Assembly (NCBI RefSeq): GCF_017303215.1
Contig: NZ_JAEMWU010000001.1
Span: 124,001 to 188,000 of the forward strand
Reading direction: 5' to 3'
Source: Microbacterium esteraromaticum
GTDB taxonomy: Bacteria; Actinomycetota; Actinomycetes; Actinomycetales; Microbacteriaceae
DNA length: 64,000 bases
Part shown: positions 1-64,000 of the stretch, in pieces
How positions within the stretch are numbered: position 1 is the first letter of the stretch
Layout: every line of letters begins with the position of its first letter
Translations under genes and position numbers: made by a program
Notes under the pieces: generated by a model
Databases searched by the model: none
Told to the model about the DNA's origin: nothing
Seen by the model: the letters and a program-made list of their open reading frames with translations, nothing else

Positions 1-152
1 GGGGTCAATAATCGTCGTGTGCAGCCCTCTGAACCCGACAGATTTTGACCCCTCGTGGATGGGAATGGGTGCGCGGGGGCGGGGCGGGGGAAGGTGTGCG
101 GGGGCGGGGGCGGGGGAAGGCGGAGAGGGGCAGGCGGGGCGCGGCGGATGCC
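1..152. other. Gene-free G-rich edge segment
   Basis: No convincing gene is seen. From about 67 to 128 the plus strand is a run of G-tracts of three to five bases separated by one to a few bases, so the strand could fold into G-quadruplexes. It lies just downstream of the minus-strand aldo/keto reductase. Confidence 0.4.
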
Positions 153-1166
153 TCAGACGAGGCGCTGCGCGGGAGAGACGCCGTATGTGTGCTCCGGGTC
201 GTCGTTGACGACGCCGGCGAGCGCGGAATCGATCGCGGCCATCGTGTCGGCATCCAACCGCACTCCGGACGCCTTCACCGTGTCGGCAAGCTGCTCGGGA
301 CGCGACGCGCCCACGAGCGCGGCGGCGACGTTCGGGTTCTGCAGCACCCAGGCGATCGCGAGCTGCGGCATCGTCAGACCCGCCTCGGCCGCGATCGGCT
401 TCAGCCGTTGCACCGCTTCGAGGATCTCGTCGCGCAGGAAGCTCTGGATGAAGTGCGCCCCCGAGTGCGGATCGGTCGCCCGCGATCCCTCGGGCACCGG
501 CTGACCGGGCAGGTACTTGCCGCTCAGCACGCCCTGGGCCATCGGCGACCAGACGATCTGCGAGATGCCGAGCTCTTCCGAGGTCGGCACGACCTTGCCC
601 TCGATCACGCGGTGCAGCATCGAGTACTGCGGCTGGTTCGAGATCAGCTGGAACCCCAGCTGCTTCGACAGGGCGTGGCCTGCGCGCAACTGCTCGGCGG
701 TCCACTCGGAGACGCCGATGTACAGCGCCTTGCCCTGGCGCACGACGTCGGCGAAGGCCTGCATCGTCTCTTCCAGCGGAGTCTCGTGATCGTAGCGGTG
801 CGCCTGGTACAGGTCGACGTAGTCGGTGCCGAGGCGCGTGAGCGATCCGTCGATCGACTCGAAGATGTGCTTGCGGCTGAGTCCGGTGTCGTTCGGTCCC
901 TTCGGCCCCGTGGGGAAGTACACCTTGGTGAAGATCTCGAGGCTCGCGCGCCGCTGACCTTCCAGAGCCTTGCCGAGCACGACCTCGGCGGCCGTGTTGG
1001 CATAGGTGTCTGCGGTGTCGAAGGTGGTGATGCCGGCATCCAACGCCGCGTGCACGGTCGCGACGGCGGCGTCGTCGCCGACCTGCGATGCGTGCGTCAC
1101 CCAGTTGCCGTAGGTGATCTCCGAGACCTTGAGTCCGCTGTTGCCCAGATAGCGATAGTTGACCAT
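153..1166 (-). CDS. Aldo/keto reductase
   Basis: 337-residue NADPH-dependent oxidoreductase of the aldo/keto reductase superfamily, expected to be a cytoplasmic TIM barrel that reduces aldehydes or ketones. The catalytic tetrad is visible as Asp50 and Tyr55 (FDTADTY), Lys81 (FTKVYF) and His123 (YQAHRYDHE). The C-terminal third has the coenzyme-binding pattern ALVGASRPEQL. Length and the opening MVNYRYLGNSGLKVSE resemble the voltage-gated-channel beta-subunit-like/YajO subgroup. The ATG lies 6 nt after a TAGCGT hexamer, so the message is probably leaderless. It is divergent from the two-component system. The physiological substrate cannot be read from sequence. Confidence 0.9.
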   Translation of the reverse strand: MVNYRYLGNSGLKVSEITYGNWVTHASQVGDDAAVATVHAALDAGITTFDTADTYANTAAEVVLGKALEGQRRASLEIFTKVYFPTGPKGPNDTGLSRKHIFESIDGSLTRLGTDYVDLYQAHRYDHETPLEETMQAFADVVRQGKALYIGVSEWTAEQLRAGHALSKQLGFQLISNQPQYSMLHRVIEGKVVPTSEELGISQIVWSPMAQGVLSGKYLPGQPVPEGSRATDPHSGAHFIQSFLRDEILEAVQRLKPIAAEAGLTMPQLAIAWVLQNPNVAAALVGASRPEQLADTVKASGVRLDADTMAAIDSALAGVVNDDPEHTYGVSPAQRLV

Positions 1167-1172
1167 GTGCCC

Positions 1173-1178
1173 ACGCTA
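1173..1178 (-). promoter_or_regulatory. -10 element of aldo/keto reductase (leaderless)
   Basis: TAGCGT on the minus strand followed by six bases and then the ATG at 1166. The expected transcription start is at or next to the start codon. No clear -35 is seen. Confidence 0.55.
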
Positions 1179-1207
1179 GTGGCGTTCCGCACCGCGTGGG
1201 GCGGTGC

Positions 1208-1213
1208 GACACT
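1208..1213 (+). promoter_or_regulatory. -10 element of response regulator (leaderless)
   Basis: GACACT followed by six bases (gggagc) and the ATG at 1220. The spacer could also serve as a weak ribosome binding site. Confidence 0.45.
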
Positions 1214-1219
1214 GGGAGC

Positions 1220-1891
1220 ATGTCCGCCCCCGCCGATGCGCTCCCCCGACTGCTGTACGTCGAGGATGAGGTCGAGACCGCCGCGATGGTCGCCGAGGTG
1301 CTCTCCGACGAGTACGCGGTCGATCATGCCGGCACCGGTGAGGCGGGCCTCGAGCTGGCGCTCGGTCGACGCTACGACGTGATGGTGGTCGATCGGCGTC
1401 TGCCGGGCATGAGCGGCACCGATCTGCTCACCGCGGTGCGCACGGCGCACATCACCACTCCGGCGATCATGCTCACCGCGCTCGGCACGGTCGACGACCG
1501 GGTGAGCGGCCTCGATGCGGGTGCCGATGACTACCTGCTCAAACCCTTCGACTTCGATGAGCTGCGCGCCCGCCTGCGCGCTCTGCGCCGCGGCCGAGGA
1601 CCTGGGATGCGGCGCGAGATGGGCGACTGGCTGTTCTCGGCATCGGCGCTTGCGCTGTACGCGCCCGACGGCGCGCGCATTCCGCTGACACAGGCCGAGG
1701 GCGATCTGCTCGAACTGCTGACCTCCAGCCCGGAGCACGTCTTCTCGCGCGACGAGATCGTCGCCAGCGCCTTTCCCGGAGGGTCGGCCAGCAGTGTCGA
1801 CGCGCTGGTGCACTACGTGCGGCGCAAGTCGACACCGGAACTGATCGAGACGGTACGCGCCCGTGGGTACCGCAGCGGGATGCCACGATGA
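1220..1891 (+). CDS. OmpR/PhoB-type response regulator
   Basis: 223-residue DNA-binding response regulator. The receiver domain covers residues 10-120, with acidic residues Glu15/Asp16, phosphoacceptor Asp58 (VMVVDRRLPGMSG) and conserved Lys108 (LLKPF). A short linker leads to a C-terminal winged helix with the wing pattern VDALVHYVRRK and ETVRARGYR. The start at 1220 was preferred over an in-frame ATG at 1196 because it sits 6 nt after a -10-like hexamer and removes eight residues that do not fit the family. Its stop overlaps the start of the kinase (ATGA), so the two are translationally coupled. The signal is unknown. Confidence 0.93.
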   Translation: MSAPADALPRLLYVEDEVETAAMVAEVLSDEYAVDHAGTGEAGLELALGRRYDVMVVDRRLPGMSGTDLLTAVRTAHITTPAIMLTALGTVDDRVSGLDAGADDYLLKPFDFDELRARLRALRRGRGPGMRREMGDWLFSASALALYAPDGARIPLTQAEGDLLELLTSSPEHVFSRDEIVASAFPGGSASSVDALVHYVRRKSTPELIETVRARGYRSGMPR

Positions 1892-2883
1892 GCCGCCGAG
1901 CAGATCATGCCGTCGCCGCCGATCGCGCCCGCGTGCAGCGCTCCGCGGTGCGTTCCGGTCTCTGGGTGGGCCTCGCCTCGGCGGCGGTGGTCACTGCGGT
2001 GACCGCGACGATCATCGCGACGCTCGTCACCGCCAGTCGCCCCGACGGTCGTCCGCGGCGCGACGACGATCCCGGCGGTGGACGCCCGCGCATCCTCGAT
2101 CTCGACGATGTGCTGCCGGTCGTGATCGTGATGGGCGTCATCGGCGTCCTGCTGCTGGCGGTCATCGCCTGGTACGCGTCGCGTCGGGCATCCGAGCCGC
2201 TAGCCGAAGCGCTGGGCGTGCAGCGCGCGTTCGTCGCCGACGCCAGCCACGAACTGCGCACTCCGCTGACGACGCTGAACAGCCGCATCCAGCTCGCCGA
2301 GCACCGACTGCGCGGGGGTGAGGATGTCCGGCCCGTCCTGCACGACATGCGCCGGGATGCCGAGGTGATGGACGCCGTGCTGACCGACCTGCTGCTCGCC
2401 GCCGAGACCGCGGGGGTGCGCTCCGACGACGCCGACGCCGCGGCGCCAGTGGCGGATGCCCTCGCCGACGCCGCCGCGGTGCTGGAACCGCGAGCCGCTG
2501 AACGCGACGTGCGCATCGTCAGCGATGTGCCACCCGGACTGCACGTCGCCGCCGAACCGACCGCACTGCTGAGGGCGGTGATCGCGCTGCTCGACAATGC
2601 CGTGCGGCACAGCCGCGACGGCGGAGCAGTGCAGCTGAGCGCGCGTGCAGAAGGCCGCCATGTGCAGATCCGTGTGGCTGATGAGGGCACGGGCCTGTCT
2701 GGCATCGACCCGTCGCGGGTGTTCGAGCGGTTCACCCGCTCGAACACATCGGCTCAGCGCACGGGCTTCGGGCTCGGCCTCGCGCTCGTGCGTGATGTCG
2801 CCAACCGCTTCGGTGGCTCGATCGAGGTGGAGGACACGTCACCGCAGGGCACGACCTTCTTGTTGACGCTGCCGCGCCGGTAA
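1888..2883 (+). CDS. Sensor histidine kinase
   Basis: 331-residue membrane kinase, partner of the preceding regulator. Transmembrane helices lie near residues 22-48 and 75-98, separated by only about 25 residues (Arg/Asp-rich), so there is almost no extracytoplasmic sensor domain; this suggests sensing at or in the membrane. The phosphoacceptor is His121 in SHELRTPL. The ATPase domain shows the N box (LLDNAVRHS), G1 (DEGTGLSG) and G2 (GFGLGLALV). The ATG overlaps the regulator stop by four bases. Confidence 0.93.
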   Translation: MSRRADHAVAADRARVQRSAVRSGLWVGLASAAVVTAVTATIIATLVTASRPDGRPRRDDDPGGGRPRILDLDDVLPVVIVMGVIGVLLLAVIAWYASRRASEPLAEALGVQRAFVADASHELRTPLTTLNSRIQLAEHRLRGGEDVRPVLHDMRRDAEVMDAVLTDLLLAAETAGVRSDDADAAAPVADALADAAAVLEPRAAERDVRIVSDVPPGLHVAAEPTALLRAVIALLDNAVRHSRDGGAVQLSARAEGRHVQIRVADEGTGLSGIDPSRVFERFTRSNTSAQRTGFGLGLALVRDVANRFGGSIEVEDTSPQGTTFLLTLPRR

Positions 2884-2895
2884 GTACGGGTGAGC

Positions 2896-2911
2896 GCCGG
2901 CAAGTGCCGGC
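2896..2911. terminator. Possible weak hairpin after the two-component operon
   Basis: Repeated GCCGGC blocks separated by AAGT can form a 6-bp stem shortly after the kinase stop. There is no T-run, and a third GCCGGC follows, so the assignment is tentative. Confidence 0.25.
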
Positions 2912-2996
2912 GAGCGCCGGCTGAGAGTCGCCGATCGGTCGGCTATGAGGTCGCCGTGAGAGTCGGATTCTTGGCGTTCTCTTGGTGCGCGCGCGG

Positions 2997-3002
2997 GACA
3001 GT
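2997..3002 (+). promoter_or_regulatory. -10-like element before the acidic membrane protein
   Basis: GACAGT followed by six bases and the ATG at 3009, matching the leaderless pattern seen across the window. Confidence 0.35.
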
Positions 3003-3008
3003 TCCCTC

Positions 3009-3632
3009 ATGACAGAGAACAACGACACACCCGCCACTCCCGCTTCGGACGACGCTGCGACCGCGGATGCTACGCAGACCCAGAACGACGGTGCGACGCT
3101 GCCGCTGACTCCGCCTGCGGATACGGCGCAGCAGACACCCCCGGCCGCCGGCGCGGCGGCAGCCGATGCCGCACCACAGGCATCCGCACCACAAGCATCT
3201 GCGGAGTCCCGGCCGTTCTGGAGCCGTACCGGCGTGCGCATCGCCGCGGCCGGCGTCGCCGGGGTCGCGCTCCTCGGCATCGGAGCCGGCGCGGGCTGGG
3301 CCGCCCACGGTGAGCTGCAGCCTGCCGGGCAGCAGATCCAGAGCTGGGGCCCCGGCGGCCAGCCGGGCGGCGGTCAGAACGGCGAGCAGGGCGATGGCGA
3401 CGGCCCCGGCCGCGGCGCATCCGGCCCGGGTGAGAACCGCGGCCCGCACGGTGATCGTGACGGGGACGGCGACCAGCGCGGTCCTGGCGATCGCGACGCC
3501 GACGGCGACGGCGACGGCACGTCGCAGGACAACGGCACCGAGCAGGACAACGACACCGAGCAGGACAACGGCACCCAGCAGGACGACGACACCGAGCAGA
3601 CGCCGACCCCGCAGGAGTCCTCCGCGTCCTGA
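3009..3632 (+). CDS. Acidic single-span membrane protein
   Basis: 207 residues of unrecognised family. The first 65 residues are Ala/Thr/Asp/Pro-rich and would be cytoplasmic. One hydrophobic segment follows (around GVRIAAAGVAGVALLGIGAG), then an outward-facing tail rich in Gly and Asp with near-repeats such as GDRDADGDGDG and four copies of an (E/Q)QDN-type unit (NGTEQDNDTEQDNGTQQDDD). The tail resembles calcium- or metal-chelating Asp repeats, but no RTX nonapeptide is present. It precedes, on the same strand, the ferric-reductase-like operon with a 57-base gap, so a role at the outer face next to the electron-transfer system is possible but unproven. The ATG at 3009 fits better than an upstream in-frame one at 2982. 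Confidence 0.65.
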   Translation: MTENNDTPATPASDDAATADATQTQNDGATLPLTPPADTAQQTPPAAGAAAADAAPQASAPQASAESRPFWSRTGVRIAAAGVAGVALLGIGAGAGWAAHGELQPAGQQIQSWGPGGQPGGGQNGEQGDGDGPGRGASGPGENRGPHGDRDGDGDQRGPGDRDADGDGDGTSQDNGTEQDNDTEQDNGTQQDDDTEQTPTPQESSAS

Positions 3633-3689
3633 CCGGCGCCATCGGACGACCTCGCAGGACTCGACAGCGACCAGAACCGGAGCACGATC

Positions 3690-5099
3690 ATGGTGGCTTC
3701 CCCTCACGCACCAGCCTTCACAGCCCCTCGTGCGCAGAACGCGCTCCGCCGTCTCGAGGCGTGGCGGCTGGGTGCCGTCATCGTCGTCTGGTCGACGAGT
3801 CTCTTCGTCGTCGCCCTCTGGGTCGGCGGCGGAGGTGTCGATGCCCTGCTCGGCGGCGGGGCCGAGACCCTCAACGCCCTCGGACGCCTCACCGGACTGG
3901 TCTCGTCCAATCTGTTGCTGCTGCTCGTGCTGCTGATGGCGCGGATCCCGCTGTTCGAGCGGGGCTTCGGCAAGGACGGCATGACCAGGATGCACCGGCT
4001 CACGGGCTTTTGGTCGTTCGCTCTCATGCTGGCGCATCTGGCTCTGCAGACGCTCGGGTACGCCGTGGCCGCAGGTGTCGACCCGATCGCGCAGTTCGTC
4101 GGGTTCGTCGTCGACTACCCCGGCATGCTGCTGGCGCTCGCCGGCACCGTGCTGGTGGTGCTCGTCACGCTGACTTCCATTCGCCGGACCCGTCGGCGCC
4201 TGCGGTACGAATCGTGGCATCTGCTGCACCTGTACGCCTACCTCGGAGCGGGGCTCGCCCTGCCCCACCAGCTCTGGACGGGTGCCGACTTCACGGCTTC
4301 CACGGCGGCGACCTGGTACTGGTGGGGCCTGTGGATCGCCGCGGCGATCGCCGTGGTCGTCTACCGCGTGATCGTTCCGCTGGCGCGGTCGTCCCGGCTC
4401 CGGCTGCGGGTGTCCGAGGTGTCTCCGGACGGCTCCGATGGTGTCACGGTCCGCATGCGCGGCGGCGCCGTGCACCGCCTGGGCGCCCGGCCGGGGCAGT
4501 TCTTCGTCTGGCGCTTCCTCGACGGCCCCGGCTGGACGCGGGGGCACCCGTTCTCGCTGTCGGCAGCGCCGACGCGCGACGAGTTGACGATCTCGGCGCG
4601 CGTGGTCGGGGACGGCACCGAGCGCCTGACGGCGCTGACCCCGGGAACCCGGGTGCTCATCGAGGGCCCGTACGGTGCGATGACCGGCGAGCGGCGAAGC
4701 GGGCGGCGGATGCTGCTGATCGGCGCCGGCGCAGGAGTCGCGCCGCTGGTGGCCCTGCTCGAAGGCGAACAGTACGGCCCTGGCGAGGCGACCATCATCA
4801 CCCGGGATTCCACTCCGGCGGTCGCCCTGCGCACGGAGGCGCTCGCGGTGCTCGAGCGCGAGCGCGGCGTGCGGCACGTCGCGCTCTTCGGAGCTCGCGC
4901 CCGGTCGGGCGCCGCCTGGCTGCCGGATAGCCACGCGGGATGGAACGGAGCAGACGCCCTGCGCTTCCTCGCGGCGGATCCCCTCGACTACGACGTGTAC
5001 GTCTGCGGGCCCCCGCAGTGGATGGCTGCGGTCCTGCGCGACGTGCGCGCGGCCGGCTTCCCGTCATCGCAGGTGCACCACGAGTCCTTCACCGTCTGA
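3690..5099 (+). CDS. Ferric-reductase-like transmembrane flavocytochrome
   Basis: 469-residue integral membrane oxidoreductase. About six hydrophobic helices span residues 25-225 and carry candidate haem ligands His102, His116, His177/His180 and His193, as in ferric reductase/NADPH oxidase-type domains. A ferredoxin-reductase-like part follows: FAD motif HPFSLSAAP, nucleotide-binding GAGAGVAPL and the C-terminal YVCGPPQWM. It should pass electrons from cytosolic NAD(P)H through FAD and haem across the membrane. GGAG precedes the ATG by 8 nt. Immediately downstream are an FMN-binding protein and ApbE, so the likely acceptor is covalent FMN outside the membrane. Confidence 0.88.
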   Translation: MVASPHAPAFTAPRAQNALRRLEAWRLGAVIVVWSTSLFVVALWVGGGGVDALLGGGAETLNALGRLTGLVSSNLLLLLVLLMARIPLFERGFGKDGMTRMHRLTGFWSFALMLAHLALQTLGYAVAAGVDPIAQFVGFVVDYPGMLLALAGTVLVVLVTLTSIRRTRRRLRYESWHLLHLYAYLGAGLALPHQLWTGADFTASTAATWYWWGLWIAAAIAVVVYRVIVPLARSSRLRLRVSEVSPDGSDGVTVRMRGGAVHRLGARPGQFFVWRFLDGPGWTRGHPFSLSAAPTRDELTISARVVGDGTERLTALTPGTRVLIEGPYGAMTGERRSGRRMLLIGAGAGVAPLVALLEGEQYGPGEATIITRDSTPAVALRTEALAVLERERGVRHVALFGARARSGAAWLPDSHAGWNGADALRFLAADPLDYDVYVCGPPQWMAAVLRDVRAAGFPSSQVHHESFTV

Positions 5100-5114
5100 G
5101 ACCGAGGAGAGAAC

Positions 5115-5621
5115 ATGAAGACCAGCCCGCTCCTGCGGATCGGCTATGCCGCTCTCGCCACGATCAGCGGCCTGGTGCTGCTGTTCGGATACCGCACCTC
5201 GCACGTCGTGACCACCCCCGCGCAGGCGCTGCCGGCGTCGTCATCGTCGTCATCATCATCCGTGCCATCCGACACGAGCACGACCGCCTCCGACGGCACG
5301 GACTCTTCGTCCGAGGCGGGCGCATCATCATCCTCAGCACTTCGGGACGGCACCTATACCGGCGATGCGGCGTCGACACGCTACGGACCCGTGCAGGTGC
5401 AGATCAGCGTGAGCGGCGGCAGCATCGCATCCGTCGACGTGATCGACTATCCCGATTCCAACCACCGCGATCAGCAGATCAACAGCCGAGCCATCCCGCT
5501 GTTGGTGTCCGAGACGACCGCATCGCAGTCCTCGAGCATCGATCTGGTCTCGGGTGCCACCTACACCAGCCGCGGGTACGTGGAGTCGCTGCAGAGCGCG
5601 ATCGACCAGGCACGCGCATGA
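5115..5621 (+). CDS. Secreted/anchored FMN-binding protein
   Basis: 168 residues: an N-terminal hydrophobic segment (residues 7-26, signal or anchor), a Ser-rich linker (41-75) and an FMN-binding domain from about 76. The flavinylation motif D-L-V-S-G-A-T ends at Thr149, the residue expected to carry FMN through a phosphoester bond made by ApbE, encoded next. A strong GAGGAG lies before the ATG. The stop overlaps the apbE start (ATGA), tying production of the substrate to its modifying enzyme. This arrangement is known from flavin-based extracytosolic electron-transfer systems. Confidence 0.88.
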   Translation: MKTSPLLRIGYAALATISGLVLLFGYRTSHVVTTPAQALPASSSSSSSSVPSDTSTTASDGTDSSSEAGASSSSALRDGTYTGDAASTRYGPVQVQISVSGGSIASVDVIDYPDSNHRDQQINSRAIPLLVSETTASQSSSIDLVSGATYTSRGYVESLQSAIDQARA

Positions 5622-6427
5622 CCAGGCGCGCACGGCACGTCGACACGTGCGAGGTGATGGGCACGGTCGCGAGCGTGCACGTCATCGGCGCCGACCGGGC
5701 CACGGCCGCTGCGGCTGCACGCGACTGTTTCGCGGTGCTGCGCCGCGCCGACCGCGTGTTCAGCACGTACGACGACGGATCGGACGTCCGCAGGATCGCA
5801 CGCACCGAGCTCGACCCCGCAGACGCGGATCCGTGGGTCGCCGATGTGCGGGCGGCGTGCCTCACGATGGCCGACGAGACCGGCGGGCTGTTCGACGCCT
5901 GGCGACACGGCTGGTTCGACCCCACCGGCCTGGTCAAGGGCTGGGCGGCCGAACGCGCCGCACGCCAGATTCTGGGCCCGCTGGTGCGACCCGGCGGAGC
6001 GGTCGCCGCCGCCCTCGACGTGGGCGGCGACATGCAGGTGTTCAGCGCGGACGATGCGGAGCACACCTGGAACGTCGGTATCGTCGACCCCTCGGACCGC
6101 CGTCGGGTCATCGCCACCGTACCGATCCGCAACGGTGCGATCGCGACCTCGGGCAGCGCGGAACGCGGTGCGCACATCATCGATCCGCGCACCGGTTCAC
6201 CGGCGACCGGTATCGTCTCGGCCACCGTGCTCGCCGATGGTCTGACCCGAGCAGACGTCTGGGCCACGGCGGCCGTCGCCGCCGGGATCGATGGCTTCGC
6301 CGGTGTCCTGACGGCGCGAGAAACGTCAGGCATGACCGTGGATCGCGCCGGGCACGTGCGGCGATGGATCACCGGTACCGAAGCGGGTATCGAGGTGTGT
6401 GTCGAGACGGCCGGGAGCGGATGCTGA
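5618..6427 (+). CDS. apbE: FAD:protein FMN transferase (ApbE family)
   Basis: 269 residues. It transfers FMN from FAD to the Thr of the preceding protein. Visible family features are the early MGTVASVHV strand, FDPTGLVKGWAAERA, the Gly-rich ALDVGGDMQV and the metal-site region ATSGSAERGAHIIDPRTG. The protein is shorter than typical Gram-negative ApbE (about 330-350) and has no clear signal peptide or lipobox. The ATG at 5618 overlaps the upstream stop. A long in-frame extension upstream is the shadow of other genes. Confidence 0.88.
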   Translation: MTRRARHVDTCEVMGTVASVHVIGADRATAAAAARDCFAVLRRADRVFSTYDDGSDVRRIARTELDPADADPWVADVRAACLTMADETGGLFDAWRHGWFDPTGLVKGWAAERAARQILGPLVRPGGAVAAALDVGGDMQVFSADDAEHTWNVGIVDPSDRRRVIATVPIRNGAIATSGSAERGAHIIDPRTGSPATGIVSATVLADGLTRADVWATAAVAAGIDGFAGVLTARETSGMTVDRAGHVRRWITGTEAGIEVCVETAGSGC

Positions 6428-6459
6428 GATCCGCCCGGGCAGGACGCACCGTCAGCCGA

Positions 6460-6942
6460 TCAGGCGACCGACACGGCGACCGGGCGGCTCCGCGCCAGGC
6501 GCACGACGAGCCAGACGATGCCCGCCGAGGCCAGCAAGCTCGTGATGTACAGCGGTGCGGCCCAGGGCGACGCATCCGCGCCGGAGATGAAGAACGTGTC
6601 GGCAAGGCTCATTCCCGGAGCGAACGAGGCGACGAAGAAGGCCGGAGCACCAAGCACCAAGACGATCAGGAAGAGCAGCATCAGCACCTCGGGGTCGAGG
6701 TCGGCGCGCATGCCGAGCACCGCGATGACGATCGCGATGACGACGCCGACCGCCAGCACTCCCAGCGCGAACCCGACGGGCATCGTCTCGCCGACGGCCG
6801 CCATCTCGGCATAGACCTCATCAAGTGAGAGCCCGGGGGCAGCGGCCAGCGGGTTCAGCACGAAGATCTGCACGGCCGCCCACACGGCGTACAGCGCCAC
6901 CGCCACCACACCGGCCAGAGATACCATCGCGCGTCGGTTCAT
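6460..6942 (-). CDS. Small integral membrane protein
   Basis: 160 residues of no family I recognise. Four hydrophobic segments are visible, around residues 6-28, 55-78, 86-108 and 130-150; the second pair is linked by the short loop GMRADLDPEVL. It follows the DUF4407 gene on the same strand with a 12-base gap, so the two probably form an operon and may work together in the membrane. Confidence 0.7.
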   Translation of the reverse strand: MNRRAMVSLAGVVAVALYAVWAAVQIFVLNPLAAAPGLSLDEVYAEMAAVGETMPVGFALGVLAVGVVIAIVIAVLGMRADLDPEVLMLLFLIVLVLGAPAFFVASFAPGMSLADTFFISGADASPWAAPLYITSLLASAGIVWLVVRLARSRPVAVSVA

Positions 6943-6954
6943 GGCGACAGCCTC

Positions 6955-8631
6955 TCAGACGCCCGCCGGTTCGCGCAGATCGGCACGCGTCATCGGCACA
7001 GTGGGCGGACCGGGATCGACGACAGGGGCGGATGCCCGGGCATCCGGCCCTCGGACAGCATCCGCCGCTCCAGTGAAGCCGACCGCAGGAGATGGCGAGG
7101 CGTTCTCGGCGACGATCGCGGCGCGATCGCGGAAGCCGTCGGCGGTCACGCGATCGAGATCGACCTGCTTGCGGATCGCTTTCGCCTTCTCGTACAGCGA
7201 GGGGTCTCCCCAGCTGGTGAGCACCTTCACGATCACCGGCAGCAGCTCGATCATGAAGAACAGCGCCGCGATCAGCACATGCGCCCACCAGATGGCGGGC
7301 TCCTTCGCGGCGAGGTTCTTCAGTCCGGTGATCTGGCTGAGCAGGCCGACGGCTTGCGCGTTGCCGGCGGCCACCGAATCGGCGCGGGCGTTGTAGGCCG
7401 CAAGGGCCTGCTCGTAGCTCTGCTGCGCGGCGGGCAACTGGTCCTGCGCCTGCTGGCGGTTGGTGGCCTCCGAGGCCGAGGTGTTCTGCTTGGCGGCGGT
7501 CTCGGCGGCGGCGAGGTCGTCGTTGGCGTCGCGCAGCTGCGCGGCGAGCGCATCGTAGGTCTGCTGGGCCTGAGCGAGCTGCGCCTTGGCGGCGTCCGAG
7601 CTGGAGCCCTCTCCGTTCACGCCCGTGCAGCCGGGCACCTCGCCGGCGCCCTCTCCGGTGAGCTCGCACTGGTACAGCGCGCGGGCGTCATCGATGACCT
7701 GCTGCTGCTCGGTCATCTTCGCGGTGACGTCGTCGACGGTCGAGGCCGCCGCGGCCGTCGACGCCGAGCCCGATTCGGTGCCGGCGACGATCCCCGTCGC
7801 GGCCTGGTTCTCGAGGGCGGCGACCCGGGCGGATGCCGCGTCGAGCGCGATCTTCTCGGGTCCCTCTTCGAGGGCGGCCTGATCGGACTGCGACTGGGTG
7901 ATGTTGGTGGATGCCACCTCGCGCGCGATGTCGTTGTGAAACACCTGCAGCACGAGGGGTTCTGCCACGAGGAAGCCGATCAGTGCCGCCATGGCCACGC
8001 GCGGCACAGCGAGGGCGATCAGTTTCATGACGCTGCGCGTCGACGTCATGGTCGAGGTCAGGAACCGGTCGAGGTTGAAGATGATGCCGCCCCAGACGAC
8101 GGCCAATGGCACGGCCACCCAGATCGCGACCTGCACGCCCGTGGTGAGGGCGAACATCATCGAGATCGCCGAGACGAGCGCTGTTCCCAGCAGCACGAAG
8201 AACATCTGCACGAACCGCGGGGTCTCGCCGGGCACCCGGTCGAGGATCTCCCCCTCGGCACCGCCGAGGATGGCCATGGTGCGCAGGCGCGAACCCTCGG
8301 CACGGGGCGCGCGCTCGGCACGGGGCGCACGCTGGCGACGTGGGGCGCGCTCGCGGCGGGGCGTGCGCGCGTTCGCCGGCGCGGAGTCCGGTTCGGTCTC
8401 GGGGAGCTCCGCGGGCGCGGGCTCGGCGCGCTCGGATGGGTCGGCCGGCTCGGACGGGTCGGCCGGCTCTGACGGGTCGACGGGAGTCGACGGGGCGGGC
8501 GCACCGGTCGGCTCGTAGTGTCGCAAGAAGTCGAGGTCCTCGTCGGTCACCGAGCCGTCAGACGCGTCGGTCTCCAACGAGATCCGCCCCTGGGAATCCA
8601 TCCGACCAGGGCGATGTGCGGAATAGGACAT
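6955..8631 (-). CDS. DUF4407 membrane protein
   Basis: 558 residues. The N-terminal 110 residues are disordered, with tandem DPSEPA-type repeats (encoded by 18-base DNA repeats around 8432-8480) followed by basic RAPR-type repeats. The DUF4407 core begins at EILDRVPGETPRFVQ, with paired helices, the motif FNLDRFL, another helix pair, a long Gln/Ala-rich coiled coil (roughly residues 230-420) and a last helix before a cytoplasmic tail. The function of the family is unknown. The ATG at 8631 was chosen over a more upstream one because TACCCT plus six bases precedes it. Confidence 0.8.
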   Translation of the reverse strand: MSYSAHRPGRMDSQGRISLETDASDGSVTDEDLDFLRHYEPTGAPAPSTPVDPSEPADPSEPADPSERAEPAPAELPETEPDSAPANARTPRRERAPRRQRAPRAERAPRAEGSRLRTMAILGGAEGEILDRVPGETPRFVQMFFVLLGTALVSAISMMFALTTGVQVAIWVAVPLAVVWGGIIFNLDRFLTSTMTSTRSVMKLIALAVPRVAMAALIGFLVAEPLVLQVFHNDIAREVASTNITQSQSDQAALEEGPEKIALDAASARVAALENQAATGIVAGTESGSASTAAAASTVDDVTAKMTEQQQVIDDARALYQCELTGEGAGEVPGCTGVNGEGSSSDAAKAQLAQAQQTYDALAAQLRDANDDLAAAETAAKQNTSASEATNRQQAQDQLPAAQQSYEQALAAYNARADSVAAGNAQAVGLLSQITGLKNLAAKEPAIWWAHVLIAALFFMIELLPVIVKVLTSWGDPSLYEKAKAIRKQVDLDRVTADGFRDRAAIVAENASPSPAVGFTGAADAVRGPDARASAPVVDPGPPTVPMTRADLREPAGV

Positions 8632-8637
8632 CCCTCG

Positions 8638-8643
8638 AGGGTA
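8638..8643 (-). promoter_or_regulatory. -10 element of the DUF4407 gene (leaderless)
   Basis: TACCCT on the minus strand, six bases, then ATG at 8631. The same hexamer and spacing occur before rlmN. Confidence 0.5.
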
Positions 8644-8721
8644 GGAAACCGTGCCTGTGGGAGTCCCGGACGATCGCTGGGACGACTCCCAGGAACGCGC
8701 GTGGGTCCGCCACCCCATCGG

Positions 8722-9042
8722 TCAGGCGATGACCATCGTGTGATCGACCGCGGGCGCACGGCTGTCGTCGAGGGACCCGATCAGTTGCGCCACACGCAGC
8801 ACGCCGGTCGGCGGATGCTGACGCACTCGCACCCCGAGAGAGCGGATGACCGCCACCGGGTGCGGCGGCCGACGCCACGGCTGCTGCGGGCTCAGGGCAT
8901 CGTCGACCCGTTGCAGAGTGTCGGCGGTGAGACCGGAGGGCAGGGCATCGTGGGCCGCATAGTGGTCGAGGATCTCGTTGATAGTCCAATCAGACGTGAA
9001 ATCCGCGGGATTGGCTGAAGGGCTGGTGCGTGACGGGCTCAT
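8722..9042 (-). CDS. Hypothetical protein
   Basis: 106 residues, mostly hydrophilic, no signal peptide or membrane segment and no recognised domain. A central stretch (DWTINEILDHYAAHDALPSGL) could be helical. It is divergent from the MocR regulator with only 19 bases between the two starts. The ATG at 9042 is 6 nt after CATTCT. It may be a target of the neighbouring regulator, but nothing in the protein says what it does. Confidence 0.55.
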   Translation of the reverse strand: MSPSRTSPSANPADFTSDWTINEILDHYAAHDALPSGLTADTLQRVDDALSPQQPWRRPPHPVAVIRSLGVRVRQHPPTGVLRVAQLIGSLDDSRAPAVDHTMVIA

Positions 9043-9048
9043 TGGACC

Positions 9049-9055
9049 AGAATGT
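9049..9055. promoter_or_regulatory. Overlapping divergent -10 elements
   Basis: On the plus strand GAATGT (9050-9055) lies 6 nt before the MocR ATG. On the minus strand CATTCT (9054-9049) lies 6 nt before the ATG at 9042. The two -10 hexamers overlap, so polymerase could serve only one gene at a time. Confidence 0.4.
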
Positions 9056-9061
9056 GTCGCT

Positions 9062-10510
9062 ATGAGCACAACGAACAGTGCCAATCAGCGGCTGGTGGAC
9101 CACCGCGCGGCCACGGTCGACTCGACGGCGCTGGCCGCACGTCTGGGTCGGTGGGCGCACGGCGACGGCACTCTGTCGGCGCGGCTCGCCGCCGGCATCC
9201 GTTCCCTGATCGACACGGGGGAACTGCGCCCGGGCGATCGCTTGCCGGCCGAGCGGGCGCTGGCGGCCGCCGCGGCCGTCTCGCGCGGCACAGTCGTCGC
9301 GGCTTACGGCGAACTCGCCGAGCGCGGTGCGGTCGAACGCCGCCAGGGCAGCGGCACGCGCATTGCCGGCTCGCAGCTGTCGGCTCCGGGGCGCGGCGGG
9401 CGCGGTGAGGTGCTCTTCTCGGCGCTGCCGAACTCGATCGATCTGCTGCGCACGGTGCCGCGAATCCCCGATCTGGGGGTGCAGGTGATCCGTGCGCACC
9501 ACCCCGACCTCGCCACCGCCCTGCTACCCGAGACCGATCCGGCCGGCCTTCCGGCGCTGCGGGCGCTGATCGCCGACCTGTACACCTCTGAGGGCGCGGC
9601 GACATCACCCGAGCAGATCCTCGTGACCCACGGTGCGCAGCAGGCCATCAGCCTGCTGATCGACGCGCTCGTCTCTCCCGGTGATGTCGTGCTGGCCGAG
9701 GAGGTCACCTGGCCGGGCGTCACCGACAGTGTGCGCCAGCGCGGCGGCATCGTGCACGGCATCCCGATGGGAGACGACGGTCTCGACCCCGTGGCCCTCG
9801 AGGTGGCGATGGCGCGGATGCGGCCCGTGCTGGTCGCCCTGAACCCGCACCATCAGAACCCGACGGGCACGCGGCTGCCCCCGGCCGCACGACGGCGCGT
9901 CGCCGATCTGGCCGCACAGTACGGGGTGGTCGTCGTCGAGGACCGCGTGGTCGCCGGCATCGCCTTCGACGGCGTGATTCCCCCGCCGCTGGTGGCCGAG
10001 CGGGCGGATGCCCCCGTGGTGGTGGTCGAGTCACTTTCGAAATGGGCGTGGGCGGGGCTTCGGATCGGCTGGCTGCGCGCCGACCCCGTGCTCGTGCGAC
10101 GCCTGCGTGGCGCCCGGCAGCTCGCCGACCAGTCCACGAGCATCCCCGGGCAGCTTCTCGCGATGGACCTGCTCGCGCACGCGGGTGAGTTGCGGCGCGA
10201 GGTGGCTCGCGAGCACTACGCCCGGCTCGGGCTGCTGCGTGAGCTCATGGCCCGCCACCTGCCCGAATGGAGCTTCGTCGAGCCGCGCGGCGGGCTCTCG
10301 CTGTGGGCGCGGCTTCCGATCGGATCGGCGGATGCCCTCGCCCGGGTCGCGGCGGTGCATGGCGTCTCGGTGGCGGGCAGTGGCGAGTTCGCCGCATCGA
10401 CGTCGCCGGACGACCACATCCGCATTCCGTTCACCGCGCCCGATGACGTGCTGACCGAAGGGGTGCGCCGGCTGGGCGCCGCCTGGGCCCAGTACCGCGC
10501 GACGCTCTGA
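9062..10510 (+). CDS. MocR/GntR-type PLP-dependent regulator
   Basis: 482 residues: an N-terminal GntR winged helix (residues about 15-85, with LRPGDRLPAERALAAAA and SRGTVVAAYGELAERG), a linker, and a C-terminal class-I aminotransferase fold. The PLP lysine is in VESLSKWAWAGLRIGW, and the Asp region is VVVEDRVV. MocR proteins act as transcription factors that sense PLP or an amino-acid-like effector; many control vitamin B6 genes (PdxR), but no pdx gene is adjacent, so a specific name is not given. The start at 9062 fits the winged helix and the promoter spacing better than an upstream in-frame start. Confidence 0.88.
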   Translation: MSTTNSANQRLVDHRAATVDSTALAARLGRWAHGDGTLSARLAAGIRSLIDTGELRPGDRLPAERALAAAAAVSRGTVVAAYGELAERGAVERRQGSGTRIAGSQLSAPGRGGRGEVLFSALPNSIDLLRTVPRIPDLGVQVIRAHHPDLATALLPETDPAGLPALRALIADLYTSEGAATSPEQILVTHGAQQAISLLIDALVSPGDVVLAEEVTWPGVTDSVRQRGGIVHGIPMGDDGLDPVALEVAMARMRPVLVALNPHHQNPTGTRLPPAARRRVADLAAQYGVVVVEDRVVAGIAFDGVIPPPLVAERADAPVVVVESLSKWAWAGLRIGWLRADPVLVRRLRGARQLADQSTSIPGQLLAMDLLAHAGELRREVAREHYARLGLLRELMARHLPEWSFVEPRGGLSLWARLPIGSADALARVAAVHGVSVAGSGEFAASTSPDDHIRIPFTAPDDVLTEGVRRLGAAWAQYRATL

Positions 10511-10525
10511 CGCGCGAGGTTCCCG

Positions 10526-11131
10526 TCAGTGCGCGACGGCGGGTACGCGCGGGGCACCGTTCCGATCGTGCACGGCGTCGCGCTCGCCGAGCGCTGCGGC
10601 GCGGTCGAGCCAGCCCTCGATACGCGCGGGAGGTGCAGTCTTCACCCCCAGCATCCGATGCGTACGCACCGAGCGGATGCCGACCAGCTTCATCGTGTTG
10701 CGCACCACCTGGGTCTGTGCGGGCACGCCGGTGATGGGCGTGAAGAACCACGGGGTGTCGGCGAGCAACAACAGGCGGCCGCGGTTCGCGCCGACCAGAC
10801 CGATCGGCAGACCCGCGGGGCTGTAGCGGTACTCCTGCTGCGGCAGGAGGGCCCGGTCGAAGAATCCCTTCAGCACCGCAGGCACACCGCCCCACCACAG
10901 CGGGGCGGCGATGACGACGTTGCTGGCCTCGTGCAGGGCGGCCTTCGCCTCGACGAGGTCGGGCTCGAGCGTCATGCGCTGCCGGTACCCGAAACGCAGG
11001 TGCGGGTCGAAGTCGAGGTCGCGCAGGGCGAGCAGGCGCGCGTCTCCGTGCGCTGCGACGTAGCGGCGGGAGAGCTCGGCGGTGAGCGAGCGGTCGTCGG
11101 GGTGGCCGTCGATGACGAGGGTGGAGGCCAT
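10526..11131 (-). CDS. NAD(P)H-dependent flavodoxin-fold oxidoreductase
   Basis: 201 residues. The opening STLVIDGHPDDRSLTAELSRRY is the flavin-phosphate region of the flavodoxin-like quinone reductase family (KefF/MdaB/NQO-like). PLWWGGVPAVLKGFFDRALL is the conserved central motif that shapes the active site. It likely reduces quinones or related electrophiles by two electrons using FMN or FAD. It is divergent from a TetR regulator, with two palindromic operators between them, so it is probably induced when that repressor meets its ligand. Confidence 0.85.
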   Translation of the reverse strand: MASTLVIDGHPDDRSLTAELSRRYVAAHGDARLLALRDLDFDPHLRFGYRQRMTLEPDLVEAKAALHEASNVVIAAPLWWGGVPAVLKGFFDRALLPQQEYRYSPAGLPIGLVGANRGRLLLLADTPWFFTPITGVPAQTQVVRNTMKLVGIRSVRTHRMLGVKTAPPARIEGWLDRAAALGERDAVHDRNGAPRVPAVAH

Positions 11132-11144
11132 GCGGATTCCAATC

Positions 11145-11175
11145 TTGACAGTGTCTATTTGATTGACAGTGTCAA
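11145..11175. promoter_or_regulatory. Two tandem TetR-type operators
   Basis: TTGACA-G-TGTCAA at 11163-11175 is a near-perfect 13-base palindrome. A second copy, TTGACAGTGTCTA, lies at 11145-11157, centre to centre 18 bases apart. Both sit between the divergent oxidoreductase and TetR starts and are the obvious binding sites for the TetR product. Confidence 0.65.
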
Positions 11176-11186
11176 GATAAGGAACA

Positions 11187-11762
11187 ATGTTGCGCGTGTC
11201 AAGTTCTCGAGCGGCCTACCATCACGGAGATCTCGCGCACGCGCTGGAAGCCGCGGCGATGCAGTTGCTCGCCGACAAGCCCGCCACCGAGATCAGCCTG
11301 CGCGAGGTCGCGCGCGCGGCCGATGTCAGCCACAACGCGCCATACCACCACTTCTCCGACAGGCGCGGGCTGCTCAAGACCCTCGCCGAGCGCAGCATGG
11401 CCGAACTCGTCGACGACGTGCGGGCCACCCTCGCCGCCGCACCGGACGCGACGGCGGCACTGATCACTGGCGGACAGGCCTACATCCGCTTCGCCGTCGA
11501 ACGCCCCCATGCGTTCGACGTGATCTACGACCCGACCGTGTGCATTCCCGGCGCCCCCACCGAGACCATGGCGCCGCTCATCGACGAGCTCGAGACGTTG
11601 CTCGGTGGCGCGGTTGTCAACGCCGGCCTGCACGAGAGTGCCCTCACCGCGTGCTGGGGACTCGTGCACGGACTCGGCACGCTCGCCGCGGCCGGGCACT
11701 TCCCCCTCGACGTGGCGACGACCTCGTTCGAATCCGCGGTGCGGGCGATGCTAGCGCGCTGA
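11187..11762 (+). CDS. TetR/AcrR family regulator
   Basis: 191 residues. The N-terminal helix-turn-helix (residues 8-55) reads HHGDLAHALEAAAMQLLADKP with the recognition region SLREVARAADVSHNAPYHHFSDRRGLL; the ligand-binding domain begins near residue 80 and contains AYIRFAVERPHAFDVIYDP, typical of the TetR_C_33 type. It is probably an autorepressor that also controls the divergent oxidoreductase. Its last 12 bases overlap the convergent sixA gene. Confidence 0.9.
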   Translation: MLRVSSSRAAYHHGDLAHALEAAAMQLLADKPATEISLREVARAADVSHNAPYHHFSDRRGLLKTLAERSMAELVDDVRATLAAAPDATAALITGGQAYIRFAVERPHAFDVIYDPTVCIPGAPTETMAPLIDELETLLGGAVVNAGLHESALTACWGLVHGLGTLAAAGHFPLDVATTSFESAVRAMLAR

Positions 11763-12239
11763 CCGCCCCGCGGGCGTGCGCAGCTGCACCAGCCGACCCG
11801 ACCCCTCGATCAGTTCGGCCCACGAGTCGACGTCGACGAGGCACTCCGCGACGGCACACGTCGGAAACTCGACGAACGCGCCGGTGAGCTCGGCGACAGC
11901 ATCCTGCATGCCCGGGTTGTGCCCCACGAGCATCGCAACCTCGGCCTCATCGGGCAGGCGCGAGGCCGCCGCCAGGATCGAACGCGCCGACGCCGCGTAC
12001 AGCAACGGTTCCTGCACGACCTCGACGCCCTGCGCGGCGGCGTACTCGGCCGCCGTGGTGCGTGCCCGCACGGCCGTGCTCGAAACGATGCGAGCCAGGT
12101 GGATACCCTCATCAAGCAGCCTGCGGGCCATCAGCGGCGCATCGCGCCGGCCACGGTCATTCAAGGGCCGGTCATGATCGGCCAGCGACGCATCGCCCCA
12201 GTCGGACTTCGCGTGGCGGGCCAGCAGCAGCGTCTTCAC
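11751..12239 (-). CDS. SixA-type histidine phosphatase
   Basis: 162-residue small phosphoglycerate-mutase-like phosphatase. The catalytic RHA motif is LLLARHAKSDW near residue 9, a second Arg is in STAVRARTTAAEY, and the later His is in LVGHNPGMQD. SixA enzymes remove phosphate from phosphohistidine proteins; the substrate here is unknown. The GTG start is 6 nt after GACAAT. It overlaps the tetR gene tail by 12 bases in convergent orientation. Confidence 0.85.
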   Translation of the reverse strand: MKTLLLARHAKSDWGDASLADHDRPLNDRGRRDAPLMARRLLDEGIHLARIVSSTAVRARTTAAEYAAAQGVEVVQEPLLYAASARSILAAASRLPDEAEVAMLVGHNPGMQDAVAELTGAFVEFPTCAVAECLVDVDSWAELIEGSGRLVQLRTPAGRSAR

Positions 12240-12245
12240 GCCACC

Positions 12246-12251
12246 ATTGTC
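12246..12251 (-). promoter_or_regulatory. -10-like element of sixA
   Basis: GACAAT on the minus strand, six bases, then GTG at 12239. It follows the leaderless spacing. Confidence 0.35.
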
Positions 12252-12319
12252 ACACTCGACTGCCCTGGGTTCGGCAACCCTGGACTTGCCTTCCCGGGCG
12301 GTCGAGCGTCAGCATCCGA

Positions 12320-13588
12320 TCAGGCCATCGCGGCCGCGGCGACCTCGTCCTCGCTGGTCGCGACCAACTGACCGCACGCACCGTCGATCTCCTTGCCGCG
12401 GGTGTCGCGCAGAGTCGTGGGAATGCCCGCATCGTTCAGGCGCCGCACGAACTCGTCCTGGACGGCCTTGTCGGATGCCGTCCAGATCGACCCCGGCGTG
12501 GGGTTCAACGGGATGGGGTTCACGTGCACCCAGCCGCGACCGCGCGAGTTGAGCTTGGACGCCAGCAGGTCGGCGCGCCACGGATGGTCGTTCATGTCCT
12601 TGATCAGCGCGTACTCGATCGACACACGGCGCCCGGTCTTGTCGAAGTACTCGCGGGCCGCGTCGAGCGCCTCGCCGACCTTCCAGCGCGAGTTCACCGG
12701 GATCAGCTCATCGCGCAGCTCATCGTCGGGCGCATGCAGCGAGAGGGCGAAGGTGACCGGGATGTCCTCATCGGCGAGCTTCTTGATCGCCGGCACCAGG
12801 CCGACGGTCGACACGGTGATGCCGCGGGCACTCATGCCGAGGCCATCCGGCTGCGGGCCGACCATGATGCGCACGGCATCCATCACCCGCTTGTAGTTGG
12901 CGAGCGGCTCACCCATGCCCATGAAGACGATGTTGCTGACACGCTCCATGCTGTGGTCGCTGGCCTTCTTGCCGCCCAGACCGCCCTCGGCGATCAAACG
13001 GTTCGCACGCACGATCTGCTCGATGATCTCGGCGGTCGACATGTTGCGGGTCAGTCCCGCCTGTCCGGTCGCGCAGAACGGACAGTTCATGCCGCAGCCG
13101 GCCTGGCTCGACACACACAGGGTGATCCGCCCCGGGTAGCGCATCAGCACCGACTCGACCAGGGCACCGTCGTGCAGGCGCCACAGGAACTTGATCGTGT
13201 CGCCACGGTCCGTCTCGAGGCGCTTGACCTCGGTCAGCAGCGGCGGCAGCATGCCCGCCACGAGCTCGTCGCGCTGCGCCGCAGGCAGGTCGGTCATCTG
13301 CGCGGGGTCGGACGTGTAGTGCGTGAAGTAATGCGTCGACAGCTGCTTGGCCCGGAACCCGGGCAGGCCCAGCTCCTTGACCTTCTCGACCCGCTCGGCG
13401 GGGGTCAGATCGGCCAGGTGCACGGGAGGCTTGCCGCGCTTGGGGCTGGCGAACTGCAGCAGCGGCCGACCTTCGGCATCCTTCTGCTGCGTCCATCCCT
13501 CGGTCTTGGGGCGCACCTGGGTGCGCGCAGATCCGGTGGCGCGCACCGGGGTGGAACGGGGGCGCGAGTTCTCATCGGATGCTGACAT
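12320..13588 (-). CDS. rlmN: 23S rRNA (adenine-2503-C2)-methyltransferase RlmN
   Basis: 422-residue radical-SAM enzyme that methylates C2 of A2503 in 23S rRNA (and A37 of some tRNAs in the family). The cluster motif C-x3-C-x2-C is in [18 protein letters not shown]. Further marks are [25 protein letters not shown] and SLHAPDD; a late Cys occurs in [16 protein letters not shown]. The N-terminal 45 residues are a basic, Pro-rich extension. The ATG is 6 nt after TACCCT. It is divergent from the aldolase gene. Confidence 0.95.
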
Positions 13589-13594
13589 GTCTCC

Positions 13595-13600
13595 AGGGTA
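13595..13600 (-). promoter_or_regulatory. -10 element of rlmN (leaderless)
   Basis: TACCCT on the minus strand followed by ggagac and the ATG at 13588. The spacer looks like a ribosome binding site but sits directly against the start codon, as expected for a leaderless message. Confidence 0.5.
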
Positions 13601-13620
13601 CGGGAGCCACCTGCGTAAAG

Positions 13621-13638
13621 AACTTGTAATTACAAGTT
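13621..13638. promoter_or_regulatory. 18-base perfect palindrome, likely operator of eda
   Basis: AACTTGTAATTACAAGTT is a perfect AT-rich palindrome in a GC-rich context. It covers the best -35 (TTGTAA, 13624-13629) of a promoter whose -10 is GAGAAT (13647-13652) at 17-base spacing. This is the position of a repressor operator; the AT-rich dyad is of the kind bound by GntR-type repressors. No regulator gene is adjacent. Confidence 0.6.
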
Positions 13639-13674
13639 AGGGCGGGGAGAATGGAACAGACGAACGGAGCCTTC

Positions 13675-14313
13675 ATGACCGACCGCCTCGCCCGCACGCG
13701 CCAGACCGGCGTCCTCGCCGTCCTGCGCGCCCCCTCCCCCGAGAGCGCCCTCGACGCCGCCGAGGCGATCATCCGCGGAGGGATCACCGGCATCGAGGTG
13801 ACCTACTCCACCCCCGACGCGCCCGCCGTCATCCGCGAGCTCATCGCCCGCCACGGCGAGCGCGCCCACATCGGCGCCGGCACCGTCACCACCCCCGCGC
13901 AGGCCGCGGCCGCCGCCGACGCCGGAGCAGAATTCCTCGTCAGCCCCGGCACACTGCCCGACCTCACCCGCGCGATGCTCGACACCGGCACCGTCGTCAT
14001 GACCGGCGCACTGACGCCGACCGAGGTGATGACGGCGCTCGACCTGGGCGTCGACGTCGTCAAGATCTTCCCGGCATCCCTCGGCGGCCCCTCGTACCTC
14101 GGGGCGCTGCGCGGTCCGTTCCCGGACGCGCCACTCATGCCCACCGGCGGCGTGAAGCCCGACAATCTCGCCGATTGGTTCGGCGCGGGGGCCGTGGCCG
14201 TGGGCGCCGGAGGCGACCTCGCCAATGGCGCGTCGATCGCAGCATCCGACTGGGCCGATCTCGAGGCCCGCTCCGCCCGCTTCGCCGAGGCCCTCGCCGC
14301 CGTCCGCGCCTGA
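13675..14313 (+). CDS. eda: KDPG/KHG aldolase
   Basis: 212-residue class-I aldolase that splits 2-keto-3-deoxy-6-phosphogluconate (or 4-hydroxy-2-oxoglutarate) to pyruvate plus an aldehyde. The catalytic Glu is in GITGIEVTYSTPDA and the Schiff-base Lys in VDVVKIFPAS; the phosphate loop is LMPTGGVKPDN. The start at 13675 has GGAG 5 nt upstream. The ATG at 13651 would lie before the transcription start predicted from the -35/-10 pair, so the later start was chosen. It stands alone, without a sugar-acid kinase, so its pathway partner is elsewhere. Confidence 0.88.
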   Translation: MTDRLARTRQTGVLAVLRAPSPESALDAAEAIIRGGITGIEVTYSTPDAPAVIRELIARHGERAHIGAGTVTTPAQAAAAADAGAEFLVSPGTLPDLTRAMLDTGTVVMTGALTPTEVMTALDLGVDVVKIFPASLGGPSYLGALRGPFPDAPLMPTGGVKPDNLADWFGAGAVAVGAGGDLANGASIAASDWADLEARSARFAEALAAVRA

Positions 14314-14367
14314 CATCCGGCGCGGCGGCGCCACGGCGGCTGACTGGCTAGCCGGCGGGCCGCTCCG

Positions 14368-14458
14368 GTCGCACTTACTCCCGCATCCTCGTGCCGCCCA
14401 CCCACTCCAGTCGCACTTTCTCCCGCATCCGGGCGCTCGAAGCGGGAGAAACTGCGAC
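14368..14458. repeat. Intergenic palindrome, family D
   Basis: Direct repeats gtcgcactt(a/t)ctcccgcatcc at 14368-14388 and 14410-14430, followed by an inverted copy at 14442-14458. The second and third arms form a 17-bp stem with one mismatch and a 15-base loop. It lies between convergent genes and may act as a two-way terminator. Confidence 0.7.
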
Positions 14459-14484
14459 GGGAATGCCAGCGGCCAACGCAGACA

Positions 14485-14523
14485 CCAGCGGCCGACGGCG
14501 CACGAAGCGCCGCCGGCCGCTGG
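14485..14523. terminator. Hairpin between convergent eda and SDR genes
   Basis: A 16-bp stem (ccagcggccgacggcg with its complement at 14508-14523, one mismatch) and a 7-base loop lie 22 bases past the SDR stop on the minus strand. There is no T-run. The left arm is itself partly duplicated just upstream. Confidence 0.55.
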
Positions 14524-14545
14524 GGTACCCGTCCGAGACGGAGCG

Positions 14546-15376
14546 TCAGTCCAGGAAGATGTCCGGGAACAGCCGATCGTCCGGGGTGCCGGGGACGGCC
14601 GCGTACTTCGAGAAGTCCGTGACGCCGTCGGCCTCGAGCACGTCCTCGACGATCAGCGTCTGGCCGGTGTACTCGCGCGACGGCTTGGTCAGCACGGCGT
14701 AGGCCGCGTCGGCGTAGACCTCGGGGGTGCGGCTGGCGGCCATCACCTTGTCACCACCGAGCAGGTTCTGCACCGCGGCGGTCGCGATCGTCGTGCGCGG
14801 CCACAGCGTGTTGGCGGCGATGCCGTCGGCGGCGAACTCCGCGGCCAATCCCAGCGTCGCCATCGTCATGCCGTACTTGGCCAGCGTGTAGCCGGTGTGC
14901 GCACCGAGCCACTTCGGCGAGATGTTCAGCGGCGGCGACAGCGAGAGGATGTGCGGGTTGCTCGCCTCACGCAGCACCGGCACCGCGGCGCGCGAGAGCA
15001 TGAACGTTCCGCGCACGTTGACGTCCTGCATGAGGTCGTACTTCTTGGCGGCGAGATCGGTCGAACGCGACAGGTCGATGACGCTGGCATTGTTGATCAC
15101 GATGTCGATGCCGCCGAACTCACCCTCGGTCTTGAGCACGGCACCGGTGATGTCGTCATCGTCGCGCACATCGCCGACGATCGGCAGCGCCTGGCCGCCG
15201 GCCGCACGGATCGCCTCGGCCGCCGTATGTACGGTTCCCTCGAGCTTCGGATGCGGGCTGTCGGTCTTCGCGAGCATCGCGATGTTCGCCCCGTCGGCCG
15301 CTGCCCGCAGCGCGATCGCGAGGCCGATGCCGCGGCTACCGCCCGACATGAGGATGGTCTTTCCTGCCAGAGACAT
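14546..15376 (-). CDS. Short-chain dehydrogenase (HSDL2-like)
   Basis: 276-residue NAD(P)-dependent oxidoreductase. The nucleotide-binding Gly motif is SGGSRGIGLAIA, the NNAS motif is VINNASVIDLS, and the catalytic Tyr-x3-Lys is GYTLAKYGMT. The long early segment after the Gly motif (AKTDSPHPKLEGTVHTAA) and PLNISPKWLGAHTGYTLAK are typical of the hydroxysteroid-dehydrogenase-like-2 group, whose substrates are poorly known. A clear AGGAG precedes the ATG at 15376. It lies 32 bases after another SDR gene on the same strand, suggesting an acyl-CoA or fatty-acid related operon. Confidence 0.88.
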   Translation of the reverse strand: MSLAGKTILMSGGSRGIGLAIALRAAADGANIAMLAKTDSPHPKLEGTVHTAAEAIRAAGGQALPIVGDVRDDDDITGAVLKTEGEFGGIDIVINNASVIDLSRSTDLAAKKYDLMQDVNVRGTFMLSRAAVPVLREASNPHILSLSPPLNISPKWLGAHTGYTLAKYGMTMATLGLAAEFAADGIAANTLWPRTTIATAAVQNLLGGDKVMAASRTPEVYADAAYAVLTKPSREYTGQTLIVEDVLEADGVTDFSKYAAVPGTPDDRLFPDIFLD

Positions 15377-15408
15377 GTTCACTCCTGTTCGTGTCGCGTG
15401 ACGCGGGT

Positions 15409-16170
15409 TTACTTCGGGGCCATGCGGATGGCGCCGTCGAGACGGATGGTCTCGCCGTTGAGATAGCCGTTGGCGACGATGCTCTCGACGAGTGCGGCGT
15501 ACTCGTCGGGCTTTCCGAGTCGCGCCGGGTACGGCACTTGCTGGCCCAGCGAGTCCTGCGCGGCCTGCGGAAGCCCCGCGAGCATCGGGGTCTCCATGAT
15601 CCCGGGGGCGATCGTGCACACGCGGATGCCGTGGCGGGCGAGCTCGCGGGCGATGGGCAGGGTCATCGCGTGCACGCCGCCCTTCGAGGCCGAGTAGGCG
15701 GGCTGGCCGATCTGGCCGTCGAAGGCCGCGACGCTGGCGGTGTTGACGATGACGCCGCGGTCGCCGCCCTCGGTGGGCTCGTTCTGCGCGATGACGGCGG
15801 ATGCCTGCGAGATGACGTTGAAGGTGCCGACGAGGTTGATGCGGACGACCCGCTCGAACGCATCGAGGTCGGTCGGGTTGGCGTCGCGATCGAGCACTTT
15901 GGCGGGCGGGGCGATGCCGGCGCAGTTGACGACGACGCGCAGCGGTGCGATCGCCTGGGCGGATGCCACGGCCGCAGCGATCTGGTCGGGATCGGTCACA
16001 TCAGCCGGGGCGAAGATACCGCCCAGTTCGGCGGCGATCTCCTCACCGTTCGAGGTGGGCAAGTCAACGATCGTGACCTGCGCTCCGGCTGCGGCGAGCC
16101 GCCGCGCAGTGGCCAGACCGAGACCGCTGGCGCCGCCTGTGATGAGGGCGCCCTGTCCGGTGATCTGCAT
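15409..16170 (-). CDS. Short-chain dehydrogenase, 3-hydroxyacyl-CoA dehydrogenase type II-like
   Basis: 253 residues. Gly motif TGGASGLGLAT, Asp in TIVDLPTS favouring NAD, NCAG at VVNCAGIAPP, and active site YSASKGGVHAMT. The sequence order FDGQIGQPAYSASKGGV and IAPGIMETPML matches the 17beta-HSD10/3-hydroxyacyl-CoA dehydrogenase type 2 group, which oxidises short 3-hydroxyacyl-CoAs in fatty-acid or branched-chain amino-acid breakdown. AAAGGAG lies 7 nt before the ATG. It is first in a two-gene operon. Confidence 0.88.
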   Translation of the reverse strand: MQITGQGALITGGASGLGLATARRLAAAGAQVTIVDLPTSNGEEIAAELGGIFAPADVTDPDQIAAAVASAQAIAPLRVVVNCAGIAPPAKVLDRDANPTDLDAFERVVRINLVGTFNVISQASAVIAQNEPTEGGDRGVIVNTASVAAFDGQIGQPAYSASKGGVHAMTLPIARELARHGIRVCTIAPGIMETPMLAGLPQAAQDSLGQQVPYPARLGKPDEYAALVESIVANGYLNGETIRLDGAIRMAPK

Positions 16171-16294
16171 CGTGTTCTCCTTTGAAACGGCACGGCACCT
16201 GAGCCCGGCGTCGCGTGCGACTGAGTCTCAGCATACGTGGTTCCGAGTACCGCCACTACTGGCGGATCTCTCGCGAGGGGCGGATGCTGAGTGC

Positions 16295-16664
16295 ATGGAC
16301 CTGCGTCGCAAGCGAGCCTACGACACCCCCTCGACCGAAGACGGGTTCCGCGTGCTGGTCGACCGGCTGTGGCCGAGAGGGCTCTCGAAGCAGAACGCAG
16401 AGATCGACCTGTGGGCCAAGGACGTCACACCGACCGCCGAGTTGCGTCGGGAATGGCACGCGGCCCCGGCATCCGATTTCGAGATCTACGCAGCGCGCTA
16501 TCGCGCACAGTTGGCCGCGCTCGTCCGCGAGCGCGCTGCGCGCGCTCGCGGACGAGCTGCGCGAGCATCCGGTCGTCACGCTCGTCTACGCCGCGCGTGA
16601 CACCGAGCACAACCACGTCATCGTCCTGGAGCAGGCCCTGCTTTCCTCCTCTCCCTTCCGCTGA
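16295..16664 (+). pseudogene. DUF488 family gene with a frameshift
   Basis: The first part (from ATG 16295) reads MDLRRKRAYDTPSTEDGFRV through WPRGLSK and AKDVTPTAELRREW, a clear DUF488 protein. The family's C-terminal part (ALADELREHPVVTLVYAARD, EHNHVIVLEQALL) continues in a different frame and stops at 16664. The shift falls inside a perfect 17-bp inverted repeat with a 5-base loop (16519-16535/16541-16557). One surplus base (or two missing) would join the halves into a full-length protein of about 120 residues. Either the gene is broken or the hairpin caused a sequencing error. Its stop codon lies in the family A repeat. Confidence 0.75.
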
Positions 16665-16727
16665 GAAACCACTTCCCGTATGAGAAATCACCTCAGACGT
16701 GGTTTCTCGAGCGGGATGTGGTTTCTT
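16652..16727. repeat. Intergenic palindrome, family A, copy 1
   Basis: Four arms: gagaaaccac (16663-16672), gagaaatcac (16682-16691), gtggtttctc (16699-16708) and gtggtttctt (16718-16727), with short spacers containing cccgt/cggga. Bases 16652-16679 are a perfect inverted copy of 17608-17635 on the far side of the next gene. Confidence 0.85.
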
Positions 16728-16783
16728 ACAGCGGCGCAGGGCGCGCGGCGCAGGTGAGGGCGAGGGCGGGGAGAATGAGGGGT

Positions 16784-17521
16784 GTGTCGATCCCTGTGAT
16801 GCCCGTCGTTGTTCCGCCGCGCGTGCGCGAGCTCGCCAGGGGTGCCGCGCTCGAATGCGTCTGGCAGAACGACCTCGGCGGCCTGACGCTGCGCGCGACG
16901 CCGCAATACGGTGAGCCGTTCTTCATCAAGTGGGGACCCCGTCACGACGAGTCGACCATGCGCGACGAGGCGGAGCGGATGCAGTGGGCGGGGCGATGGG
17001 CTCGGGTTCCGCAAGTGCTCAGTCACGGGGAGGATGCCACCGAGGAGTGGCTGGTGACGGCAGCCCTCGCCGGCGACAGCGCCGTATCGCCGTACTGGAG
17101 AGAGCGCCCCGAGACGGCGGTGCGCGCCGTCGGAGAAGCGCTGCGCGCCTGGCACGACGCGTTGCCCGTCGAAGAATGCCCGTGGGACTGGGGCGTAGCC
17201 GCCCGTATCGACGCCGCCGAGCAGCGCGGCATCCGCGTGCCCGAGAGCCTGCGCACGCCGCCGCCGGTCGACCAGCTCGTCGTCGCGCACGCCGACGCCT
17301 GCTGCCCCAACACGCTTCTCGACACGGACGGACGCTGGCTGGCACACGTCGACCTCGGCCAGATGGGCACCGCCGACCGCTGGGCAGATCTCGCCGTCGC
17401 CGCCATGAGCACCGAGTGGAACTACGGCCCCGGCTGGGACGACACGCTCATCGCCGCGTACGGCATCGCCCCCGATCCGGCCCGCCAGGCCTACTACCGC
17501 GCCCTCTGGAACGCCACCTGA
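16784..17521 (+). CDS. Aminoglycoside 3'-phosphotransferase-like kinase
   Basis: 245-residue protein of the APH/choline-kinase fold. The catalytic loop reads VVAHADACCPNTLLDTDGRW, where the usual HGD is HAD; the metal-binding Asp is in LAHVDLGQMGTADRWADLAVA. An N-lobe Lys candidate is in PFFIKWGPRH. It resembles APH(3')-type enzymes in the C lobe, but environmental actinobacteria have many such kinases of unknown substrate, so resistance cannot be claimed. The GTG at 16784 lies 7 nt after GAGAAT; an in-frame ATG at 16775 is the alternative. The gene is bracketed by inverted copies of repeat family A. Confidence 0.75.
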   Translation: MSIPVMPVVVPPRVRELARGAALECVWQNDLGGLTLRATPQYGEPFFIKWGPRHDESTMRDEAERMQWAGRWARVPQVLSHGEDATEEWLVTAALAGDSAVSPYWRERPETAVRAVGEALRAWHDALPVEECPWDWGVAARIDAAEQRGIRVPESLRTPPPVDQLVVAHADACCPNTLLDTDGRWLAHVDLGQMGTADRWADLAVAAMSTEWNYGPGWDDTLIAAYGIAPDPARQAYYRALWNAT

Positions 17522-17559
17522 CCCCGCACTGCCCGACCCATTCCCCTACCCACTCCCGT

Positions 17560-17635
17560 GAGAAACCACTTCCCGTGTGAGACATCACGCTGGACGTGGT
17601 TTCTCAAACGGGAAGTGGTTTCTCAGCGGAAGGGA
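17560..17635. repeat. Intergenic palindrome, family A, copy 2
   Basis: Same four-arm layout as copy 1: gagaaaccac (17560-17569), gagacatcac, gtggtttctc and gtggtttctc (17615-17624). Its right end, 17608-17635, matches the left end of copy 1 in reverse over 28 bases. It lies between the convergent kinase and EcfT genes. Confidence 0.85.
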
Positions 17636-17655
17636 ACGCGAGCGACGCGAGCGCG

Positions 17656-18444
17656 CTATGCGGGGCCGAGGATGAAGTTCCAGGCGCCGGTCGCGACGGC
17701 GGCGATGATGGCGGATGCTGAGATCGCCGCACCGGCGAGCAATAGCATCCACTCGCGGGCGCCGAAGCGCGCGGGGCGCGCCCACGTGCGCCGCACGTCC
17801 GCCCCGAATCCACGCGCTTCCATGGCCGTCGACAGCTTCGCCCCACGTCGGATCGACAGCACCAGCAGCGCGAACGCCATCCCCAGGAACCTGCGCACGC
17901 GCCCCCGGTCGGCGACCCCTCGGGCGCGACGCGCCAACTCGAGCGCACGCCAGTCATCGACGAACAGGCCGACCATGCGCAGGCCCGCCAGCGCCCCCAG
18001 CACGAAGCGCGCCGGGAGTCGCAGGGTCTGCGCCAGCCCATCAGCGAGGTCGGTCGGATCGACGGTGACGAAGAGCACCACCGAGGGCAGCGCGATCGCC
18101 AGCACCCGCAGCATGGTCGCTCCCGCCAACGCCAGCGAGCCGTCACTCACCCGCACCAGGAACCACTCGACATAGACCGTGCCGCTCGGCTCACCGTACA
18201 GCGCGATGGTCACACCGGTCAGCGGTGCGGCCAGCCACACCGGCCAGGTGCGCAGCCAGAACTCGCGCCAGCCGATTCCGGCGAAGAGGAAAAGCACGCA
18301 CTCCAGCGCCAGGGCGACGGCGGCCGAGACCATGTCGAGCGTGAGGATCAGCGGCAGGGCGATCAGCGCACTCGCGCCCAACTTCGCCACCGGGTTGATC
18401 TGTGCCATCGCGCCCGTGCGTGCCCGGGTCTCCAGGAGCGTCAT
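17656..18444 (-). CDS. ykoC: ECF transporter transmembrane component (YkoC/EcfT)
   Basis: 262-residue membrane scaffold of an energy-coupling-factor importer. Hydrophobic helices occur at residues 22-65, 70-90, 108-130 and 230-252. The two cytoplasmic coupling motifs expected of EcfT are present as ALELARRARGV and AMEARGFGAD (A-R-G signatures that contact the ATPases). It overlaps the ATPase gene by four bases (ATGA), and the S component and a TPP riboswitch lie upstream, so the cargo is a thiamine precursor, probably hydroxymethylpyrimidine. Confidence 0.9.
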   Translation of the reverse strand: MTLLETRARTGAMAQINPVAKLGASALIALPLILTLDMVSAAVALALECVLFLFAGIGWREFWLRTWPVWLAAPLTGVTIALYGEPSGTVYVEWFLVRVSDGSLALAGATMLRVLAIALPSVVLFVTVDPTDLADGLAQTLRLPARFVLGALAGLRMVGLFVDDWRALELARRARGVADRGRVRRFLGMAFALLVLSIRRGAKLSTAMEARGFGADVRRTWARPARFGAREWMLLLAGAAISASAIIAAVATGAWNFILGPA

Positions 18445-19913
18445 GCTCCCACCCCCAATGCGAAGCGCTCGGCATGCAGCGCGTCGACGACATCGAGGTC
18501 ATGGGTGACCGTCACCAGCGCGGCGCCATCGTCGCGCAGATCGGCGAGCATGGCCACGAGTTCTTGCCAGGTGCGGGCGTCCTGCCCGAAGGTGGGCTCG
18601 TCGAGCACGAGCACCCGGGGCCGGGTGGCCAGCGCCGCAGCAACGGTGAGCCGCCGCTTCTCACCACCGGACAGCGTGTACGGGTTGGCCTTCGCGAGCC
18701 GTTCCAGCCGCAGCCGTTGCAGCAGCTCGTCGCTGCGGGCGGCGATCTCGCTCTCCGAGAGCCCGAGCGAGCGCGGCCCGACGGCGAGCTCGTCCTGCAC
18801 CGTGGATGCCAGCAGTTGGTGCTCCGGCTCTTGGAACACGGTGCCGATGCGCGTCAGCAACTGCCGCGACGCCCACCGGATCGGATGCGGCCCGGCTCCG
18901 CCGGCGAGGGCATCCGAGGCCGTCACGGCGCCCGACACCGGCGGGAGGAGCCCCGCCAGGGTGAGCCCGAGCGTGGATTTTCCGGCGCCGTTCGGCCCGG
19001 TGATCGCGAGGGTGGAGCCGGCCCGCACGGCAACGTCGATACCGGATGCCACGGTCGTGCCGCGTACACGCGCCACCGCGAGGTGCTCGCCGCGCAGCAG
19101 CACGTCGCCGGGAGCGGATGCCGGTGGCGCGGGATGCTTCGGCGGAAAGCCCGGCACCCACACTCCGGCCCGCGCGAGCCGCTCACCATGCAGGTTCAGC
19201 ACGGTGTCGGGATGCCCGTCGGCGATCACACCGGTGCCGCCCGACCCGTCGTCCCCGATGACGATGACCCGGTCGATCAGCGGCAACCAGACGTCGAGTC
19301 GGTGTTCGACGACGATCAGCGTGGTGCGCTGCGCTGCCAGCATCCGCTCCACGGCGTCGCGCACCTCAGCGATGCCGTCGGGGTCGAGGTTCGCCGTCGG
19401 CTCATCGAGCAGCAGCAGTCCCGGCCGCATCGCAAGCGACCCGGCGAGCGCGAGGCGCTGCTTCTGCCCACCCGAGAGCGCCTTCGTCGGGCGATCCCGC
19501 GGCACGTCGAGGCCCACGGCGTCGAGCGCGGCGTCGACGCGGCGCCAGATCTCGTCCCGGGGCAGGCCGAGGTTCTCGCATCCGAAGGCGACGTCGTCGC
19601 CGACGCGCGCAAGGATGACCTGCGAGTCGGGGTCCTGCAGCACAAGACCGGCCCGGCCCCGCGCAGCCGCGGCGGGCAGGCCATCGATGAGCAGCTCGCC
19701 CTCGGCCTCGCCCTCCTCATCGCCACCGAGCACACCGGCCAGGCCATGCATGAGCGTCGACTTACCGGCACCCGAGGCGCCGAGCAGCAGCACCCGCTCA
19801 CCGGGATCGATGCGCAGCGTGACATCGCGCACCGCCCAGGCGAGGCGACTGGCGTGCCGCCAGCCCCATCCACGCGCCTCGACCGCGGCGGGCGCGATCC
19901 CTCCTGACACCAT
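18441..19913 (-). CDS. ykoD: Duplicated ECF ATPase (YkoD type)
   Basis: 490 residues with two ABC ATPase domains fused in tandem. Domain 1: Walker A GASGAGKST, signature LSGGQKQRLALA, Walker B LLLLDEPTANLDPDG, switch His in VVEHRLD. Domain 2: Walker A GPNGAGKST, signature LSGGEKRRLTVA, Walker B VLVLDEPTFGQD, switch His in VTHDLD. It supplies both nucleotide sites of the ECF module, as in YkoD. The ATG at 19913 is preferred to an upstream in-frame ATG inside the ykoE coding region. It ends in an ATGA overlap with ykoC. Confidence 0.92.
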   Translation of the reverse strand: MVSGGIAPAAVEARGWGWRHASRLAWAVRDVTLRIDPGERVLLLGASGAGKSTLMHGLAGVLGGDEEGEAEGELLIDGLPAAAARGRAGLVLQDPDSQVILARVGDDVAFGCENLGLPRDEIWRRVDAALDAVGLDVPRDRPTKALSGGQKQRLALAGSLAMRPGLLLLDEPTANLDPDGIAEVRDAVERMLAAQRTTLIVVEHRLDVWLPLIDRVIVIGDDGSGGTGVIADGHPDTVLNLHGERLARAGVWVPGFPPKHPAPPASAPGDVLLRGEHLAVARVRGTTVASGIDVAVRAGSTLAITGPNGAGKSTLGLTLAGLLPPVSGAVTASDALAGGAGPHPIRWASRQLLTRIGTVFQEPEHQLLASTVQDELAVGPRSLGLSESEIAARSDELLQRLRLERLAKANPYTLSGGEKRRLTVAAALATRPRVLVLDEPTFGQDARTWQELVAMLADLRDDGAALVTVTHDLDVVDALHAERFALGVGA

Positions 19914-19929
19914 GGCGATCGCCGGTCGG

Positions 19930-20568
19930 TCAGACCCGCTTGCGCACCTCTCGGCCCGAGCCGAAGCGGTCGAGAGCACCGGTAGCCGCGAGGCCCCGGG
20001 CGAGCAGCCAGCCGAGCAGACCGGCGAGTACGGCGCCCGAGATGACGGTGCAGATCAGGTAGACGACGGTGAAGGCTGCGTCGGCACCCGCGAACCACAG
20101 GATCATGTTGTTGATCCCGCCCAGCAGGGCGGCGCCGGCGCCGGCGAGCATCGCCACGGGCAGCGACCAGACACGGTATGCGAAGAGCAGGAAGATCAGT
20201 TCGGCGCCGAGGCCCTGCACGAGTCCGGCCTCAATGGTGAGGAACCCGCCCCACTGCGCGCCGGCCAGGGCCGAGACGACGGCGGCGAGGGTCTCGACGT
20301 AGATCGCAGCGCCGGCCTTGCGGATGATGAGGCCACCCAGCACGCCGGCGATCAGCCACGGCCCGTCGAGCAGTCCCTGCACGCCGGGCAGCAGCGGGTC
20401 GAGCAGCGCCTTGGGGCCGAGGTAGCCAACGTTCCACAGCAGGAACAGAACACCGCAGGCGACGCCCAGCACGCTGGCGACGACGATGTCGACGATGCGC
20501 CAGCGCCAGATCTCGGGGCGCATACGCCCCGTGTTCGTGGACGCGGAACTGGACGTGGACGTGCTCAT
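19930..20568 (-). CDS. ykoE: Thiamine-precursor S component YkoE
   Basis: 212-residue membrane substrate-binding component. About six helices follow a short Ser/Thr-rich cytoplasmic start. The sequence from WRIVDIVVASVLGVACG through LGGLIIRKAGAAIYVE and VQGLGAELIFLLF matches the YkoE family. It follows a TPP riboswitch and a strong GGAGGAG ribosome site and is followed by the duplicated ATPase and EcfT, giving the full YkoE-D-C importer. Thiamine pyrophosphate should shut expression down. Confidence 0.92.
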   Translation of the reverse strand: MSTSTSSSASTNTGRMRPEIWRWRIVDIVVASVLGVACGVLFLLWNVGYLGPKALLDPLLPGVQGLLDGPWLIAGVLGGLIIRKAGAAIYVETLAAVVSALAGAQWGGFLTIEAGLVQGLGAELIFLLFAYRVWSLPVAMLAGAGAALLGGINNMILWFAGADAAFTVVYLICTVISGAVLAGLLGWLLARGLAATGALDRFGSGREVRKRV

Positions 20569-20581
20569 AGGAACTCCTCCC

Positions 20582-20660
20582 TGCGCCGGCATGATCCGGA
20601 TCAGGTTCGACGGTCGAAGCGCTCTTCGCTTCCTCTCAGCCCGGCGGTCCGGACTCCCGT
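20582..20660 (-). promoter_or_regulatory. TPP riboswitch (THI element)
   Basis: Reading the minus strand: GGGCTGAGAGG (complement of about 20632-20642) and ACCTGATCCGGATCATGCC (complement of about 20588-20606) are the conserved THI-box cores, followed by GCGCAGGGAGGAG, which includes the ykoE ribosome site. The overlap of the switch end with the Shine-Dalgarno suggests control of translation initiation. Confidence 0.93.
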
Positions 20661-20707
20661 GGTGGTTCATCGATCATATCCCGCCGACCGCACACAGGGA
20701 CGTTGGG

Positions 20708-20713
20708 TAGCGT
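20708..20713 (+). promoter_or_regulatory. -10 element of the carboxypeptidase gene (leaderless)
   Basis: TAGCGT followed by six bases and GTG at 20720; the same hexamer and spacing as the aldo/keto reductase. Confidence 0.5.
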
Positions 20714-20719
20714 GGACGG

Positions 20720-22498
20720 GTGACCACCTCCCCCGAGTCCACGCGCCCCGCCACGCGCCGTGAACTGCGCGAGCGTGCCCACCCGCAGACGACGGAGTCC
20801 TCTCGTGCTCCGTTGCCCGCATTCGGTGACACACTGCGCACTCCTGACAACACCGTCATTGATGACGTGCCCGCCCCGAACGACGACGCCGTCGACGACG
20901 CCGAACGCTTCTCAGACGCGCCACCCCTGGGCGACACGCGGGCTTCCGCCCCGTCGTGGGATACCGGTTTCGCCGCGTATGCCGTCGATACTGTCGCTGT
21001 GGACGCCGTCGAGAACGACCCGGAGCCGGCATTCCTCAGCGCCTTCGACGATAACGATGCTCCGACGCGCGAGAATCCGGTGCTCTCTCCGAACGCCAGC
21101 GAGCCCGACGGCACCGCCGTCGGTTCGGATGCTGCGGACGAGACCTCTGCGCCGCAAACGGCTTGGGCGGATGAGAAGCGGCCACCGACCGCACTGACCT
21201 GGCTCGATACCGCGACGTTGCAGGCTGAGTCGCTGCCGGAGCCCCTGAGCCCGCCCGACCTCTTCGACGGCGCACGTCTGGCGCCGAGCTGGCGACGCCC
21301 GGGAGTGCTGATCCCCCTCGGGATCGTCGGAACCCTGTGCGGCGCATACGTCGCCTCGACTCTGCTGTGGCCGCTCGACGCGGTCGCTCCTGCAGCGGCC
21401 GCCGTGAAGACGGAGATCGCGCCGGCAGAAGCGGCAGCGCTCACCTGGCCGGAGACCGGCAGCGCCGCCGTCGCGGTAGAGGGAATCGGGCCCGCCTCAT
21501 CGACGACCGAGCGCGACGAGATCGCCAGCATCACGAAAGTCGCCACGGTGCTGATGATCCTCGACGAGCTGCCGCTGCAGCCCGGCGAGCAGGGGCCGAG
21601 CTTCGACTTCGACTACGGCGACACGCTGGAGTACTGGCAGTACCGCAACATGGACCAGTCGGCGCTCGATGTGCCGGTGGGCGGCACTCTGACCCAGTAC
21701 CAGATGCTGCAGGGCATTCTGCTCGGCTCTGCCAACAACTACACCGACCGCCTGTCGGATGAGATCTGGGGTTCGGACTGGGCGTTCTCGCAGGCATCCA
21801 AGAAGTGGCTGAGTGATCACGGCCTCGGTGGGATCACTCTCGAGTCACCCTCCGGTTTCGACCGGGACAACACCGCCTCGCCCGCAGATCTGACCAAGCT
21901 GGGTCAGTTGGCCATGAAGAACCCGGTGGTCGCCGAGATCGTCGCGACGCGTTCGGCGGATATCCCTGGTGCGGGCACGGTCGAGAACACCAACGGCATG
22001 CTCGAGGATGCCGGTGTGGTGGGCATCAAGACCGGCACCCTGTCGCACTGGAACCTGCTGACGGCCAAGGACGTGCCCGTCGGCGGCACGACGGTGCGCG
22101 TCTACGCCTCGGTGCTCGGCCAGGACGACGATGACACCCGCCTCGCCGTGACGCGGCAGCTGTTCGCCGAGGTCGAGAAGTCGCTCGCCGAGCAGCCCGT
22201 CGCGGTACCGGCCGGCAGCGTGGTCGGACACGTCACCACCGAGTGGGGCGGTCGCGTCGAGATCGTGACGGATGCTGACGCCCAGGTCGTGCTCTGGAAC
22301 GGCGCGACGGCCACCGCCGGCACCGAACTCGATCTCGGGGATGCCACGCAGCCCGGCACCGTGGTGGGCACGCTCACCGTCGATGGCCCGACCGGAACCG
22401 CCGAAACGTCGGTCTCGCTCGCCGATGAGGTCGCGCCGCCGAGCATCTGGTGGCGTCTGACGCACCCGATGGCGCTGTTCGGTATCGACGGAAACTGA
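20720..22498 (+). CDS. D-alanyl-D-alanine carboxypeptidase (DacA-like)
   Basis: 592 residues. A long disordered acidic cytoplasmic N-terminus (1-193, opening TRRELRERAHP) leads to one membrane helix (195-219) and an outside penicillin-binding domain. The three active-site motifs are present: S-x-x-K at Ser270/Lys273 (IASITKVAT), S-A-N in LLGSANNYTDRL, and KTG in GIKTGTLSHWN. It should trim D-Ala from peptidoglycan stem peptides. A C-terminal beta-rich region (about 500-590) is probably the stem domain. GTG start with leaderless spacing. A strong terminator follows. Confidence 0.9.
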   Translation: MTTSPESTRPATRRELRERAHPQTTESSRAPLPAFGDTLRTPDNTVIDDVPAPNDDAVDDAERFSDAPPLGDTRASAPSWDTGFAAYAVDTVAVDAVENDPEPAFLSAFDDNDAPTRENPVLSPNASEPDGTAVGSDAADETSAPQTAWADEKRPPTALTWLDTATLQAESLPEPLSPPDLFDGARLAPSWRRPGVLIPLGIVGTLCGAYVASTLLWPLDAVAPAAAAVKTEIAPAEAAALTWPETGSAAVAVEGIGPASSTTERDEIASITKVATVLMILDELPLQPGEQGPSFDFDYGDTLEYWQYRNMDQSALDVPVGGTLTQYQMLQGILLGSANNYTDRLSDEIWGSDWAFSQASKKWLSDHGLGGITLESPSGFDRDNTASPADLTKLGQLAMKNPVVAEIVATRSADIPGAGTVENTNGMLEDAGVVGIKTGTLSHWNLLTAKDVPVGGTTVRVYASVLGQDDDDTRLAVTRQLFAEVEKSLAEQPVAVPAGSVVGHVTTEWGGRVEIVTDADAQVVLWNGATATAGTELDLGDATQPGTVVGTLTVDGPTGTAETSVSLADEVAPPSIWWRLTHPMALFGIDGN

Positions 22499-22511
22499 GA
22501 CTGCTCTGAGA

Positions 22512-22555
22512 CGAGAGCGCCCGCCCCGACTTCCGGGGCGGGCGCTCTCGCGTTT
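22512..22555. terminator. Bidirectional hairpin between carboxypeptidase and ABC genes
   Basis: Perfect 17-bp stem (22512-22528 with 22534-22550), loop acttc, followed on the plus strand by CGTTT. It lies between convergent genes. Confidence 0.85.
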
Positions 22556-22567
22556 AGGTTCGACGAG

Positions 22568-24703
22568 TCAGTCCTGGCGGGCCTCGGCGGCGCCGACCTC
22601 GACGTCCTCCGCGGCATCGCCGGTGACGATCACGGGGATCGATCCGGTCATGGCCTCTTCGGCGTCGATATCGGTCGCGGCCTGCTCGAACTGCGACTGG
22701 TACAGGCGCCAGTAGGCGCCCTGCTGCGCGATCAGCTGCTCGTGGTCACCCTGCTCGACGATGTCGCCGTGCTCCATCACCAGGATCAAGTCGGCATCGC
22801 GGATCGTCGACAGCCGGTGCGCGATCACGAACGAGGTGCGTCCCTCGCGCAGTGCCGCCATGGCGTGCTGCAGCAGCACCTCGGTGCGGGTGTCGACCGC
22901 GCTGGTCGCCTCGTCGAGGATGAGGATCGACGGCTGTGCGACGAAGGCCCGTGCGATCGTGATCAGCTGCCGCTCACCGGCCGACACGTTCGAGGCGTCC
23001 TCATCGAGCACGGTCTCGTATCCCTCGGGGAGCGAGTGCACGAAGCGGTCGACGTACGTCGCCTCGGCGGCCGCGACGATCTCGTCGTCGGACGCCGACG
23101 CGTTGCCGTAGCGGATGTTCTCGCGGATGCTGCCGCCGAACAGCCACGGATCCTGCAGCACCATGCCCGTGCGGCCGCGCAGGTCGTCACGCGTCATCTG
23201 TGCGATGTCCTGCCCGTCGAGCAGGATGCGTCCGGAGTCGAGCTCGTAGAACCGCATGATGAGGTTCACCAGCGTCGTCTTCCCGGCGCCGGTCGGGCCG
23301 ACGATCGCGACGGTCTGCCCGGGTTCGACCCGGAACGACAGGTCGGTGATCAGCGGTCGGTCGGGGGTGTACGAGAACGCGACGTGCTCGAACTCGATCA
23401 CGCCGTGCCCGTCGGCCACCGTCGGGGCGTCCTCGTCGTCGGGATCCTGCTCGTCCGCGTCGAGGAAGTTGAACACGCGCTCGGCAGAGGCGGTTCCCGA
23501 CTGCACGACCGCGGCCATGCCGCCCAGTTCGCTCAGCGGCTGGCTGAACTGCTGCGAGTACTGGATGAACGCCTGCACGTCGCCCAGCCGCAGGTTTCCA
23601 CTGGCGACCATCAGTCCGCCGAGCACTGCGATGCCGACGTAGGTGAGGTTTCCGACGAAGGTCATCGCGGGCATGATGATGCCCGACAGGAACTGCGCCT
23701 TGAAGCTCGCCTGGAACAGCTCTTCGTTCTCGGCTTGGAACTTGTCGAGGGCGTCCTGCTCGCGGCCGAACACCTTGACCAGTGCGTGGCCCGAGAACGA
23801 CTCCTCGACCCGGGCGTTGAGCCTGCCGACCTTGCGCCACTGCATGCCGAAGGCCTTCTGCGAGCGCGGCCCGATGACACCGAAGATGATGCCCATCAGC
23901 GGCAGCGAGATCAGCGCGACCAGCGCCAGCTGCCACGAGATCGAGAACATCATGATCAGCACACCGATCACGGTCAGCACCGACGTGAGCGCCCCCGACA
24001 GCGACTGCTGCATCGTCTGGGTGATGTTGTCGATGTCGTTGGTGACGCGCGAGATCAGCTCGCCGCGTTGCACCTTGTCGAAGTACGACAGCGGCAGGCG
24101 GTTGATCTTCGCCTCGACGCTCTCACGCAGGCGCCACATGGTGCGCACCATGATCACGTTGATCACGTAGCCCTGGATCCAGCTCAACAGCGCGGCGACG
24201 ATGTAGATCGCCATCACCGCGATGATGATCCAGCGCAGGCGCTCGAAGTCGACGCCGTCGCCGACCTGGAAGTCGGCCATCGCTCCGACCATGTTGGCGA
24301 AGTCGTCCTGGCCGGCGGCGCGCAGCGCCTCGACGACCTGATCCTTGCTGGTGCCCGGTGGGAAGCCGGGTGCGCCGCCCATTCCGGTGGCGAGCATGTT
24401 CGAGACGAAGCCCTCGTAGACGATGTTGGTCGCTTCGCCGAGCACCTTCGGGGCGATCACGGCGAGCACGACGCCGATCGCACCGAGGAATGAGACGAAG
24501 ACGAACCAGACCGCCGACGGCTTGAGCAATCCGATCATGCGGGCGAAGCTCTTGCCGAAGTTGTCGGCCTTGCCCGCGGCCGGGCCGTCCCATCCGCCGC
24601 CGTCGAGGCGCGCCTGCTCGGCGAGTTCGGCCTCGTAGGCCTCGTCGCCGGTCGCGTCGGTTGCTTCGGTGGACGTCATCGTGGTGTCTTTCGCGTCGCT
24701 CAT
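22568..24703 (-). CDS. ABC exporter, catalytically competent half
   Basis: 711 residues: six-helix exporter domain then ATPase. An extra segment between helices 1 and 2 carries a Gly/Met-rich outside loop (VSNMLATGMGGAPGFPPG and on), longer than in the partner. ATPase motifs: Walker A GPTGAGKTT, Walker B ILILDEATSAVD with catalytic Glu, switch His in AHRLSTI. The signature is altered to VSAGERQ instead of LSGGQ. It overlaps the partner gene (ATGA). The two form a heterodimeric exporter of the TM287/288, BmrCD or LmrCD type, probably for drugs or lipids; the substrate is unknown. Confidence 0.9.
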   Translation of the reverse strand: MSDAKDTTMTSTEATDATGDEAYEAELAEQARLDGGGWDGPAAGKADNFGKSFARMIGLLKPSAVWFVFVSFLGAIGVVLAVIAPKVLGEATNIVYEGFVSNMLATGMGGAPGFPPGTSKDQVVEALRAAGQDDFANMVGAMADFQVGDGVDFERLRWIIIAVMAIYIVAALLSWIQGYVINVIMVRTMWRLRESVEAKINRLPLSYFDKVQRGELISRVTNDIDNITQTMQQSLSGALTSVLTVIGVLIMMFSISWQLALVALISLPLMGIIFGVIGPRSQKAFGMQWRKVGRLNARVEESFSGHALVKVFGREQDALDKFQAENEELFQASFKAQFLSGIIMPAMTFVGNLTYVGIAVLGGLMVASGNLRLGDVQAFIQYSQQFSQPLSELGGMAAVVQSGTASAERVFNFLDADEQDPDDEDAPTVADGHGVIEFEHVAFSYTPDRPLITDLSFRVEPGQTVAIVGPTGAGKTTLVNLIMRFYELDSGRILLDGQDIAQMTRDDLRGRTGMVLQDPWLFGGSIRENIRYGNASASDDEIVAAAEATYVDRFVHSLPEGYETVLDEDASNVSAGERQLITIARAFVAQPSILILDEATSAVDTRTEVLLQHAMAALREGRTSFVIAHRLSTIRDADLILVMEHGDIVEQGDHEQLIAQQGAYWRLYQSQFEQAATDIDAEEAMTGSIPVIVTGDAAEDVEVGAAEARQD

Positions 24704-26427
24704 GCGTCCACCCCCAGCTGCGAATCGACGATCTCTCGATAGGTCTCGCTGCTGGCGAGCAACTCGTCGTGGGTGCCGACGCCGGCGAGTGCGCCGTCTT
24801 CGATCACGACGATGCGGTCGGCATCGGTGATGGTCGACACGCGCTGCGCGACGACGATCTTGGTCACGTCCGGCAGCTCGCGCCACAGCGCCTGGCGCAG
24901 CCGGGCATCCGTGGTCAGGTCGAGCGCCGAGAACGAGTCGTCGAACACGAGCACCTTCGGCTGATGCACGATCGCCCTGGCGATCGCGAGGCGCTGCCGC
25001 TGACCACCTGAGACGTTTGTGCCGCCCTGGGCGATGCGCGATTCGAGCCCCTCGGGCATCTCTTCGACGAAGTCACGCCCCTGAGCGATCTCAAGGGCCT
25101 TCCAGAGTTCCTCGTCGGTCGCGTCCTCGCGGCCGTAGCGCAGGTTGGATGCCACCGTGCCGGTGAACAGGAACGGACGCTGCGGCACCAGACCGATGTC
25201 CTGCCAGAGCGCGTCGACGTCGGCCTCTCGCACGTCGACACCGCCGACGCGCACGGCACCGCCGGTGACGTCGAACAGTCGCGGGATGAGCGAGACCAGG
25301 GTGGTCTTGCCCGAGCCGGTCGACCCGATGATCGCCACGGTCTCGCCGGGCGCCGCGCCGAAGCTGATGCCGCTGAGCACGGGCGCCTCGGCGCCGGGGT
25401 AGGTGAACTCGACGTCGTCGAAGACGACGGCCCCGGGCTCGGGGAACTCGGTGGTGCCGTTCTCGGGGCGGGTCATCGACGCCTCGGCGTCGAGCACCTC
25501 ACCGACGCGCTCGGCCGAGACCGCAGCGCGCGGGATCATCATCGCCATGAAGCTCGACATGATCACGCCCATCATGATCTGGCCGATGTACTGCATGAAC
25601 GCGAACAGGGTGCCGACCTCGACACCGCCCTGGTTGATCTCGATGCCGCCGAACCAGATCACCGCGACCACGGTGACGTTGAGGATCAGCATGAACAGCG
25701 GGAACAGCAGCACGAACAGCGAGCCGATCTTGCGGCCCAGCACCATCAGGTCGGTGTTCGCGAGACGGAACCGCTGTTCTTCGATGCGCTCGCGCACGAA
25801 GGCACGCACGACGCGCACACCCGTGAGTTGCTCGCGCATGATGCGGTTGACGGTGTCGAGCTTGCTCTGGTTCGCGCGGAACAGCGGCACCATGCGGCTG
25901 ATGATCAGCACGGCGACGACGAGCAGCACGGGAACCGACACGGCGATCAGCCAGCTCAGGCCGACATCGGTCTGCACCGCCATGATGATGCCGCCGATGG
26001 CCAGCAGCGGCGCGGTCACGAACATCGTCGCGCCCATCATCGCCAGCATCTGCACCTGCTGCACGTCGTTGGTGTTGCGGGTGATCAGCGAGCCGGCGCC
26101 GAACTGCGAGACCTCACGCTCGGAGAACCCGCTCACACGCGAGAAGACGTCGGCGCGAATGTCACGGCCGACCGACATGGCGGCCTTCGCGGCGAAGTAC
26201 GTCGCGATGATCGAGGCGAGGATCTGACCGAGCGAGACGGTCAGCATGAAGGCGCCGTGCGACCAGATGTAGCCGATGTCGGCACGGGCCACGCCCTTGT
26301 CGATGATGTCGGCGTTCAGGCGCGGCAGGTACAGCGATGCCATGGCGCTGGCGAACTGGAACACCAGCACGCCCAAGAGCAGCCATCGGTATCTGGAGAG
26401 ATAGCGGACGAGGATTTTTCCCAGCAC
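24700..26427 (-). CDS. ABC exporter, degenerate-site half
   Basis: 575 residues: six membrane helices (about 15-290) and an ATPase domain. Walker A GSTGSGKTT and signature NVSGGQRQRLA are intact, but the residue after Walker B is Asp (VLVFDDSFSALD) and the switch residue is Gln (AQRVSTI), so its own nucleotide site cannot hydrolyse normally. With the partner's changed signature this gives one degenerate and one canonical site, the hallmark of heterodimeric exporters. GTG start with AAGGAAG upstream. It is first gene of the two. Confidence 0.9.
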   Translation of the reverse strand: MLGKILVRYLSRYRWLLLGVLVFQFASAMASLYLPRLNADIIDKGVARADIGYIWSHGAFMLTVSLGQILASIIATYFAAKAAMSVGRDIRADVFSRVSGFSEREVSQFGAGSLITRNTNDVQQVQMLAMMGATMFVTAPLLAIGGIIMAVQTDVGLSWLIAVSVPVLLVVAVLIISRMVPLFRANQSKLDTVNRIMREQLTGVRVVRAFVRERIEEQRFRLANTDLMVLGRKIGSLFVLLFPLFMLILNVTVVAVIWFGGIEINQGGVEVGTLFAFMQYIGQIMMGVIMSSFMAMMIPRAAVSAERVGEVLDAEASMTRPENGTTEFPEPGAVVFDDVEFTYPGAEAPVLSGISFGAAPGETVAIIGSTGSGKTTLVSLIPRLFDVTGGAVRVGGVDVREADVDALWQDIGLVPQRPFLFTGTVASNLRYGREDATDEELWKALEIAQGRDFVEEMPEGLESRIAQGGTNVSGGQRQRLAIARAIVHQPKVLVFDDSFSALDLTTDARLRQALWRELPDVTKIVVAQRVSTITDADRIVVIEDGALAGVGTHDELLASSETYREIVDSQLGVDA

Positions 26428-26547
26428 AGGCGGACTTCCTTGCGAGATTCAGTGGGGCCGAGAAGGGGCCACAGGTTAGCGTGCCACGATCCACCGACAT
26501 TCGTATCCCCCTGGAGGATGACCTTCGCTGACAGCGAAACGCACGAA

Positions 26548-26553
26548 TAGACT
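26548..26553 (+). promoter_or_regulatory. -10 element of the glycosyltransferase gene
   Basis: TAGACT, with the start codon 25 bases further on and a GAAGGGA ribosome site between; an ordinary leadered promoter in contrast to the many leaderless ones. Confidence 0.4.
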
Positions 26554-26578
26554 CGCTGAAGCGATGCGAAGGGAACAC

Positions 26579-27781
26579 ATGCGCGACGACGAGACGGCCG
26601 CACCCGCGGTTCTGATGGTGTGCGACTACTCGCTGCAGTACCTCGGCGGCGCGCAGACCGCGTTCCTGCGACAGGCCGAGGCGCTGGCAGATGAGGGCGT
26701 CCGCGTGGTGGTGCTCGCGCCCGATGCCGACTCCCTCGCCCTGCGCAGGGCGGACGCCGCGATGTCGGATGCCGTCCGGCATCCGATCGTCACGATCGCA
26801 CCACCCCGGCGCGGGACCATCCCGGTGCTCGATCTGCCGCTGCTCGGCCGCGCCGGTGATCTCGAGCCGCTCGTGGCCGCCACCATTCGCCGGCACGGCG
26901 TCGGCGCCGTCGTCGTGCATTCGGAGTTCGCGCTGGCAGCCGCTGCGATCGCCGTCGCCGCGCGCACGGGCATCCCCTCTCTGCACACGGTGCACACGTT
27001 CTTCTGGCGCGCGCCCGCCGTTCTCGCGCCGTTCTCGCCGATCGTGACGAGGGTGCATGCGACACTCACCGGCATCCGCGAGGGCAAGCGCTTCACCGGC
27101 AGCCACCCGCTCAACAACGCGCTGCGCACGATGACCCTGCGCGTCGCCGAGCGCGCCGACATCGTCCTCTCCCCCTCCAAGCATCAGGCCGAAGCACTGC
27201 GCGAGGCCGGCGCCGGACGCGTTGAGGCGTTCTCGAACGTGGCGCAGCCGCTGCGCCTGGCATCCGCCCCCTCCGCAGACGGTCCGCTCCGGTTGCTGTG
27301 GGTCGCGCGGTTCGCGCCCGAGAAGCGCCTCGACGTCGCGCTCGACGCGATGCGTCTCGTGGTCGACCGGCTCGGCCCCGACCGTGTACGTCTCGACGTG
27401 GCCGGCGGCACGCACCGTGCCGTGCCGGGCGTCGAGTTCCACGGCCCCGTCCCGGGTGAGCGCGTGGGTGAGCTGATGGATGCCGCCGATGCCGCGCTGA
27501 TCACCTCGCACGGGTTCGACAACCAGCCCATGGTCGCTCTGGAGGCCTTCGCGCACGGGCGCCCGGTCATCGTCAGCGATCCGGTGCTCGCGACAGAGTT
27601 CGGCGACGCCGCGCTGGGCACGCCGACCCCGGATGCCGCCGGGCTGGCCGATCTGATCCTGCGCCTGGAAGCGGACCGCGGTGTGCTCGCCGCGCACCGC
27701 GAGGCCGCCGTGGCCTATGCCGACGAGCGCCAGCCGGCCGCGCACGTCGCGCGTCTGCAGCAGCTCATCGCCTCGGTCTGA
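26579..27781 (+). CDS. GT4-type glycosyltransferase
   Basis: 400 residues with two Rossmann-like halves. The acceptor-side start is VLMVCDYSLQYLGGAQTAFL with a Gly-rich loop; the donor half has LLWVARFAPEKRLDVALDAM and the nucleotide-sugar-binding EAFAHGRPVIVSDP region. It resembles mannosyl- or glucosyl-transferases that build actinobacterial phosphatidylinositol mannosides or cell-surface glycans, but no neighbour narrows this. ATG 26579 has a good ribosome site; the in-frame ATG at 26564 has none. It is not coupled to other genes. Confidence 0.82.
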   Translation: MRDDETAAPAVLMVCDYSLQYLGGAQTAFLRQAEALADEGVRVVVLAPDADSLALRRADAAMSDAVRHPIVTIAPPRRGTIPVLDLPLLGRAGDLEPLVAATIRRHGVGAVVVHSEFALAAAAIAVAARTGIPSLHTVHTFFWRAPAVLAPFSPIVTRVHATLTGIREGKRFTGSHPLNNALRTMTLRVAERADIVLSPSKHQAEALREAGAGRVEAFSNVAQPLRLASAPSADGPLRLLWVARFAPEKRLDVALDAMRLVVDRLGPDRVRLDVAGGTHRAVPGVEFHGPVPGERVGELMDAADAALITSHGFDNQPMVALEAFAHGRPVIVSDPVLATEFGDAALGTPTPDAAGLADLILRLEADRGVLAAHREAAVAYADERQPAAHVARLQQLIASV

Positions 27782-27806
27782 CGCGACTCACGCCCCGCCG
27801 GCAGGT

Positions 27807-27887
27807 ACGGATGGCGGGAGATTGAACGGTGGGCGGTGGATCCATCGGCTTCTCGCCCGCCAGTTGTGCATTCCTCCCGCCAACCGT
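27807..27887. repeat. Intergenic palindrome, family E
   Basis: Outer arms acggatggcgggag (27807-27820) and ctcccgccaaccgt (27874-27887) pair with one mismatch. Inner arms around 27827-27840 and 27853-27866 are variants of the same acgg-tggcggg unit, giving four related arms. It lies between convergent genes and fills nearly the whole 118-base gap. Confidence 0.7.
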
Positions 27888-27899
27888 GCGCGGCTCCGA

Positions 27900-28958
27900 T
27901 CAGAACAGCGGCGTCTCGGGCACGAACTCGCGCGCCCCCGCGCCCGCGGCATCCGCCAGCTCGGCGATCGTCGCGGGCTGCCACTTCGGCTGACGATCCT
28001 TGTCGACGAGCTGCGCGCGGATGCCCTCGACCAGGTCGGGGTGGTGGTGGGCGAACCACATCACTCGGCGGTACTCGCCGACCAGTGCCTCACGCACGCC
28101 GCTCATCGTGCGTGCTTCGCGCACCGCGTCGAGCGTGACGGCGAGTCCGGTGGGCGAGAGCTCTTCGAGCGTCGCGAGGGCGGATGCCGCCCCCGGGGCA
28201 TCCGATGCGCGCAGGCGCTCGACGATCTCACCGACAGTGTCGGCCGAGAACGCCTCGTCGACCCACGCCCGGTCATCGGGCAGCGACGACGGCTCCGGAG
28301 TCTCATCGAACAGCAGCACCAGCTCATTCGGTGTGCCGGGGTCGGCGCGGTGCGCAAGCGCGTCGCGCACGGCGTCGAGGTTCTCGGACGGCACGAAGTG
28401 ATCCGCGAAGCCGAGGTGGATGGCATCCGCCCCGTTCATGCTGCGCCCGGTGAGCCCGAAGTACTCACCCATGCGTCCCGGAGCGCGACCCAGCAGCCAC
28501 GTGCCGCCGACGTCGGGGGTGAAGCCGATGCGCGTCTCGGGCATCGCGAGGCGCGACCGTTCGGTGACGACCCGCACGGCGGCGTGGCCGGCCAAGCCGA
28601 TGCCACCGCCCATCGTGATGCCGTCGGCGAAGACGACGACCGGCTTCGGGTACTCGGCGATGAGCGCGTTCATGGCGTACTCGGCACGGAAGAAGTCGGC
28701 CACCCGATCGGCGTGACCCGACACGATCTGGTCGTACAGCGCACGCACATCGCCGCCGGCGCACAGACCGCGATCACCCGAGCCGTCGATGAGAACGGTC
28801 TGCACATCGCTGTCGTCGATCCAGGCGATCAGGGCCGCCGTGATCTGCTCGATCATGCCCAGGTCGAGGGCGTTGATCGCCCGCGGACGGTTCAGGGTGA
28901 TGCGTCCCAGGGAGTTCTCGGTGCGCACGAGGACGGTGGCTTCTTCGACGTCTGTCAC
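27900..28958 (-). CDS. 3-hydroxyisobutyryl-CoA hydrolase-like enoyl-CoA hydratase family protein
   Basis: 352 residues of the crotonase superfamily. The oxyanion-hole segment is GLCAGGDVRALYD, then VVVFADGITMGGGIGLAGHA and SRLAMPETRIGFTPDVGGTW, which is the arrangement of 3-hydroxyisobutyryl-CoA hydrolases (valine breakdown); length also fits that group rather than the 260-residue hydratases. The GTG at 28958 is 7 nt after TAGCCT. An in-frame extension upstream is antisense to the ABC gene and was discarded. Confidence 0.85.
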   Translation of the reverse strand: MTDVEEATVLVRTENSLGRITLNRPRAINALDLGMIEQITAALIAWIDDSDVQTVLIDGSGDRGLCAGGDVRALYDQIVSGHADRVADFFRAEYAMNALIAEYPKPVVVFADGITMGGGIGLAGHAAVRVVTERSRLAMPETRIGFTPDVGGTWLLGRAPGRMGEYFGLTGRSMNGADAIHLGFADHFVPSENLDAVRDALAHRADPGTPNELVLLFDETPEPSSLPDDRAWVDEAFSADTVGEIVERLRASDAPGAASALATLEELSPTGLAVTLDAVREARTMSGVREALVGEYRRVMWFAHHHPDLVEGIRAQLVDKDRQPKWQPATIAELADAAGAGAREFVPETPLF

Positions 28959-28965
28959 GATCGTC

Positions 28966-28971
28966 AGGCTA
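28966..28971 (-). promoter_or_regulatory. -10 element of the hydrolase gene (leaderless)
   Basis: TAGCCT on the minus strand, seven bases, then GTG at 28958. Confidence 0.5.
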
Positions 28972-29094
28972 CTCGGCTTCGCGTTCCGCACGCATTTTCC
29001 GGTGCGGGATGGGCGTTTCCCGGCAGGTGAGCCGTCGATTCTGCAGGATTTCCGCGAAGATGGGATGAACTGGCAGACAACAGGGGGAATCACC

Positions 29095-31386
29095 ATGCCT
29101 GAAGGACAGGTGCTTGAGTTCACCGGCGTCACCAAGCGTTTCAACACGGTGACCGCGGTCTCAGAGCTCTCCGTGCGCGTCGAACCGGGAGTTGTGACCG
29201 GGTTCCTCGGACCGAACGGTGCCGGCAAGACCACCTCGCTGCGGATCATGCTGGGCCAGATCAAACCGACCTCCGGCACGGCCACGATCGGCGGAGTCCC
29301 CTATTCCGACCTGCGCCAGCCGCTGCGCACCGTCGGCGCGGTCCTCGAAGAGTCCGCGTACCGTCCGCGCCGCTCGGCGATGCGCCACCTGCTGATCGCG
29401 GCCAAGGCCAACGGAATCCCCGTCGAACGCGTCGAAGAGGTGCTGCGCCTCGTCGGACTGCAGGATGACGCCGACACACGTCTGGGCAGCTACTCCCTGG
29501 GAATGCGCCAGCGCCTGGCCGTCGCGACCGCGCTGCTCGGCGACCCCGGCGTGCTGGTGCTCGACGAGCCCGCGAACGGACTCGACCCCGAGGGCATCCG
29601 CTGGATGCGCCTGCTGATGCGCCGGCTCGCCGACGAGGGACGCACCGTGCTCGTGTCTTCGCACGTGCTCAGCGAGATCGAACAGGTCGCCGACAACGTC
29701 GTGGTGCTCTCGCGCGGACGCGCGGTCTTCTCGGGCAGCATGGATGAACTCGCCGATCCTTCCGGCGGCGCCGTGGTCGTGGATGCCACCGACCGCGCCG
29801 CGCTGGTGACGGCGCTGACCACGGCCGGACTGAGCTTCGATCTGTTGCGCTCGGGCGTCACGGTGCGCGATTCGGATGCCGCCCGCGTCGGCGCCCTCGC
29901 CGCCGAGGCCGGCATCGCCTTGAGCACGCTCCAGCAGCGCGGCCCGAGCCTGGAAGAGGTCTTCCTCGACCTCGTCTACGGGCGCCGCGCCGACAGCCCG
30001 CGCCTGGATCAGGTCGCGAACCCCGTCGCGCACGCCCCCGAGAACTCCGCTGACCCGGTCGGCGACGCCGCACTGGTCGCGGGCGGGGTTCCGCTCGCAG
30101 GAGCGGCCGCCGTGATCGCCGACGGCGGCGTCGTCGCCGCAGCCGGCGTCGGATACGGCACCGCGCCGATCGACATCGTGCGCCCGGAGGACTCCGAATC
30201 GGATGCCGCTGAGCCAGCGGATGCTGCGGATGAGGCACCCGCCGAAGAGGCACCCGCCGAGGAGACCGAGACCGTCGGTGACGACGCCGCACCGATCGAG
30301 GGCACAGCCGCCGACGCTGGTGTGGCCGAGGACGCGTCCGAGGCCGAGGCAACCGGCACCGACGCCGCCGTACGCGAGGATGCCGCGACGCACAGCGACG
30401 ACACAGAGCCGACCGGGCTCGAAACTCCTGTGATCGATGAGCAGCCGGTCACGGGCGAGACCACGGCCGTCGACGACGCAGCGCCGACTCCTACCGACGA
30501 ATCGTCCCCTGCCGACGACATCTCCGCGACGGTCAGCGCGCTGTTCGGCGACGCGGCACCCGTTGCCGACGCTGCGCACCACGAGCCACTGCCGGCCGAG
30601 GGCTCTACCGCAGAAGACGCCGCCCCGAGCGACGACGCCACGTCTGACGAGTCCGCGCCCGAATCGCACGACGAGCATGATCCGGTCGACGAGACCGCCG
30701 CTGCCGACGAGAGCGACTCCACCGATGACGAGGTGCCGAGTGACGAGGCACCGGCTGACGAGGCGCCGGCTGACGAAGCAGAGCGCACCGACGAGCACGT
30801 GCAGGCAGACGGTGAGCCGAACGCCGACGCCGCACCGGTGGTCACCGAGATCATCGACGAGATCGACATCACGGAGGCGTGGGCTCCGCGTACGGCCGAT
30901 GCGACAGCATCCGATGAAGCCGACGCTGAGGTTCCCGGCGTTCTGCCCCTGGCGACCGAAGCGGTCTCGCTGCCACCATCGCCCACGGTGACGTCGTTCA
31001 CCGAGCTGATCACGGGAATCCCGGCCGATTCGGCCGACGAAGCCGCACCCGCGACCGAAGCGATCTCGGTCGAGGCTCTGTCGGTGCTGCACGACGACGA
31101 TGACGACTCGACCGTTGATGACGACGAGGACGACCCGCGTCTCGCCGCGATGCGCACCTCACTGTCGTCGGCGGCCAGCCGGTTCTTCGATGGCCCGGCG
31201 CCGGATTACCCCTACACGCGGGCCGATATCCGCGCCAGTGCCCACGCGGCCGAGCAGGCCGCGGTCGCCGCTGAAGCCGCGCAGCCGGAACAGACCGACT
31301 CCGAGCAGACCGACTCCGCACAGGACGACTCCGCACAGGACGACCAGGCCGCAGACACGGACCGCGACGAGAACGCTCGCGACTGA
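29095..31386 (+). CDS. ABC ATPase with a very long acidic C-terminal tail
   Basis: 763 residues. Residues 1-300 form a complete ABC-2-type ATPase: Walker A GPNGAGKTT, Q loop region, signature YSLGMRQRLA, Walker B VLVLDEPANGLDPEG, switch VSSHVLSE, and the C-terminal LEEVFLDLVYGRR usual for drug or lantibiotic-type transporters. About 460 further residues are Ala/Asp/Glu/Pro/Thr-rich, with short repeats such as (D)EAPAEEAPAE and ADEAPADEA, ending in a hydrophilic QTDSEQTDSAQDDSAQ run. The tail keeps the strong G/C third-position bias of the ATPase and has no stop, so it is real coding sequence. No permease gene is next to it; the next gene is on the other strand. ATG 29095 has AGGGGG upstream. 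Confidence 0.85.
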   Translation: MPEGQVLEFTGVTKRFNTVTAVSELSVRVEPGVVTGFLGPNGAGKTTSLRIMLGQIKPTSGTATIGGVPYSDLRQPLRTVGAVLEESAYRPRRSAMRHLLIAAKANGIPVERVEEVLRLVGLQDDADTRLGSYSLGMRQRLAVATALLGDPGVLVLDEPANGLDPEGIRWMRLLMRRLADEGRTVLVSSHVLSEIEQVADNVVVLSRGRAVFSGSMDELADPSGGAVVVDATDRAALVTALTTAGLSFDLLRSGVTVRDSDAARVGALAAEAGIALSTLQQRGPSLEEVFLDLVYGRRADSPRLDQVANPVAHAPENSADPVGDAALVAGGVPLAGAAAVIADGGVVAAAGVGYGTAPIDIVRPEDSESDAAEPADAADEAPAEEAPAEETETVGDDAAPIEGTAADAGVAEDASEAEATGTDAAVREDAATHSDDTEPTGLETPVIDEQPVTGETTAVDDAAPTPTDESSPADDISATVSALFGDAAPVADAAHHEPLPAEGSTAEDAAPSDDATSDESAPESHDEHDPVDETAAADESDSTDDEVPSDEAPADEAPADEAERTDEHVQADGEPNADAAPVVTEIIDEIDITEAWAPRTADATASDEADAEVPGVLPLATEAVSLPPSPTVTSFTELITGIPADSADEAAPATEAISVEALSVLHDDDDDSTVDDDEDDPRLAAMRTSLSSAASRFFDGPAPDYPYTRADIRASAHAAEQAAVAAEAAQPEQTDSEQTDSAQDDSAQDDQAADTDRDENARD

Positions 31387-31405
31387 CAGCCGCCGCGTGC
31401 CCTGC

Positions 31406-31852
31406 TCAGGCGGGGCGCGGGCGGATGACCGGACGCTGGGGCTTCAGCGTGGGGATCGGCGCCGTCGAGGCGATGTCGACGACGTCCTCGGGATGCTCGG
31501 TGACGTCCAGGCGCAGGGCCTGGGTGAGCGCCAGCCCGTGTCGGGTGGTAAGGATCAGCCGCTGGTACTGCGGGTCACCGTCGAGATCGATCACGACACT
31601 CGGACGCCGGCGGCGGATCAGCACGAAATCGGTCGTCCCCGCGCCCTTCCAGGTTCCCGCGGCCAGGATGCCGGGAATGTACGTGCCCGGTCCCGGTACT
31701 CCGCGCATCCAGGTCCAGGCGTCCTCCGTCAGCTGCACCTTCGTGATGTGCTCGCGCTCGACGCGCACATTGTCGCGGTGGAACGTCGACGCCCGCTCGA
31801 TCGGGGACAGCACGACTTCCAGTCGTGTCTGATCCAACAGCAACGTCACCAT
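31406..31852 (-). CDS. Conserved-looking hypothetical protein
   Basis: 148 residues, soluble, beta-rich in appearance (alternating hydrophobic pattern in LDQTRLEVVLSPIERAS, HITKVQLTEDAW, DFVLIRRRRPSVVIDLDG). It could be a small PH-like or similar barrel, but I do not recognise the family. The C-terminus is Pro/Arg-rich. ATG at 31852 with leaderless spacing. It is convergent with the ABC ATPase gene. Confidence 0.65.
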   Translation of the reverse strand: MVTLLLDQTRLEVVLSPIERASTFHRDNVRVEREHITKVQLTEDAWTWMRGVPGPGTYIPGILAAGTWKGAGTTDFVLIRRRRPSVVIDLDGDPQYQRLILTTRHGLALTQALRLDVTEHPEDVVDIASTAPIPTLKPQRPVIRPRPA

Positions 31853-31858
31853 GTCTCC

Positions 31859-31864
31859 AGTGTG
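31859..31864 (-). promoter_or_regulatory. -10 element of the hypothetical gene (leaderless)
   Basis: CACACT followed by ggagac and ATG at 31852 on the minus strand. The sequence GGCACACTGGAG is identical to the one before hemQ. Confidence 0.45.
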
Positions 31865-31936
31865 CCAGCGCAGTCCGGTCGGATGCTGGCGACTTGCTCA
31901 CAGGACCGCAACGATACTTCTGTGGCCATCCACAAC

Positions 31937-32023
31937 GTCGGAAATCCCAGATGATGTGATCGCCCGTCGGCGCGTCGCGCCATGACACGCCGCGTCACCG
32001 GCATCCGCTCTGGGATTTCCGAC
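31937..32023. repeat. Intergenic palindrome, family F
   Basis: gtcggaaatcccaga (31937-31951) and tctgggatttccgac (32009-32023) are perfect 15-base inverted arms, with a GC-rich inner region holding further short inverted pieces. It lies upstream of the hypothetical gene and downstream of hemL; the 213-base gap holds nothing else evident. Confidence 0.75.
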
Positions 32024-32065
32024 ACCACCCGCACGGCGACACCACCCGCGCGGGCTGGACGACGC

Positions 32066-33382
32066 TCAGGCCGAAGCGGCCGCGGCAGCGGCGGCCGGCA
32101 GCGCAGCCTCGATCGCGGCGAGTTCCTGCTCGCCGTGCGCCGCGGTGAGGAACCACGCCTCGAACACGCTCGGCGGCAGCGCCACGCCCTGCTCGCGCAT
32201 CGCGTGGAAGAACGGCGCATAGCGGAACGACTCCTGCGCCTGAGCCTGCGCGTAGTCACGCGGCACGTCGGCGGCGAAGGCGACACCGAACAGGTTTCCG
32301 GCGCGCGGCACGCTGTGCACGACGCCGGCGTCCGTCAGCGCGGCATCGAGAGCGGATGCCAGACGCTCGGCTGCCCGGTCGATACCGGCGTACACCTCGG
32401 GCGTCGCCAGTCGCAATGTGGTGAGCCCTGCGGCGACCGACAGCGGGTTCCCCGACAGCGTGCCCGCCTGATAGACGGGCCCCACCGGAGCGAGCAGATC
32501 CATCACCTCGGTGCGACCACCGAGCGCGGCGAGCGGCATACCCCCGCCGACGACCTTGCCGAAGGTGATGATGTCGGGCTGGTAGGTCTCGCCGGCCTCC
32601 TGCTGCAGACCCCAGAATCCAGCGGGGTGCACCCGGAAACCGGTGAGCACCTCATCGAGGATCATCAGGGCCCCGTGCGCATGCGCGGTCTCGGCGATCA
32701 GACGGTTGAAGCCCGGCAGCGGGGGCACGACGCCCATGTTGGCCGAGGCGGCCTCGACGATCACCGCGGCGATACGGTCGCCGTGCTCGGCGAAGACCGC
32801 CGCCAGCGCGTCAGGGTCGTTGTAGTCGATGACGAGGGTCTGCGCGGCGATCGGAGCCGGAACGCCCGCGGACCCGGGCAGCGCGAGCGTCGCGACGCCC
32901 GAACCGGCGGCGGCCAGCAGGCCGTCGGAGTGACCGTGGTAGTGGCCGGCGAACTTCACCAGCAGATCGCGGCCGGTGGCTCCGCGGGCGAGGCGGATGG
33001 CCGTCATCGTCGCCTCGGTGCCCGTTGACACCAGGCGCACGCGCTCGACCGAACGCGCGTCACCATGACGCACGCGCTCCGAGATCAGCTGGGCGAGTTC
33101 GACCTCACCTTCGGTGGGTGCGCCGAACGACAGCCCCCGCGTCGCGGCCTGCTGCACCGCGTCGACGACCTCGGGGTGCGCGTGGCCGAGCAGCGCGGGC
33201 CCCCATGAGGCGACGAGGTCGAGGTAGGTGCGGCCGGCGGCGTCGGTCACCGTCGCGCCGGAGGCGGATGCCAGGAATCGCGGCGTCCCGCCGACAGAGC
33301 CGTATGCGCGTACCGGCGAGTTCACGCCCCCGGGAATCACGGCACGGGCGGCGTCGAACAGGGAGTCATTGCGGTCGCTCAT
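32066..33382 (-). CDS. hemL: Glutamate-1-semialdehyde 2,1-aminomutase
   Basis: 438-residue PLP enzyme that makes 5-aminolevulinate from glutamate-1-semialdehyde, the product of HemA. Marks: [19 protein letters not shown] at the start, [38 protein letters not shown]-like [12 protein letters not shown], and the PLP lysine in [12 protein letters not shown]. The Ala-rich C-terminus is an ordinary extension. ATG 33382 lies 7 nt after TACGCT; a longer in-frame start was rejected. It is 60 bases downstream of hemB and may have its own promoter inside that gap. Confidence 0.96.
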
Positions 33383-33389
33383 GATCTCC

Positions 33390-33395
33390 AGCGTA
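33390..33395 (-). promoter_or_regulatory. -10 element of hemL
   Basis: TACGCT, seven bases (ggagatc), ATG 33382 on the minus strand. It suggests hemL can be transcribed separately from the hem genes upstream. Confidence 0.45.
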
Positions 33396-33442
33396 GGACC
33401 TGCCCCTATGCGCCCCGTCAAGGAAGCGCGGCGGGACTCGGC

Positions 33443-34429
33443 CTAGCGGGTACGCAGCCAGTGAGCCGCTTCGGCGGCCCAGTACGTGAGCACCGCGTCG
33501 GCTCCGGCACGGCGGATCGACGTCAGCGACTCCAGGATCGCGGCGCGGCGGTCGATCCAGCCGTTCGCGGCCGCGGCCTCGATCATCGCGTACTCACCGG
33601 ATACCTGATACGCCCACACGGGCACGTCGACGGCGTCGCGCACCTCGCGCAGCACATCGAGGAACCCCATCGCGGGCTTGACCATCACGATGTCGGCGCC
33701 CTCGTCCTGATCGAACAGCGCTTCACGCACGCCCTCACGACGGTTGCCGGGATCCATCTGGTAGGTGCGTCGGTCGCCCTGCAACTGCGAATCGACGGCC
33801 TCGCGGAACGGCCCGTAGAACGCACTGGCGTACTTGGCCGAGTAGGCCAGCAGCAGCACATCGGTGAAGTCTTCTTCGTCCAGCGCCTGACGCACGGCTG
33901 CAACCTGGCCGTCCATCATGCCGCTCAGACCGAGCAGTTGAGACCCCGCTCTGGCCTGTGCGAGCGCCATGGCGGTGTAGCGCTCGAGAGTGGCGTCATT
34001 GTCGACGACGGTGCCCGATGCGCTCAGGACCCCGCAGTGCCCGTGATCGGTGAACTCATCCAGGCACAGGTCGGTCTGCACGACCAGCGCATCGCCCACC
34101 TCAGCGGCGAGGGCCTCCGTCGCGACGTTCAGGATGCCCTTCGGGTCGTCGGCGCCCGAGCCAGTGGCATCACGTCGGGCGGGCACACCGAACAGCATCA
34201 CTCCGCCGAGGCCGAGAGCGGCAGCATCCGCCGCCGCCGCCTTCAGCGAGTCGAGCGTGTGCTGCACGACGCCGGGCATCGAACCGATCGCGGCGGGCTC
34301 GGTGAGCCCCTCTCGCACGAACATCGGCAGCACGAGCTGACGCGCCTCCAGCGAGGTCTCACGCACGAGCTCGCGCACGGGCGCGGACTGACGCAACCGG
34401 CGCAACCGCGCCTCAGGAAAACGGCTCAC
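33443..34429 (-). CDS. hemB: Porphobilinogen synthase (ALA dehydratase)
   Basis: 328 residues; condenses two 5-aminolevulinates to porphobilinogen. Schiff-base lysines are in YSAKYASAFYGPFR and VMVKPAMGFLD. The metal-site loop reads DLCLDEFTDHGHCG: the zinc-type triple Cys is reduced to two with Asp in the middle, so metal use may be mixed or magnesium-type. GTG start at 34429 overlaps the hemD stop (GTGA), coupling translation. Confidence 0.95.
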   Translation of the reverse strand: MSRFPEARLRRLRQSAPVRELVRETSLEARQLVLPMFVREGLTEPAAIGSMPGVVQHTLDSLKAAAADAAALGLGGVMLFGVPARRDATGSGADDPKGILNVATEALAAEVGDALVVQTDLCLDEFTDHGHCGVLSASGTVVDNDATLERYTAMALAQARAGSQLLGLSGMMDGQVAAVRQALDEEDFTDVLLLAYSAKYASAFYGPFREAVDSQLQGDRRTYQMDPGNRREGVREALFDQDEGADIVMVKPAMGFLDVLREVRDAVDVPVWAYQVSGEYAMIEAAAANGWIDRRAAILESLTSIRRAGADAVLTYWAAEAAHWLRTR

Positions 34430-35232
34430 GGCGCGAACTCATCGGCGGCGTGCGGAAGCGTGAAGTGCGACACCGTCTCGATCAACGCGTCGACGGTCTG
34501 CTTGTCGGCGATGGCGGCGATGGTCAGGCCCGCACGGCGGGCGTCGTTCGCGGTGCGGGGGCCGATAGCCGCCAGCAACGTGCTGTCGGGGATCTCGGGG
34601 AACTGCTCGCGCACCTGCCCGGCGACCGAGCCACTGGTGATGAGGATCGCGTTGATCCGCCCGTTCTCGACGTCACGGCGGATGCGGTCGGTGACCGGCA
34701 CGCCCACCGTGCGGTAGGCAACCACGCTGTCGACGTCGTGCCCGGCATCCTTGAGCATGACCGACAGCACCGGCTTGGCGATCTCACTGCGCAGCGACAG
34801 CACACGCCGGGGGTCGGGCTCCAGGGCGATCATCTGCTCGGCCATACCGGCCGCCGAATTGTCGAGATCGGGCACAAGCGCCACCTCGTAGCCGACGGCC
34901 TGCAGAGCGGCCGCGGTGGTCTCGCCGACGGCCGCGATCCTGGTGCTGCGCGGCACCTCCACGCGGTGTGCAAAGAGCACATCGACGGTGGTGGCGCTGG
35001 TGATGGTGAGCCAGTCGTACTCCCCCGCGGCCAGTCGCGCCAGGGCGGCGTCCAGCGCGTCCTGGTCGGTCGTGGGGGCGAAGTTGATCAGCGGTGCCAC
35101 CACCGGCACGGCGCCTTGCGAGCGCAGGCTCGCAGCGACACTGTCACCCCACGGGCCACCACGGGGTACGAGAACTCGCCAGCCGTCCAGCGGCCGGGCC
35201 GTCTTTGTTTCGGAAGCAGTCATCAGGTTCAC
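34426..35232 (-). CDS. hemD: Uroporphyrinogen-III synthase
   Basis: 268 residues; closes and inverts ring D of hydroxymethylbilane. The family is poorly conserved, but WRVLVPRGGPWGDSVAASLR at the start, the Gly/Thr-rich AVGETTAAALQAVGYE and LITSGSVAGQV with IGPRTANDARRAGL near the end are characteristic, and its place between hemC and hemB settles it. The GTG at 35232 overlaps the hemC stop (GTGA); ATG 35223, three codons on, is an equally possible start with better ribosome spacing. Confidence 0.9.
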   Translation of the reverse strand: MNLMTASETKTARPLDGWRVLVPRGGPWGDSVAASLRSQGAVPVVAPLINFAPTTDQDALDAALARLAAGEYDWLTITSATTVDVLFAHRVEVPRSTRIAAVGETTAAALQAVGYEVALVPDLDNSAAGMAEQMIALEPDPRRVLSLRSEIAKPVLSVMLKDAGHDVDSVVAYRTVGVPVTDRIRRDVENGRINAILITSGSVAGQVREQFPEIPDSTLLAAIGPRTANDARRAGLTIAAIADKQTVDALIETVSHFTLPHAADEFAP

Positions 35233-36221
35233 TCTCGCGGGAGAAGGTCGGCCGCTCCCTGTTCGAGCAGCCGATGGGCCGCAGATTCGCCGATGCTACG
35301 GGCTACGCGCATCGGGTCTGCACCATCGGCAGCATCCGCACCGTTGCCGCTGCCGTTTCGTCGAATATACCCCCGGTTCAGGGGCTCGGTGACATCAAGT
35401 CCGATCCGGCGGCCGCCGCCAGGTTCGTAGACCACGGCGCGCACACGGATGCTGTCGCCGGTCACCACCGCGTGGGCGGCCATCGGTGCCTGGCATCCGA
35501 CGTCGAGTCCGGCGAGGATCGCCCGCTCGACCGTGACGGCGAGGCGGGTGTCTTCGTCATCGAGCTGTGCGAGCGCGGCCAACAGCTCCTGCGGGGCGTC
35601 GACGGTCGTCTCGACAGCGAGTGATCCTTGTCCGGGTGCGGTCGGCCACTCACTCAATCCGAGCTCTTCGCGGTGCAGCCGCATCTCGGGCCGCAGGCGG
35701 GAGAGCCCCGCGGCGGCGAGGATGACGGCATCCAGCTCGCCCGACGACACCCGCTCGAGGCGCGAATCGACGTTGCCGCGGATGTCGACGACGTCGGCGT
35801 GCGGTGCACGGCGACGTACCTGCGCGATGCGCCGTGGTGCGCCGGTGCCGACCTTGGCGCCGCGGCCCATCTCGTGCAACGGGGTGCCGTCGCGGGTGAT
35901 GACGACGTCGCGGGCATCCGCCCTGGACGGGGTCGCCGCGATCGTCAACTCGGTCGGCATGGCGGTCGGCAGGTCCTTGAGGGAGTGCACCAGGATGTCG
36001 CACTCCCCGGCGACGAGCGCCTCACGCAGCCGGTTGGCGAAGATCCCCGTGCCGCCGATCAGTGACAGGGAAGCCCGGTTCGTGTCACCCTCCGACACGA
36101 TCGGCACGAGCTCGACAGGGCGTCCCGCGACCTCGGCCAACGCGTCGGCGACATGACCGGACTGTGCCTGCGCGAGCGGGCTGCGGCGCGTGCCGAGACG
36201 GATCGGGGCCGCGGTGCTCAC
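35229..36221 (-). CDS. hemC: Hydroxymethylbilane synthase
   Basis: 330 residues; polymerises four porphobilinogens. The dipyrromethane-cofactor Cys is in LAGLDVGCQAPMAAHA. Other marks are LGTRRSPLAQAQSG, GDTNRASLSLIGGTGIF, HSLKDLPTAMP and RIAQVRRRAPHADVVDIRGN. GTG start overlapping the hemQ stop (GTGA), so three consecutive junctions in this operon use the same overlap. Confidence 0.96.
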   Translation of the reverse strand: MSTAAPIRLGTRRSPLAQAQSGHVADALAEVAGRPVELVPIVSEGDTNRASLSLIGGTGIFANRLREALVAGECDILVHSLKDLPTAMPTELTIAATPSRADARDVVITRDGTPLHEMGRGAKVGTGAPRRIAQVRRRAPHADVVDIRGNVDSRLERVSSGELDAVILAAAGLSRLRPEMRLHREELGLSEWPTAPGQGSLAVETTVDAPQELLAALAQLDDEDTRLAVTVERAILAGLDVGCQAPMAAHAVVTGDSIRVRAVVYEPGGGRRIGLDVTEPLNRGYIRRNGSGNGADAADGADPMRVARSIGESAAHRLLEQGAADLLPRE

Positions 36222-36895
36222 TGCAGCACGTCAGCGATCTCGTCGAGGCGCAGGCGACGCCCGGTGTAGAAGGGCACCTCTTCCTTCACATACTCACGAG
36301 CCTCGGTGTAGCGCAGGTCGCGCATCAGGTCGACGAGCTCGGTGGGGTCGTCGGCTTCGAGAGGCAGCAGCCATTCGTAGTCGCCCAGTGCGAAGGCAGC
36401 GACAGTGTTGGCGATCACGCCGGTGAAGGCGGCGCCGCGTCGACCGTGGTCTGCCAGCATGCGCCGGCGGTCGTCCTCGTCGATCAGGTACCACTCGGGC
36501 GTGCGCACGAAGGGGTACAGGCACAGCCAGCCCTTCGGCTCGATGCCCCGCAGGAAGCCGGGCACGTGTGTGCGGTTGAACTCGGCGTCACGGTGCACGC
36601 CCATCACGTTCCACACCGGCAGCAGCGTGCGCAGCAACTCGGTGCGACGCAGGCGCCGCAGCGCCTGCTGCAGCTCTTCGGCGGTGTCGCCGTGCAGCCA
36701 CACCATCAGATCGGCGTCTGCCTTCAGCCCGCTGACGTCGTAGAACCCGCGCACGGCGACGCCGGAGTCCTCGATGTGGCCGACGATCGTCTCGAGCTCG
36801 GTCGCATCGGTCTCACGGACCGGTGCATCGGGGTTGCGGCGCCACACGGCCCACAGGGTGAATCCGGACGGGGAGTCAACACGAGGTTCCGACAT
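36218..36895 (-). CDS. hemQ: Coproheme decarboxylase HemQ
   Basis: 225-residue chlorite-dismutase-family protein that oxidatively decarboxylates coproheme to haem b, the last step of the coproporphyrin-dependent pathway used by Gram-positive bacteria. FTLWAVWRR opens the fold; the catalytic Tyr is expected in LYPFVRTPEWYL, and the haem-binding His in RRMLADHGRRGAAF. No chlorite-dismutase Arg context is seen. ATG at 36895 with leaderless spacing. It begins the hemQ-C-D-B run. Confidence 0.94.
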   Translation of the reverse strand: MSEPRVDSPSGFTLWAVWRRNPDAPVRETDATELETIVGHIEDSGVAVRGFYDVSGLKADADLMVWLHGDTAEELQQALRRLRRTELLRTLLPVWNVMGVHRDAEFNRTHVPGFLRGIEPKGWLCLYPFVRTPEWYLIDEDDRRRMLADHGRRGAAFTGVIANTVAAFALGDYEWLLPLEADDPTELVDLMRDLRYTEAREYVKEEVPFYTGRRLRLDEIADVLQ

Positions 36896-36901
36896 GACTC
36901 C

Positions 36902-36907
36902 AGTGTG
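36902..36907 (-). promoter_or_regulatory. -10 element of hemQ (leaderless)
   Basis: CACACT followed by ggagtc and ATG 36895 on the minus strand; probably drives hemQ-hemC-hemD-hemB. Confidence 0.45.
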
Positions 36908-36953
36908 CCTCGTGAACGCCAGGACAGCGAACCGGGGCCGGTATCTCGGGGTT

Positions 36954-37241
36954 TCAGCGCGACGCGGCGCGGGCGATCAGCCAGACGATACCGCCGACGA
37001 CGGCCGCGACACCGGCGACGGCCGCCGCTGCGCCCACCGGGTTGCGCTGCGCGAACGCGCGCGCCTGCACGATGCCGCGCTGCGAGGCCTTCTCGATGCG
37101 GCGTGGGAAGTTTCCGCGCACCTCGATCGCGGCGAGGGCCGCTTTGAGTTCCGCGCGAGCGGACTCCACCGGGTCGGTGATGCCGTCCGGCACTGCGGTG
37201 CGGGGAAGAGGCGTCGGATGCTGGGATTCAGAGTTCGTCAT
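36954..37241 (-). CDS. DUF3618 membrane protein
   Basis: 95 residues. The N-terminal part is soluble and contains the DUF3618 signature VESARAELKAALAAIEVRGNFP; a single membrane helix follows (about residues 70-90, NPVGAAAAVAGVAAVVGGIVW). DUF3618 proteins often sit with Actinobacterial holin and YtxH-like genes, as here. Its start overlaps the holin gene end by 14 bases. Envelope or stress role inferred only from context. Confidence 0.85.
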   Translation of the reverse strand: MTNSESQHPTPLPRTAVPDGITDPVESARAELKAALAAIEVRGNFPRRIEKASQRGIVQARAFAQRNPVGAAAAVAGVAAVVGGIVWLIARAASR

Positions 37242-37635
37242 AGCCTGCCTCCTTCACCAGACGGACGTCGGTGGCGACGGCCTGCCCGGGGTTCTGTCGT
37301 TTCATGATCTTGCGGAAGCGCAGGACGCCGAGCAGCGCGAAGACGACCATCGCGAGCAGCAGGAACCCGAACACCGACAATGCGGCAACCCATGCGGGCC
37401 ACCACGACGAGAGCCCGATGATCGCGAACGCGAGCAACACGGGGATCGCCCAGAACAGCAGGAACAGCGTGATGATGAACCACAGGCTGCCGAACATGCC
37501 GTCCTTGGCGGTGCGGCGCACCCAGGCCTTGGCGGCTTCGACCTCGGCGATGACGAGGTTGCGCACCAGTTCGGGCAGATCGCCGAGCAGCGTCAGCAGG
37601 CTGTCGTCGGCGCGGTCGCGGTATCCGCGGCGCAT
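37228..37635 (-). CDS. Actinobacterial holin/DUF1469-type membrane protein
   Basis: 135 residues with two close membrane helices (about 52-75 and 80-105) after a helical DDSLLTLLGDLPELVRNLVIAE segment, the usual pattern of the phage-holin-superfamily III members found in actinobacterial chromosomes. It is not a phage gene in this context. Start 37635 lies one base after the YtxH stop; an upstream extension is antisense shadow. Confidence 0.82.
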   Translation of the reverse strand: MRRGYRDRADDSLLTLLGDLPELVRNLVIAEVEAAKAWVRRTAKDGMFGSLWFIITLFLLFWAIPVLLAFAIIGLSSWWPAWVAALSVFGFLLLAMVVFALLGVLRFRKIMKRQNPGQAVATDVRLVKEAGYDEL

Positions 37636-37636
37636 G

Positions 37637-38014
37637 TCAGGACCCGTTCTTCTTGGAGGTGCTCTTCTTCGCAGCGGACTTCTTCGCGTCCTCGACCGCG
37701 TCTTCGGCGGCGTCAGCGACCTCTTCGACGGCGTCCTTGGTCGCGTCGATCGCGCCGTCGAGCTTCTCACCGGGCGTGCCCGCCGACGAGACCGCCTTCA
37801 CGACCTTGACGGCGCCGTTCCAGACGGCGCCGGGTACGGCCGCGGCCTGCGACTTGGCGAACTGCTGTACACGCTCGACCTGGTGCTGCACCGGATCGGT
37901 GTGCCACAGCTTCAGCCACTGCGTCTTGATCTGCTCGTAGCGCTCGCGTCCCGCGCGCGTGCCGAGCACGTATCCGACGCCGAGCCCGACGACGAGTCCG
38001 ATCTTCCCCTTCAT
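37637..38014 (-). CDS. YtxH-like general stress protein
   Basis: 125 residues: a short membrane segment at the start (MKGKIGLVVGLGVGYVLGTR) with the Gly-zipper-like pattern of YtxH, then a soluble helical region and a Lys/Ala/Asp-rich C-terminus ending KKSTSKKNGS. A perfect AGGAGG precedes ATG 38014. It starts the three-gene membrane module placed between hemG and hemQ. A TACGCT hexamer at 38095-38090 on the minus strand is a candidate promoter with a leader of about 70 bases. Confidence 0.8.
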   Translation of the reverse strand: MKGKIGLVVGLGVGYVLGTRAGRERYEQIKTQWLKLWHTDPVQHQVERVQQFAKSQAAAVPGAVWNGAVKVVKAVSSAGTPGEKLDGAIDATKDAVEEVADAAEDAVEDAKKSAAKKSTSKKNGS

Positions 38015-38166
38015 GGGAGCCTCCTGACTTCCTGTTACGGCGTCTCCACCGGGCCGGAACTCGCCGGACCCCGCGCGATCGGTCTCCAGCGTAGTCGCAT
38101 ATTCCTGATTCGGCATCTACGGTTGTGCGATGCCGCCCGGGGGTGTAATGCCGCGGGGTGCGGCGC

Positions 38167-39696
38167 TCATTCCTCCCAGAGCAGCGCGCTGCGCAACCGG
38201 TCGGTCTCGGCGATGGCATCCGGGATCACCTGCGCAAGCCCCGTTCCGGCCATCCACGCGCCGACCACGGCGAGACCCGGGATCTGCTGCACAGCCTCGC
38301 GCGCGGCGGCGCGGCGCTCGCCCGCCCCGATGAGCGAAACGGGCTGCGCCTGCACGAAGCGTGCCCGGTGCACGGCCAACAACTGCTCGGGCGCGAGATC
38401 GACCCCGAGCAGCGCGGATGCCTCAGACATCGCCAGCTCCGCTGCCGCGTCGTCATCCAGACCGGCGGTCGGCGCGGCCTCGCCCTGGGTGCCGAACGAG
38501 ACGCGGACGACGTGGTGACCATCCGCGGCGTCGCGCAGCCAGCCCCACTTGGCAGTGGAGTGGGTCAGCGCCTTGGCGACGTGGCTTCCGGGTACGGTGA
38601 GCACTCCGCTCCCCCGCGGGGCGTCGTCGAGCGCGGGCGCCTGCAGCAGGAGCGTGACGAGTTCGATCTCGGGGGCGTCGCCCGAGTCGCCGAGCTGGGG
38701 CGCGTGGGCGCCGAGCAGGGAGCGCGCCGCAGGCTCGGGGGTGGCGATGATCACGCCCGTGGCGGCCAGCGACTTCTGCTCTGGCTTCGCGGTCCCGAGC
38801 GCCGCTTCTTCGTCAGCGGCGGCATCTGCAGCATCCTCGTCGGGGGCATCCGGCGTCGTCTCGTACGCGACCACCCACGCCGCGCCTTCGCGCACTACGC
38901 CGGTCACCCGCGCGCCGGTGCACACCTCGACGCCGTAGGTCACGAGGTCGTCGCGCAGCGCCTCGACCAGCCTGCCCATCCCCCCGATCAGGCCGAGCAC
39001 CGCCGACCCCGGTGCCTTTCCGGGATCGCGGGCATCGCGCTGTGCGAGCAGCGTACCGACAGCACCGCTGAGCGACCCCGTGCGGGTGAGTGCGGCGTTG
39101 AGTCCCGGAGCGGCGACCTCGGTGTCGATGTCGCCGGGTAGCGCCGAATACACACCGGCGGTCACGGGCGCGACCAGTCGGTCGTGCACGCGATCGCCCA
39201 TGCGGGTGCGCACCAGTTTGCCGAGACTGTGCTCGTGACCGATCGTCAGCGGGGGGCGCAGGCGATCCACGTAAGCGCGCCAGGCGCCGCGCCAGCCGAT
39301 GATGCGGCGCACGTCGTCCTGGAACGGATTGGCCGGGATGCCGAGCAGACCGCCGACCGGGAGCGGAGCATCCGGGGCATCCGGAATCCCGCTCAGCCAT
39401 GCCCCGCCGCCCTCGGGCGCCACCACCAGGTCGCTGAGCCCGAGCTCATCGACCAGCGCGCGCACGTGCCCGCCGCGGGTTGCGAAGCTCTCGGCTCCCG
39501 CGTCGACGACAAGGCCGTCGAGTTCAGCAGTGCGGATGCTGCCGCCGAGAGCCTCCGTTGCCTCGAGCACCGTCACACGCATGCCCACCTTGGCGCACTC
39601 GCGCGCCGCGACAAGACCACCGATGCCACCGCCGACGACGACGACGTGCTGTTCAGCGGCGCGGGCGGCCAGTGCGGGGGCGGCGTGTTCGGTCAT
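38167..39696 (-). CDS. hemG: Coproporphyrinogen III oxidase (HemY/CgoX type)
   Basis: 509-residue FAD protein that oxidises coproporphyrinogen III to coproporphyrin III (annotated as protoporphyrinogen oxidase, HemG/HemY). FAD motif VVVVGGGIGGLVAARE, ATEALGGSIRTAELDG, and the C-terminal PGLAVVGAWMAGTGLAQVIPDA. An acidic loop (DAPDEDAADAAADEEAALG) near residue 290 is unusual and probably disordered. With HemQ present the coproporphyrin route is expected. ATG 39696 with AAGAAT six bases upstream. Confidence 0.93.
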   Translation of the reverse strand: MTEHAAPALAARAAEQHVVVVGGGIGGLVAARECAKVGMRVTVLEATEALGGSIRTAELDGLVVDAGAESFATRGGHVRALVDELGLSDLVVAPEGGGAWLSGIPDAPDAPLPVGGLLGIPANPFQDDVRRIIGWRGAWRAYVDRLRPPLTIGHEHSLGKLVRTRMGDRVHDRLVAPVTAGVYSALPGDIDTEVAAPGLNAALTRTGSLSGAVGTLLAQRDARDPGKAPGSAVLGLIGGMGRLVEALRDDLVTYGVEVCTGARVTGVVREGAAWVVAYETTPDAPDEDAADAAADEEAALGTAKPEQKSLAATGVIIATPEPAARSLLGAHAPQLGDSGDAPEIELVTLLLQAPALDDAPRGSGVLTVPGSHVAKALTHSTAKWGWLRDAADGHHVVRVSFGTQGEAAPTAGLDDDAAAELAMSEASALLGVDLAPEQLLAVHRARFVQAQPVSLIGAGERRAAAREAVQQIPGLAVVGAWMAGTGLAQVIPDAIAETDRLRSALLWEE

Positions 39697-39702
39697 GCTC
39701 TG

Positions 39703-39708
39703 ATTCTT
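39703..39708 (-). promoter_or_regulatory. -10-like element of hemG
   Basis: AAGAAT, six bases, ATG 39696 on the minus strand. Its presence agrees with the terminator between hemE and hemG, which would make hemG separately transcribed. Confidence 0.4.
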
Positions 39709-39778
39709 CCACCGCCGTCTATGCGAATTCCGCAGTGCGGGCCGGGCGAAAGCCCCTTTGCCCGCGCACCGAGAACAA

Positions 39779-39814
39779 GAAACCGCGTGGCGCCCTCGGG
39801 CACCACGCGGTTCT
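39779..39814 (-). terminator. Terminator after hemE
   Basis: On the minus strand a stem built from gaaccgcgtgg and its complement (39803-39812 with 39781-39790, extended with weaker pairs) is followed by TTCTTGTTCT, a classic U-rich tail. It lies just past the hemE stop at 39831. Confidence 0.8.
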
Positions 39815-39830
39815 CAGAGAAGAGTGCGGG

Positions 39831-40844
39831 TCAGATCTCGCCGTGGGCGAGCCGCACGATGCGCGTCAGCTGGTCGGGGTCGGTCTCGGGCGGAACGCCG
39901 TGGCCGAGGTTGAGGATGTGCCCCTTGGCGCCGCGCCCGCGCGCGATGACGTCGCGCACGTGTGCTTCGAGCACCGGCCACGGCGCCTGCAACAGTGCCG
40001 GGTCGATGTTTCCCTGCACGGCCACGTCCGGGCCGACGATGCGGATCGCCTCATCCAAGGGCATCCGCCAGTCGACACCGACGCCGTCGACGATCCCACC
40101 GAGACGCATGTCGTCCAGGAACGGCCCCGTTCCGACACCGAAGTGGATGCTGGGCAGACCGATGCCGTCGAGCGCGGCGTGCGAGTGCGGGGCGATGTGC
40201 GCACGGTAGTCGGCGGGACTCAGAGAACCGGCCCACGAATCGAACAGCTGCACCACGGACGCGCCAGCGTCGCGCTGGATCTCAAGGAACCGGCGCGAGA
40301 TGCGCGAGAGCCAGCCGGCCAGGGCGTTCCACGAGTCAGGGTCGGCGTGCATCATCGCGCGGGCACGCAGGTGCTCCTTCGACGGACCACCCTCGATCAG
40401 ATAGGCGGCGAGGGTGAAGGGCGCGCCGGCGAAGCCGATCAGAGGCTTGTCGCCGAGCTCGGCCACCGTCAAGCGGACAGCTTCGGCGATGGCCGTGCCG
40501 TCGAGGTCAGCCGGGTCGATCTGTGTGATGCGCGCGACATCGTCGGCGGTGCGCACGGGGTTGGCGAACACCGGGCCGCGACCGGGCTCGATCACGACGT
40601 CGACACCGGCCAGACGCAGCGGGATGACGATGTCACTGAAGAACACGGCGGCGTCGACGTCGTGGCGGCGCACCGGCTGCAGTGTGATCTCGGCAGCCAT
40701 ATCGGGCGTGAGGCACGCATCCAGCATCCGCGTGCCGACGCGCAACTCGCGGTACTCGGGCAGGGACCGCCCCGCCTGACGCATGAACCAGACCGGGGTG
40801 CGCTCGGGCTTGTCTCCGGCGAGCGCGCGCAGCAGATCACTCAT
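39831..40844 (-). CDS. hemE: Uroporphyrinogen decarboxylase
   Basis: 337 residues; removes four carboxyls from uroporphyrinogen III to give coproporphyrinogen III. The N-terminal signature is [19 protein letters not shown]; the second, [17 protein letters not shown], is intact, as are [14 protein letters not shown] and [18 protein letters not shown] 40844 with CACGAT six bases upstream; a longer in-frame start was rejected. It is divergent from hemA. Confidence 0.96.
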
Positions 40845-40850
40845 GCGCCT

Positions 40851-40856
40851 ATCGTG
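40851..40856 (-). promoter_or_regulatory. -10-like element of hemE
   Basis: CACGAT, six bases, ATG 40844 on the minus strand. Confidence 0.35.
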
Positions 40857-40910
40857 GCATCCGCTCCTATGCGTCCGCCGGTCGCCAAGCTCGTTCAAAG
40901 ATGAGAGGGG

Positions 40911-40916
40911 TACACT
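40911..40916 (+). promoter_or_regulatory. -10 element of hemA (leaderless)
   Basis: TACACT, seven bases, GTG at 40924. One of the best matches to the leaderless pattern. Confidence 0.55.
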
Positions 40917-40923
40917 CCCCTTC

Positions 40924-42213
40924 GTGCTGTTCTGCGTCACGGCCAGTCACAAGACGGCCTCCTTCGATCTGCTCGAACGCCTCAGCCGCACCCCCGACAC
41001 CGTCGCACCCAACCTGGTGGATGCCGGTGCGCAGGGCGCGGTCGTGCTGGCGACGTGCAACCGCTTCGAGGCGTACATCGAAGCCGACGGCTTCGAGCAG
41101 CACACCGTTGTCGAGGCGGTCGCGCTGGCCACGGGCATCCCGGCGACCGACCTGCACGGGTCGTCACGCGTCATCGGCGATCGCCACGTCGCCGAGCACC
41201 TGTTCGCCGTGGCGTCAGGACTGGAATCGGTCGTCTCGGGTGAGGGCGAGATCGCCGGTCAGGTGCGCCGTGCACTGACCGTCGCCCGCGAGGCCGGCAC
41301 GACGTCGTCCGAGCTGGAGCGGCTGTTCCAGCGCGCAAGCCAGGCGCAGCGCAAGGTCAAGAACGTCACCGCCCTGCACCGCGCCGGCCGTTCGCTGGTG
41401 CGCCTCTCGCTGGAGCTCGCCGACAGCCGCATCGCCGATTGGTCCGCCGAGCGGGTGCTGCTGGTCGGCACGGGTGAATACGCGGCCGTCACGCTGGCGA
41501 CGCTGCGCGAACGCGGCGCCGTCGACATCTCGGTGTACTCGCCGTCGGGCCGCGCCGAGCTGTTCGCGAAGAAGTACGGCATCACACCGGTGTTCGATGA
41601 CGAGTACGCCGCTGTCGCCCAGCGGTCGACGCTGCTGATCACGTGCACCACCGCGACCGAGCCCGTGCTCGGCCCAGCGCAGTTCGCGCGCACCGCGAAC
41701 GAGGCGGGCGCCGGTTGCCCGATGGGCCCGGTGACGGCGGATGCCCCGCATTCGCAGCTGGTGATCGACCTGGGCATGCCCCGCAACGTCGATCCCGCCG
41801 TCGCACAGCTCGAAGGCGTCGCGCTGCTCGATCTGGAGACCATCCGCCTGCACGCACCGCTGGAGGAGCTGCAGGCCACCGATGCCGCCCGCGTCGTGGT
41901 GCGCGAGGCCGCCGAGAGCTTCCACCTCGACGGGTCACGCCAAAGCGTCACCCCGTCAGTCGTCGCGTTCCGCACGCACATCTTCGGGCTGCTCGAAGCC
42001 GAGATCGATCGGGCACGCCGCCGCGGCGACGAAGACGGACTGGTCGAGCAGGCGATGCGCCACCTCGCCGGCGTGCTGCTGCACACTCCCACCACACGCG
42101 CGCACGAACTAGCCGCCGAGGGGCGCGGTGCCGAGTTCGCCGCGGCGATGCAGACGCTGTACGGCCTCGGGCCGGATGCTGGCGCCGACGCCACGGTGAC
42201 CGCCATCGCCTGA
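40924..42213 (+). CDS. hemA: Glutamyl-tRNA reductase
   Basis: 429 residues; reduces glutamyl-tRNA to glutamate-1-semialdehyde, the first committed step of C5 haem synthesis. The catalytic Cys is in [12 protein letters not shown]; further marks are [26 protein letters not shown], the NADP motif [14 protein letters not shown] and [13 protein letters not shown]. The GTG at 40924 ([11 protein letters not shown]) is the natural N-terminus; residues read upstream of it do not belong to the family. Confidence 0.95.
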
Positions 42214-42249
42214 TCGACTGCGAGCTCTTCACGGATACTCGGGCGTGCG

Positions 42250-42322
42250 CTTCGCGCGGATTTGTGCGCTTGGCGCGGATGAACCCCCGGATTCTGTCCG
42301 CGCGAAGAGGACTTCTCCGCGA
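42250..42322. repeat. Intergenic palindrome, family G
   Basis: Arms cttcgcgcggat (42250-42261), cttggcgcggat (42269-42280), gtccgcgcgaag (42296-42307) and a degenerate fourth near 42311-42322. The first and third contain a perfect 11-base inverted match. It follows hemA directly. Confidence 0.65.
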
Positions 42323-42368
42323 CAGGCGTACGAGCGCCAGAGGCCACACCCCTGACAAAGGGAAGCAC

Positions 42369-42482
42369 ATGGCCCTCCACCTCACCGGAGACACCGCCGC
42401 CAACACCCTGCTCACTGAGAGCCCGCTCGCTCTGCTGGTGGGGACGCTGCTCGGCTGGTGGGGACGCTGCTCGACCAGCAGG
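42369..42482 (+). pseudogene. Broken 5' end of a HhH-GPD DNA-repair gene
   Basis: Encodes MALHLTGDTAANTLLTESPL then ALLVGTLL before losing frame. It matches the first 30 or so codons of the intact gene at 44262 with about ten substitutions in 95 bases (roughly 89% identity by hand alignment). A 20-base unit (42434-42453) is repeated exactly at 42454-42473 and shifts the frame. Homology ends at gaccagcaggt (to about 42482). It is the left remnant of a gene split by, or duplicated with, the ATPase-TIR insertion. Confidence 0.85.
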
Positions 42483-42684
42483 TGCGGTAGGCAATGGCAC
42501 CAACCGATCCGGTGCCAGGCTGACCAGAGGCGGAACGCCTGATCGTGCAACACCGAGTTCCTACCAGCCCGCTATGGTGGGTACGCGCAACGCCATCAAG
42601 GCAATCGGCACCAGTACGCTGACGCTCCACTCTTGCTGCTTTGCCTTCGATTTCGGCCACAGGCCCAACACCACCTGGAGAGCA
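42483..42684. other. Junction and leader of the ATPase-TIR gene
   Basis: No gene is seen. A 7-bp hairpin (tggcacc 42495-42501 with ggtgcca 42511-42517) lies next to the end of homology. TATGGT at 42573-42578 is the best -10 candidate and would give a leader of about 100 bases. GGAG lies before the ATG at 42685. Confidence 0.4.
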
Positions 42685-44261
42685 ATGACTCGGAAGCTGC
42701 ATGAAGTGTTCAACGAGGCTGGGCTTCCGGAGATCACCTACGTCCCTCCGGCCGAAGCTCAGCAGTTGAAAGGCTCCCTCGCTACACCCGGCAAGCACGT
42801 CACTCTCGTCGGACCATCGGGCAGTGGAAAGTCGACAGTGGCGAACCGGGTCCTCGAGAGCCTGAGCTTGAGTTCCAACAAGGTTCATGGCTTCAGCGGT
42901 AGGAGCTACTCACAGGTCACAAGCATTCTTGAGATTCTCGGGGCAGAGTTCGACGTTGCGCCGAGTCTGGAAGAGATTGAGCCCTGGCTCAAGGCATTCG
43001 AGATCATCATGATCGATGATGTGCACCATCTCAACCTGGAAGCCCGGACAGAACTCGCTTCCCATCTGAAGCTGTGGCACGAGAAGGGCATCCGATTCTT
43101 CATGATCGGAATCGCCAAAACCAGTGAGGCAATCCTGGGACAAGACCCGGAGCTCGCTATTCGCAACGATGCCTGGAACATTGGTAAGCAAAGTCCGGAG
43201 TTTCTCGCGCGCATTGTGGCGAAGGGCGAGGATGCACTGAACGTTCGTTTCACCGAAACAGGTCGCGATTTAGCGATTGAAGCCGCTCAGGGCTCTCCGT
43301 CGATCCTGCAGGCGATCTGCAGAATAACGTGCGTCCAAGCAGACGTACTTGAAAAGGCCGAAAGCCAGGCGACCGAGATCGACGTGGACCTGCCACTCAT
43401 CCGGACGGCGGTTGTTCGCCAATATGACGGCCGCTACTTGAACAAAATTGTCAGCCTCGCCCGGGGCCGCCGCCAAGCTCGCTCTGTCCACGATACGTAC
43501 TTCAGAATAATTGAACAGGTCGCGGTTAGCGGCAAGGACCAAATCTCAAGAGATGAGCTTTATCACAAGATCGTTGGCAGCAAGGACGCTCGCCAAAAGT
43601 CTCAAGTGCGCAACTCTTTCTACCGCGCACTCACGAACCTGCCCACAGTTATCGAGGAAAATGGACTATCCGACATCCTGATCTACGAGAATGGCACGCT
43701 TACGATCGACGATCCGGTCTTCCGCTTCTACCTCGATCACCTCGATTTCTCTCGGGTTCGCTCGCAAGTCAATGTTCGACGCCTCGGTTATGAATTCGAC
43801 GTCGCTGTTTCGTTCGCTGGGCCTGACAGGACAACTGTGGTGCGGCTCGTGGAGGCGTTGAAAGAGCGGGGCCTCGAAGTCTTCTATGACTTTGACCAGC
43901 AAGCGCTGCTCTGGGGCAAAGACCTCCGCGAAGAGCTCGGCAAGGTGTACGGACAAGAGGCGCAGTTCATGATTGTCTGTCTCTCCAAAGACTACCCGGA
44001 GCGCGATTGGACAAACTTCGAACTCGAGATCGGGCGACAGGCGGCATCGAAGCGCACGGAAGACTACCTGTTGCCATTGGTCGTCGGTGACTCCAGGCCC
44101 GCGATCGTCGGTTTGCCAGGCACTGTTGGTCACCTTTCACTCGCCGACCGCTCAATCGAAGACGTAGCTGACCTCGTGCTAGACAAGTTCCAAGCGCTAC
44201 CCGCGCTCGTGCCCGAGTCGGAAGACAAGGGTGCTGAGCTGGCCAAGGCAGGGGCAAGCGA
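42483..44261 (+). mobile_element. Accessory insertion carrying an ATPase-TIR gene
   Basis: A segment of visibly lower GC (hand counts of two 60-base lines inside give 45% and 50%; one in the following gene gives 68%) lies between two copies of the HhH-GPD 5' end. No transposase, integrase, terminal inverted repeat or clean target duplication is visible, so the mechanism is unknown; homologous exchange or loss of a larger element are possible. Confidence 0.55.
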
Positions 44262-44265
44262 ATGA
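42685..44265 (+). CDS. P-loop ATPase with C-terminal TIR domain
   Basis: 526 residues, likely a single-protein immune effector. Residues 5-270 are an AAA/STAND-like ATPase of the TniB/ORC-type look: Walker A GPSGSGKST (43-51), Walker B EIIMIDDVHH (106-115), sensor-like FFMIGIAKTSEA, and GSPSILQAICRI. Residues about 280-355 look like a winged helix ending TIDDPVFRFYLDHL. A TIR domain runs from about 369 (YEFDVAVSFAGPDR) to 503; the putative NADase Glu is Glu446 in DWTNFELEIG. Codons such as ATA, AGA and TTA, rare in neighbours, and low GC indicate recent acquisition. ATG 42685 has GGAG upstream. Its stop overlaps the HhH-GPD start (ATGA). By analogy TIR-ATPases destroy NAD+ when the sensor is triggered by phage; not shown here. 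Confidence 0.85.
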   Translation: MTRKLHEVFNEAGLPEITYVPPAEAQQLKGSLATPGKHVTLVGPSGSGKSTVANRVLESLSLSSNKVHGFSGRSYSQVTSILEILGAEFDVAPSLEEIEPWLKAFEIIMIDDVHHLNLEARTELASHLKLWHEKGIRFFMIGIAKTSEAILGQDPELAIRNDAWNIGKQSPEFLARIVAKGEDALNVRFTETGRDLAIEAAQGSPSILQAICRITCVQADVLEKAESQATEIDVDLPLIRTAVVRQYDGRYLNKIVSLARGRRQARSVHDTYFRIIEQVAVSGKDQISRDELYHKIVGSKDARQKSQVRNSFYRALTNLPTVIEENGLSDILIYENGTLTIDDPVFRFYLDHLDFSRVRSQVNVRRLGYEFDVAVSFAGPDRTTVVRLVEALKERGLEVFYDFDQQALLWGKDLREELGKVYGQEAQFMIVCLSKDYPERDWTNFELEIGRQAASKRTEDYLLPLVVGDSRPAIVGLPGTVGHLSLADRSIEDVADLVLDKFQALPALVPESEDKGAELAKAGASE

Positions 44266-44837
44266 GCATTCACATCACCGGAGACACCGCCGCCGACACC
44301 CTGCTCACCGAGAACCCGCTCGCTCTGCTGGTGGGAATGCTGCTCGACCAGCAGGTTCCCATGGAGACCGCGTTCGCTGGCCCGCTCAAGATCGAACAGC
44401 GCACCGGAGCGACGGATGCCGAAGCGATCGCCGGCATGGACCCGGATGCCTTCCTCGAAGCGTTCAAGCAGACGCCGGCCGTGCATCGCTTTCCCGGTTC
44501 GATGGCGGCACGGGTGCAGACGCTCTGCCAGACTCTCGTCGATGAATGGGGCGGCGACGCTGCCGCGCTGTGGACTCAGGGGAACCCCGACGGCGCCGAA
44601 GTTCTCAAGCGCCTGAAGAAGCTGCCGGGCTTCGGTGAGCAGAAGGCCAAGATCTTCCTTGCCCTGCTCGGCAAGCAGTACGGTTTCACCGGCGCGGGCT
44701 GGCGGGAGGCATCCGCCCCCTACGGCGAAGAGGGCGCCTACCGCAGCGTCGCCGACATCGTCTCGCCCGAGTCGCTCACCCAGGTGCGCGAGCACAAGAA
44801 GGCGATGAAGGCCGCCGCGAAGGCGGCGAAGCCATGA
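44262..44837 (+). CDS. HhH-GPD-type base-excision repair family protein
   Basis: 191 residues of the uncharacterised actinobacterial HhH-GPD family. The helix-hairpin-helix is LKKLPGFGEQKAKIFLALLG (about 123-142); catalytic residues cannot be assigned with confidence. The N-terminus PLALLVGMLLDQQVPMETAF is typical. The start codon overlaps the TIR gene stop. The first codons (MSIHI) differ most from the broken copy at 42369 (MALHL), so the start region may have come with the inserted segment. Followed by an ATGA overlap with a DUF1801 gene. Confidence 0.87.
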   Translation: MSIHITGDTAADTLLTENPLALLVGMLLDQQVPMETAFAGPLKIEQRTGATDAEAIAGMDPDAFLEAFKQTPAVHRFPGSMAARVQTLCQTLVDEWGGDAAALWTQGNPDGAEVLKRLKKLPGFGEQKAKIFLALLGKQYGFTGAGWREASAPYGEEGAYRSVADIVSPESLTQVREHKKAMKAAAKAAKP

Positions 44838-45256
44838 AGCCGACCGGGGGTGACGTCGCGGAGTTCATCGCGGAGGTGAGCCCTGCGAAACGGCAACGGG
44901 ATGCTGAGACCCTGACGGCCATGCTGCAGGAGGTCTCGGGCCGCGAGCCCGTGCTGTGGGGAACGATCGTCGGGTTCGGCAGCTGCCACTATCGGTACCC
45001 GACCGGCAACGAGGGCAATATGCCGTTGCTGGCGTTCGCTCCGCGCAAGGCCGCCTCGACCATTTACCTGGAGTCGACGGCCGCGCACGCCGACGCGCTG
45101 GGCCGACTCGGCCCGCACACGACCGGCGTCGGCTGCCTCTACATCAAGGACCTCGAAACAGTGGATCTCGACGTCCTCCGCGGCATCCTCACCGCGTCGT
45201 TGCAGTGGTCCGAGAACGGCGGCGGCGAGTACGCGACGATCACTGTCACCGGCTGA
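44834..45256 (+). CDS. DUF1801 protein
   Basis: 140-residue small soluble protein with the DUF1801 pattern: FIAEVSPAKRQRDAETLTAML, EPVLWGTIVGFGSCHYRYPTG and MPLLAFAPRKAASTIYLE. Members share the YdhG/DUF1801 fold; the biochemical role is unknown. Coupled to the HhH-GPD gene by a four-base overlap. Confidence 0.85.
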   Translation: MKPTGGDVAEFIAEVSPAKRQRDAETLTAMLQEVSGREPVLWGTIVGFGSCHYRYPTGNEGNMPLLAFAPRKAASTIYLESTAAHADALGRLGPHTTGVGCLYIKDLETVDLDVLRGILTASLQWSENGGGEYATITVTG

Positions 45257-45303
45257 CGCCATCCACCGCCGCGTGCGGGATGCCGTCGCGCCCAACGCCC
45301 GGG

Positions 45304-46596
45304 TCACATCACGATGATGTCGGCCTCCGGCGCTCGATACTCCGCGACGGTCGGCATATCCGGCGCCGCAGCAACGCCGGTGCGGAACGCGCGCACGCTG
45401 CGCAGTACGGGATCGATGCCGTCGGTCTCGATCCGCAGTCTCCGCACCGCACGTTCGGTGAACGAGTGCATCCGCCGCACTCCGATGGTCCCGCCCTCGC
45501 ACAGCACGTCACTATCCGCCAGCACCCGATGCGCCGCTACGCGCTGTCCGGCATCCAACGCCTCAGCCAGTTCGAGATGGTCGATCTCGACCTGGTCGGC
45601 GAACTCGGCGTCCCAGACACCGGCATCCCGTCGGATGATCCGCGCCTCCAGCGGCGCACCGAATCGCCTCGCCAGCTCGGTGGAGTACTCCTCAAGAACT
45701 GCCAGGTCGGTGCGGTCGATCAGGCCGTCGCGGTTCGGCGGTACGTTCAACAGCAGGTTCGCACCCAGCCCGACCGACCGGTAGTGGATTCCGAGCAGGT
45801 GCTCGACGGTCTTCGGTTCGTCGAACGGATGCCAGAACCAGCCGTGCCGCAGCGAGACATCGCACTCAGGCGGCAGGTAACGCGGCGCGAATCCGAGCAC
45901 CGCATCGGTGTGCACGTCGTTCGGTGTCCAGTCCGCGACGTAGAGAACGGGATCCGAGGCCAGGCCGTCCTCATTGCCGACCCACCGGATGTCGGGGTCG
46001 CCCATGTTGAAGATCACCGCACCGGGCTGGTGCTCTCGCACGATCCCGGTGATGCGGGCCCAGTCGTACTCGCGGCCGGCCGATCCCGCGCCGTCGAACC
46101 ACACCTCGACCAGGTCGCCGTAGCCCGTGCAGAGCTCGGTGAGTTGCGCGCAGTAGAAGTCGTCGTAGGCAGCGGCATCGGGGTAGCACGTGGCGTTGCG
46201 ATCCCAGGGCGACAGGTACACCCCGAACCCCATTTCGGCTTCCGCGCACGCGTCGGCGAGCTCACGCACCACGTCGCCGTCGCCGCCTCGCCACGGGCTG
46301 GATGCCACGGAGTACTCGGTGGTGGCCGTCGGCCACAGGCAGAACCCGTCGTGGTGCTTCGCGGTCAACACGACATGCTGCGCGCCGGCGATCCTCGCGG
46401 CGGCGACCCACTGGCGGGCATCCAGAGCGGTCGGATCGAAAGACGCCGCCGGCAACGTCCCGTCGCTCCACTCCACCCCGGCGAAGGTGTTCAGCCCGAA
46501 GTGGAAGAACACCGCGACGCCGGCCTGCTGCCAGCGCAACTGCGCCGGGCTCGGATGCAACCCCACCGTGTCTTCGGAGATCGGCATGTCGGCCAT
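45304..46596 (-). CDS. Alpha-L-fucosidase (GH29-like)
   Basis: 430 residues, no signal peptide, so cytoplasmic. GH29 marks: RWQQAGVAVFFHFGLNTFAG, HVVLTAKHHDGFCLWP, GFGVYLSPWDRN, and the probable nucleophile Asp in LVEVWFDGAG. A C-terminal beta domain follows from about 330. It should release fucose from imported oligosaccharides. It is 29 bases after the cytidylyltransferase gene on the same strand and back to back with two mannosidase-type genes. ATG 46587 is an alternative start. Confidence 0.87.
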   Translation of the reverse strand: MADMPISEDTVGLHPSPAQLRWQQAGVAVFFHFGLNTFAGVEWSDGTLPAASFDPTALDARQWVAAARIAGAQHVVLTAKHHDGFCLWPTATTEYSVASSPWRGGDGDVVRELADACAEAEMGFGVYLSPWDRNATCYPDAAAYDDFYCAQLTELCTGYGDLVEVWFDGAGSAGREYDWARITGIVREHQPGAVIFNMGDPDIRWVGNEDGLASDPVLYVADWTPNDVHTDAVLGFAPRYLPPECDVSLRHGWFWHPFDEPKTVEHLLGIHYRSVGLGANLLLNVPPNRDGLIDRTDLAVLEEYSTELARRFGAPLEARIIRRDAGVWDAEFADQVEIDHLELAEALDAGQRVAAHRVLADSDVLCEGGTIGVRRMHSFTERAVRRLRIETDGIDPVLRSVRAFRTGVAAAPDMPTVAEYRAPEADIIVM

Positions 46597-46625
46597 GGTC
46601 AGGGCGTGCCGCTCGTGCTCGGTTG

Positions 46626-47102
46626 TCAGGCCCGCGAAAGGCGCTCGGCTTCTTTCGCGGCGACGATCTTGCGCAGCCCCGAGCTCGAGAAGCGGTGATT
46701 GCGGCTGTTGAAGTACAGCTCGATGCCGGCCTGCTCGCAGTACTCGCGACCGGTGAAGTCGCGGTCGATGTACTCATCGCCGACGATGCGCACGTCGAGC
46801 TTGAACGAGCGCAGGATGTCTTCGAGGTCCTGCTCGGTCGAATAGGGCACGATCTCATCGACGTACTCGCAGCCACGCAGCTGGATGTAACGCTCGACGA
46901 CCGTCTGGGTCGGTGCGTTCTTCTCGGGACGATCGAGCGTCGGGTCCATCTGCAGACCGCAGATCAGATAATCGCACTGCCGCTTCGCCTCGGCGAGCAT
47001 CATGATGTGCCCGGCGTGCAGCAGGTCGAAGGTAGAGAAGGTGATCCCCACCCGCGGTCCCGGGTTGTAGTCCTGGTGCTTGTTGGGTGCTGCGTCCGTC
47101 AT
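46626..47102 (-). CDS. Cytidylyltransferase (TagD-like)
   Basis: 158-residue nucleotidyltransferase of the small CTP:glycerol-3-phosphate type. The HxGH motif is in GITFSTFDLLHAGHIMMLAE, and the second motif is in NHRFSSSGLRK (ISTT/RTxGxSTT equivalent, here diverged). It may make CDP-glycerol or another CDP-alcohol for cell-wall polymers. AAAGGA precedes ATG 47102, and TAGACT at 47136-47131 is a candidate -10. Its link to the glycosidases is unclear. Confidence 0.8.
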   Translation of the reverse strand: MTDAAPNKHQDYNPGPRVGITFSTFDLLHAGHIMMLAEAKRQCDYLICGLQMDPTLDRPEKNAPTQTVVERYIQLRGCEYVDEIVPYSTEQDLEDILRSFKLDVRIVGDEYIDRDFTGREYCEQAGIELYFNSRNHRFSSSGLRKIVAAKEAERLSRA

Positions 47103-47194
47103 CGTGGTCCTTTCAGGTCGTGCCGAGATGAGTCTATGCGGCCCGGACCGTAGCATTGCTGATGGATGCCTCCCAACGCCGAAAGGGTCACGCG

Positions 47195-48496
47195 ATGTCA
47201 GCGACTCCCCCACCAGACGCGCCGCTGCGCTTCGGCGCCAACTACACCCCCTCGAAGGAGTGGATGCACTCCTGGCTCTCGCTCGATCTCGATGCCGTGC
47301 GTCGAGACTTCGCGGGCCTTGCCGAGCTCGGCCTCGATCATGTGCGTGTCTTTCCGCTGTGGCCGGTGCTGCAGCCCAACCGCACCCTGATCCGCGATGA
47401 GGCCGTCGCCGACGTGCGTGCCGTGGTCGACGTCGCCGCGGAGTTCGGGCTCGACGCCAGCGTCGACGTCATCCAGGGGCACCTGTCGAGCTTCGACTTC
47501 GTGCCGTCCTGGCTGTTCACCTGGCACGACAAGAACATGTTCACCCACCCTGACGCGCTCAGCGGACAGGTGGCGCTGGTCGAGCGCCTGGGCGCGGCAA
47601 TCGGGGACGCGGGTAACTTCCTCGGGTTCACCCTCGGCAACGAGACCAACCAGTTCTCGGCGCGCAATCACCCGCATCCGTGGCCCGTGACCGAGGCCGA
47701 CGCCGCCAACTGGATCACCACGCTGCTCGATGCCGCCGAGCGTTCCGCACCCGGCCAGCCGCACGTGCACAGCGAGTACGACGCCGCCTGGTACATGGAC
47801 GGCCACGGCTTCACCCCCGCGCTCGCGTCGCGGTTGGGTGCCATGACGACCGTGCACTCGTGGATCTTCAACGGCACCGCTCAGCGCTACGGCGGCCGGT
47901 CGGTAGCATCCGATCGCCACGCCGAGTACATGATCGAGCTCTCACGCGCCTTCCAGACCGACGCGCGGCGACCGATCTGGTTGCAGGAGGTCGGTGCGCC
48001 GTCGAACTGCCTGAACACCGATGAAATGCCCGACTTTCTCGAAGCGACCGTGCGCAGCGCGGCGCGCACCGAGAACCTGTGGGGCGTCACCTGGTGGTGC
48101 TCACACGATGTCAGCCGCGCATTGGCCGACTACCCCGAGCTGGAATACTCGCTGGGGCTGATCGACAACGATGGCGCCGCCAAGCCCATCGGGCGCCGCT
48201 TCGCCGAGATCATCCCCGAACTGCGTGAGCGTCAGAGCACCCCGGCGCGGTCGCTGGGCATCGTCGTCGAGGTGGACGAGGGCGACGTGCCTGTCAGCCG
48301 CGCGGCGCTCAGCCCCGGCGGTGCCGTGTTCGAGGCGTGGGTGCAGGCCTGCGCATCGGGTGCGGATGCGACGTTCGTCACCTCGACCGATGCGGCGGAT
48401 GCCGCCCTGCTCGCCCGCCGTGGCATCACCGAGCTGCTGGTCCCGGACTCCGCCGACGGCGTGGGCACCTACTCGTCGAACAACACCGTCGTCTGA
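47195..48496 (+). CDS. GH-A clan glycoside hydrolase (GH5-like, mannosidase candidate)
   Basis: 433 residues, TIM barrel. [20 protein letters not shown] at the start; acid/base Glu in [13 protein letters not shown] (the N-E pair of clan GH-A) and nucleophile Glu in [10 protein letters not shown]. No signal peptide. Next to an alpha-mannosidase it is probably an intracellular beta-mannosidase or related exo-enzyme. ATG 47195 has AAAGGG; TAGCAT at 47151-47156 could instead drive a leaderless start at 47162. Confidence 0.82.
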
Positions 48497-48533
48497 GTAG
48501 GCTCGACCTCACACCCGCGACAAGGAGGACGCG

Positions 48534-51500
48534 ATGCACGAAGAGACCTCGCTCACGGTCGGGCGGGTGACGCGGGTGCTCGCCGAGCGCGTGCGCCCGG
48601 CGATCCACTCGGCTCGTGTCCCGCTGCAGATCGCTTCTCATTCCCTGCCCGGTGAGCCAATCGCTCCGGCGGAGGGCCTCGCACTGGACTACGAGCCGTT
48701 CGCCGCGGGTGGCATGTGGGGGCCGGCGTGGGGCACGACGTGGTTCCGGGTGCGCGGCGAGGTCCCAGCGCGGTGGGCGGGCAAGAAGGTCGAAGCGCTG
48801 ATCGACCTCGGATTCGACGTGAACATGACCGGGTTCCAGTGCGAGGCACTCGCCTACCGCCCAGACGCAACGCCGATCAAGAGCCTCAACCCGCGCAACC
48901 AGTGGTTGCCGGTGGATGCTGAGGCGGGCGGGTCGGTCGAGTTCTACCTGGAGGGTGCCTCGAACCCGGTGCTGCTCGACTACCACCCGTTCCTGCCGAC
49001 GCAGGAGGGCGACGTCCTCACCTCGTCACCCGAGCCGCTGTACCGCGTGCGGCACATGGACCTCGCCGTGTTCGAGCCCGAGGTGTTCGAGCTCTCGCTC
49101 GACCTCGAGGTGCTGCTGGAGTTGCAAGGTGAGTTGCCCGAGACGTCTCCGCGGCGCATGCGCGTGTTGCAGGCGCTTGACGACGCGCTCGATGCGTTGG
49201 ATCTGCAGCGCATCGTCGAGACAGCGTCGGATGCCCGTGCGCACCTGGCCGGGGTGTTGGCATCTCCTGCTGAGGCGAGTGCGCACCGCATCGCCGCCAT
49301 CGGGCACGCGCATATCGATTCGGCCTGGCTGTGGCCAGTGCGCGAGACGATCCGGAAGGTTGCCCGCACCACCTCATCGATGACGGCGCTGCTCGAGGAT
49401 GATCCGGATTTCCGGTACGGGATGTCGAGCGCACAGCAGTACGCCTGGATCAAGCAGCACCGCCCCGAGGTGTGGGAGCGGGTGCGTGCCGCCGTCGCCG
49501 AGGGCCGGTTTGTGCCGCTAGGCGGCATGTGGGTCGAGTCCGACACGGTGATGCCGAGCGGTGAGTCGCTGGTGCGCCAGTTCGCGTACGGCCAGCGTTT
49601 CTTCGAGCGCGAGTTCGGCATCCGCTCGAAGGGGGTCTGGTTGCCCGACAGCTTCGGGTACTCCCCCGCACTGCCGCAGCTGATGCGTCGGGCCGGGTTC
49701 GAGTGGTTCTTCACGCAGAAGATCTCGTGGAACCAGCGCAACGTCTTTCCGCATCACTCGTTCTTGTGGGAGGGCATCGACGGGTCGCGCATGTTCACGC
49801 ATTTCCCGCCGATGGACACGTACAACGCGCAGCTGAGCGGCTCCGAGATCGCCAAGGCGTCCCGCCAGTTCAAAGAGAACCGGGTCGCGTCGATGTCGAT
49901 CGCCCCGGTCGGTTGGGGTGACGGCGGCGGCGGAACGACCCGCGAGATGACGGGGAAGGCCGCCCGTCTGGCCGATCTGGAGGGCTCGGCGAAGGTCGAA
50001 TGGAAGCACCCGGACGCGTTCTTCACCGAGGCGCGCGCCGAGCTGACCGACCCGGCCGTCTGGGTCGGCGAGCTCTACCTCGAACTGCACCGCGGCACGC
50101 TCACCAGCCAGCACGCCACCAAGGCGCTGCACCGCTGGGCCGAGCAGGCGCTGATCGAGGCGGAGCTGTGGGCGGCGACCGCCGCCGTGCAGCGCGGCAC
50201 CGCGTACGACTACGACGCGTTCGACCGCCTGTGGCAGGTCGTGCTGCTGCACGAGTTCCATGACATCCTGCCCGGCACGTCGATCGCGTGGGTGCACCGC
50301 GAGGCCGTCGAGGCGCTGGGAGATGTGATCTCGGATGCCGAAGACCTGTCTGCTGCGGCGCTCGGCGCCCTGGCCGGCGAGGGTGATCGGCTGCTGCGAT
50401 TCATCCCGTCGTCGGTGCGAGGGGCATCCGATGACCGCCCGCTCGGTGCGACCGCCGTCTCTGAGACGGACTCCGGTCATGCGCCCGCCACGCTGACCGA
50501 ACAGGCCGACGGCTTCGTGCTCGCCAACGATCTCGTCACGGTCACCGTCTCGCACGACGGTCTGATCGTCTCGGCGATTGACAAGGCCACGGGCCGCGAG
50601 ACGATCCCCGCAGGGTCGCCTGCGAACCTGTTCCAGCTGCACCAGGACTTCCCGAACATGTGGGACGCATGGGACATCGACCGGTACTACCGCAACCGCG
50701 TCGAGGACCTCACCGCGGTCTCGTCGATCTCAGCATCCGTCATCGACGGTGCGGCGACGGTTCTGATCAGGCACGAGTTCTCGCAGTCCTCGATCGAGCA
50801 GACCATCCTTCTGCGGCCTGGCTCACGCACCGTTCTGCTGCTCAACGACATCGACTGGAACGAGACCGAGAAGCTGCTCAAACTCGCCTTCCCCCTCGAC
50901 CTGTTCGCCCGTGAGACTCTCGCCGAGACGCAGTTCGGCTTTCAGCGCCGCGTCACCCATGTGAACACCAGCTGGGAGGCGGCGAAATTCGAGACCTCGA
51001 TGCACCGGTTCGTACTCGCACAGGAGGACGACGGGTTCGGCGCCGCGCTCGTGAACGACTCGATCTACGGCTACGACACCTCGCGCGACGTCGATGGTGA
51101 CGATGTCACCACGACGATCCGGTTGTCGCTGCTGCGGGCGCCGCGCTTTCCCGATCCCGAGACCGACCACGGCGCGCACCAGATCGAGGTCGGGTTCGTG
51201 ATCGGAGCGGATGCCGCCATCGCGACCGCCGAGGGCATCCGCCTCAACGCAATGCCGACACTGATGCGCGGGGCGCACGAGGTCACCCCCCTCGTGGCGG
51301 TATCGGGCGAGGGCATCATCGTGTCGTCGGTGAAGCTGGCCGACGACCGCTCGGGCGACGTCATCGTGCGGGTGTACGAGTCGCTCGGGCGCCGCGCGCG
51401 GGGTGAGCTGACGGTCGGGTTCGCGCACTCGGGCATCCGCGAGGTCTCGCTGATCGAGGACGACCTCGACGACGCGCGTGTCGGCGGCGAGCTCGCGCTG

Positions 51501-51539
51501 CGTCCGTTCGAGGTGCGCACGCTGCGCATCGTGCGCTGA
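48534..51539 (+). CDS. Alpha-mannosidase (GH38)
   Basis: 1001 residues. The catalytic domain has the zinc motif AIGHAHIDSAWLWPVRET, nucleophile Asp in WLPDSFGYSPALPQLMRRAG and a later zinc His in HEFHDILPGTSIAWVHRE. An N-terminal domain of about 250 residues and C-terminal beta-sandwich domains complete the standard GH38 layout. It hydrolyses alpha-mannosides, probably from imported N-glycan fragments given the neighbouring fucosidase. AAGGAGG before the ATG; a TAGGCT hexamer at the end of the previous gene may be its own -10. Confidence 0.95.
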   Translation: MHEETSLTVGRVTRVLAERVRPAIHSARVPLQIASHSLPGEPIAPAEGLALDYEPFAAGGMWGPAWGTTWFRVRGEVPARWAGKKVEALIDLGFDVNMTGFQCEALAYRPDATPIKSLNPRNQWLPVDAEAGGSVEFYLEGASNPVLLDYHPFLPTQEGDVLTSSPEPLYRVRHMDLAVFEPEVFELSLDLEVLLELQGELPETSPRRMRVLQALDDALDALDLQRIVETASDARAHLAGVLASPAEASAHRIAAIGHAHIDSAWLWPVRETIRKVARTTSSMTALLEDDPDFRYGMSSAQQYAWIKQHRPEVWERVRAAVAEGRFVPLGGMWVESDTVMPSGESLVRQFAYGQRFFEREFGIRSKGVWLPDSFGYSPALPQLMRRAGFEWFFTQKISWNQRNVFPHHSFLWEGIDGSRMFTHFPPMDTYNAQLSGSEIAKASRQFKENRVASMSIAPVGWGDGGGGTTREMTGKAARLADLEGSAKVEWKHPDAFFTEARAELTDPAVWVGELYLELHRGTLTSQHATKALHRWAEQALIEAELWAATAAVQRGTAYDYDAFDRLWQVVLLHEFHDILPGTSIAWVHREAVEALGDVISDAEDLSAAALGALAGEGDRLLRFIPSSVRGASDDRPLGATAVSETDSGHAPATLTEQADGFVLANDLVTVTVSHDGLIVSAIDKATGRETIPAGSPANLFQLHQDFPNMWDAWDIDRYYRNRVEDLTAVSSISASVIDGAATVLIRHEFSQSSIEQTILLRPGSRTVLLLNDIDWNETEKLLKLAFPLDLFARETLAETQFGFQRRVTHVNTSWEAAKFETSMHRFVLAQEDDGFGAALVNDSIYGYDTSRDVDGDDVTTTIRLSLLRAPRFPDPETDHGAHQIEVGFVIGADAAIATAEGIRLNAMPTLMRGAHEVTPLVAVSGEGIIVSSVKLADDRSGDVIVRVYESLGRRARGELTVGFAHSGIREVSLIEDDLDDARVGGELALRPFEVRTLRIVR

Positions 51540-51571
51540 CGACGGCGCGCTTCGCGACCCCGCCTGTCACC

Positions 51572-51644
51572 GAGAACAGGCCGTTCACCGAGAACAGGCC
51601 GATTTCCGAGAAATCGTCCTGTTGCCACGAACGAGCCTGTTCTC
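51572..51644. repeat. Intergenic palindrome, family B, copy 1
   Basis: Arms gagaacagg (51572-51580), gagaacaggccgattt (51590-51605), aaatcgtcctgttg (51611-51624) and acgagcctgttctc (51631-51644): two forward, two inverted, nested. The last 14 bases recur exactly at 52856-52869. Confidence 0.8.
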
Positions 51645-51683
51645 AGACACTGGCGGATGCCGGCGACTGCGCGTCGATGCCAG

Positions 51684-51692
51684 TTATCCACA
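51684..51692 (+). other. Single TTATCCACA (DnaA-box-like) motif
   Basis: One perfect consensus DnaA box in an otherwise unannotated gap between repeat B1 and the small gene. No cluster of boxes or AT-rich unwinding region is present, so this is not an origin. Confidence 0.3.
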
Positions 51693-51820
51693 GATCTGCC
51701 GCACCCACCCCTCGACTTGCCCTTGACGAAACTTCGAATGTTCTTTCGCGCCATCCCCTGCACAAGAGCACGATTCTATGAGCGATCCTGAAATGGACCA
51801 CTCGCGCAAAGGAGCCCATC

Positions 51821-51931
51821 GTGAACCGCAACGAGACCAACGAACTCTTCGACACCGATGCACACCTGTTCATCGGTCGCCCGCTCTGGTTCGACAAGCA
51901 CCCCTCGCAGGCCGAGGGCGAAGACTACTGA
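51821..51931 (+). CDS. 36-residue small protein
   Basis: GTG start with a perfect AAAGGAG 6 nt upstream; product begins VNRNETNELFDTDAHL, has a central FIGRPLWFDKH and ends SQAEGEDY. Third codon positions are almost all G or C (about 31 of 36), the local coding signature. A 19-bp terminator follows 10 bases after the stop. It is hydrophilic and acidic with an aromatic centre, with no signal peptide or membrane span. I do not recognise it; a regulatory peptide, a RiPP-like precursor or a small subunit are all possible. Confidence 0.65.
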   Translation: MNRNETNELFDTDAHLFIGRPLWFDKHPSQAEGEDY

Positions 51932-51941
51932 GCCTGCACTG

Positions 51942-51988
51942 AGCGCCGCAGACCCCTCCCGAATAGCCGGGAGGGGTCTGCGGCGCTT
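51942..51988. terminator. Terminator of the small-protein gene
   Basis: Perfect 19-bp stem (51942-51960 with 51969-51987) and an 8-base loop, followed by TTGA. Only weakly U-rich but very stable. Confidence 0.85.
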
Positions 51989-52088
51989 GAGGACAGGATG
52001 GATGCCCGGCGCAGGACGGATGCCGGGAATTCACCCTGTTGTCGCGTGATCTCCTATTCCGGGCAACGGGACGGCGACGTCGAATCTG

Positions 52089-52739
52089 TCAGGCGTCACT
52101 CACGGGCACCGGACGCCGGGTGCGAGCGCGGATGCCGAGCACGATGGCCAGCACTCCGAGGAGGGCTGTGCTGATCACCGGCAGGTAGACGACGGTGAAT
52201 CCGCCGAAGGCGGGCGCCGCCGTGAATGTCGCGGCGTAGAACGCGAAGGTGGCCCCCACCGCCCACAGCGGCGCCCAACTCCAAGGCGACGGCACCGCGC
52301 GGGCCCGGCCGATCAACGTCGCGGCGAGCAGCGTCAACACGCCGACGACCAGGAAGTACGGCAGGAAGATCGCTGACCAGGAGTCCTCCTGCGCGTACGG
52401 GTTCTGCGGGTCGTCGAGGACGAGGGTCGACAGCCACGTGGCGGCGACCGGCGCCGCGACGAAGACCTGCAGGATCACGACCAGCGTGCTGATCGGCCTG
52501 CGACCGGTGATGCTTCCCGCGCGGCCGAGTCCGATCACGAGGATCAGCACGCCGATCGCCCACAGCCAGTCCTTGACGTAATACGTCCAGTCCGGCATCG
52601 AGCCGATGATCCCGGCACGGAACAGCAGCATCCGCAGCACGACGAGCAGCGCCGACATCAGCAGCAGCGCGCCACCGATCACCCAGGTGCGCTGCCTCGC
52701 TCGGACATCGCAGTCACCGGCATCCGACGTCGCGTCCAT
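52089..52739 (-). CDS. Integral membrane protein
   Basis: 216 residues, about six membrane helices (around 18-40, 55-75, 85-105, 122-143, 150-172, 178-200) and a short charged C-terminus. An extra-membrane loop WLSTLVLDDPQNPYAQEDSW lies between helices 3 and 4. No family recognised. The ATG at 52739 is 6 nt after TAGAGT. It lies between the two copies of repeat family B. Confidence 0.72.
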   Translation of the reverse strand: MDATSDAGDCDVRARQRTWVIGGALLLMSALLVVLRMLLFRAGIIGSMPDWTYYVKDWLWAIGVLILVIGLGRAGSITGRRPISTLVVILQVFVAAPVAATWLSTLVLDDPQNPYAQEDSWSAIFLPYFLVVGVLTLLAATLIGRARAVPSPWSWAPLWAVGATFAFYAATFTAAPAFGGFTVVYLPVISTALLGVLAIVLGIRARTRRPVPVSDA

Positions 52740-52745
52740 CCGCCC

Positions 52746-52751
52746 ACTCTA
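52746..52751 (-). promoter_or_regulatory. -10 element of the membrane protein gene (leaderless)
   Basis: TAGAGT, six bases, ATG 52739 on the minus strand. Confidence 0.5.
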
Positions 52752-52796
52752 GCCAGCGGTCCCCCGCCACCCCGGCGCGCGGCGCGCAGCACGCAG

Positions 52797-52869
52797 GAGG
52801 ACAGGACATTCGCTGAGAACAGGACGGATTACCGGCATCCGTACTGTCCTCGGCAACGAGCCTGTTCTC
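52797..52869. repeat. Intergenic palindrome, family B, copy 2
   Basis: Arms gaggacagg (52797-52805), gagaacaggacggat (52815-52829), atccgtactgtcctc (52837-52851) and acgagcctgttctc (52856-52869). Same nested four-arm layout as copy 1, in the same orientation. Confidence 0.8.
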
Positions 52870-52890
52870 GACAGCCAACCACGCAGCATG

Positions 52891-52935
52891 AAAAGCCGAA
52901 GCCCCGATTCATACGGCATGAATCGGGGCTTCGGC
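52891..52935 (-). terminator. Terminator of glyS
   Basis: Perfect 18-bp stem (52895-52912 with 52918-52935), 5-base loop, followed on the minus strand by TTTT. It is just past the glyS stop. Confidence 0.92.
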
Positions 52936-52953
52936 GCGAGTGAAACGAGCCTG

Positions 52954-54339
52954 TCAGGCTCCGCGCAGGCGCTCGGCCAGGTACTGCTCGAGGGCGTCGA
53001 GCGGCACGCGCTCCTGGCCCATGGTGTCGCGGTCGCGCACGGTGACGGCGCGGTCGTCGAGCGAATCGAAGTCGACGGTGACGCAGAACGGCGTGCCGAC
53101 CTCGTCTTGGCGGCGGTAGCGGCGGCCGATGGCGCCGGCGTCGTCGAAGTCGATGTTCCAGGTGCCGCGCAGGGTGTCGGCGACCTCACGCGCCAGCGGC
53201 GACAGGCGCTCGTTGCGCGACAGTGGCAGCACGGCGACCTTGATGGGCGCCAGGCGCGGGTCGAGCTTGAGCACGGTGCGCGTGTCGGTGCCGCCCTTGG
53301 CGTTGGGCACCTCTTCTTCTTCGTACGCGTCGACCAGGAAGGCCATCATCGAGCGGGTCAGACCGAACGAGGGCTCGATCACGTAGGGCGTGTACCGCTC
53401 GCCCGAGGCCTGGTCGAAGTAGGTCAGGCTCTGGCCCGATGCCTCGGAGTGGCTGGAGAGGTCGTAGTCGGTGCGGTTGGCGACACCCATCAGCTCGCCC
53501 CACTCCTTGCCGGGGAAGCCGAAGCGGTACTCGAAGTCGATCGTGCCCGCCGAGTAGTGCGCGCGCTCCTCTTCGGGAACGTCGAACTGACGCATGTTCT
53601 CGGGGTCGACCCCCAAGTCGATGAACCAGTCCCAGCAGGCCTTGACCCAGTGCTCGAACCACTCCTGCGCCTCGGCCGGAGGAACGAAGTACTCGATCTC
53701 CATCTGCTCGAACTCGCGGGTACGGAAGATGAAGTTTCCGGGCGTGATCTCGTTGCGGAACGCCTTGCCGACCTGGCCGATGCCGAACGGCGGCTTCTTG
53801 CGCGAGGCGGTGAGCACGTTCGAGAAGTTCACGAAGATGCCCTGCGCGGTCTCGGGGCGCATGAAGTGCAGGCCAGACTCGTCGTCGACGACACCCAGGT
53901 ACGTCTTGATCAGGCCGGAGAACGACTTAGGCTCGGTCCAACGACCACGGGTCCCGCAATCGGGGCAGACGATGTCGGCCATGCCGTTCTCGGGCTGACG
54001 CCCCTTCTTCGCCTCGAACGCCTCGATGAGGTGGTCCTCACGGTGACGCTTGTGGCACTGCAGGCACTCGACCAGCGGGTCGGTGAAGGTCGCGACGTGG
54101 CCGGAGGCCTCCCACACGCGCTTGGGCAGGATGATCGACGAGTCGAGGCCGACCATGTCGCCACGGCCGCGCACGAAGGTCTGCCACCACTGCCGGCGGA
54201 TGTTCTCTTTCAGCTCGGTACCGAGGGGACCGTAGTCCCATGCCGAGCGGGAACCGCCGTAGATCTCACCCGCTTGGAACACGAACCCGCGGTGGCGGGC
54301 GAGGGCGATGACCTTGTCAAGACGGGACTGTTCGGCCAC
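52954..54339 (-). CDS. glyS: Glycine--tRNA ligase (alpha2 type)
   Basis: 461-residue class-II synthetase. Motif 2 is [21 protein letters not shown] in segments ([20 protein letters not shown]), motif 3 [15 protein letters not shown] zinc-type insertion carries CLQCHKRH and [10 protein letters not shown]. The C-terminal anticodon-binding domain begins near [16 protein letters not shown] 54339 has GGAG upstream; a longer in-frame ATG start was not chosen. It is a single-gene unit with its own terminator. Confidence 0.95.
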
Positions 54340-54462
54340 GGTGGCTCCAATGGTCGGATGCTGCGGGGAATTCGCCCGAGAAGCGGGCATCCTCATCCTA
54401 CCGGCGAGCCCCTCGCGCGGTGGCCCGCCCTCGGATGCCCTCCGAGGGTCGGAGGCCAGCGC

Positions 54463-55152
54463 CTACTCGCTGAAGAGGTAGCCCCGGCCGGTCTCGAACC
54501 CGGCCACGCGCAGTCCGCGCCCGAGCAACTGCTCGACCTCGCCGCGCAGGCGCAACCGCCACTCGTGCGCCGCGGCGGGGTCGGACTCCCGCATCGCCTC
54601 GACGTCGGCGGGGATCTCAAGCGTGGCGACGACCGCATCGGATGCCGGAGGCCTCGCGATATCGGCGAGCGCCCACTCGACGTCGAACCGGTCGCTCTCG
54701 TCACCGGCATCGCCGCCGCCGAAGATGCCGTACTGGTTGACGGCGTAGTCGGTGACGCGGGCGCCGAGCACGGTGAGGAAGAAGTGGGCGTTGCGCGCCA
54801 CGAGCGGATCGAAGGTCCACGTGATGCGCCCGACCTCGCGCGAGAACGCCCACTGACGCTGGTGCTCCTTGAGCTCACGCCCCCAGCCGCGGCCACGGTA
54901 ATCGGGAAGCAGCGCGGTGATGTGCGAGTGCATCGTGCGCCGGCCCGGCACACCGAAGAACGCCACCGAGGCGCCGACCATGCGCTCATCACCGTCGTCG
55001 CCGTCGAACAGGCCGACCACATAGTTTCCGGACTGCTGCAGAGCACGCAGTGTGCCCGCGTCGATCACCCGCTCGGGCCCGCGGATCGAATCCAGCAGCC
55101 CCTGGGCTTCGATGATCAGTTCAACAGTGTCGAGATCTCGGATGGTGCGCAC
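54463..55152 (-). CDS. GNAT-family acetyltransferase-like protein
   Basis: 229 residues. The acetyl-CoA loop is ALLPDYRGRGWGRELKEHQR (Q/RxxGxG/A type), followed by the pattern TWTFDPLVARNAHFFLTVLG, which is typical of the group of predicted GNAT proteins related to COG3375. Substrate unknown. GTG at 55152 has CAGACT six bases upstream. It is divergent from the HTH gene, and the shared gap holds that gene's promoter and operators. Confidence 0.8.
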   Translation of the reverse strand: MRTIRDLDTVELIIEAQGLLDSIRGPERVIDAGTLRALQQSGNYVVGLFDGDDGDERMVGASVAFFGVPGRRTMHSHITALLPDYRGRGWGRELKEHQRQWAFSREVGRITWTFDPLVARNAHFFLTVLGARVTDYAVNQYGIFGGGDAGDESDRFDVEWALADIARPPASDAVVATLEIPADVEAMRESDPAAAHEWRLRLRGEVEQLLGRGLRVAGFETGRGYLFSE

Positions 55153-55158
55153 GCCCCC

Positions 55159-55164
55159 AGTCTG
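55159..55164 (-). promoter_or_regulatory. -10-like element of the GNAT gene
   Basis: CAGACT does not overlap the coding region: on the minus strand it is followed by gggggc and GTG 55152. Confidence 0.4.
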
Positions 55165-55200
55165 CCCCTCGATGCCCCGATGCCGAAACCGGCGTGGTGA

Positions 55201-55246
55201 GCAACCCAGGTTGACACCGCAGTCTGTAGCAACCTAGGTTGACACC
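55201..55246 (+). promoter_or_regulatory. Leaderless promoter with two operator repeats before the HTH gene
   Basis: An 18-base sequence, gcaaccyaggttgacacc, occurs at 55201-55218 and 55229-55246 with one mismatch; each holds the dyad CAACC(C/T)AGGTTG. TTGACA (55211-55216) and TAGGTT (55235-55240) give a -35/-10 pair with 18-base spacing, and the ATG follows 6 nt later. The HTH product is the likely ligand. Confidence 0.75.
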
Positions 55247-55492
55247 ATGGAATCCACGCAGCTCGCAGCCGTAGCCGCAGACACCGCTGATCCGAAGCGG
55301 GGCCTTCGTGCCGTCGCGTCTCTGCGCGCACTGGCCGACACCCTGGAGCTGCGCCAGGTCGAAGCGGCACTGCGGTCGGGCATGACCTGGCAGGAGATCG
55401 CCGACGCCCTCGGCGTCACCCGCCAGGCCGCACACAAGAAGCACGCCAAGCGGGTCGACCCCACAATCCCCACCCCCAGGAGAAACGCATGA
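55247..55492 (+). CDS. Small helix-turn-helix protein
   Basis: 81 residues. An N-terminal helical region (ALADTLELRQVEAALRSG) leads to a clear helix-turn-helix, MTWQEIADALGVTRQAAHKK, and a basic tail. This small type is found upstream of Clp-N domain genes in actinobacteria. It is probably an autoregulator binding the repeats at its own promoter. The start is leaderless. It overlaps the next gene (ATGA). Confidence 0.85.
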   Translation: MESTQLAAVAADTADPKRGLRAVASLRALADTLELRQVEAALRSGMTWQEIADALGVTRQAAHKKHAKRVDPTIPTPRRNA

Positions 55493-56475
55493 ACAAGTTC
55501 GTCCGCGTCGCGCAGACAAGCCAATCGCTCTCACTCTCCGCCATGGAGGAGGCCTCACGAACCGGGCACCGTGAAGCCGACCTCGAACACCTCCTGCTCG
55601 CGCTGGTCATCACCGATCAGAACGCGGGGCAGGCACTGCGCGAGCTGGGCATCGACATCGAGACCGCACGCCGTGCCGTTCAAGAGCAGCATGAGATGCA
55701 GTTGGCCACCCTCGGCATCGAGACGCAACTCCCCGCTGCGGGGCCCATCGTGTTTCACGAGACCGATGGGTACACGTGGAGCAAGCGGGCCACCGACCTG
55801 CTCGCCCGTTCCAGCGGCAAAGGACGATCCGGGGATGCCGCAGCTGTTCTACGGGAACTCGTCGCAGAGCCAAGCGGCTTGATCAGTGACATCCTGCAGA
55901 GGCTCGGGACGACCCCCGCAGAAGTGACCTCGCGTCTCGACCGCATCGATGCGGCCCGTCGCACGCCCTCACCCCGTCCAAAGAAGAAGGGCCGCGCAAC
56001 GATGGCATCCGAGACCTTCGTGCCTGCCCCTGTCGATGAGGTGTGGCGCTTCGTGTCCGACCCGGCGCGCGTGCCCTCCTGGGAGCCGAGCATCGGCGAG
56101 GTGGACACTACTGATCACGAGGCGCGAGTCGACTCCGTCTGGGAGGGGCGCGCCCCGGAACACCGCCCCGACGGGCGCCCCACGAAGGTCCGGCCGGACT
56201 TCAGACGACGAACCATCGAACTCGTCACCGCTCAGCGGCCCGAGCGCGCCGTCTGGCGCTTCGCCTATCCCGATGCGGCGAACGCGAGCCCGGTCACCAC
56301 GACTTTCGACCTCTCCGCCACGACCGGCGGAACGCAGGTCACCATCACCCTCTCCTGGTCTCGCAGGCCGGGCTGGCGGCGCGTCGTCGGTATCGCGCTG
56401 CGCCCCGTACAGAAGTTCGTCATGTGGATAATGCTCTTCCAGATCGGCGGAGCCGTCAGCCGCGAGTTCCGTTGA
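55489..56475 (+). CDS. Clp N-terminal domain fused to SRPBCC domain
   Basis: 328 residues. Residues 1-150 form a Clp N-terminal repeat domain (FVRVAQTSQSLSLSAMEEAS, READLEHLLLALV, AGQALRELGID, and a second repeat from YTWSKRATDLLARS) without any AAA ATPase. A basic Pro/Lys linker (PSPRPKKKGRA) leads to a START/SRPBCC lipid- or ligand-binding domain from about 168 (ASETFVPAPVDEVWRFVSDP). Such a fusion could recognise a ligand and present it or itself to ClpC-type machinery, but this is inference. Coupled to the HTH gene by ATGA. Confidence 0.85.
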   Translation: MNKFVRVAQTSQSLSLSAMEEASRTGHREADLEHLLLALVITDQNAGQALRELGIDIETARRAVQEQHEMQLATLGIETQLPAAGPIVFHETDGYTWSKRATDLLARSSGKGRSGDAAAVLRELVAEPSGLISDILQRLGTTPAEVTSRLDRIDAARRTPSPRPKKKGRATMASETFVPAPVDEVWRFVSDPARVPSWEPSIGEVDTTDHEARVDSVWEGRAPEHRPDGRPTKVRPDFRRRTIELVTAQRPERAVWRFAYPDAANASPVTTTFDLSATTGGTQVTITLSWSRRPGWRRVVGIALRPVQKFVMWIMLFQIGGAVSREFR

Positions 56476-56501
56476 CGGCAGACTCGCACGCCGTTGCACC
56501 C

Positions 56502-56575
56502 AACTCCGGAGAAACCTCGCTGTGCAGGGCGTCAGGTGCCAGATCAGTTGCCCGCGCCCACGAATCTCCGGAGTT
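56502..56575. repeat. Intergenic palindrome, family C, copy 1
   Basis: aactccggagaa (56502-56513) and atctccggagtt (56564-56575), inverted with one mismatch; each arm contains the 8-base palindrome CTCCGGAG. The inner 50 bases differ from copy 2. It lies between convergent genes. Confidence 0.8.
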
Positions 56576-56614
56576 GTGAACCGTCGAAGGCGCCGAGGGG
56601 CCGCCGCCGCACTC

Positions 56615-57934
56615 TCACACGGCGCGCAACGCGTCGCGATCGAGGTCGGCCACCGAAGTCAGCCCGGCAAGGCCCAGGGTGATGTCGAGTTCGGCGAGCA
56701 CGTTGCGGATCACCTCTCGCACGCCCCACTCCCCGGCGATGCCGAGCCCGTAGGCGTACGGGCGTCCGAGCGCGACCAGGTCGGCACCGAGCGCGAGGGC
56801 GATCACGGCGTCCGCACCGCCCCTCACCCCGGAGTCGAAGATCACCGGCATCCGCCCGCCGATGCGCTCGCTGATCTCGGGCAGCACGTCGAGCGTAGGC
56901 ACCGAGCGGTCGATCTGCCGACCGCCGTGGTTCGAGATCCAGACGCCGTCGGCTCCGGCATCCGCCGCCCTCTCGGCATCGTCCGGATGCACGATGCCCT
57001 TCAAGATGATCGGCAGCGACGTCCATTCACGCGCTTTGGCGAGGTCGTCCCACGTGAGTGTCGGGGTCGAGAACACGTCGAGGAATGTCTCGACGGCAGC
57101 GCGCGGCAGCGGCGAGCGCAGGTTGTCGCGCAAGCTGCGGCTGCCGGTGAGAGCGGCGCCCCTGCGCGCGATCGACAGCCCGGCGGCGATCGTCTTGGGC
57201 GTCACCCTCACGGCCGGACTGTCACCGGAGGAAGCGGATGCCCGTTGCTGCACCAACTTCTGGAACACCGGGTCGGAGGTGTACTGGGCGATACCCATCC
57301 CCCTCGTGAACGGCAGGTAGGCCAGATCGAGGTCGCGTGTGCGCCACCCGAGCAGGTGCGTGTCGAGCGTGACGACGATCGCCTCGCATCCCGACGCTTC
57401 GGCGCGGGCGAGCAGTGACGCGTTGAGCTCATCGGAGGCCGACCAGTACAGCTGGAACAGTCGCGGAGCGCCCGGTGCGGACTGCGCGATCCGCTCGAGC
57501 GGGAACGACGCCTGGTTCGAGACGGTGTACGGCACACCCGCGGATGCTGCCGCCCGCGCCACGGCGAGATCGGCCTCGGGGTGCGCGAGTTCCATGACCC
57601 CCAAAGGCGCAAGCAGCAGGGGTGTGGGTCGGGTGCGCCCGAGGAACTCCACCGACAGGTCACGACTGCTCACATCGCGCAACGGACGCGGCCACACCTG
57701 CCAGCGGCCGAAGGCGGCGCGGTTCGCGGCCACGGTCGCCTCCGCGCCGGCGCCCCCGGCCACGTACGCATACGCTTCGGGCGTGAGCGCCGCCTGTGCG
57801 GCGGACTGGAGCGCGGTCGCATCGATCGGCACGGCCGGTCGTTCACCGCTGATGCCCGCACGGTAGATATCGGACTGCGTGCGGCGTGAGATGCCCCGCG
57901 CCGCCGCCGGATCGTTCGGAGCCACGTTGCTCAT
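56615..57934 (-). CDS. FMN-dependent alpha-hydroxy-acid oxidase (lactate 2-monooxygenase-like)
   Basis: 439-residue TIM-barrel flavoenzyme. FMN-binding and catalytic marks: LLLAPLGVMELAHPEADLAV, VVTLDTHLLGWRTRDLDLAY, ILKGIVHPDDAERA, the catalytic His in ISNHGGRQIDRSVPTLDVLP, and FDSGVRGGADAVIALALGAD. The long loop between barrel strands 4 and 5 (about residues 210-270) matches lactate 2-monooxygenases rather than short lactate oxidases. It would convert L-lactate to acetate and CO2 or to pyruvate. ATG 57934 with TAGGGT 6 nt upstream. Confidence 0.88.
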   Translation of the reverse strand: MSNVAPNDPAAARGISRRTQSDIYRAGISGERPAVPIDATALQSAAQAALTPEAYAYVAGGAGAEATVAANRAAFGRWQVWPRPLRDVSSRDLSVEFLGRTRPTPLLLAPLGVMELAHPEADLAVARAAASAGVPYTVSNQASFPLERIAQSAPGAPRLFQLYWSASDELNASLLARAEASGCEAIVVTLDTHLLGWRTRDLDLAYLPFTRGMGIAQYTSDPVFQKLVQQRASASSGDSPAVRVTPKTIAAGLSIARRGAALTGSRSLRDNLRSPLPRAAVETFLDVFSTPTLTWDDLAKAREWTSLPIILKGIVHPDDAERAADAGADGVWISNHGGRQIDRSVPTLDVLPEISERIGGRMPVIFDSGVRGGADAVIALALGADLVALGRPYAYGLGIAGEWGVREVIRNVLAELDITLGLAGLTSVADLDRDALRAV

Positions 57935-57940
57935 GCGGTC

Positions 57941-57946
57941 ACCCTA
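57941..57946 (-). promoter_or_regulatory. -10 element of the hydroxy-acid oxidase gene (leaderless)
   Basis: TAGGGT, six bases, ATG 57934 on the minus strand; the divergent gene has the identical hexamer. Confidence 0.5.
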
Positions 57947-57967
57947 TCCTCACGGGCCGCACCCCAG

Positions 57968-57973
57968 TAGGGT
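57968..57973 (+). promoter_or_regulatory. -10 element of the TspO-like gene (leaderless)
   Basis: TAGGGT, six bases, ATG 57980. Confidence 0.5.
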
Positions 57974-57979
57974 CGTGCC

Positions 57980-58783
57980 ATGACGAGCGCGGGCACAGCA
58001 GTACTCCGGCAGTCGACCGTCATCGCTGCGGCGGTCTTCATGCTCATTGGTGCGACCATTGGCGGCGGTGCGCTCGGGGGCACTCCGGTGCAGGATCTGC
58101 AGGACGGCGCTCTTTCCGCGCAGGGGTCATATCTTGCTCCGGCAGGACCGGCCTTCGCGATCTGGTCGGTCATCTACGTGGGCCTCATCGGGTACACGGT
58201 GTGGCAGGCGCTGCCCTCCCAGCGCGAAGACCCCCGGCAGATGCGCACCGGCTGGTGGGTGGCCCTGTCGATGCTGCTCAACGGCCTCTGGCTGGTCACC
58301 GCCCAGTTCCTCACACTGCCGCTGACCGTGCTGGTGATCGCAACCCTGCTGGCGGTGCTCGCCGTGATCATCGTGCGCCTCGACACGCCACCCGCACGCG
58401 GATGGGTGGACCGCCTGCTGCTCGATGGTGTGATGGGTCTGCACTTCGGGTGGGTGACGATCGCCACCGTTGCCAACACGGCCGCCTGGCTCACGCAGAG
58501 CGTCCCCGGCCAGTGGGCGCAGTCTGCCGATGCGTGGGGCATCGCGGTGCTGGTCGTCGTTCTCGTGATCGCCGCGCTCAGCGGGTTCGTCACCGGCAGG
58601 ATCGCCCCGGCCCTGGCAACCTCGTGGGGCCTGGCTTGGCTGGCGGTGGGGCGCATCACCGATCAGCCGCACAGCGACGCGATCGGGATCACCGCGATCA
58701 TCGTGGCCGGTGGCATTTTGGTGGCCGCCGTGGCCGGCAGCCTCCGGCGTCAGCGGCGCCGCGCAGCGGACGCCCCGAGCTGA
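57980..58783 (+). CDS. TspO/MBR-like multi-span membrane protein
   Basis: 267 residues with about seven to eight membrane helices. The segment PAGPAFAIWSVIYVGLIGYTVWQALP followed by RTGWWVALSMLLNGLWL is the conserved tryptophan-rich TspO-like pattern, but the protein is longer than classical five-helix TspO (about 160) and belongs to the extended group of unknown function. It is divergent from the hydroxy-acid oxidase and has leaderless spacing at its ATG. Confidence 0.72.
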   Translation: MTSAGTAVLRQSTVIAAAVFMLIGATIGGGALGGTPVQDLQDGALSAQGSYLAPAGPAFAIWSVIYVGLIGYTVWQALPSQREDPRQMRTGWWVALSMLLNGLWLVTAQFLTLPLTVLVIATLLAVLAVIIVRLDTPPARGWVDRLLLDGVMGLHFGWVTIATVANTAAWLTQSVPGQWAQSADAWGIAVLVVVLVIAALSGFVTGRIAPALATSWGLAWLAVGRITDQPHSDAIGITAIIVAGGILVAAVAGSLRRQRRRAADAPS

Positions 58784-58886
58784 GCTGCCGGCGAGCCCCG
58801 AAGGATCCGCGCCCCGAGGGGTCCGCGCCCCGAGACCCCGCCCGAGTCGATGATGATCAGCCAGCAGCGAGGTGGATTGCGTTCAT

Positions 58887-58960
58887 AACTCCGGAGAACC
58901 CCGGCTGAAACGGCCGAGATCGGCGGTTCTGCCGGCTGTGGCATCCGATTCTCCGGAGTT
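58887..58960. repeat. Intergenic palindrome, family C, copy 2
   Basis: aactccggagaa (58887-58898) and ttctccggagtt (58949-58960) are perfect 12-base inverted arms. An inner imperfect pair (ccggctgaaacggcc near 58901 with ggcggttctgccgg near 58921) gives a nested four-arm form. The rest of the 58784-59022 gap holds nothing evident except the next promoter. Confidence 0.8.
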
Positions 58961-59010
58961 GCGTGCACTCGTGGCTGTACACGACGCGGCCAGGCGTGCT
59001 CCAGTGGCGA

Positions 59011-59016
59011 TAGCCT
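59011..59016 (+). promoter_or_regulatory. -10 element of the MFS gene (leaderless)
   Basis: TAGCCT, six bases, ATG 59023. Confidence 0.5.
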
Positions 59017-59022
59017 GTGCGA

Positions 59023-60465
59023 ATGGATGATGCGGACGACAGAGCGAGAAAACGCCTGTCACGCGTTCCTCCCCGTGGCGCGATCGTCGCCGTGCTCGCC
59101 TTCGTCGGCCTGTGCTCGGCATTCATGTTCACGCTCGTCGTGCCGTTGCAGGCCGAGCTCCCTCGCATCCTGAATGCCTCCCGCGAGGACACCTCGTGGG
59201 TCGTCACCATCACCCTGCTCGTCGCCGCGGTCGCCACCCCGATCTCGGGGCGCCTGGGCGACATGTACGGCAAGCGCCGCGTGGTCATCGCGCTACTGAT
59301 CCTGCTGATCTTCGGATCGGTGATCGCCGCCCTGTCGAACTCGATCATCGGCGTCATCATCGGCCGCGGCCTGCAGGGCGCCACCACCGGGGTCGTTCCC
59401 CTCGGCATCGCCATCATGCGTGACGTCCTGCCGCCCGAACGCCTCGGCACCTCGGTGGCACTGATGAGCGCGACCATGGGCGTCGGCGGCGCCGTCGGCA
59501 TGCCCGTCGCCGCCTACCTGGCGCAGAACGCCGACTGGCACTCGCTGTTCTGGCTCGCCGCAGCCCTCGGAGTGATCAGCGCGATCCTGGTGATGCTGAT
59601 CGTGCCCGATGACGTGCTGCTGTCACCGGGACGCCTCGACATCGTCGGAGCGATCGGCCTCGCCATCGGCCTGACGGGGCTGCTGCTCTACGTGTCGCGC
59701 GGCGCCGAGTGGGGCTGGACGGCTCCGGCATCACTGATCAGCCTGGTCGGCGGCATCCTCGTGCTGTTGATCTGGGGCTGGTACCAACTGCGCACCCGAG
59801 AGCCGCTGCTCGACTTGCGCGTGGCCGCCAGGCCCGCGGTGCTGTTCACCAACATCGCCGCCATCTGCATGGGCTTCGCGCTGTTCTCGTCGAACGTGAC
59901 GTTCCCGCAGCTGCTCGAACTGCCCGTCGCGACCGGCTCGGGCCTGGGACTCGATATGTTCTCGGCCGCCCTGGTCGTGGCCACCTCGGGCGTGGTGATG
60001 ATGATCATCTCGCCGCTGTCGGGCTTCCTCGAGCGCACGGTCGGCCCCCGCCCCCTGTTCACCGTGGGTACCGCGGCGATCGTGCTCGCCTACGTGTTCG
60101 TGTTGCTGTGGTCCACCGAGGTGTGGCACCTGCTGATCGCCAACCTCCTCATCGGCGTCGGCATCGGCTTCTCATTCGCCGCCATGCCGATGATCATCAT
60201 GCGCGCCGTTCCCGCCCACGAGACCGGGGCATCGAACGGGCTGAACGCTTTGTTCCGCTCGGTGGGCACGTCGACGGCATCCGCAGTGATGGGCGGCGTC
60301 CTCGCCGCCATGAGCATCGACGTCAACGGCATGGCCGTGCCCACCCGCGAAGCCTTCGAGGTCTGCTTCTGGTTGGCGATCGCCGCGGGCATCATCGCCT
60401 TCGCGCTGACGTTCGTCATTCCGCGGCATCCGCACTCCGAGCAGCACCCCGCGCTGCCGGGCTGA
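59023..60465 (+). CDS. MFS drug transporter (DHA2/EmrB-QacA-like)
   Basis: 480-residue proton-coupled exporter with about 14 helices. Motif A is GRLGDMYGKRRV; motif C-like region is SATMGVGGAVGMPVAAYLA, characteristic of antiporters. The extra central helices (around LVGGILVLLIWGWYQL) support the 14-helix DHA2 subgroup. Substrate unknown. ATG 59023 was chosen over GTG 59017 because of the -10 spacing. Confidence 0.88.
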   Translation: MDDADDRARKRLSRVPPRGAIVAVLAFVGLCSAFMFTLVVPLQAELPRILNASREDTSWVVTITLLVAAVATPISGRLGDMYGKRRVVIALLILLIFGSVIAALSNSIIGVIIGRGLQGATTGVVPLGIAIMRDVLPPERLGTSVALMSATMGVGGAVGMPVAAYLAQNADWHSLFWLAAALGVISAILVMLIVPDDVLLSPGRLDIVGAIGLAIGLTGLLLYVSRGAEWGWTAPASLISLVGGILVLLIWGWYQLRTREPLLDLRVAARPAVLFTNIAAICMGFALFSSNVTFPQLLELPVATGSGLGLDMFSAALVVATSGVVMMIISPLSGFLERTVGPRPLFTVGTAAIVLAYVFVLLWSTEVWHLLIANLLIGVGIGFSFAAMPMIIMRAVPAHETGASNGLNALFRSVGTSTASAVMGGVLAAMSIDVNGMAVPTREAFEVCFWLAIAAGIIAFALTFVIPRHPHSEQHPALPG

Positions 60466-60548
60466 TTCCGCCGCGCGGCGGACGCGCCCGCGTCGGTATC
60501 GGATGCCCGGTTCGGATGCCCGGTTCGGATGCCCGGGGTCGGCGCGCG

Positions 60549-60554
60549 TACGCT
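60549..60554 (+). promoter_or_regulatory. -10 element of the peptide transporter gene (leaderless)
   Basis: TACGCT, seven bases, ATG 60562; the same hexamer and spacing as hemL. Confidence 0.5.
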
Positions 60555-60561
60555 GGAACCC

Positions 60562-62031
60562 ATGACTTCTTCGCCGACTGAGGCCGAACCGGCCTCGCGC
60601 GACACCCGCTTCTTCGGCCAACCGCGCGCGCTCGTGCACCTGTTCGGCGTCGAGATGTGGGAGCGTTTCAGCTTCTACGGCATGCAGGGCATCCTGCTGA
60701 TCTACCTGTACTTCTCGGTCGCCGACGGCGGCCTGGGTGTTCCCGAGGCGATCGCCGGTGGCATCCTCGGTGCCTACGGCGGATCGGTGTACCTGTCGAC
60801 GATCCTCGGCGCCTGGCTTGCCGACCGGATGTTCGGCTCGGAGCGGGTGCTGTTCGTCAGCGCGATCGTGATCGTCGCCGGCCACCTGTCGCTGGCTCTG
60901 CTGCCGGGTCTGATCGGCGTCGGCGTCGGCCTGGTGCTGATCGCGCTCGGCTCGGGCGGGCTGAAGGCCAACGCCACCTCGGTGGTCGGCACCCTCTACT
61001 CCCCCGAGGACACCCGCCGGGATGCCGGGTTCTCGCTGTTCTACCTGGGCATCAATCTGGGCGCGTTCCTGGGTCCGATCCTGACGGGCCTGCTGCAGTC
61101 GACCGCCGGCTTCCACTGGGGCTTCGGCCTCGCCGCGGTGGGCATGACCCTGGGTCTGATCCAGTACTCCTTCGGGCGCAAGGAACTGCCTGCGAGCGCC
61201 CACGTCGTGCACAACCCCCTGCCGCGCAACCGCTACCCGCTGGTGGGCATCATCGCGATCGCCTCGATCGCCGTGCTCGCCGTGCTGGTGCTGATCGGCG
61301 TGATCCGCGCCGACAACCTGTCGGACATCGTGATCCTCGGCGCGCTGGTCGCCACGGTGGCGTACTTCGCCGTGATCCTCTCGAGCCGTCACGTCACCTC
61401 GCAGGAGCGCTCGCGCGTGTGGGCCTTTCTGCCGCTGTTCATCACGAGCGTGGCGTTCTGGTCGCTGTATCTGCAGCAGTTCACCGTACTCACGGTGTAC
61501 TCCGACAAGCGCCTCGACCGTGAGATCTTCGGCTGGGAGATGCCCATCCCGTGGGTGCAGTCGATCAACCCGGTCTTCATCATCCTGCTCTCGGGCGTCT
61601 TCGCGGCCCTCTGGTCGCGCCTGGGCACACGGCAGCCGTCGACTCCGGTCAAGTTCGCGCTCGGCACCGCCATCATGGGCGGGGCGTTCCTGCTGTTCCT
61701 GCCCTTCGCGAACGGTGGCCCCGGCTCGACGCCGCTGCTGGCGATCGTCGGCATCCTGTTCATCTTCACCGTCGCCGAGTTGCTGATCTCGCCCATCGGG
61801 CTGTCGGCGGCGACCAAGCTGGCGCCGGCCCGTTACCAGACGCAGATGGTGGCGCTGTTCTTCCTCTCGATCGCGCTGGGATCGGCCATCTCGGGCTGGC
61901 TGGTGCAGTTCTACGACCCAGCCAATGAGGCACCGTACTTCTCGATCCTCGGCGGCATCGCCATCGTGGTCGGGGCGGGGCTGCTGCTCGCGGCGAAGCC
62001 GGTGCTGACGCTCATGCGCGGAGTGCGCTGA
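60562..62031 (+). CDS. POT-family di/tripeptide transporter
   Basis: 489-residue proton-coupled oligopeptide symporter (DtpT-like). The proton-coupling ExxER motif is present as VEMWERFSFYGMQGIL in the first helix. Other family marks are GAYGGSVYLSTILGAWLADR and LGSGGLKANATSVVGTLY, and FYLGINLGAFLGP in helix 5. A late EL(L/I)xSP(I/V)G motif, AELLISPIGLS, is also there. It imports short peptides as nitrogen or carbon source. Followed by a strong terminator. Confidence 0.93.
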   Translation: MTSSPTEAEPASRDTRFFGQPRALVHLFGVEMWERFSFYGMQGILLIYLYFSVADGGLGVPEAIAGGILGAYGGSVYLSTILGAWLADRMFGSERVLFVSAIVIVAGHLSLALLPGLIGVGVGLVLIALGSGGLKANATSVVGTLYSPEDTRRDAGFSLFYLGINLGAFLGPILTGLLQSTAGFHWGFGLAAVGMTLGLIQYSFGRKELPASAHVVHNPLPRNRYPLVGIIAIASIAVLAVLVLIGVIRADNLSDIVILGALVATVAYFAVILSSRHVTSQERSRVWAFLPLFITSVAFWSLYLQQFTVLTVYSDKRLDREIFGWEMPIPWVQSINPVFIILLSGVFAALWSRLGTRQPSTPVKFALGTAIMGGAFLLFLPFANGGPGSTPLLAIVGILFIFTVAELLISPIGLSAATKLAPARYQTQMVALFFLSIALGSAISGWLVQFYDPANEAPYFSILGGIAIVVGAGLLLAAKPVLTLMRGVR

Positions 62032-62050
62032 GCACACACACTCGACGATG

Positions 62051-62090
62051 AAAGGGGCCCGGTGGTGCGTTCAGCACCGCCGGGCCCCTT
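62051..62090. terminator. Hairpin between peptide transporter and beta-lactamase-fold genes
   Basis: Stem aaggggcccggtggtgc with gcaccgccgggcccctt (one wobble), 5-base loop. It lies between convergent genes, so it can end both. Confidence 0.88.
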
Positions 62091-62112
62091 CGTCAGAGGA
62101 CGCGCCCTCTGA

Positions 62113-63048
62113 TCAGTGCGCGTACTCCATGAGGTCGGTGCCGAGAATGCGGAAGGCCTCATGCGCCCGCAGGCGGTGGCTGATCGAGAGGTCATCGAAG
62201 CAGACCGTGAGCGCATAGGCGACACCGGCGCGCGGACCACCCAGCACACCGGCCTCAGCGCGCACGCCGCGGTCACGTCCGGTCTTGTTGATGAACAGCA
62301 GCCCGTGGGCGTCCTGATCATGGGCGAACGGGTCGAGCCCCGTCGCCGAAGCGACCAGGCTCAGGTCGTGGTTCAAGCTCAGCCATTCCGAGACCTGTGC
62401 ACTGACCGCGGCGTTGACGACCTTGGAGTTCACCAGGGCGGCCATGAGCCCGGCGAACTCACGCGTCGTTCCGACCGCGACGTGCGGGGCGTCGTCGGGG
62501 CCGCGCTTGTCGCGGAATCTGTCGAGAACGGCGCTACGCGGCATGCCGAGGCTCACCATACGGGCACGCACCTGGTCATGACCGACGACGTCGAGTAGCG
62601 CGTTGGCCGCGTTCGGATCGCCGGCGGCCGCCGCGAGCACCGCGAGGTCGACCATCGGCAACGCCGGTGCACGCAGACTGCGCCACAGGCCGGAGCCCGC
62701 GACGAACTGCGCACGGACACGGTCGATGATCTGCAACGGCTCGATCCGGCCGGTCTCCAGACCTGCCGCCGTCTCGACCAGCACGGGCACGACGCCGAGC
62801 CCGGCGATGGGCAGCGCGACGTGGTCGTCTCCAGAGAGCACAACGTCGCCGGTGTCGAGGTCGGCGACGTGCACTGACACCTGGGCGCCGGACTGAGCGA
62901 GCTCCTGCAGTGCGCGCAGACTCGACCCGAACGAACGACGACCGACCGCGGCGCGACGGGGCGCGCGACGCCCACGGTGCCGCGCACGGCGCAACGACGC
63001 GCGGGCGCCTTCGACGGGCTCGGGAACAGAAGAGGAGTGCGGGGACAC
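62113..63048 (-). CDS. Class-A beta-lactamase-fold protein lacking the active-site serine motif
   Basis: 311 residues. The C-terminal two thirds look like a class-A serine hydrolase: central helices with DLAVLAAAAGDPNAANALLD and the third motif preserved in LLFINKTGRDRGVRAEAGVL. At the place of S-x-x-K the sequence is LPIAGLGVVPVLVE, without Ser or Lys, so hydrolase activity is unlikely. The N-terminus is basic (Arg-rich, residues 16-40) and holds VPEPVEGA, encoded by a palindromic repeat-like DNA sequence at 63007-63027. No signal peptide. GTG 63048 has AGGA upstream; the true start could be later. Confidence 0.75.
   Translation of the reverse strand: MSPHSSSVPEPVEGARASLRRARHRGRRAPRRAAVGRRSFGSSLRALQELAQSGAQVSVHVADLDTGDVVLSGDDHVALPIAGLGVVPVLVETAAGLETGRIEPLQIIDRVRAQFVAGSGLWRSLRAPALPMVDLAVLAAAAGDPNAANALLDVVGHDQVRARMVSLGMPRSAVLDRFRDKRGPDDAPHVAVGTTREFAGLMAALVNSKVVNAAVSAQVSEWLSLNHDLSLVASATGLDPFAHDQDAHGLLFINKTGRDRGVRAEAGVLGGPRAGVAYALTVCFDDLSISHRLRAHEAFRILGTDLMEYAH
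63007..63027 (+). repeat. Widespread ccttcgacgggctcgggaa-type repeat inside a coding region
   Basis: The motif resembles the ccttcgacaggctcaggga sequence that occurs as short interspersed repeats in many high-GC genomes. Read on the minus strand it encodes VPEPVEGA near the start of the beta-lactamase-fold protein. Confidence 0.5.
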
Positions 63049-63085
63049 GCAGTTCCTAACGGGGGATGGGGGAGGTCACGGCCTG

Positions 63086-63116
63086 TGGAACCGCCGTCCC
63101 CCCGGCGGCGGTTCCA
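63086..63116 (-). terminator. Hairpin after the M13 peptidase gene
   Basis: Perfect 11-bp stem (63086-63096 with 63106-63116) and a 9-base loop rich in C, about 50 bases past the peptidase stop. No clear U-run. Confidence 0.6.
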
Positions 63117-63164
63117 GCCGTAGTGCTCATCGTAGTCCGCTCCCCCGTGCCCCTCTACAGCACG

Positions 63165-64000
63165 TCACCAGATCGTGACGCGCTGCTGTTCGGGCAGGTA
63201 GAGGGCGTCGCCCTCGGAGACCTCGAACGCCGTGTAGAACGCGTCGACATTGCTGAGGATCTGGTTGCAACGGAACTCGTTCGGCGAGTGCGGGTCGATC
63301 GTCAGCAGGCGGATCGTCTCGGCGTCGCGGCTCTTCTGCTGCCACACCTGCGCCCAACTCAACAGCAACCGCTGTACGCCGCTGTACCCGTCGATCACAA
63401 CGTCTTCCCCACCCTGCAACGACAGCTCGTAGGCCTTCAGTGCGATGCCGAGCCCACCCAGATCGCCGATGTTCTCACCGATCGTGAGGGCGCCGTTGAC
63501 CTTGTGCTCGTCATCGAGGCCCAGCGGGGTGAGAGCGTCGTACTGGGCGATCAGAGCCTTGGTGCGCTCCTCGAACGCCGCGCGATCCGCGTCGGTCCAC
63601 CAGTCCTGCAGACGCCCGTCGCCGTCGTAGCGGCTGCCCTGGTCGTCGAAGCCGTGCCCGATCTCGTGACCGATCACCGAACCGATCCCGCCGTAGTTCG
63701 CGGCCGCATCGCGGTTGGGATCGAAGAACGGGTACTGCAGGATCGCCGCCGGGAACACGATCTCGTTCATCAGCGGGTTGTAGTAGGCGTTGACCATCTG
63801 CGGCGGCATGAACCACTCGTCGCGATCGATCGGCTTGCCGACCTTCGAGATCTGGCGGTCGTGCTCGAACCGGGTCGCTCGGCGCGCGTTGCCGATCAGG
63901 TCGTCGGCAGCGATTTCGACGGCGTCATAGTCGCGCCACACGTCGGGGTGGCCGATCTTCGGTCGGAAGGTCGCGAGCTTGGCGAGCGCCTTCTCACGCG
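63165..64000 (-). CDS. M13 family zinc metallopeptidase, C-terminal part (cut by window edge)
   Basis: The reading frame is open to the end of the window, giving the last 278 residues or so of a neprilysin/PepO-like endopeptidase. The zinc motif is SVIGHEIGHGFDDQG, the third zinc ligand is the Glu of LTIGENIGDLGG, and MVNAYYNPLMNEIVFPAAIL is the substrate-binding N-A-Y-Y motif. The protein ends VTIW, the usual M13 C-terminal Trp. It cleaves peptides; location cannot be judged without the N-terminus. Confidence 0.95.
   Translation of the reverse strand, partial: REKALAKLATFRPKIGHPDVWRDYDAVEIAADDLIGNARRATRFEHDRQISKVGKPIDRDEWFMPPQMVNAYYNPLMNEIVFPAAILQYPFFDPNRDAAANYGGIGSVIGHEIGHGFDDQGSRYDGDGRLQDWWTDADRAAFEERTKALIAQYDALTPLGLDDEHKVNGALTIGENIGDLGGLGIALKAYELSLQGGEDVVIDGYSGVQRLLLSWAQVWQQKSRDAETIRLLTIDPHSPNEFRCNQILSNVDAFYTAFEVSEGDALYLPEQQRVTIW

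Follow-up and report, generated by a model that had tools for sequence, protein, structure and literature searches.

In mycobacteria, ClpC1 has been studied as an antibiotic target, and its relative ClpC2 is a self-induced defence against one ClpC1 ligand (PMC10030653; 2026 proteome paper). In ClpC2 (Rv2667 and its M. smegmatis counterpart) an HTH-like domain and a ClpC-type N domain form one polypeptide. The protein acts on paired GTCAAC/GTTGAC operators to repress its own promoter; cyclomarin A lifts this repression and is itself sequestered by ClpC2, a sponge that competes with ClpC1 for the ligand (PMC10030653). The operators have the form CGTCAAC-n5-GTTGACG; two of them lie over the -35 and -10 elements in many species and a leaderless transcript has been suggested (PMC10030653). 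Cyclomarin A brings about a 263-fold rise of clpC2 mRNA (Taylor 2023, PMC10030653). ClpC2 also responds to heat and perhaps to unfolded protein (PMC10030653 and the 2026 proteome paper). Ecumicin and ilamycin, according to the 2026 proteome paper, bind ClpC2 without inducing it. Binding alone would therefore not predict induction.

Taylor 2023 assigns dimerization to ClpC2 residues 4-72 and DNA contact to R185 and R189 of the ClpN part, and reports weaker DNA binding of mutants in both regions (PMC10030653). The word helix-turn-helix is absent from the text of that paper (PMC10030653), but the HTH region in ClpC2 has already been pointed out in the 2026 RelI paper (PMC13284704).

The locus described below is rather likely to be a two-gene version of the mycobacterial ClpC2 circuit, consisting of a repressor and a ClpC decoy with an SRPBCC pocket.

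The two-gene unit and its operators

The window is the whole stretch of DNA that was analysed, 64,000 nucleotides long. The features of the unit in the window are:

55200-55218, + strand: distal operator repeat AGCAACCCAGGTTGACACC, whose right half-site doubles as the -35 element TTGACA (55211-55216)
55228-55246, + strand: proximal operator repeat AGCAACCTAGGTTGACACC, holding the -10 element TAGGTT (55235-55240)
55247-55492, + strand: gene for the 81-aa HTH protein, a probable repressor that shares homology with the N-terminal domain of fused ClpC2-type proteins; its start is probably leaderless
55489-56475, + strand: partner gene, 328 aa, two-repeat ClpC-type N domain plus SRPBCC, no ATPase, overlapping the HTH gene by ATGA
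55489-55968, + strand: ClpN part of the partner, residues 1-160, with F4 and W97 at the positions of the cyclomarin-binding F96 and F172 of ClpC2
55990-56472, + strand: SRPBCC part, residues about 168-328, assigned by Pfam and fold

An earlier note on this DNA had described two 18-base dyad repeats overlying the -35 and -10 of a textbook promoter, with the ATG six bases past the -10. The repeats are real and the coordinates agree (TTGACA, an 18-nt spacer, TAGGTT, six bases, then the ATG of the HTH gene at 55247), but each repeat is 19 bp long and the perfect dyad CAACCTAGGTTG is found only in the second, proximal repeat, the first, distal one reading CAACCCAGGTTG. The two differ by one mismatch and start 28 bp apart. 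To call the promoter textbook is too strong: TAGGTT agrees with TATAAT at 3/6 positions and a generic sigma-70 scan of 55100-56600 called no promoter, being blind to this one because TAGGTT is so far from TATAAT. The case for promoter and operator rests on conservation across loci.

The repeat is rare. With up to 3 mismatches allowed it has 2 matches in the window against 0.01 expected by chance; within the 3,063,803-bp genome CAACCYAGGTTG is confined to two places, both at the operator pair, and the 2 exact genome matches of GCAACNNNNGTTGAC are the operator pair again. When one mismatch is allowed, no clear further GCAACNNNNGTTGAC site emerges genome-wide (33 against 23 for a reversed-pattern control). 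A search of 41000-57000 against Rfam gave 0 matches. The locus is a two-gene unit with operators, probably leaderless, and it looks autoregulated, as had been proposed.

The HTH protein matches Pfam HTH families only below the family cut-offs. Its AlphaFold2 model (mean pLDDT 90) has a helix at residues 16-43 followed by helices at 48-55 and 59-66, with the recognition helix at about residues 59-66. Foldseek with this model found no match at E <= 0.001; VIA-align gave middling Z scores (RecQ C-terminal domain 6.3, a phage repressor 5.4, Fis about 5), with 8ADA and 9SDC absent among the matches listed. The homology consequently rests on sequence profiles. Compared by hhalign with the N domain of fused ClpC2-type proteins, the HTH profile matches with probability 97.6 and E 4e-12 (40% identity, 50 columns); it also matches 8ADA, the ClpC2 N domain, at E 3.4e-5, and its best match among solved structures is the antitoxin RelI (9SDC, E 4e-6). 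A single-sequence search of solved structures places a repeat protein first (8VD6, E 2e-4) and RelI 9SDC second (E 3e-4). By analogy with ClpC2, the protein is a probable DNA-binding repressor.

For the partner, the reading as a Clp-N domain fused to SRPBCC without an ATPase holds: Pfam reports Clp_N at 47.3 bits (cut-off 20.7) and Polyketide_cyc2 (PF10604) at 39.8 bits (cut-off 27.4), and lists no AAA or other ATPase domain. In VIA-align comparisons with the AlphaFold2 model (pLDDT 88), residues 3-160 match complete ClpC N domains at Z 17.4 (5GUI, 4P15, 2Y1Q) and cyclomarin- and rufomycin-bound ClpC1 at Z 17.0-17.1; rmsd for the ClpC N domains is 2.4-3.2 over 131-144 residues. Residues about 168-328 match PYR/PYL-type SRPBCC structures at Z about 16. 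ClpC N domains and SRPBCC folds make up the 50 matches listed, and 8AD9 does not appear there. The domain had been called Clp adaptor-like, but the model shows the N-terminal domain of ClpC itself (Z about 17), on which adaptors, substrates and antibiotics dock; the domain would mimic ClpC rather than being an adaptor fold. Sequence comparison places it closer to ClpC than to ClpC2: E is 4e-8 to B. subtilis ClpC, as against 0.003 and 0.13 to ClpC2 chains, and hhalign with the ClpN part of the fused proteins gives a probability of only 50. The partner is an ATPase-less ClpN protein that carries a probable ligand domain.

Pairing and spread

Within the genus, a relative of the partner protein is present in 43/198 genomes (E <= 1e-10). 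Genus loci were found through the ClpN protein, phylum and named loci through the HTH protein. The HTH gene accompanies its partner in all 30 loci fetched of those 43, with the 4-base overlap in 29. Of these loci, 29 have a readable promoter (L027 is cut by a contig end) and in them, by eye, the two operator sites are kept while the DNA around and between has diverged. In the family, 80/199 genomes have an HTH relative (E 1e-6), and the 29 best-match loci besides our own comprise 15 with HTH and ClpN-SRPBCC and 13 with HTH and ClpN alone, by profile. (One locus, L049, was missed by the first ClpN profile; its 170-aa neighbour was judged ClpN-like by eye and put into the second profile.) In the phylum, 96/296 genomes have an HTH match (E 1e-4), and a ClpN reading frame lies beside the HTH in 29/29 best-match loci. 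The family and phylum pairings cover the best HTH matches only.

A further, named set came from scanning contigs with the HTH alignment; a pattern scan of genome contigs with the whole 328-aa protein had yielded 51 pattern matches, 0 of them confirmed. A recognition-helix pattern had 588 confirmed matches, of which the best 80 make up the named set; this choice biases it to split-type helices. By record titles the set covers 37 named genera, with one record labelled Vibrio left out. ClpN adjoins the HTH in 79 of these best 80. The pairing in 30/30 genus, 29/29 phylum and 79/80 named loci speaks for a two-gene version of ClpC2.

Several records deserve separate mention. In L158 an HTH gene at 2501-2740 has conserved operators and no ClpN neighbour, and is followed instead by an adenylation-domain frame (NRPS-like, by eye). 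Two other Actinomycetota proteins, of 184 and 182 aa (L112 and L113), have a similar HTH and no ClpN match. An HTH/ClpN-SRPBCC pair of actinobacterial type is found in a record titled Vibrio cholerae strain 35D (L143), where the SRPBCC matches lie in two separate ORFs; the record is probably contamination or a mislabelled assembly.

The C-terminal domain is variable. By profile, SRPBCC is present in 44/80 named partners; nine more, of 309-345 aa, have an extra C-terminal region, for which Pfam, run on six of the nine, reports SRPBCC above cut-off in 2, below it in 1 and none in 3; another 25 partners are shorter than 290 aa and have no SRPBCC match. On the HTH tree the SRPBCC label, which also covers long partners without recognized SRPBCC, changes 5 times against a shuffled mean of 31.9, and is clustered. 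The tree has few columns and its fused rows are scattered on very long branches, and for that reason it was used for this clustering and not for the order of fusion and splitting.

In the window, the module is flanked by a GNAT-like gene and an lldD-like gene (by eye), and these neighbours are kept in the same species only (2/30 genus loci, within a flank of at most 1.5 kb). The closest named relatives of the HTH protein include Arthrobacter, Glutamicibacter, Paeniglutamicibacter and Cryobacterium (81-86% identity), with many Microbacterium relatives below them (73-81%). The pair is patchy in its distribution and shifts its chromosomal place. Flanks that are not kept, and other genera that are closer than many Microbacterium, fit an accessory, transferred unit. 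A search of 72,556 plasmid records with the partner protein (E limit 1e-8) and of 50,697 phage records with the HTH protein (E limit 1e-3) found 0 in each case; PADLOC also gave 0 matches.

Elsewhere in the window, a 563-aa ORF at 42574-44265 (+), by eye NTPase-like in its N-terminal part and TIR-like in its C-terminal part, lies in a dip of GC content (0.54-0.63 at about 42500-44500, against about 0.69). It directly precedes a 191-aa ORF (44262-44837) that begins MSIHITGDTAADTLLTE; a similar start, HLTGDTAANTLLTE, is found near the end of a 299-aa ORF (41643-42542). The low-GC stretch looks as if an island had been inserted at the 5' end of the gene for the 191-aa ORF.

Operator spacing and the recognition helix

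Operators were scored as two half-sites, GTCAAC or AGCAAC, with at least 11/12 matches. By this rule 155 sites with a 4-bp spacer were counted, at least one in each of the 80 named split loci, where 5-bp sites are absent; one stray site has a 7-bp spacer. The fused loci, which are the 17 ClpN-bearing ones of 20 phylum regions picked by reading-frame length (L099, L112 and L113 being without ClpN), have 5-bp sites in 16/17 (30 sites) and 4-bp sites in none, L097 having no site. First-order resampled controls (20 rounds) contain a mean of at most 0.2 sites per set for any spacer. The 4-bp operator spacer of split pairs and the 5-bp spacer of fused proteins is a distinction new here.

The placement of the sites is as regular as their form. 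In 76/80 named loci two sites start 27-29 bp apart, which makes for a promoter spacer of 17-19 bp; outside this count are L133, which begins near a contig end, and L138, L145 and L146, in which a further-downstream site was taken as the proximal one. Among these 76 loci, the -35 is TTGACA in 60 and the -10 is TANNNT in 62; in 75 the distance from the 16-bp core to the start codon is 2-5 bp, and in the window it is 3 bp. The right half-site is GTTGAC in 66/76 distal and 50/76 proximal sites, as would be expected if the distal half-site also serves as the -35.

Recognition helix and half-site vary together. The pool drawn from family, phylum and named loci comprises 138 HTH rows (genus loci left out, repeats between sets possible). 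The helix motif is HKK or HKR in 130 of them, and the operators are GTTG-type for 127 of the 130, with no clear site for the other 3. All 6 rows with HAK have CTGA-type operators, as does a row with HQK (L088); one HRK row is GTTG-type. The six loci with CTGA-type operators and the HTH motif RQSVHAK (L055, L056, L058, L062, L076 and L094) have ClpN partners of about 160-190 aa, and this subgroup is a natural specificity variant. HAK was seen before the counting was done, the test for CTGA was devised only after that, and most of its members are related, so that the covariation counts as support and not as an independent test.

Two further observations bear on the same question. In the fused proteins the conserved HTH stretch is at residues 60-81, and the crystallized chain of 8ADA stops short of the recognition helix, at residue 72. 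Among the proteins of the SRPBCC clade, 4/44 retain R185 and 44/44 have a gap at R189, with the half-sites unchanged; either DNA contact differs there, or the HTH does the work. Taken together, the covariation, the HTH stretch that runs past the end of 8ADA and the loss of R185 and R189 favour the HTH as the likely reader of the operator sequence. The ClpN part may assist DNA contact in fused ClpC2.

A proposed ClpC decoy with a changed pocket

Pocket residues were numbered after ClpC2 by way of the fused protein of L104, which has all six published residues; the second-repeat pocket was aligned by sequence alone. F96 is F in 17/17 fused proteins, in 23/24 split ClpN-only partners (of at most 250 aa) and in 30/44 SRPBCC-fused proteins (L in 11; L045 was left out of the 44 for its start codon). 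At F172 the fused proteins have 10 F, 6 Y and 1 W, and the split ClpN-only partners F in 22/24; in the SRPBCC clade it is W in 44/44. E181 is kept in 14/17 fused and 18/24 split ClpN-only proteins and lost in the SRPBCC clade (A in 15, K in 7, others); K178, E181, R185 and R189 are all mostly or wholly lost there. In the sequence alignment the window protein keeps F4 at F96 and has W97 for F172 and A106 for E181. Ten split partners longer than 250 aa without an SRPBCC profile match have F96 in 1/10, F at F172 in 0/10 and E181 in 4/10; in these alignments, then, partners with an added C-terminal region tend to have lost the antibiotic pocket. Since the pocket is altered, the ligand of the SRPBCC clade probably differs from that of ClpC2; cyclomarin is doubtful as a candidate, and its binding should not be carried over from ClpC2.

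The proposed circuit would then work as follows. The HTH protein, probably a dimer, would bind each operator over the -35 and -10 and hold its own operon low. The ClpN-SRPBCC protein would touch the HTH protein, a contact suggested by the fused relatives, and serve as co-repressor or sensor. A ligand in the partner's pocket, in the likeliest case a ClpC-directed toxin of hydrophobic or cyclic-peptide nature or else hydrophobic protein exposed under stress, would make the partner let go of the repressor or pull it off; the operon would rise and the decoy would soak up the ligand, sparing ClpC. Repression, ligand release and sponge action are modelled on ClpC2. A more specific version, in which we have distinctly less confidence and which is offered tentatively, is a ClpC decoy with two pockets: sensing of a ClpC-directed or hydrophobic natural product would have moved from ClpN to SRPBCC, the pair would be a self-induced, horizontally spread sponge for an antibiotic class new to ClpC, and DNA recognition in the whole ClpC2 family would lie with the HTH recognition helix and not with a ClpN surface.

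It is also conceivable, but unlikely, that the pair is a ligand sensor outside any ClpC defence, with SRPBCC sensing a hydrophobic metabolite, ClpN providing a scaffold for HTH contact, and the unit regulating only itself. The change of F172 to W in 44/44 SRPBCC-fused proteins, the loss of E181, the likeness of the SRPBCC fold to PYR/PYL hormone receptors (Z about 16) and the lack of an exact second operator elsewhere in the genome all suit such a sensor. Against that, regulation of itself only makes most sense, we reason, for a sponge or an enzyme; the aromatic W97 is invariant and the complete ClpN fold is retained; and the ClpN-only split relatives retain the antibiotic pocket (F96 23/24, F172 22/24, E181 18/24). 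The earlier note had suggested a Clp adaptor: on binding its ligand, the ClpN-SRPBCC protein would deliver the HTH repressor, or some other substrate, to ClpC to be degraded. Repressors are commonly removed by regulated proteolysis, and the genome does have a 929-aa open frame with two strong Clp_N repeats, read as ClpC. No support for feeding of substrate or regulator to ClpC was found, however, and by its modelled fold the partner domain imitates ClpC in the contact with adaptors rather than the adaptor. The characterized relative ClpC2 works oppositely, competing with ClpC1 and drawing ligand from it (PMC10030653), and we regard an adaptor as very improbable. A toxin-antitoxin pair, with a RelI-related HTH antitoxin and an SRPBCC-bearing toxin, is hardly credible: RelI 9SDC is among the top structure matches of the HTH (E 3e-4; profile E 4e-6), and the RelI paper ties RelI to the ClpC2 HTH (PMC13284704), but the partner's Pfam domains are Clp_N and Polyketide_cyc2 with no RelE-type toxin, the model for Rv0910-type SRPBCC toxins (NCBIfam NF047960) reaches 12.3 bits where its cut-off is 100, many partners consist of ClpN alone and PADLOC has 0 matches.

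If the locus is a split ClpC2-like circuit, then its presence in many Actinomycetota means that self-induced ClpC decoys may be widespread, and the ligand that the decoy favours could lead to undiscovered ClpC-directed natural products. Two testable points are raised: that the 'dimerization domain' of ClpC2 is a DNA reader, and that the SRPBCC domain took over or widened ligand sensing.

Relation to known systems

A search of open-licence PubMed Central (subscription papers and preprints being outside its scope) turned up no description of the split pair or of a ClpN-SRPBCC fusion, and no experiment with any split pair. A 2023 Cell paper reportedly deals with Clp-targeting BacPROTACs. The earlier note knew of no mechanism of this kind, but ClpC2 is regulated through the same arrangement: a pair of operators that cover the -35 and -10, and a transcript suggested to be leaderless (PMC10030653).

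RelI, the antitoxin of RelS-RelI (NAR 2026, PMC13284704), is likewise a small Actinomycete HTH protein related to the HTH of ClpC2. That system differs in that its partner is a RelE-superfamily RNase toxin and, according to that paper, no upstream inverted repeats were found (PMC13284704). The window partner has the same complete two-repeat fold as the ClpC N-terminal domain (ClpC1 NTD, for example 3WDC and 6CN8); unlike ClpC it has no AAA+ modules, its second-repeat pocket is altered and SRPBCC is fused to it. With SRPBCC/START-like binders (PYR/PYL, Polyketide_cyc2) its C-terminal part shares the fold and a Pfam match, and differs in being fused to ClpN.

The closest comparison remains ClpC2. 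Common to it and to the window pair are an HTH-type domain and an ATPase-less ClpC N domain, and palindromes of GTTGAC half-sites, of which a pair (for ClpC2, in many species) covers the -35 and -10, with the start codon directly after the proximal site. The window pair differs in having two genes instead of one, a 4-bp instead of a 5-bp spacer, an added SRPBCC domain, Trp at the position of Phe172, and neither Glu181 nor either Arg proposed for DNA contact. The kind of circuit, that of ClpC2, is known; the split genes, the SRPBCC fusion and the 4-bp operator are new.
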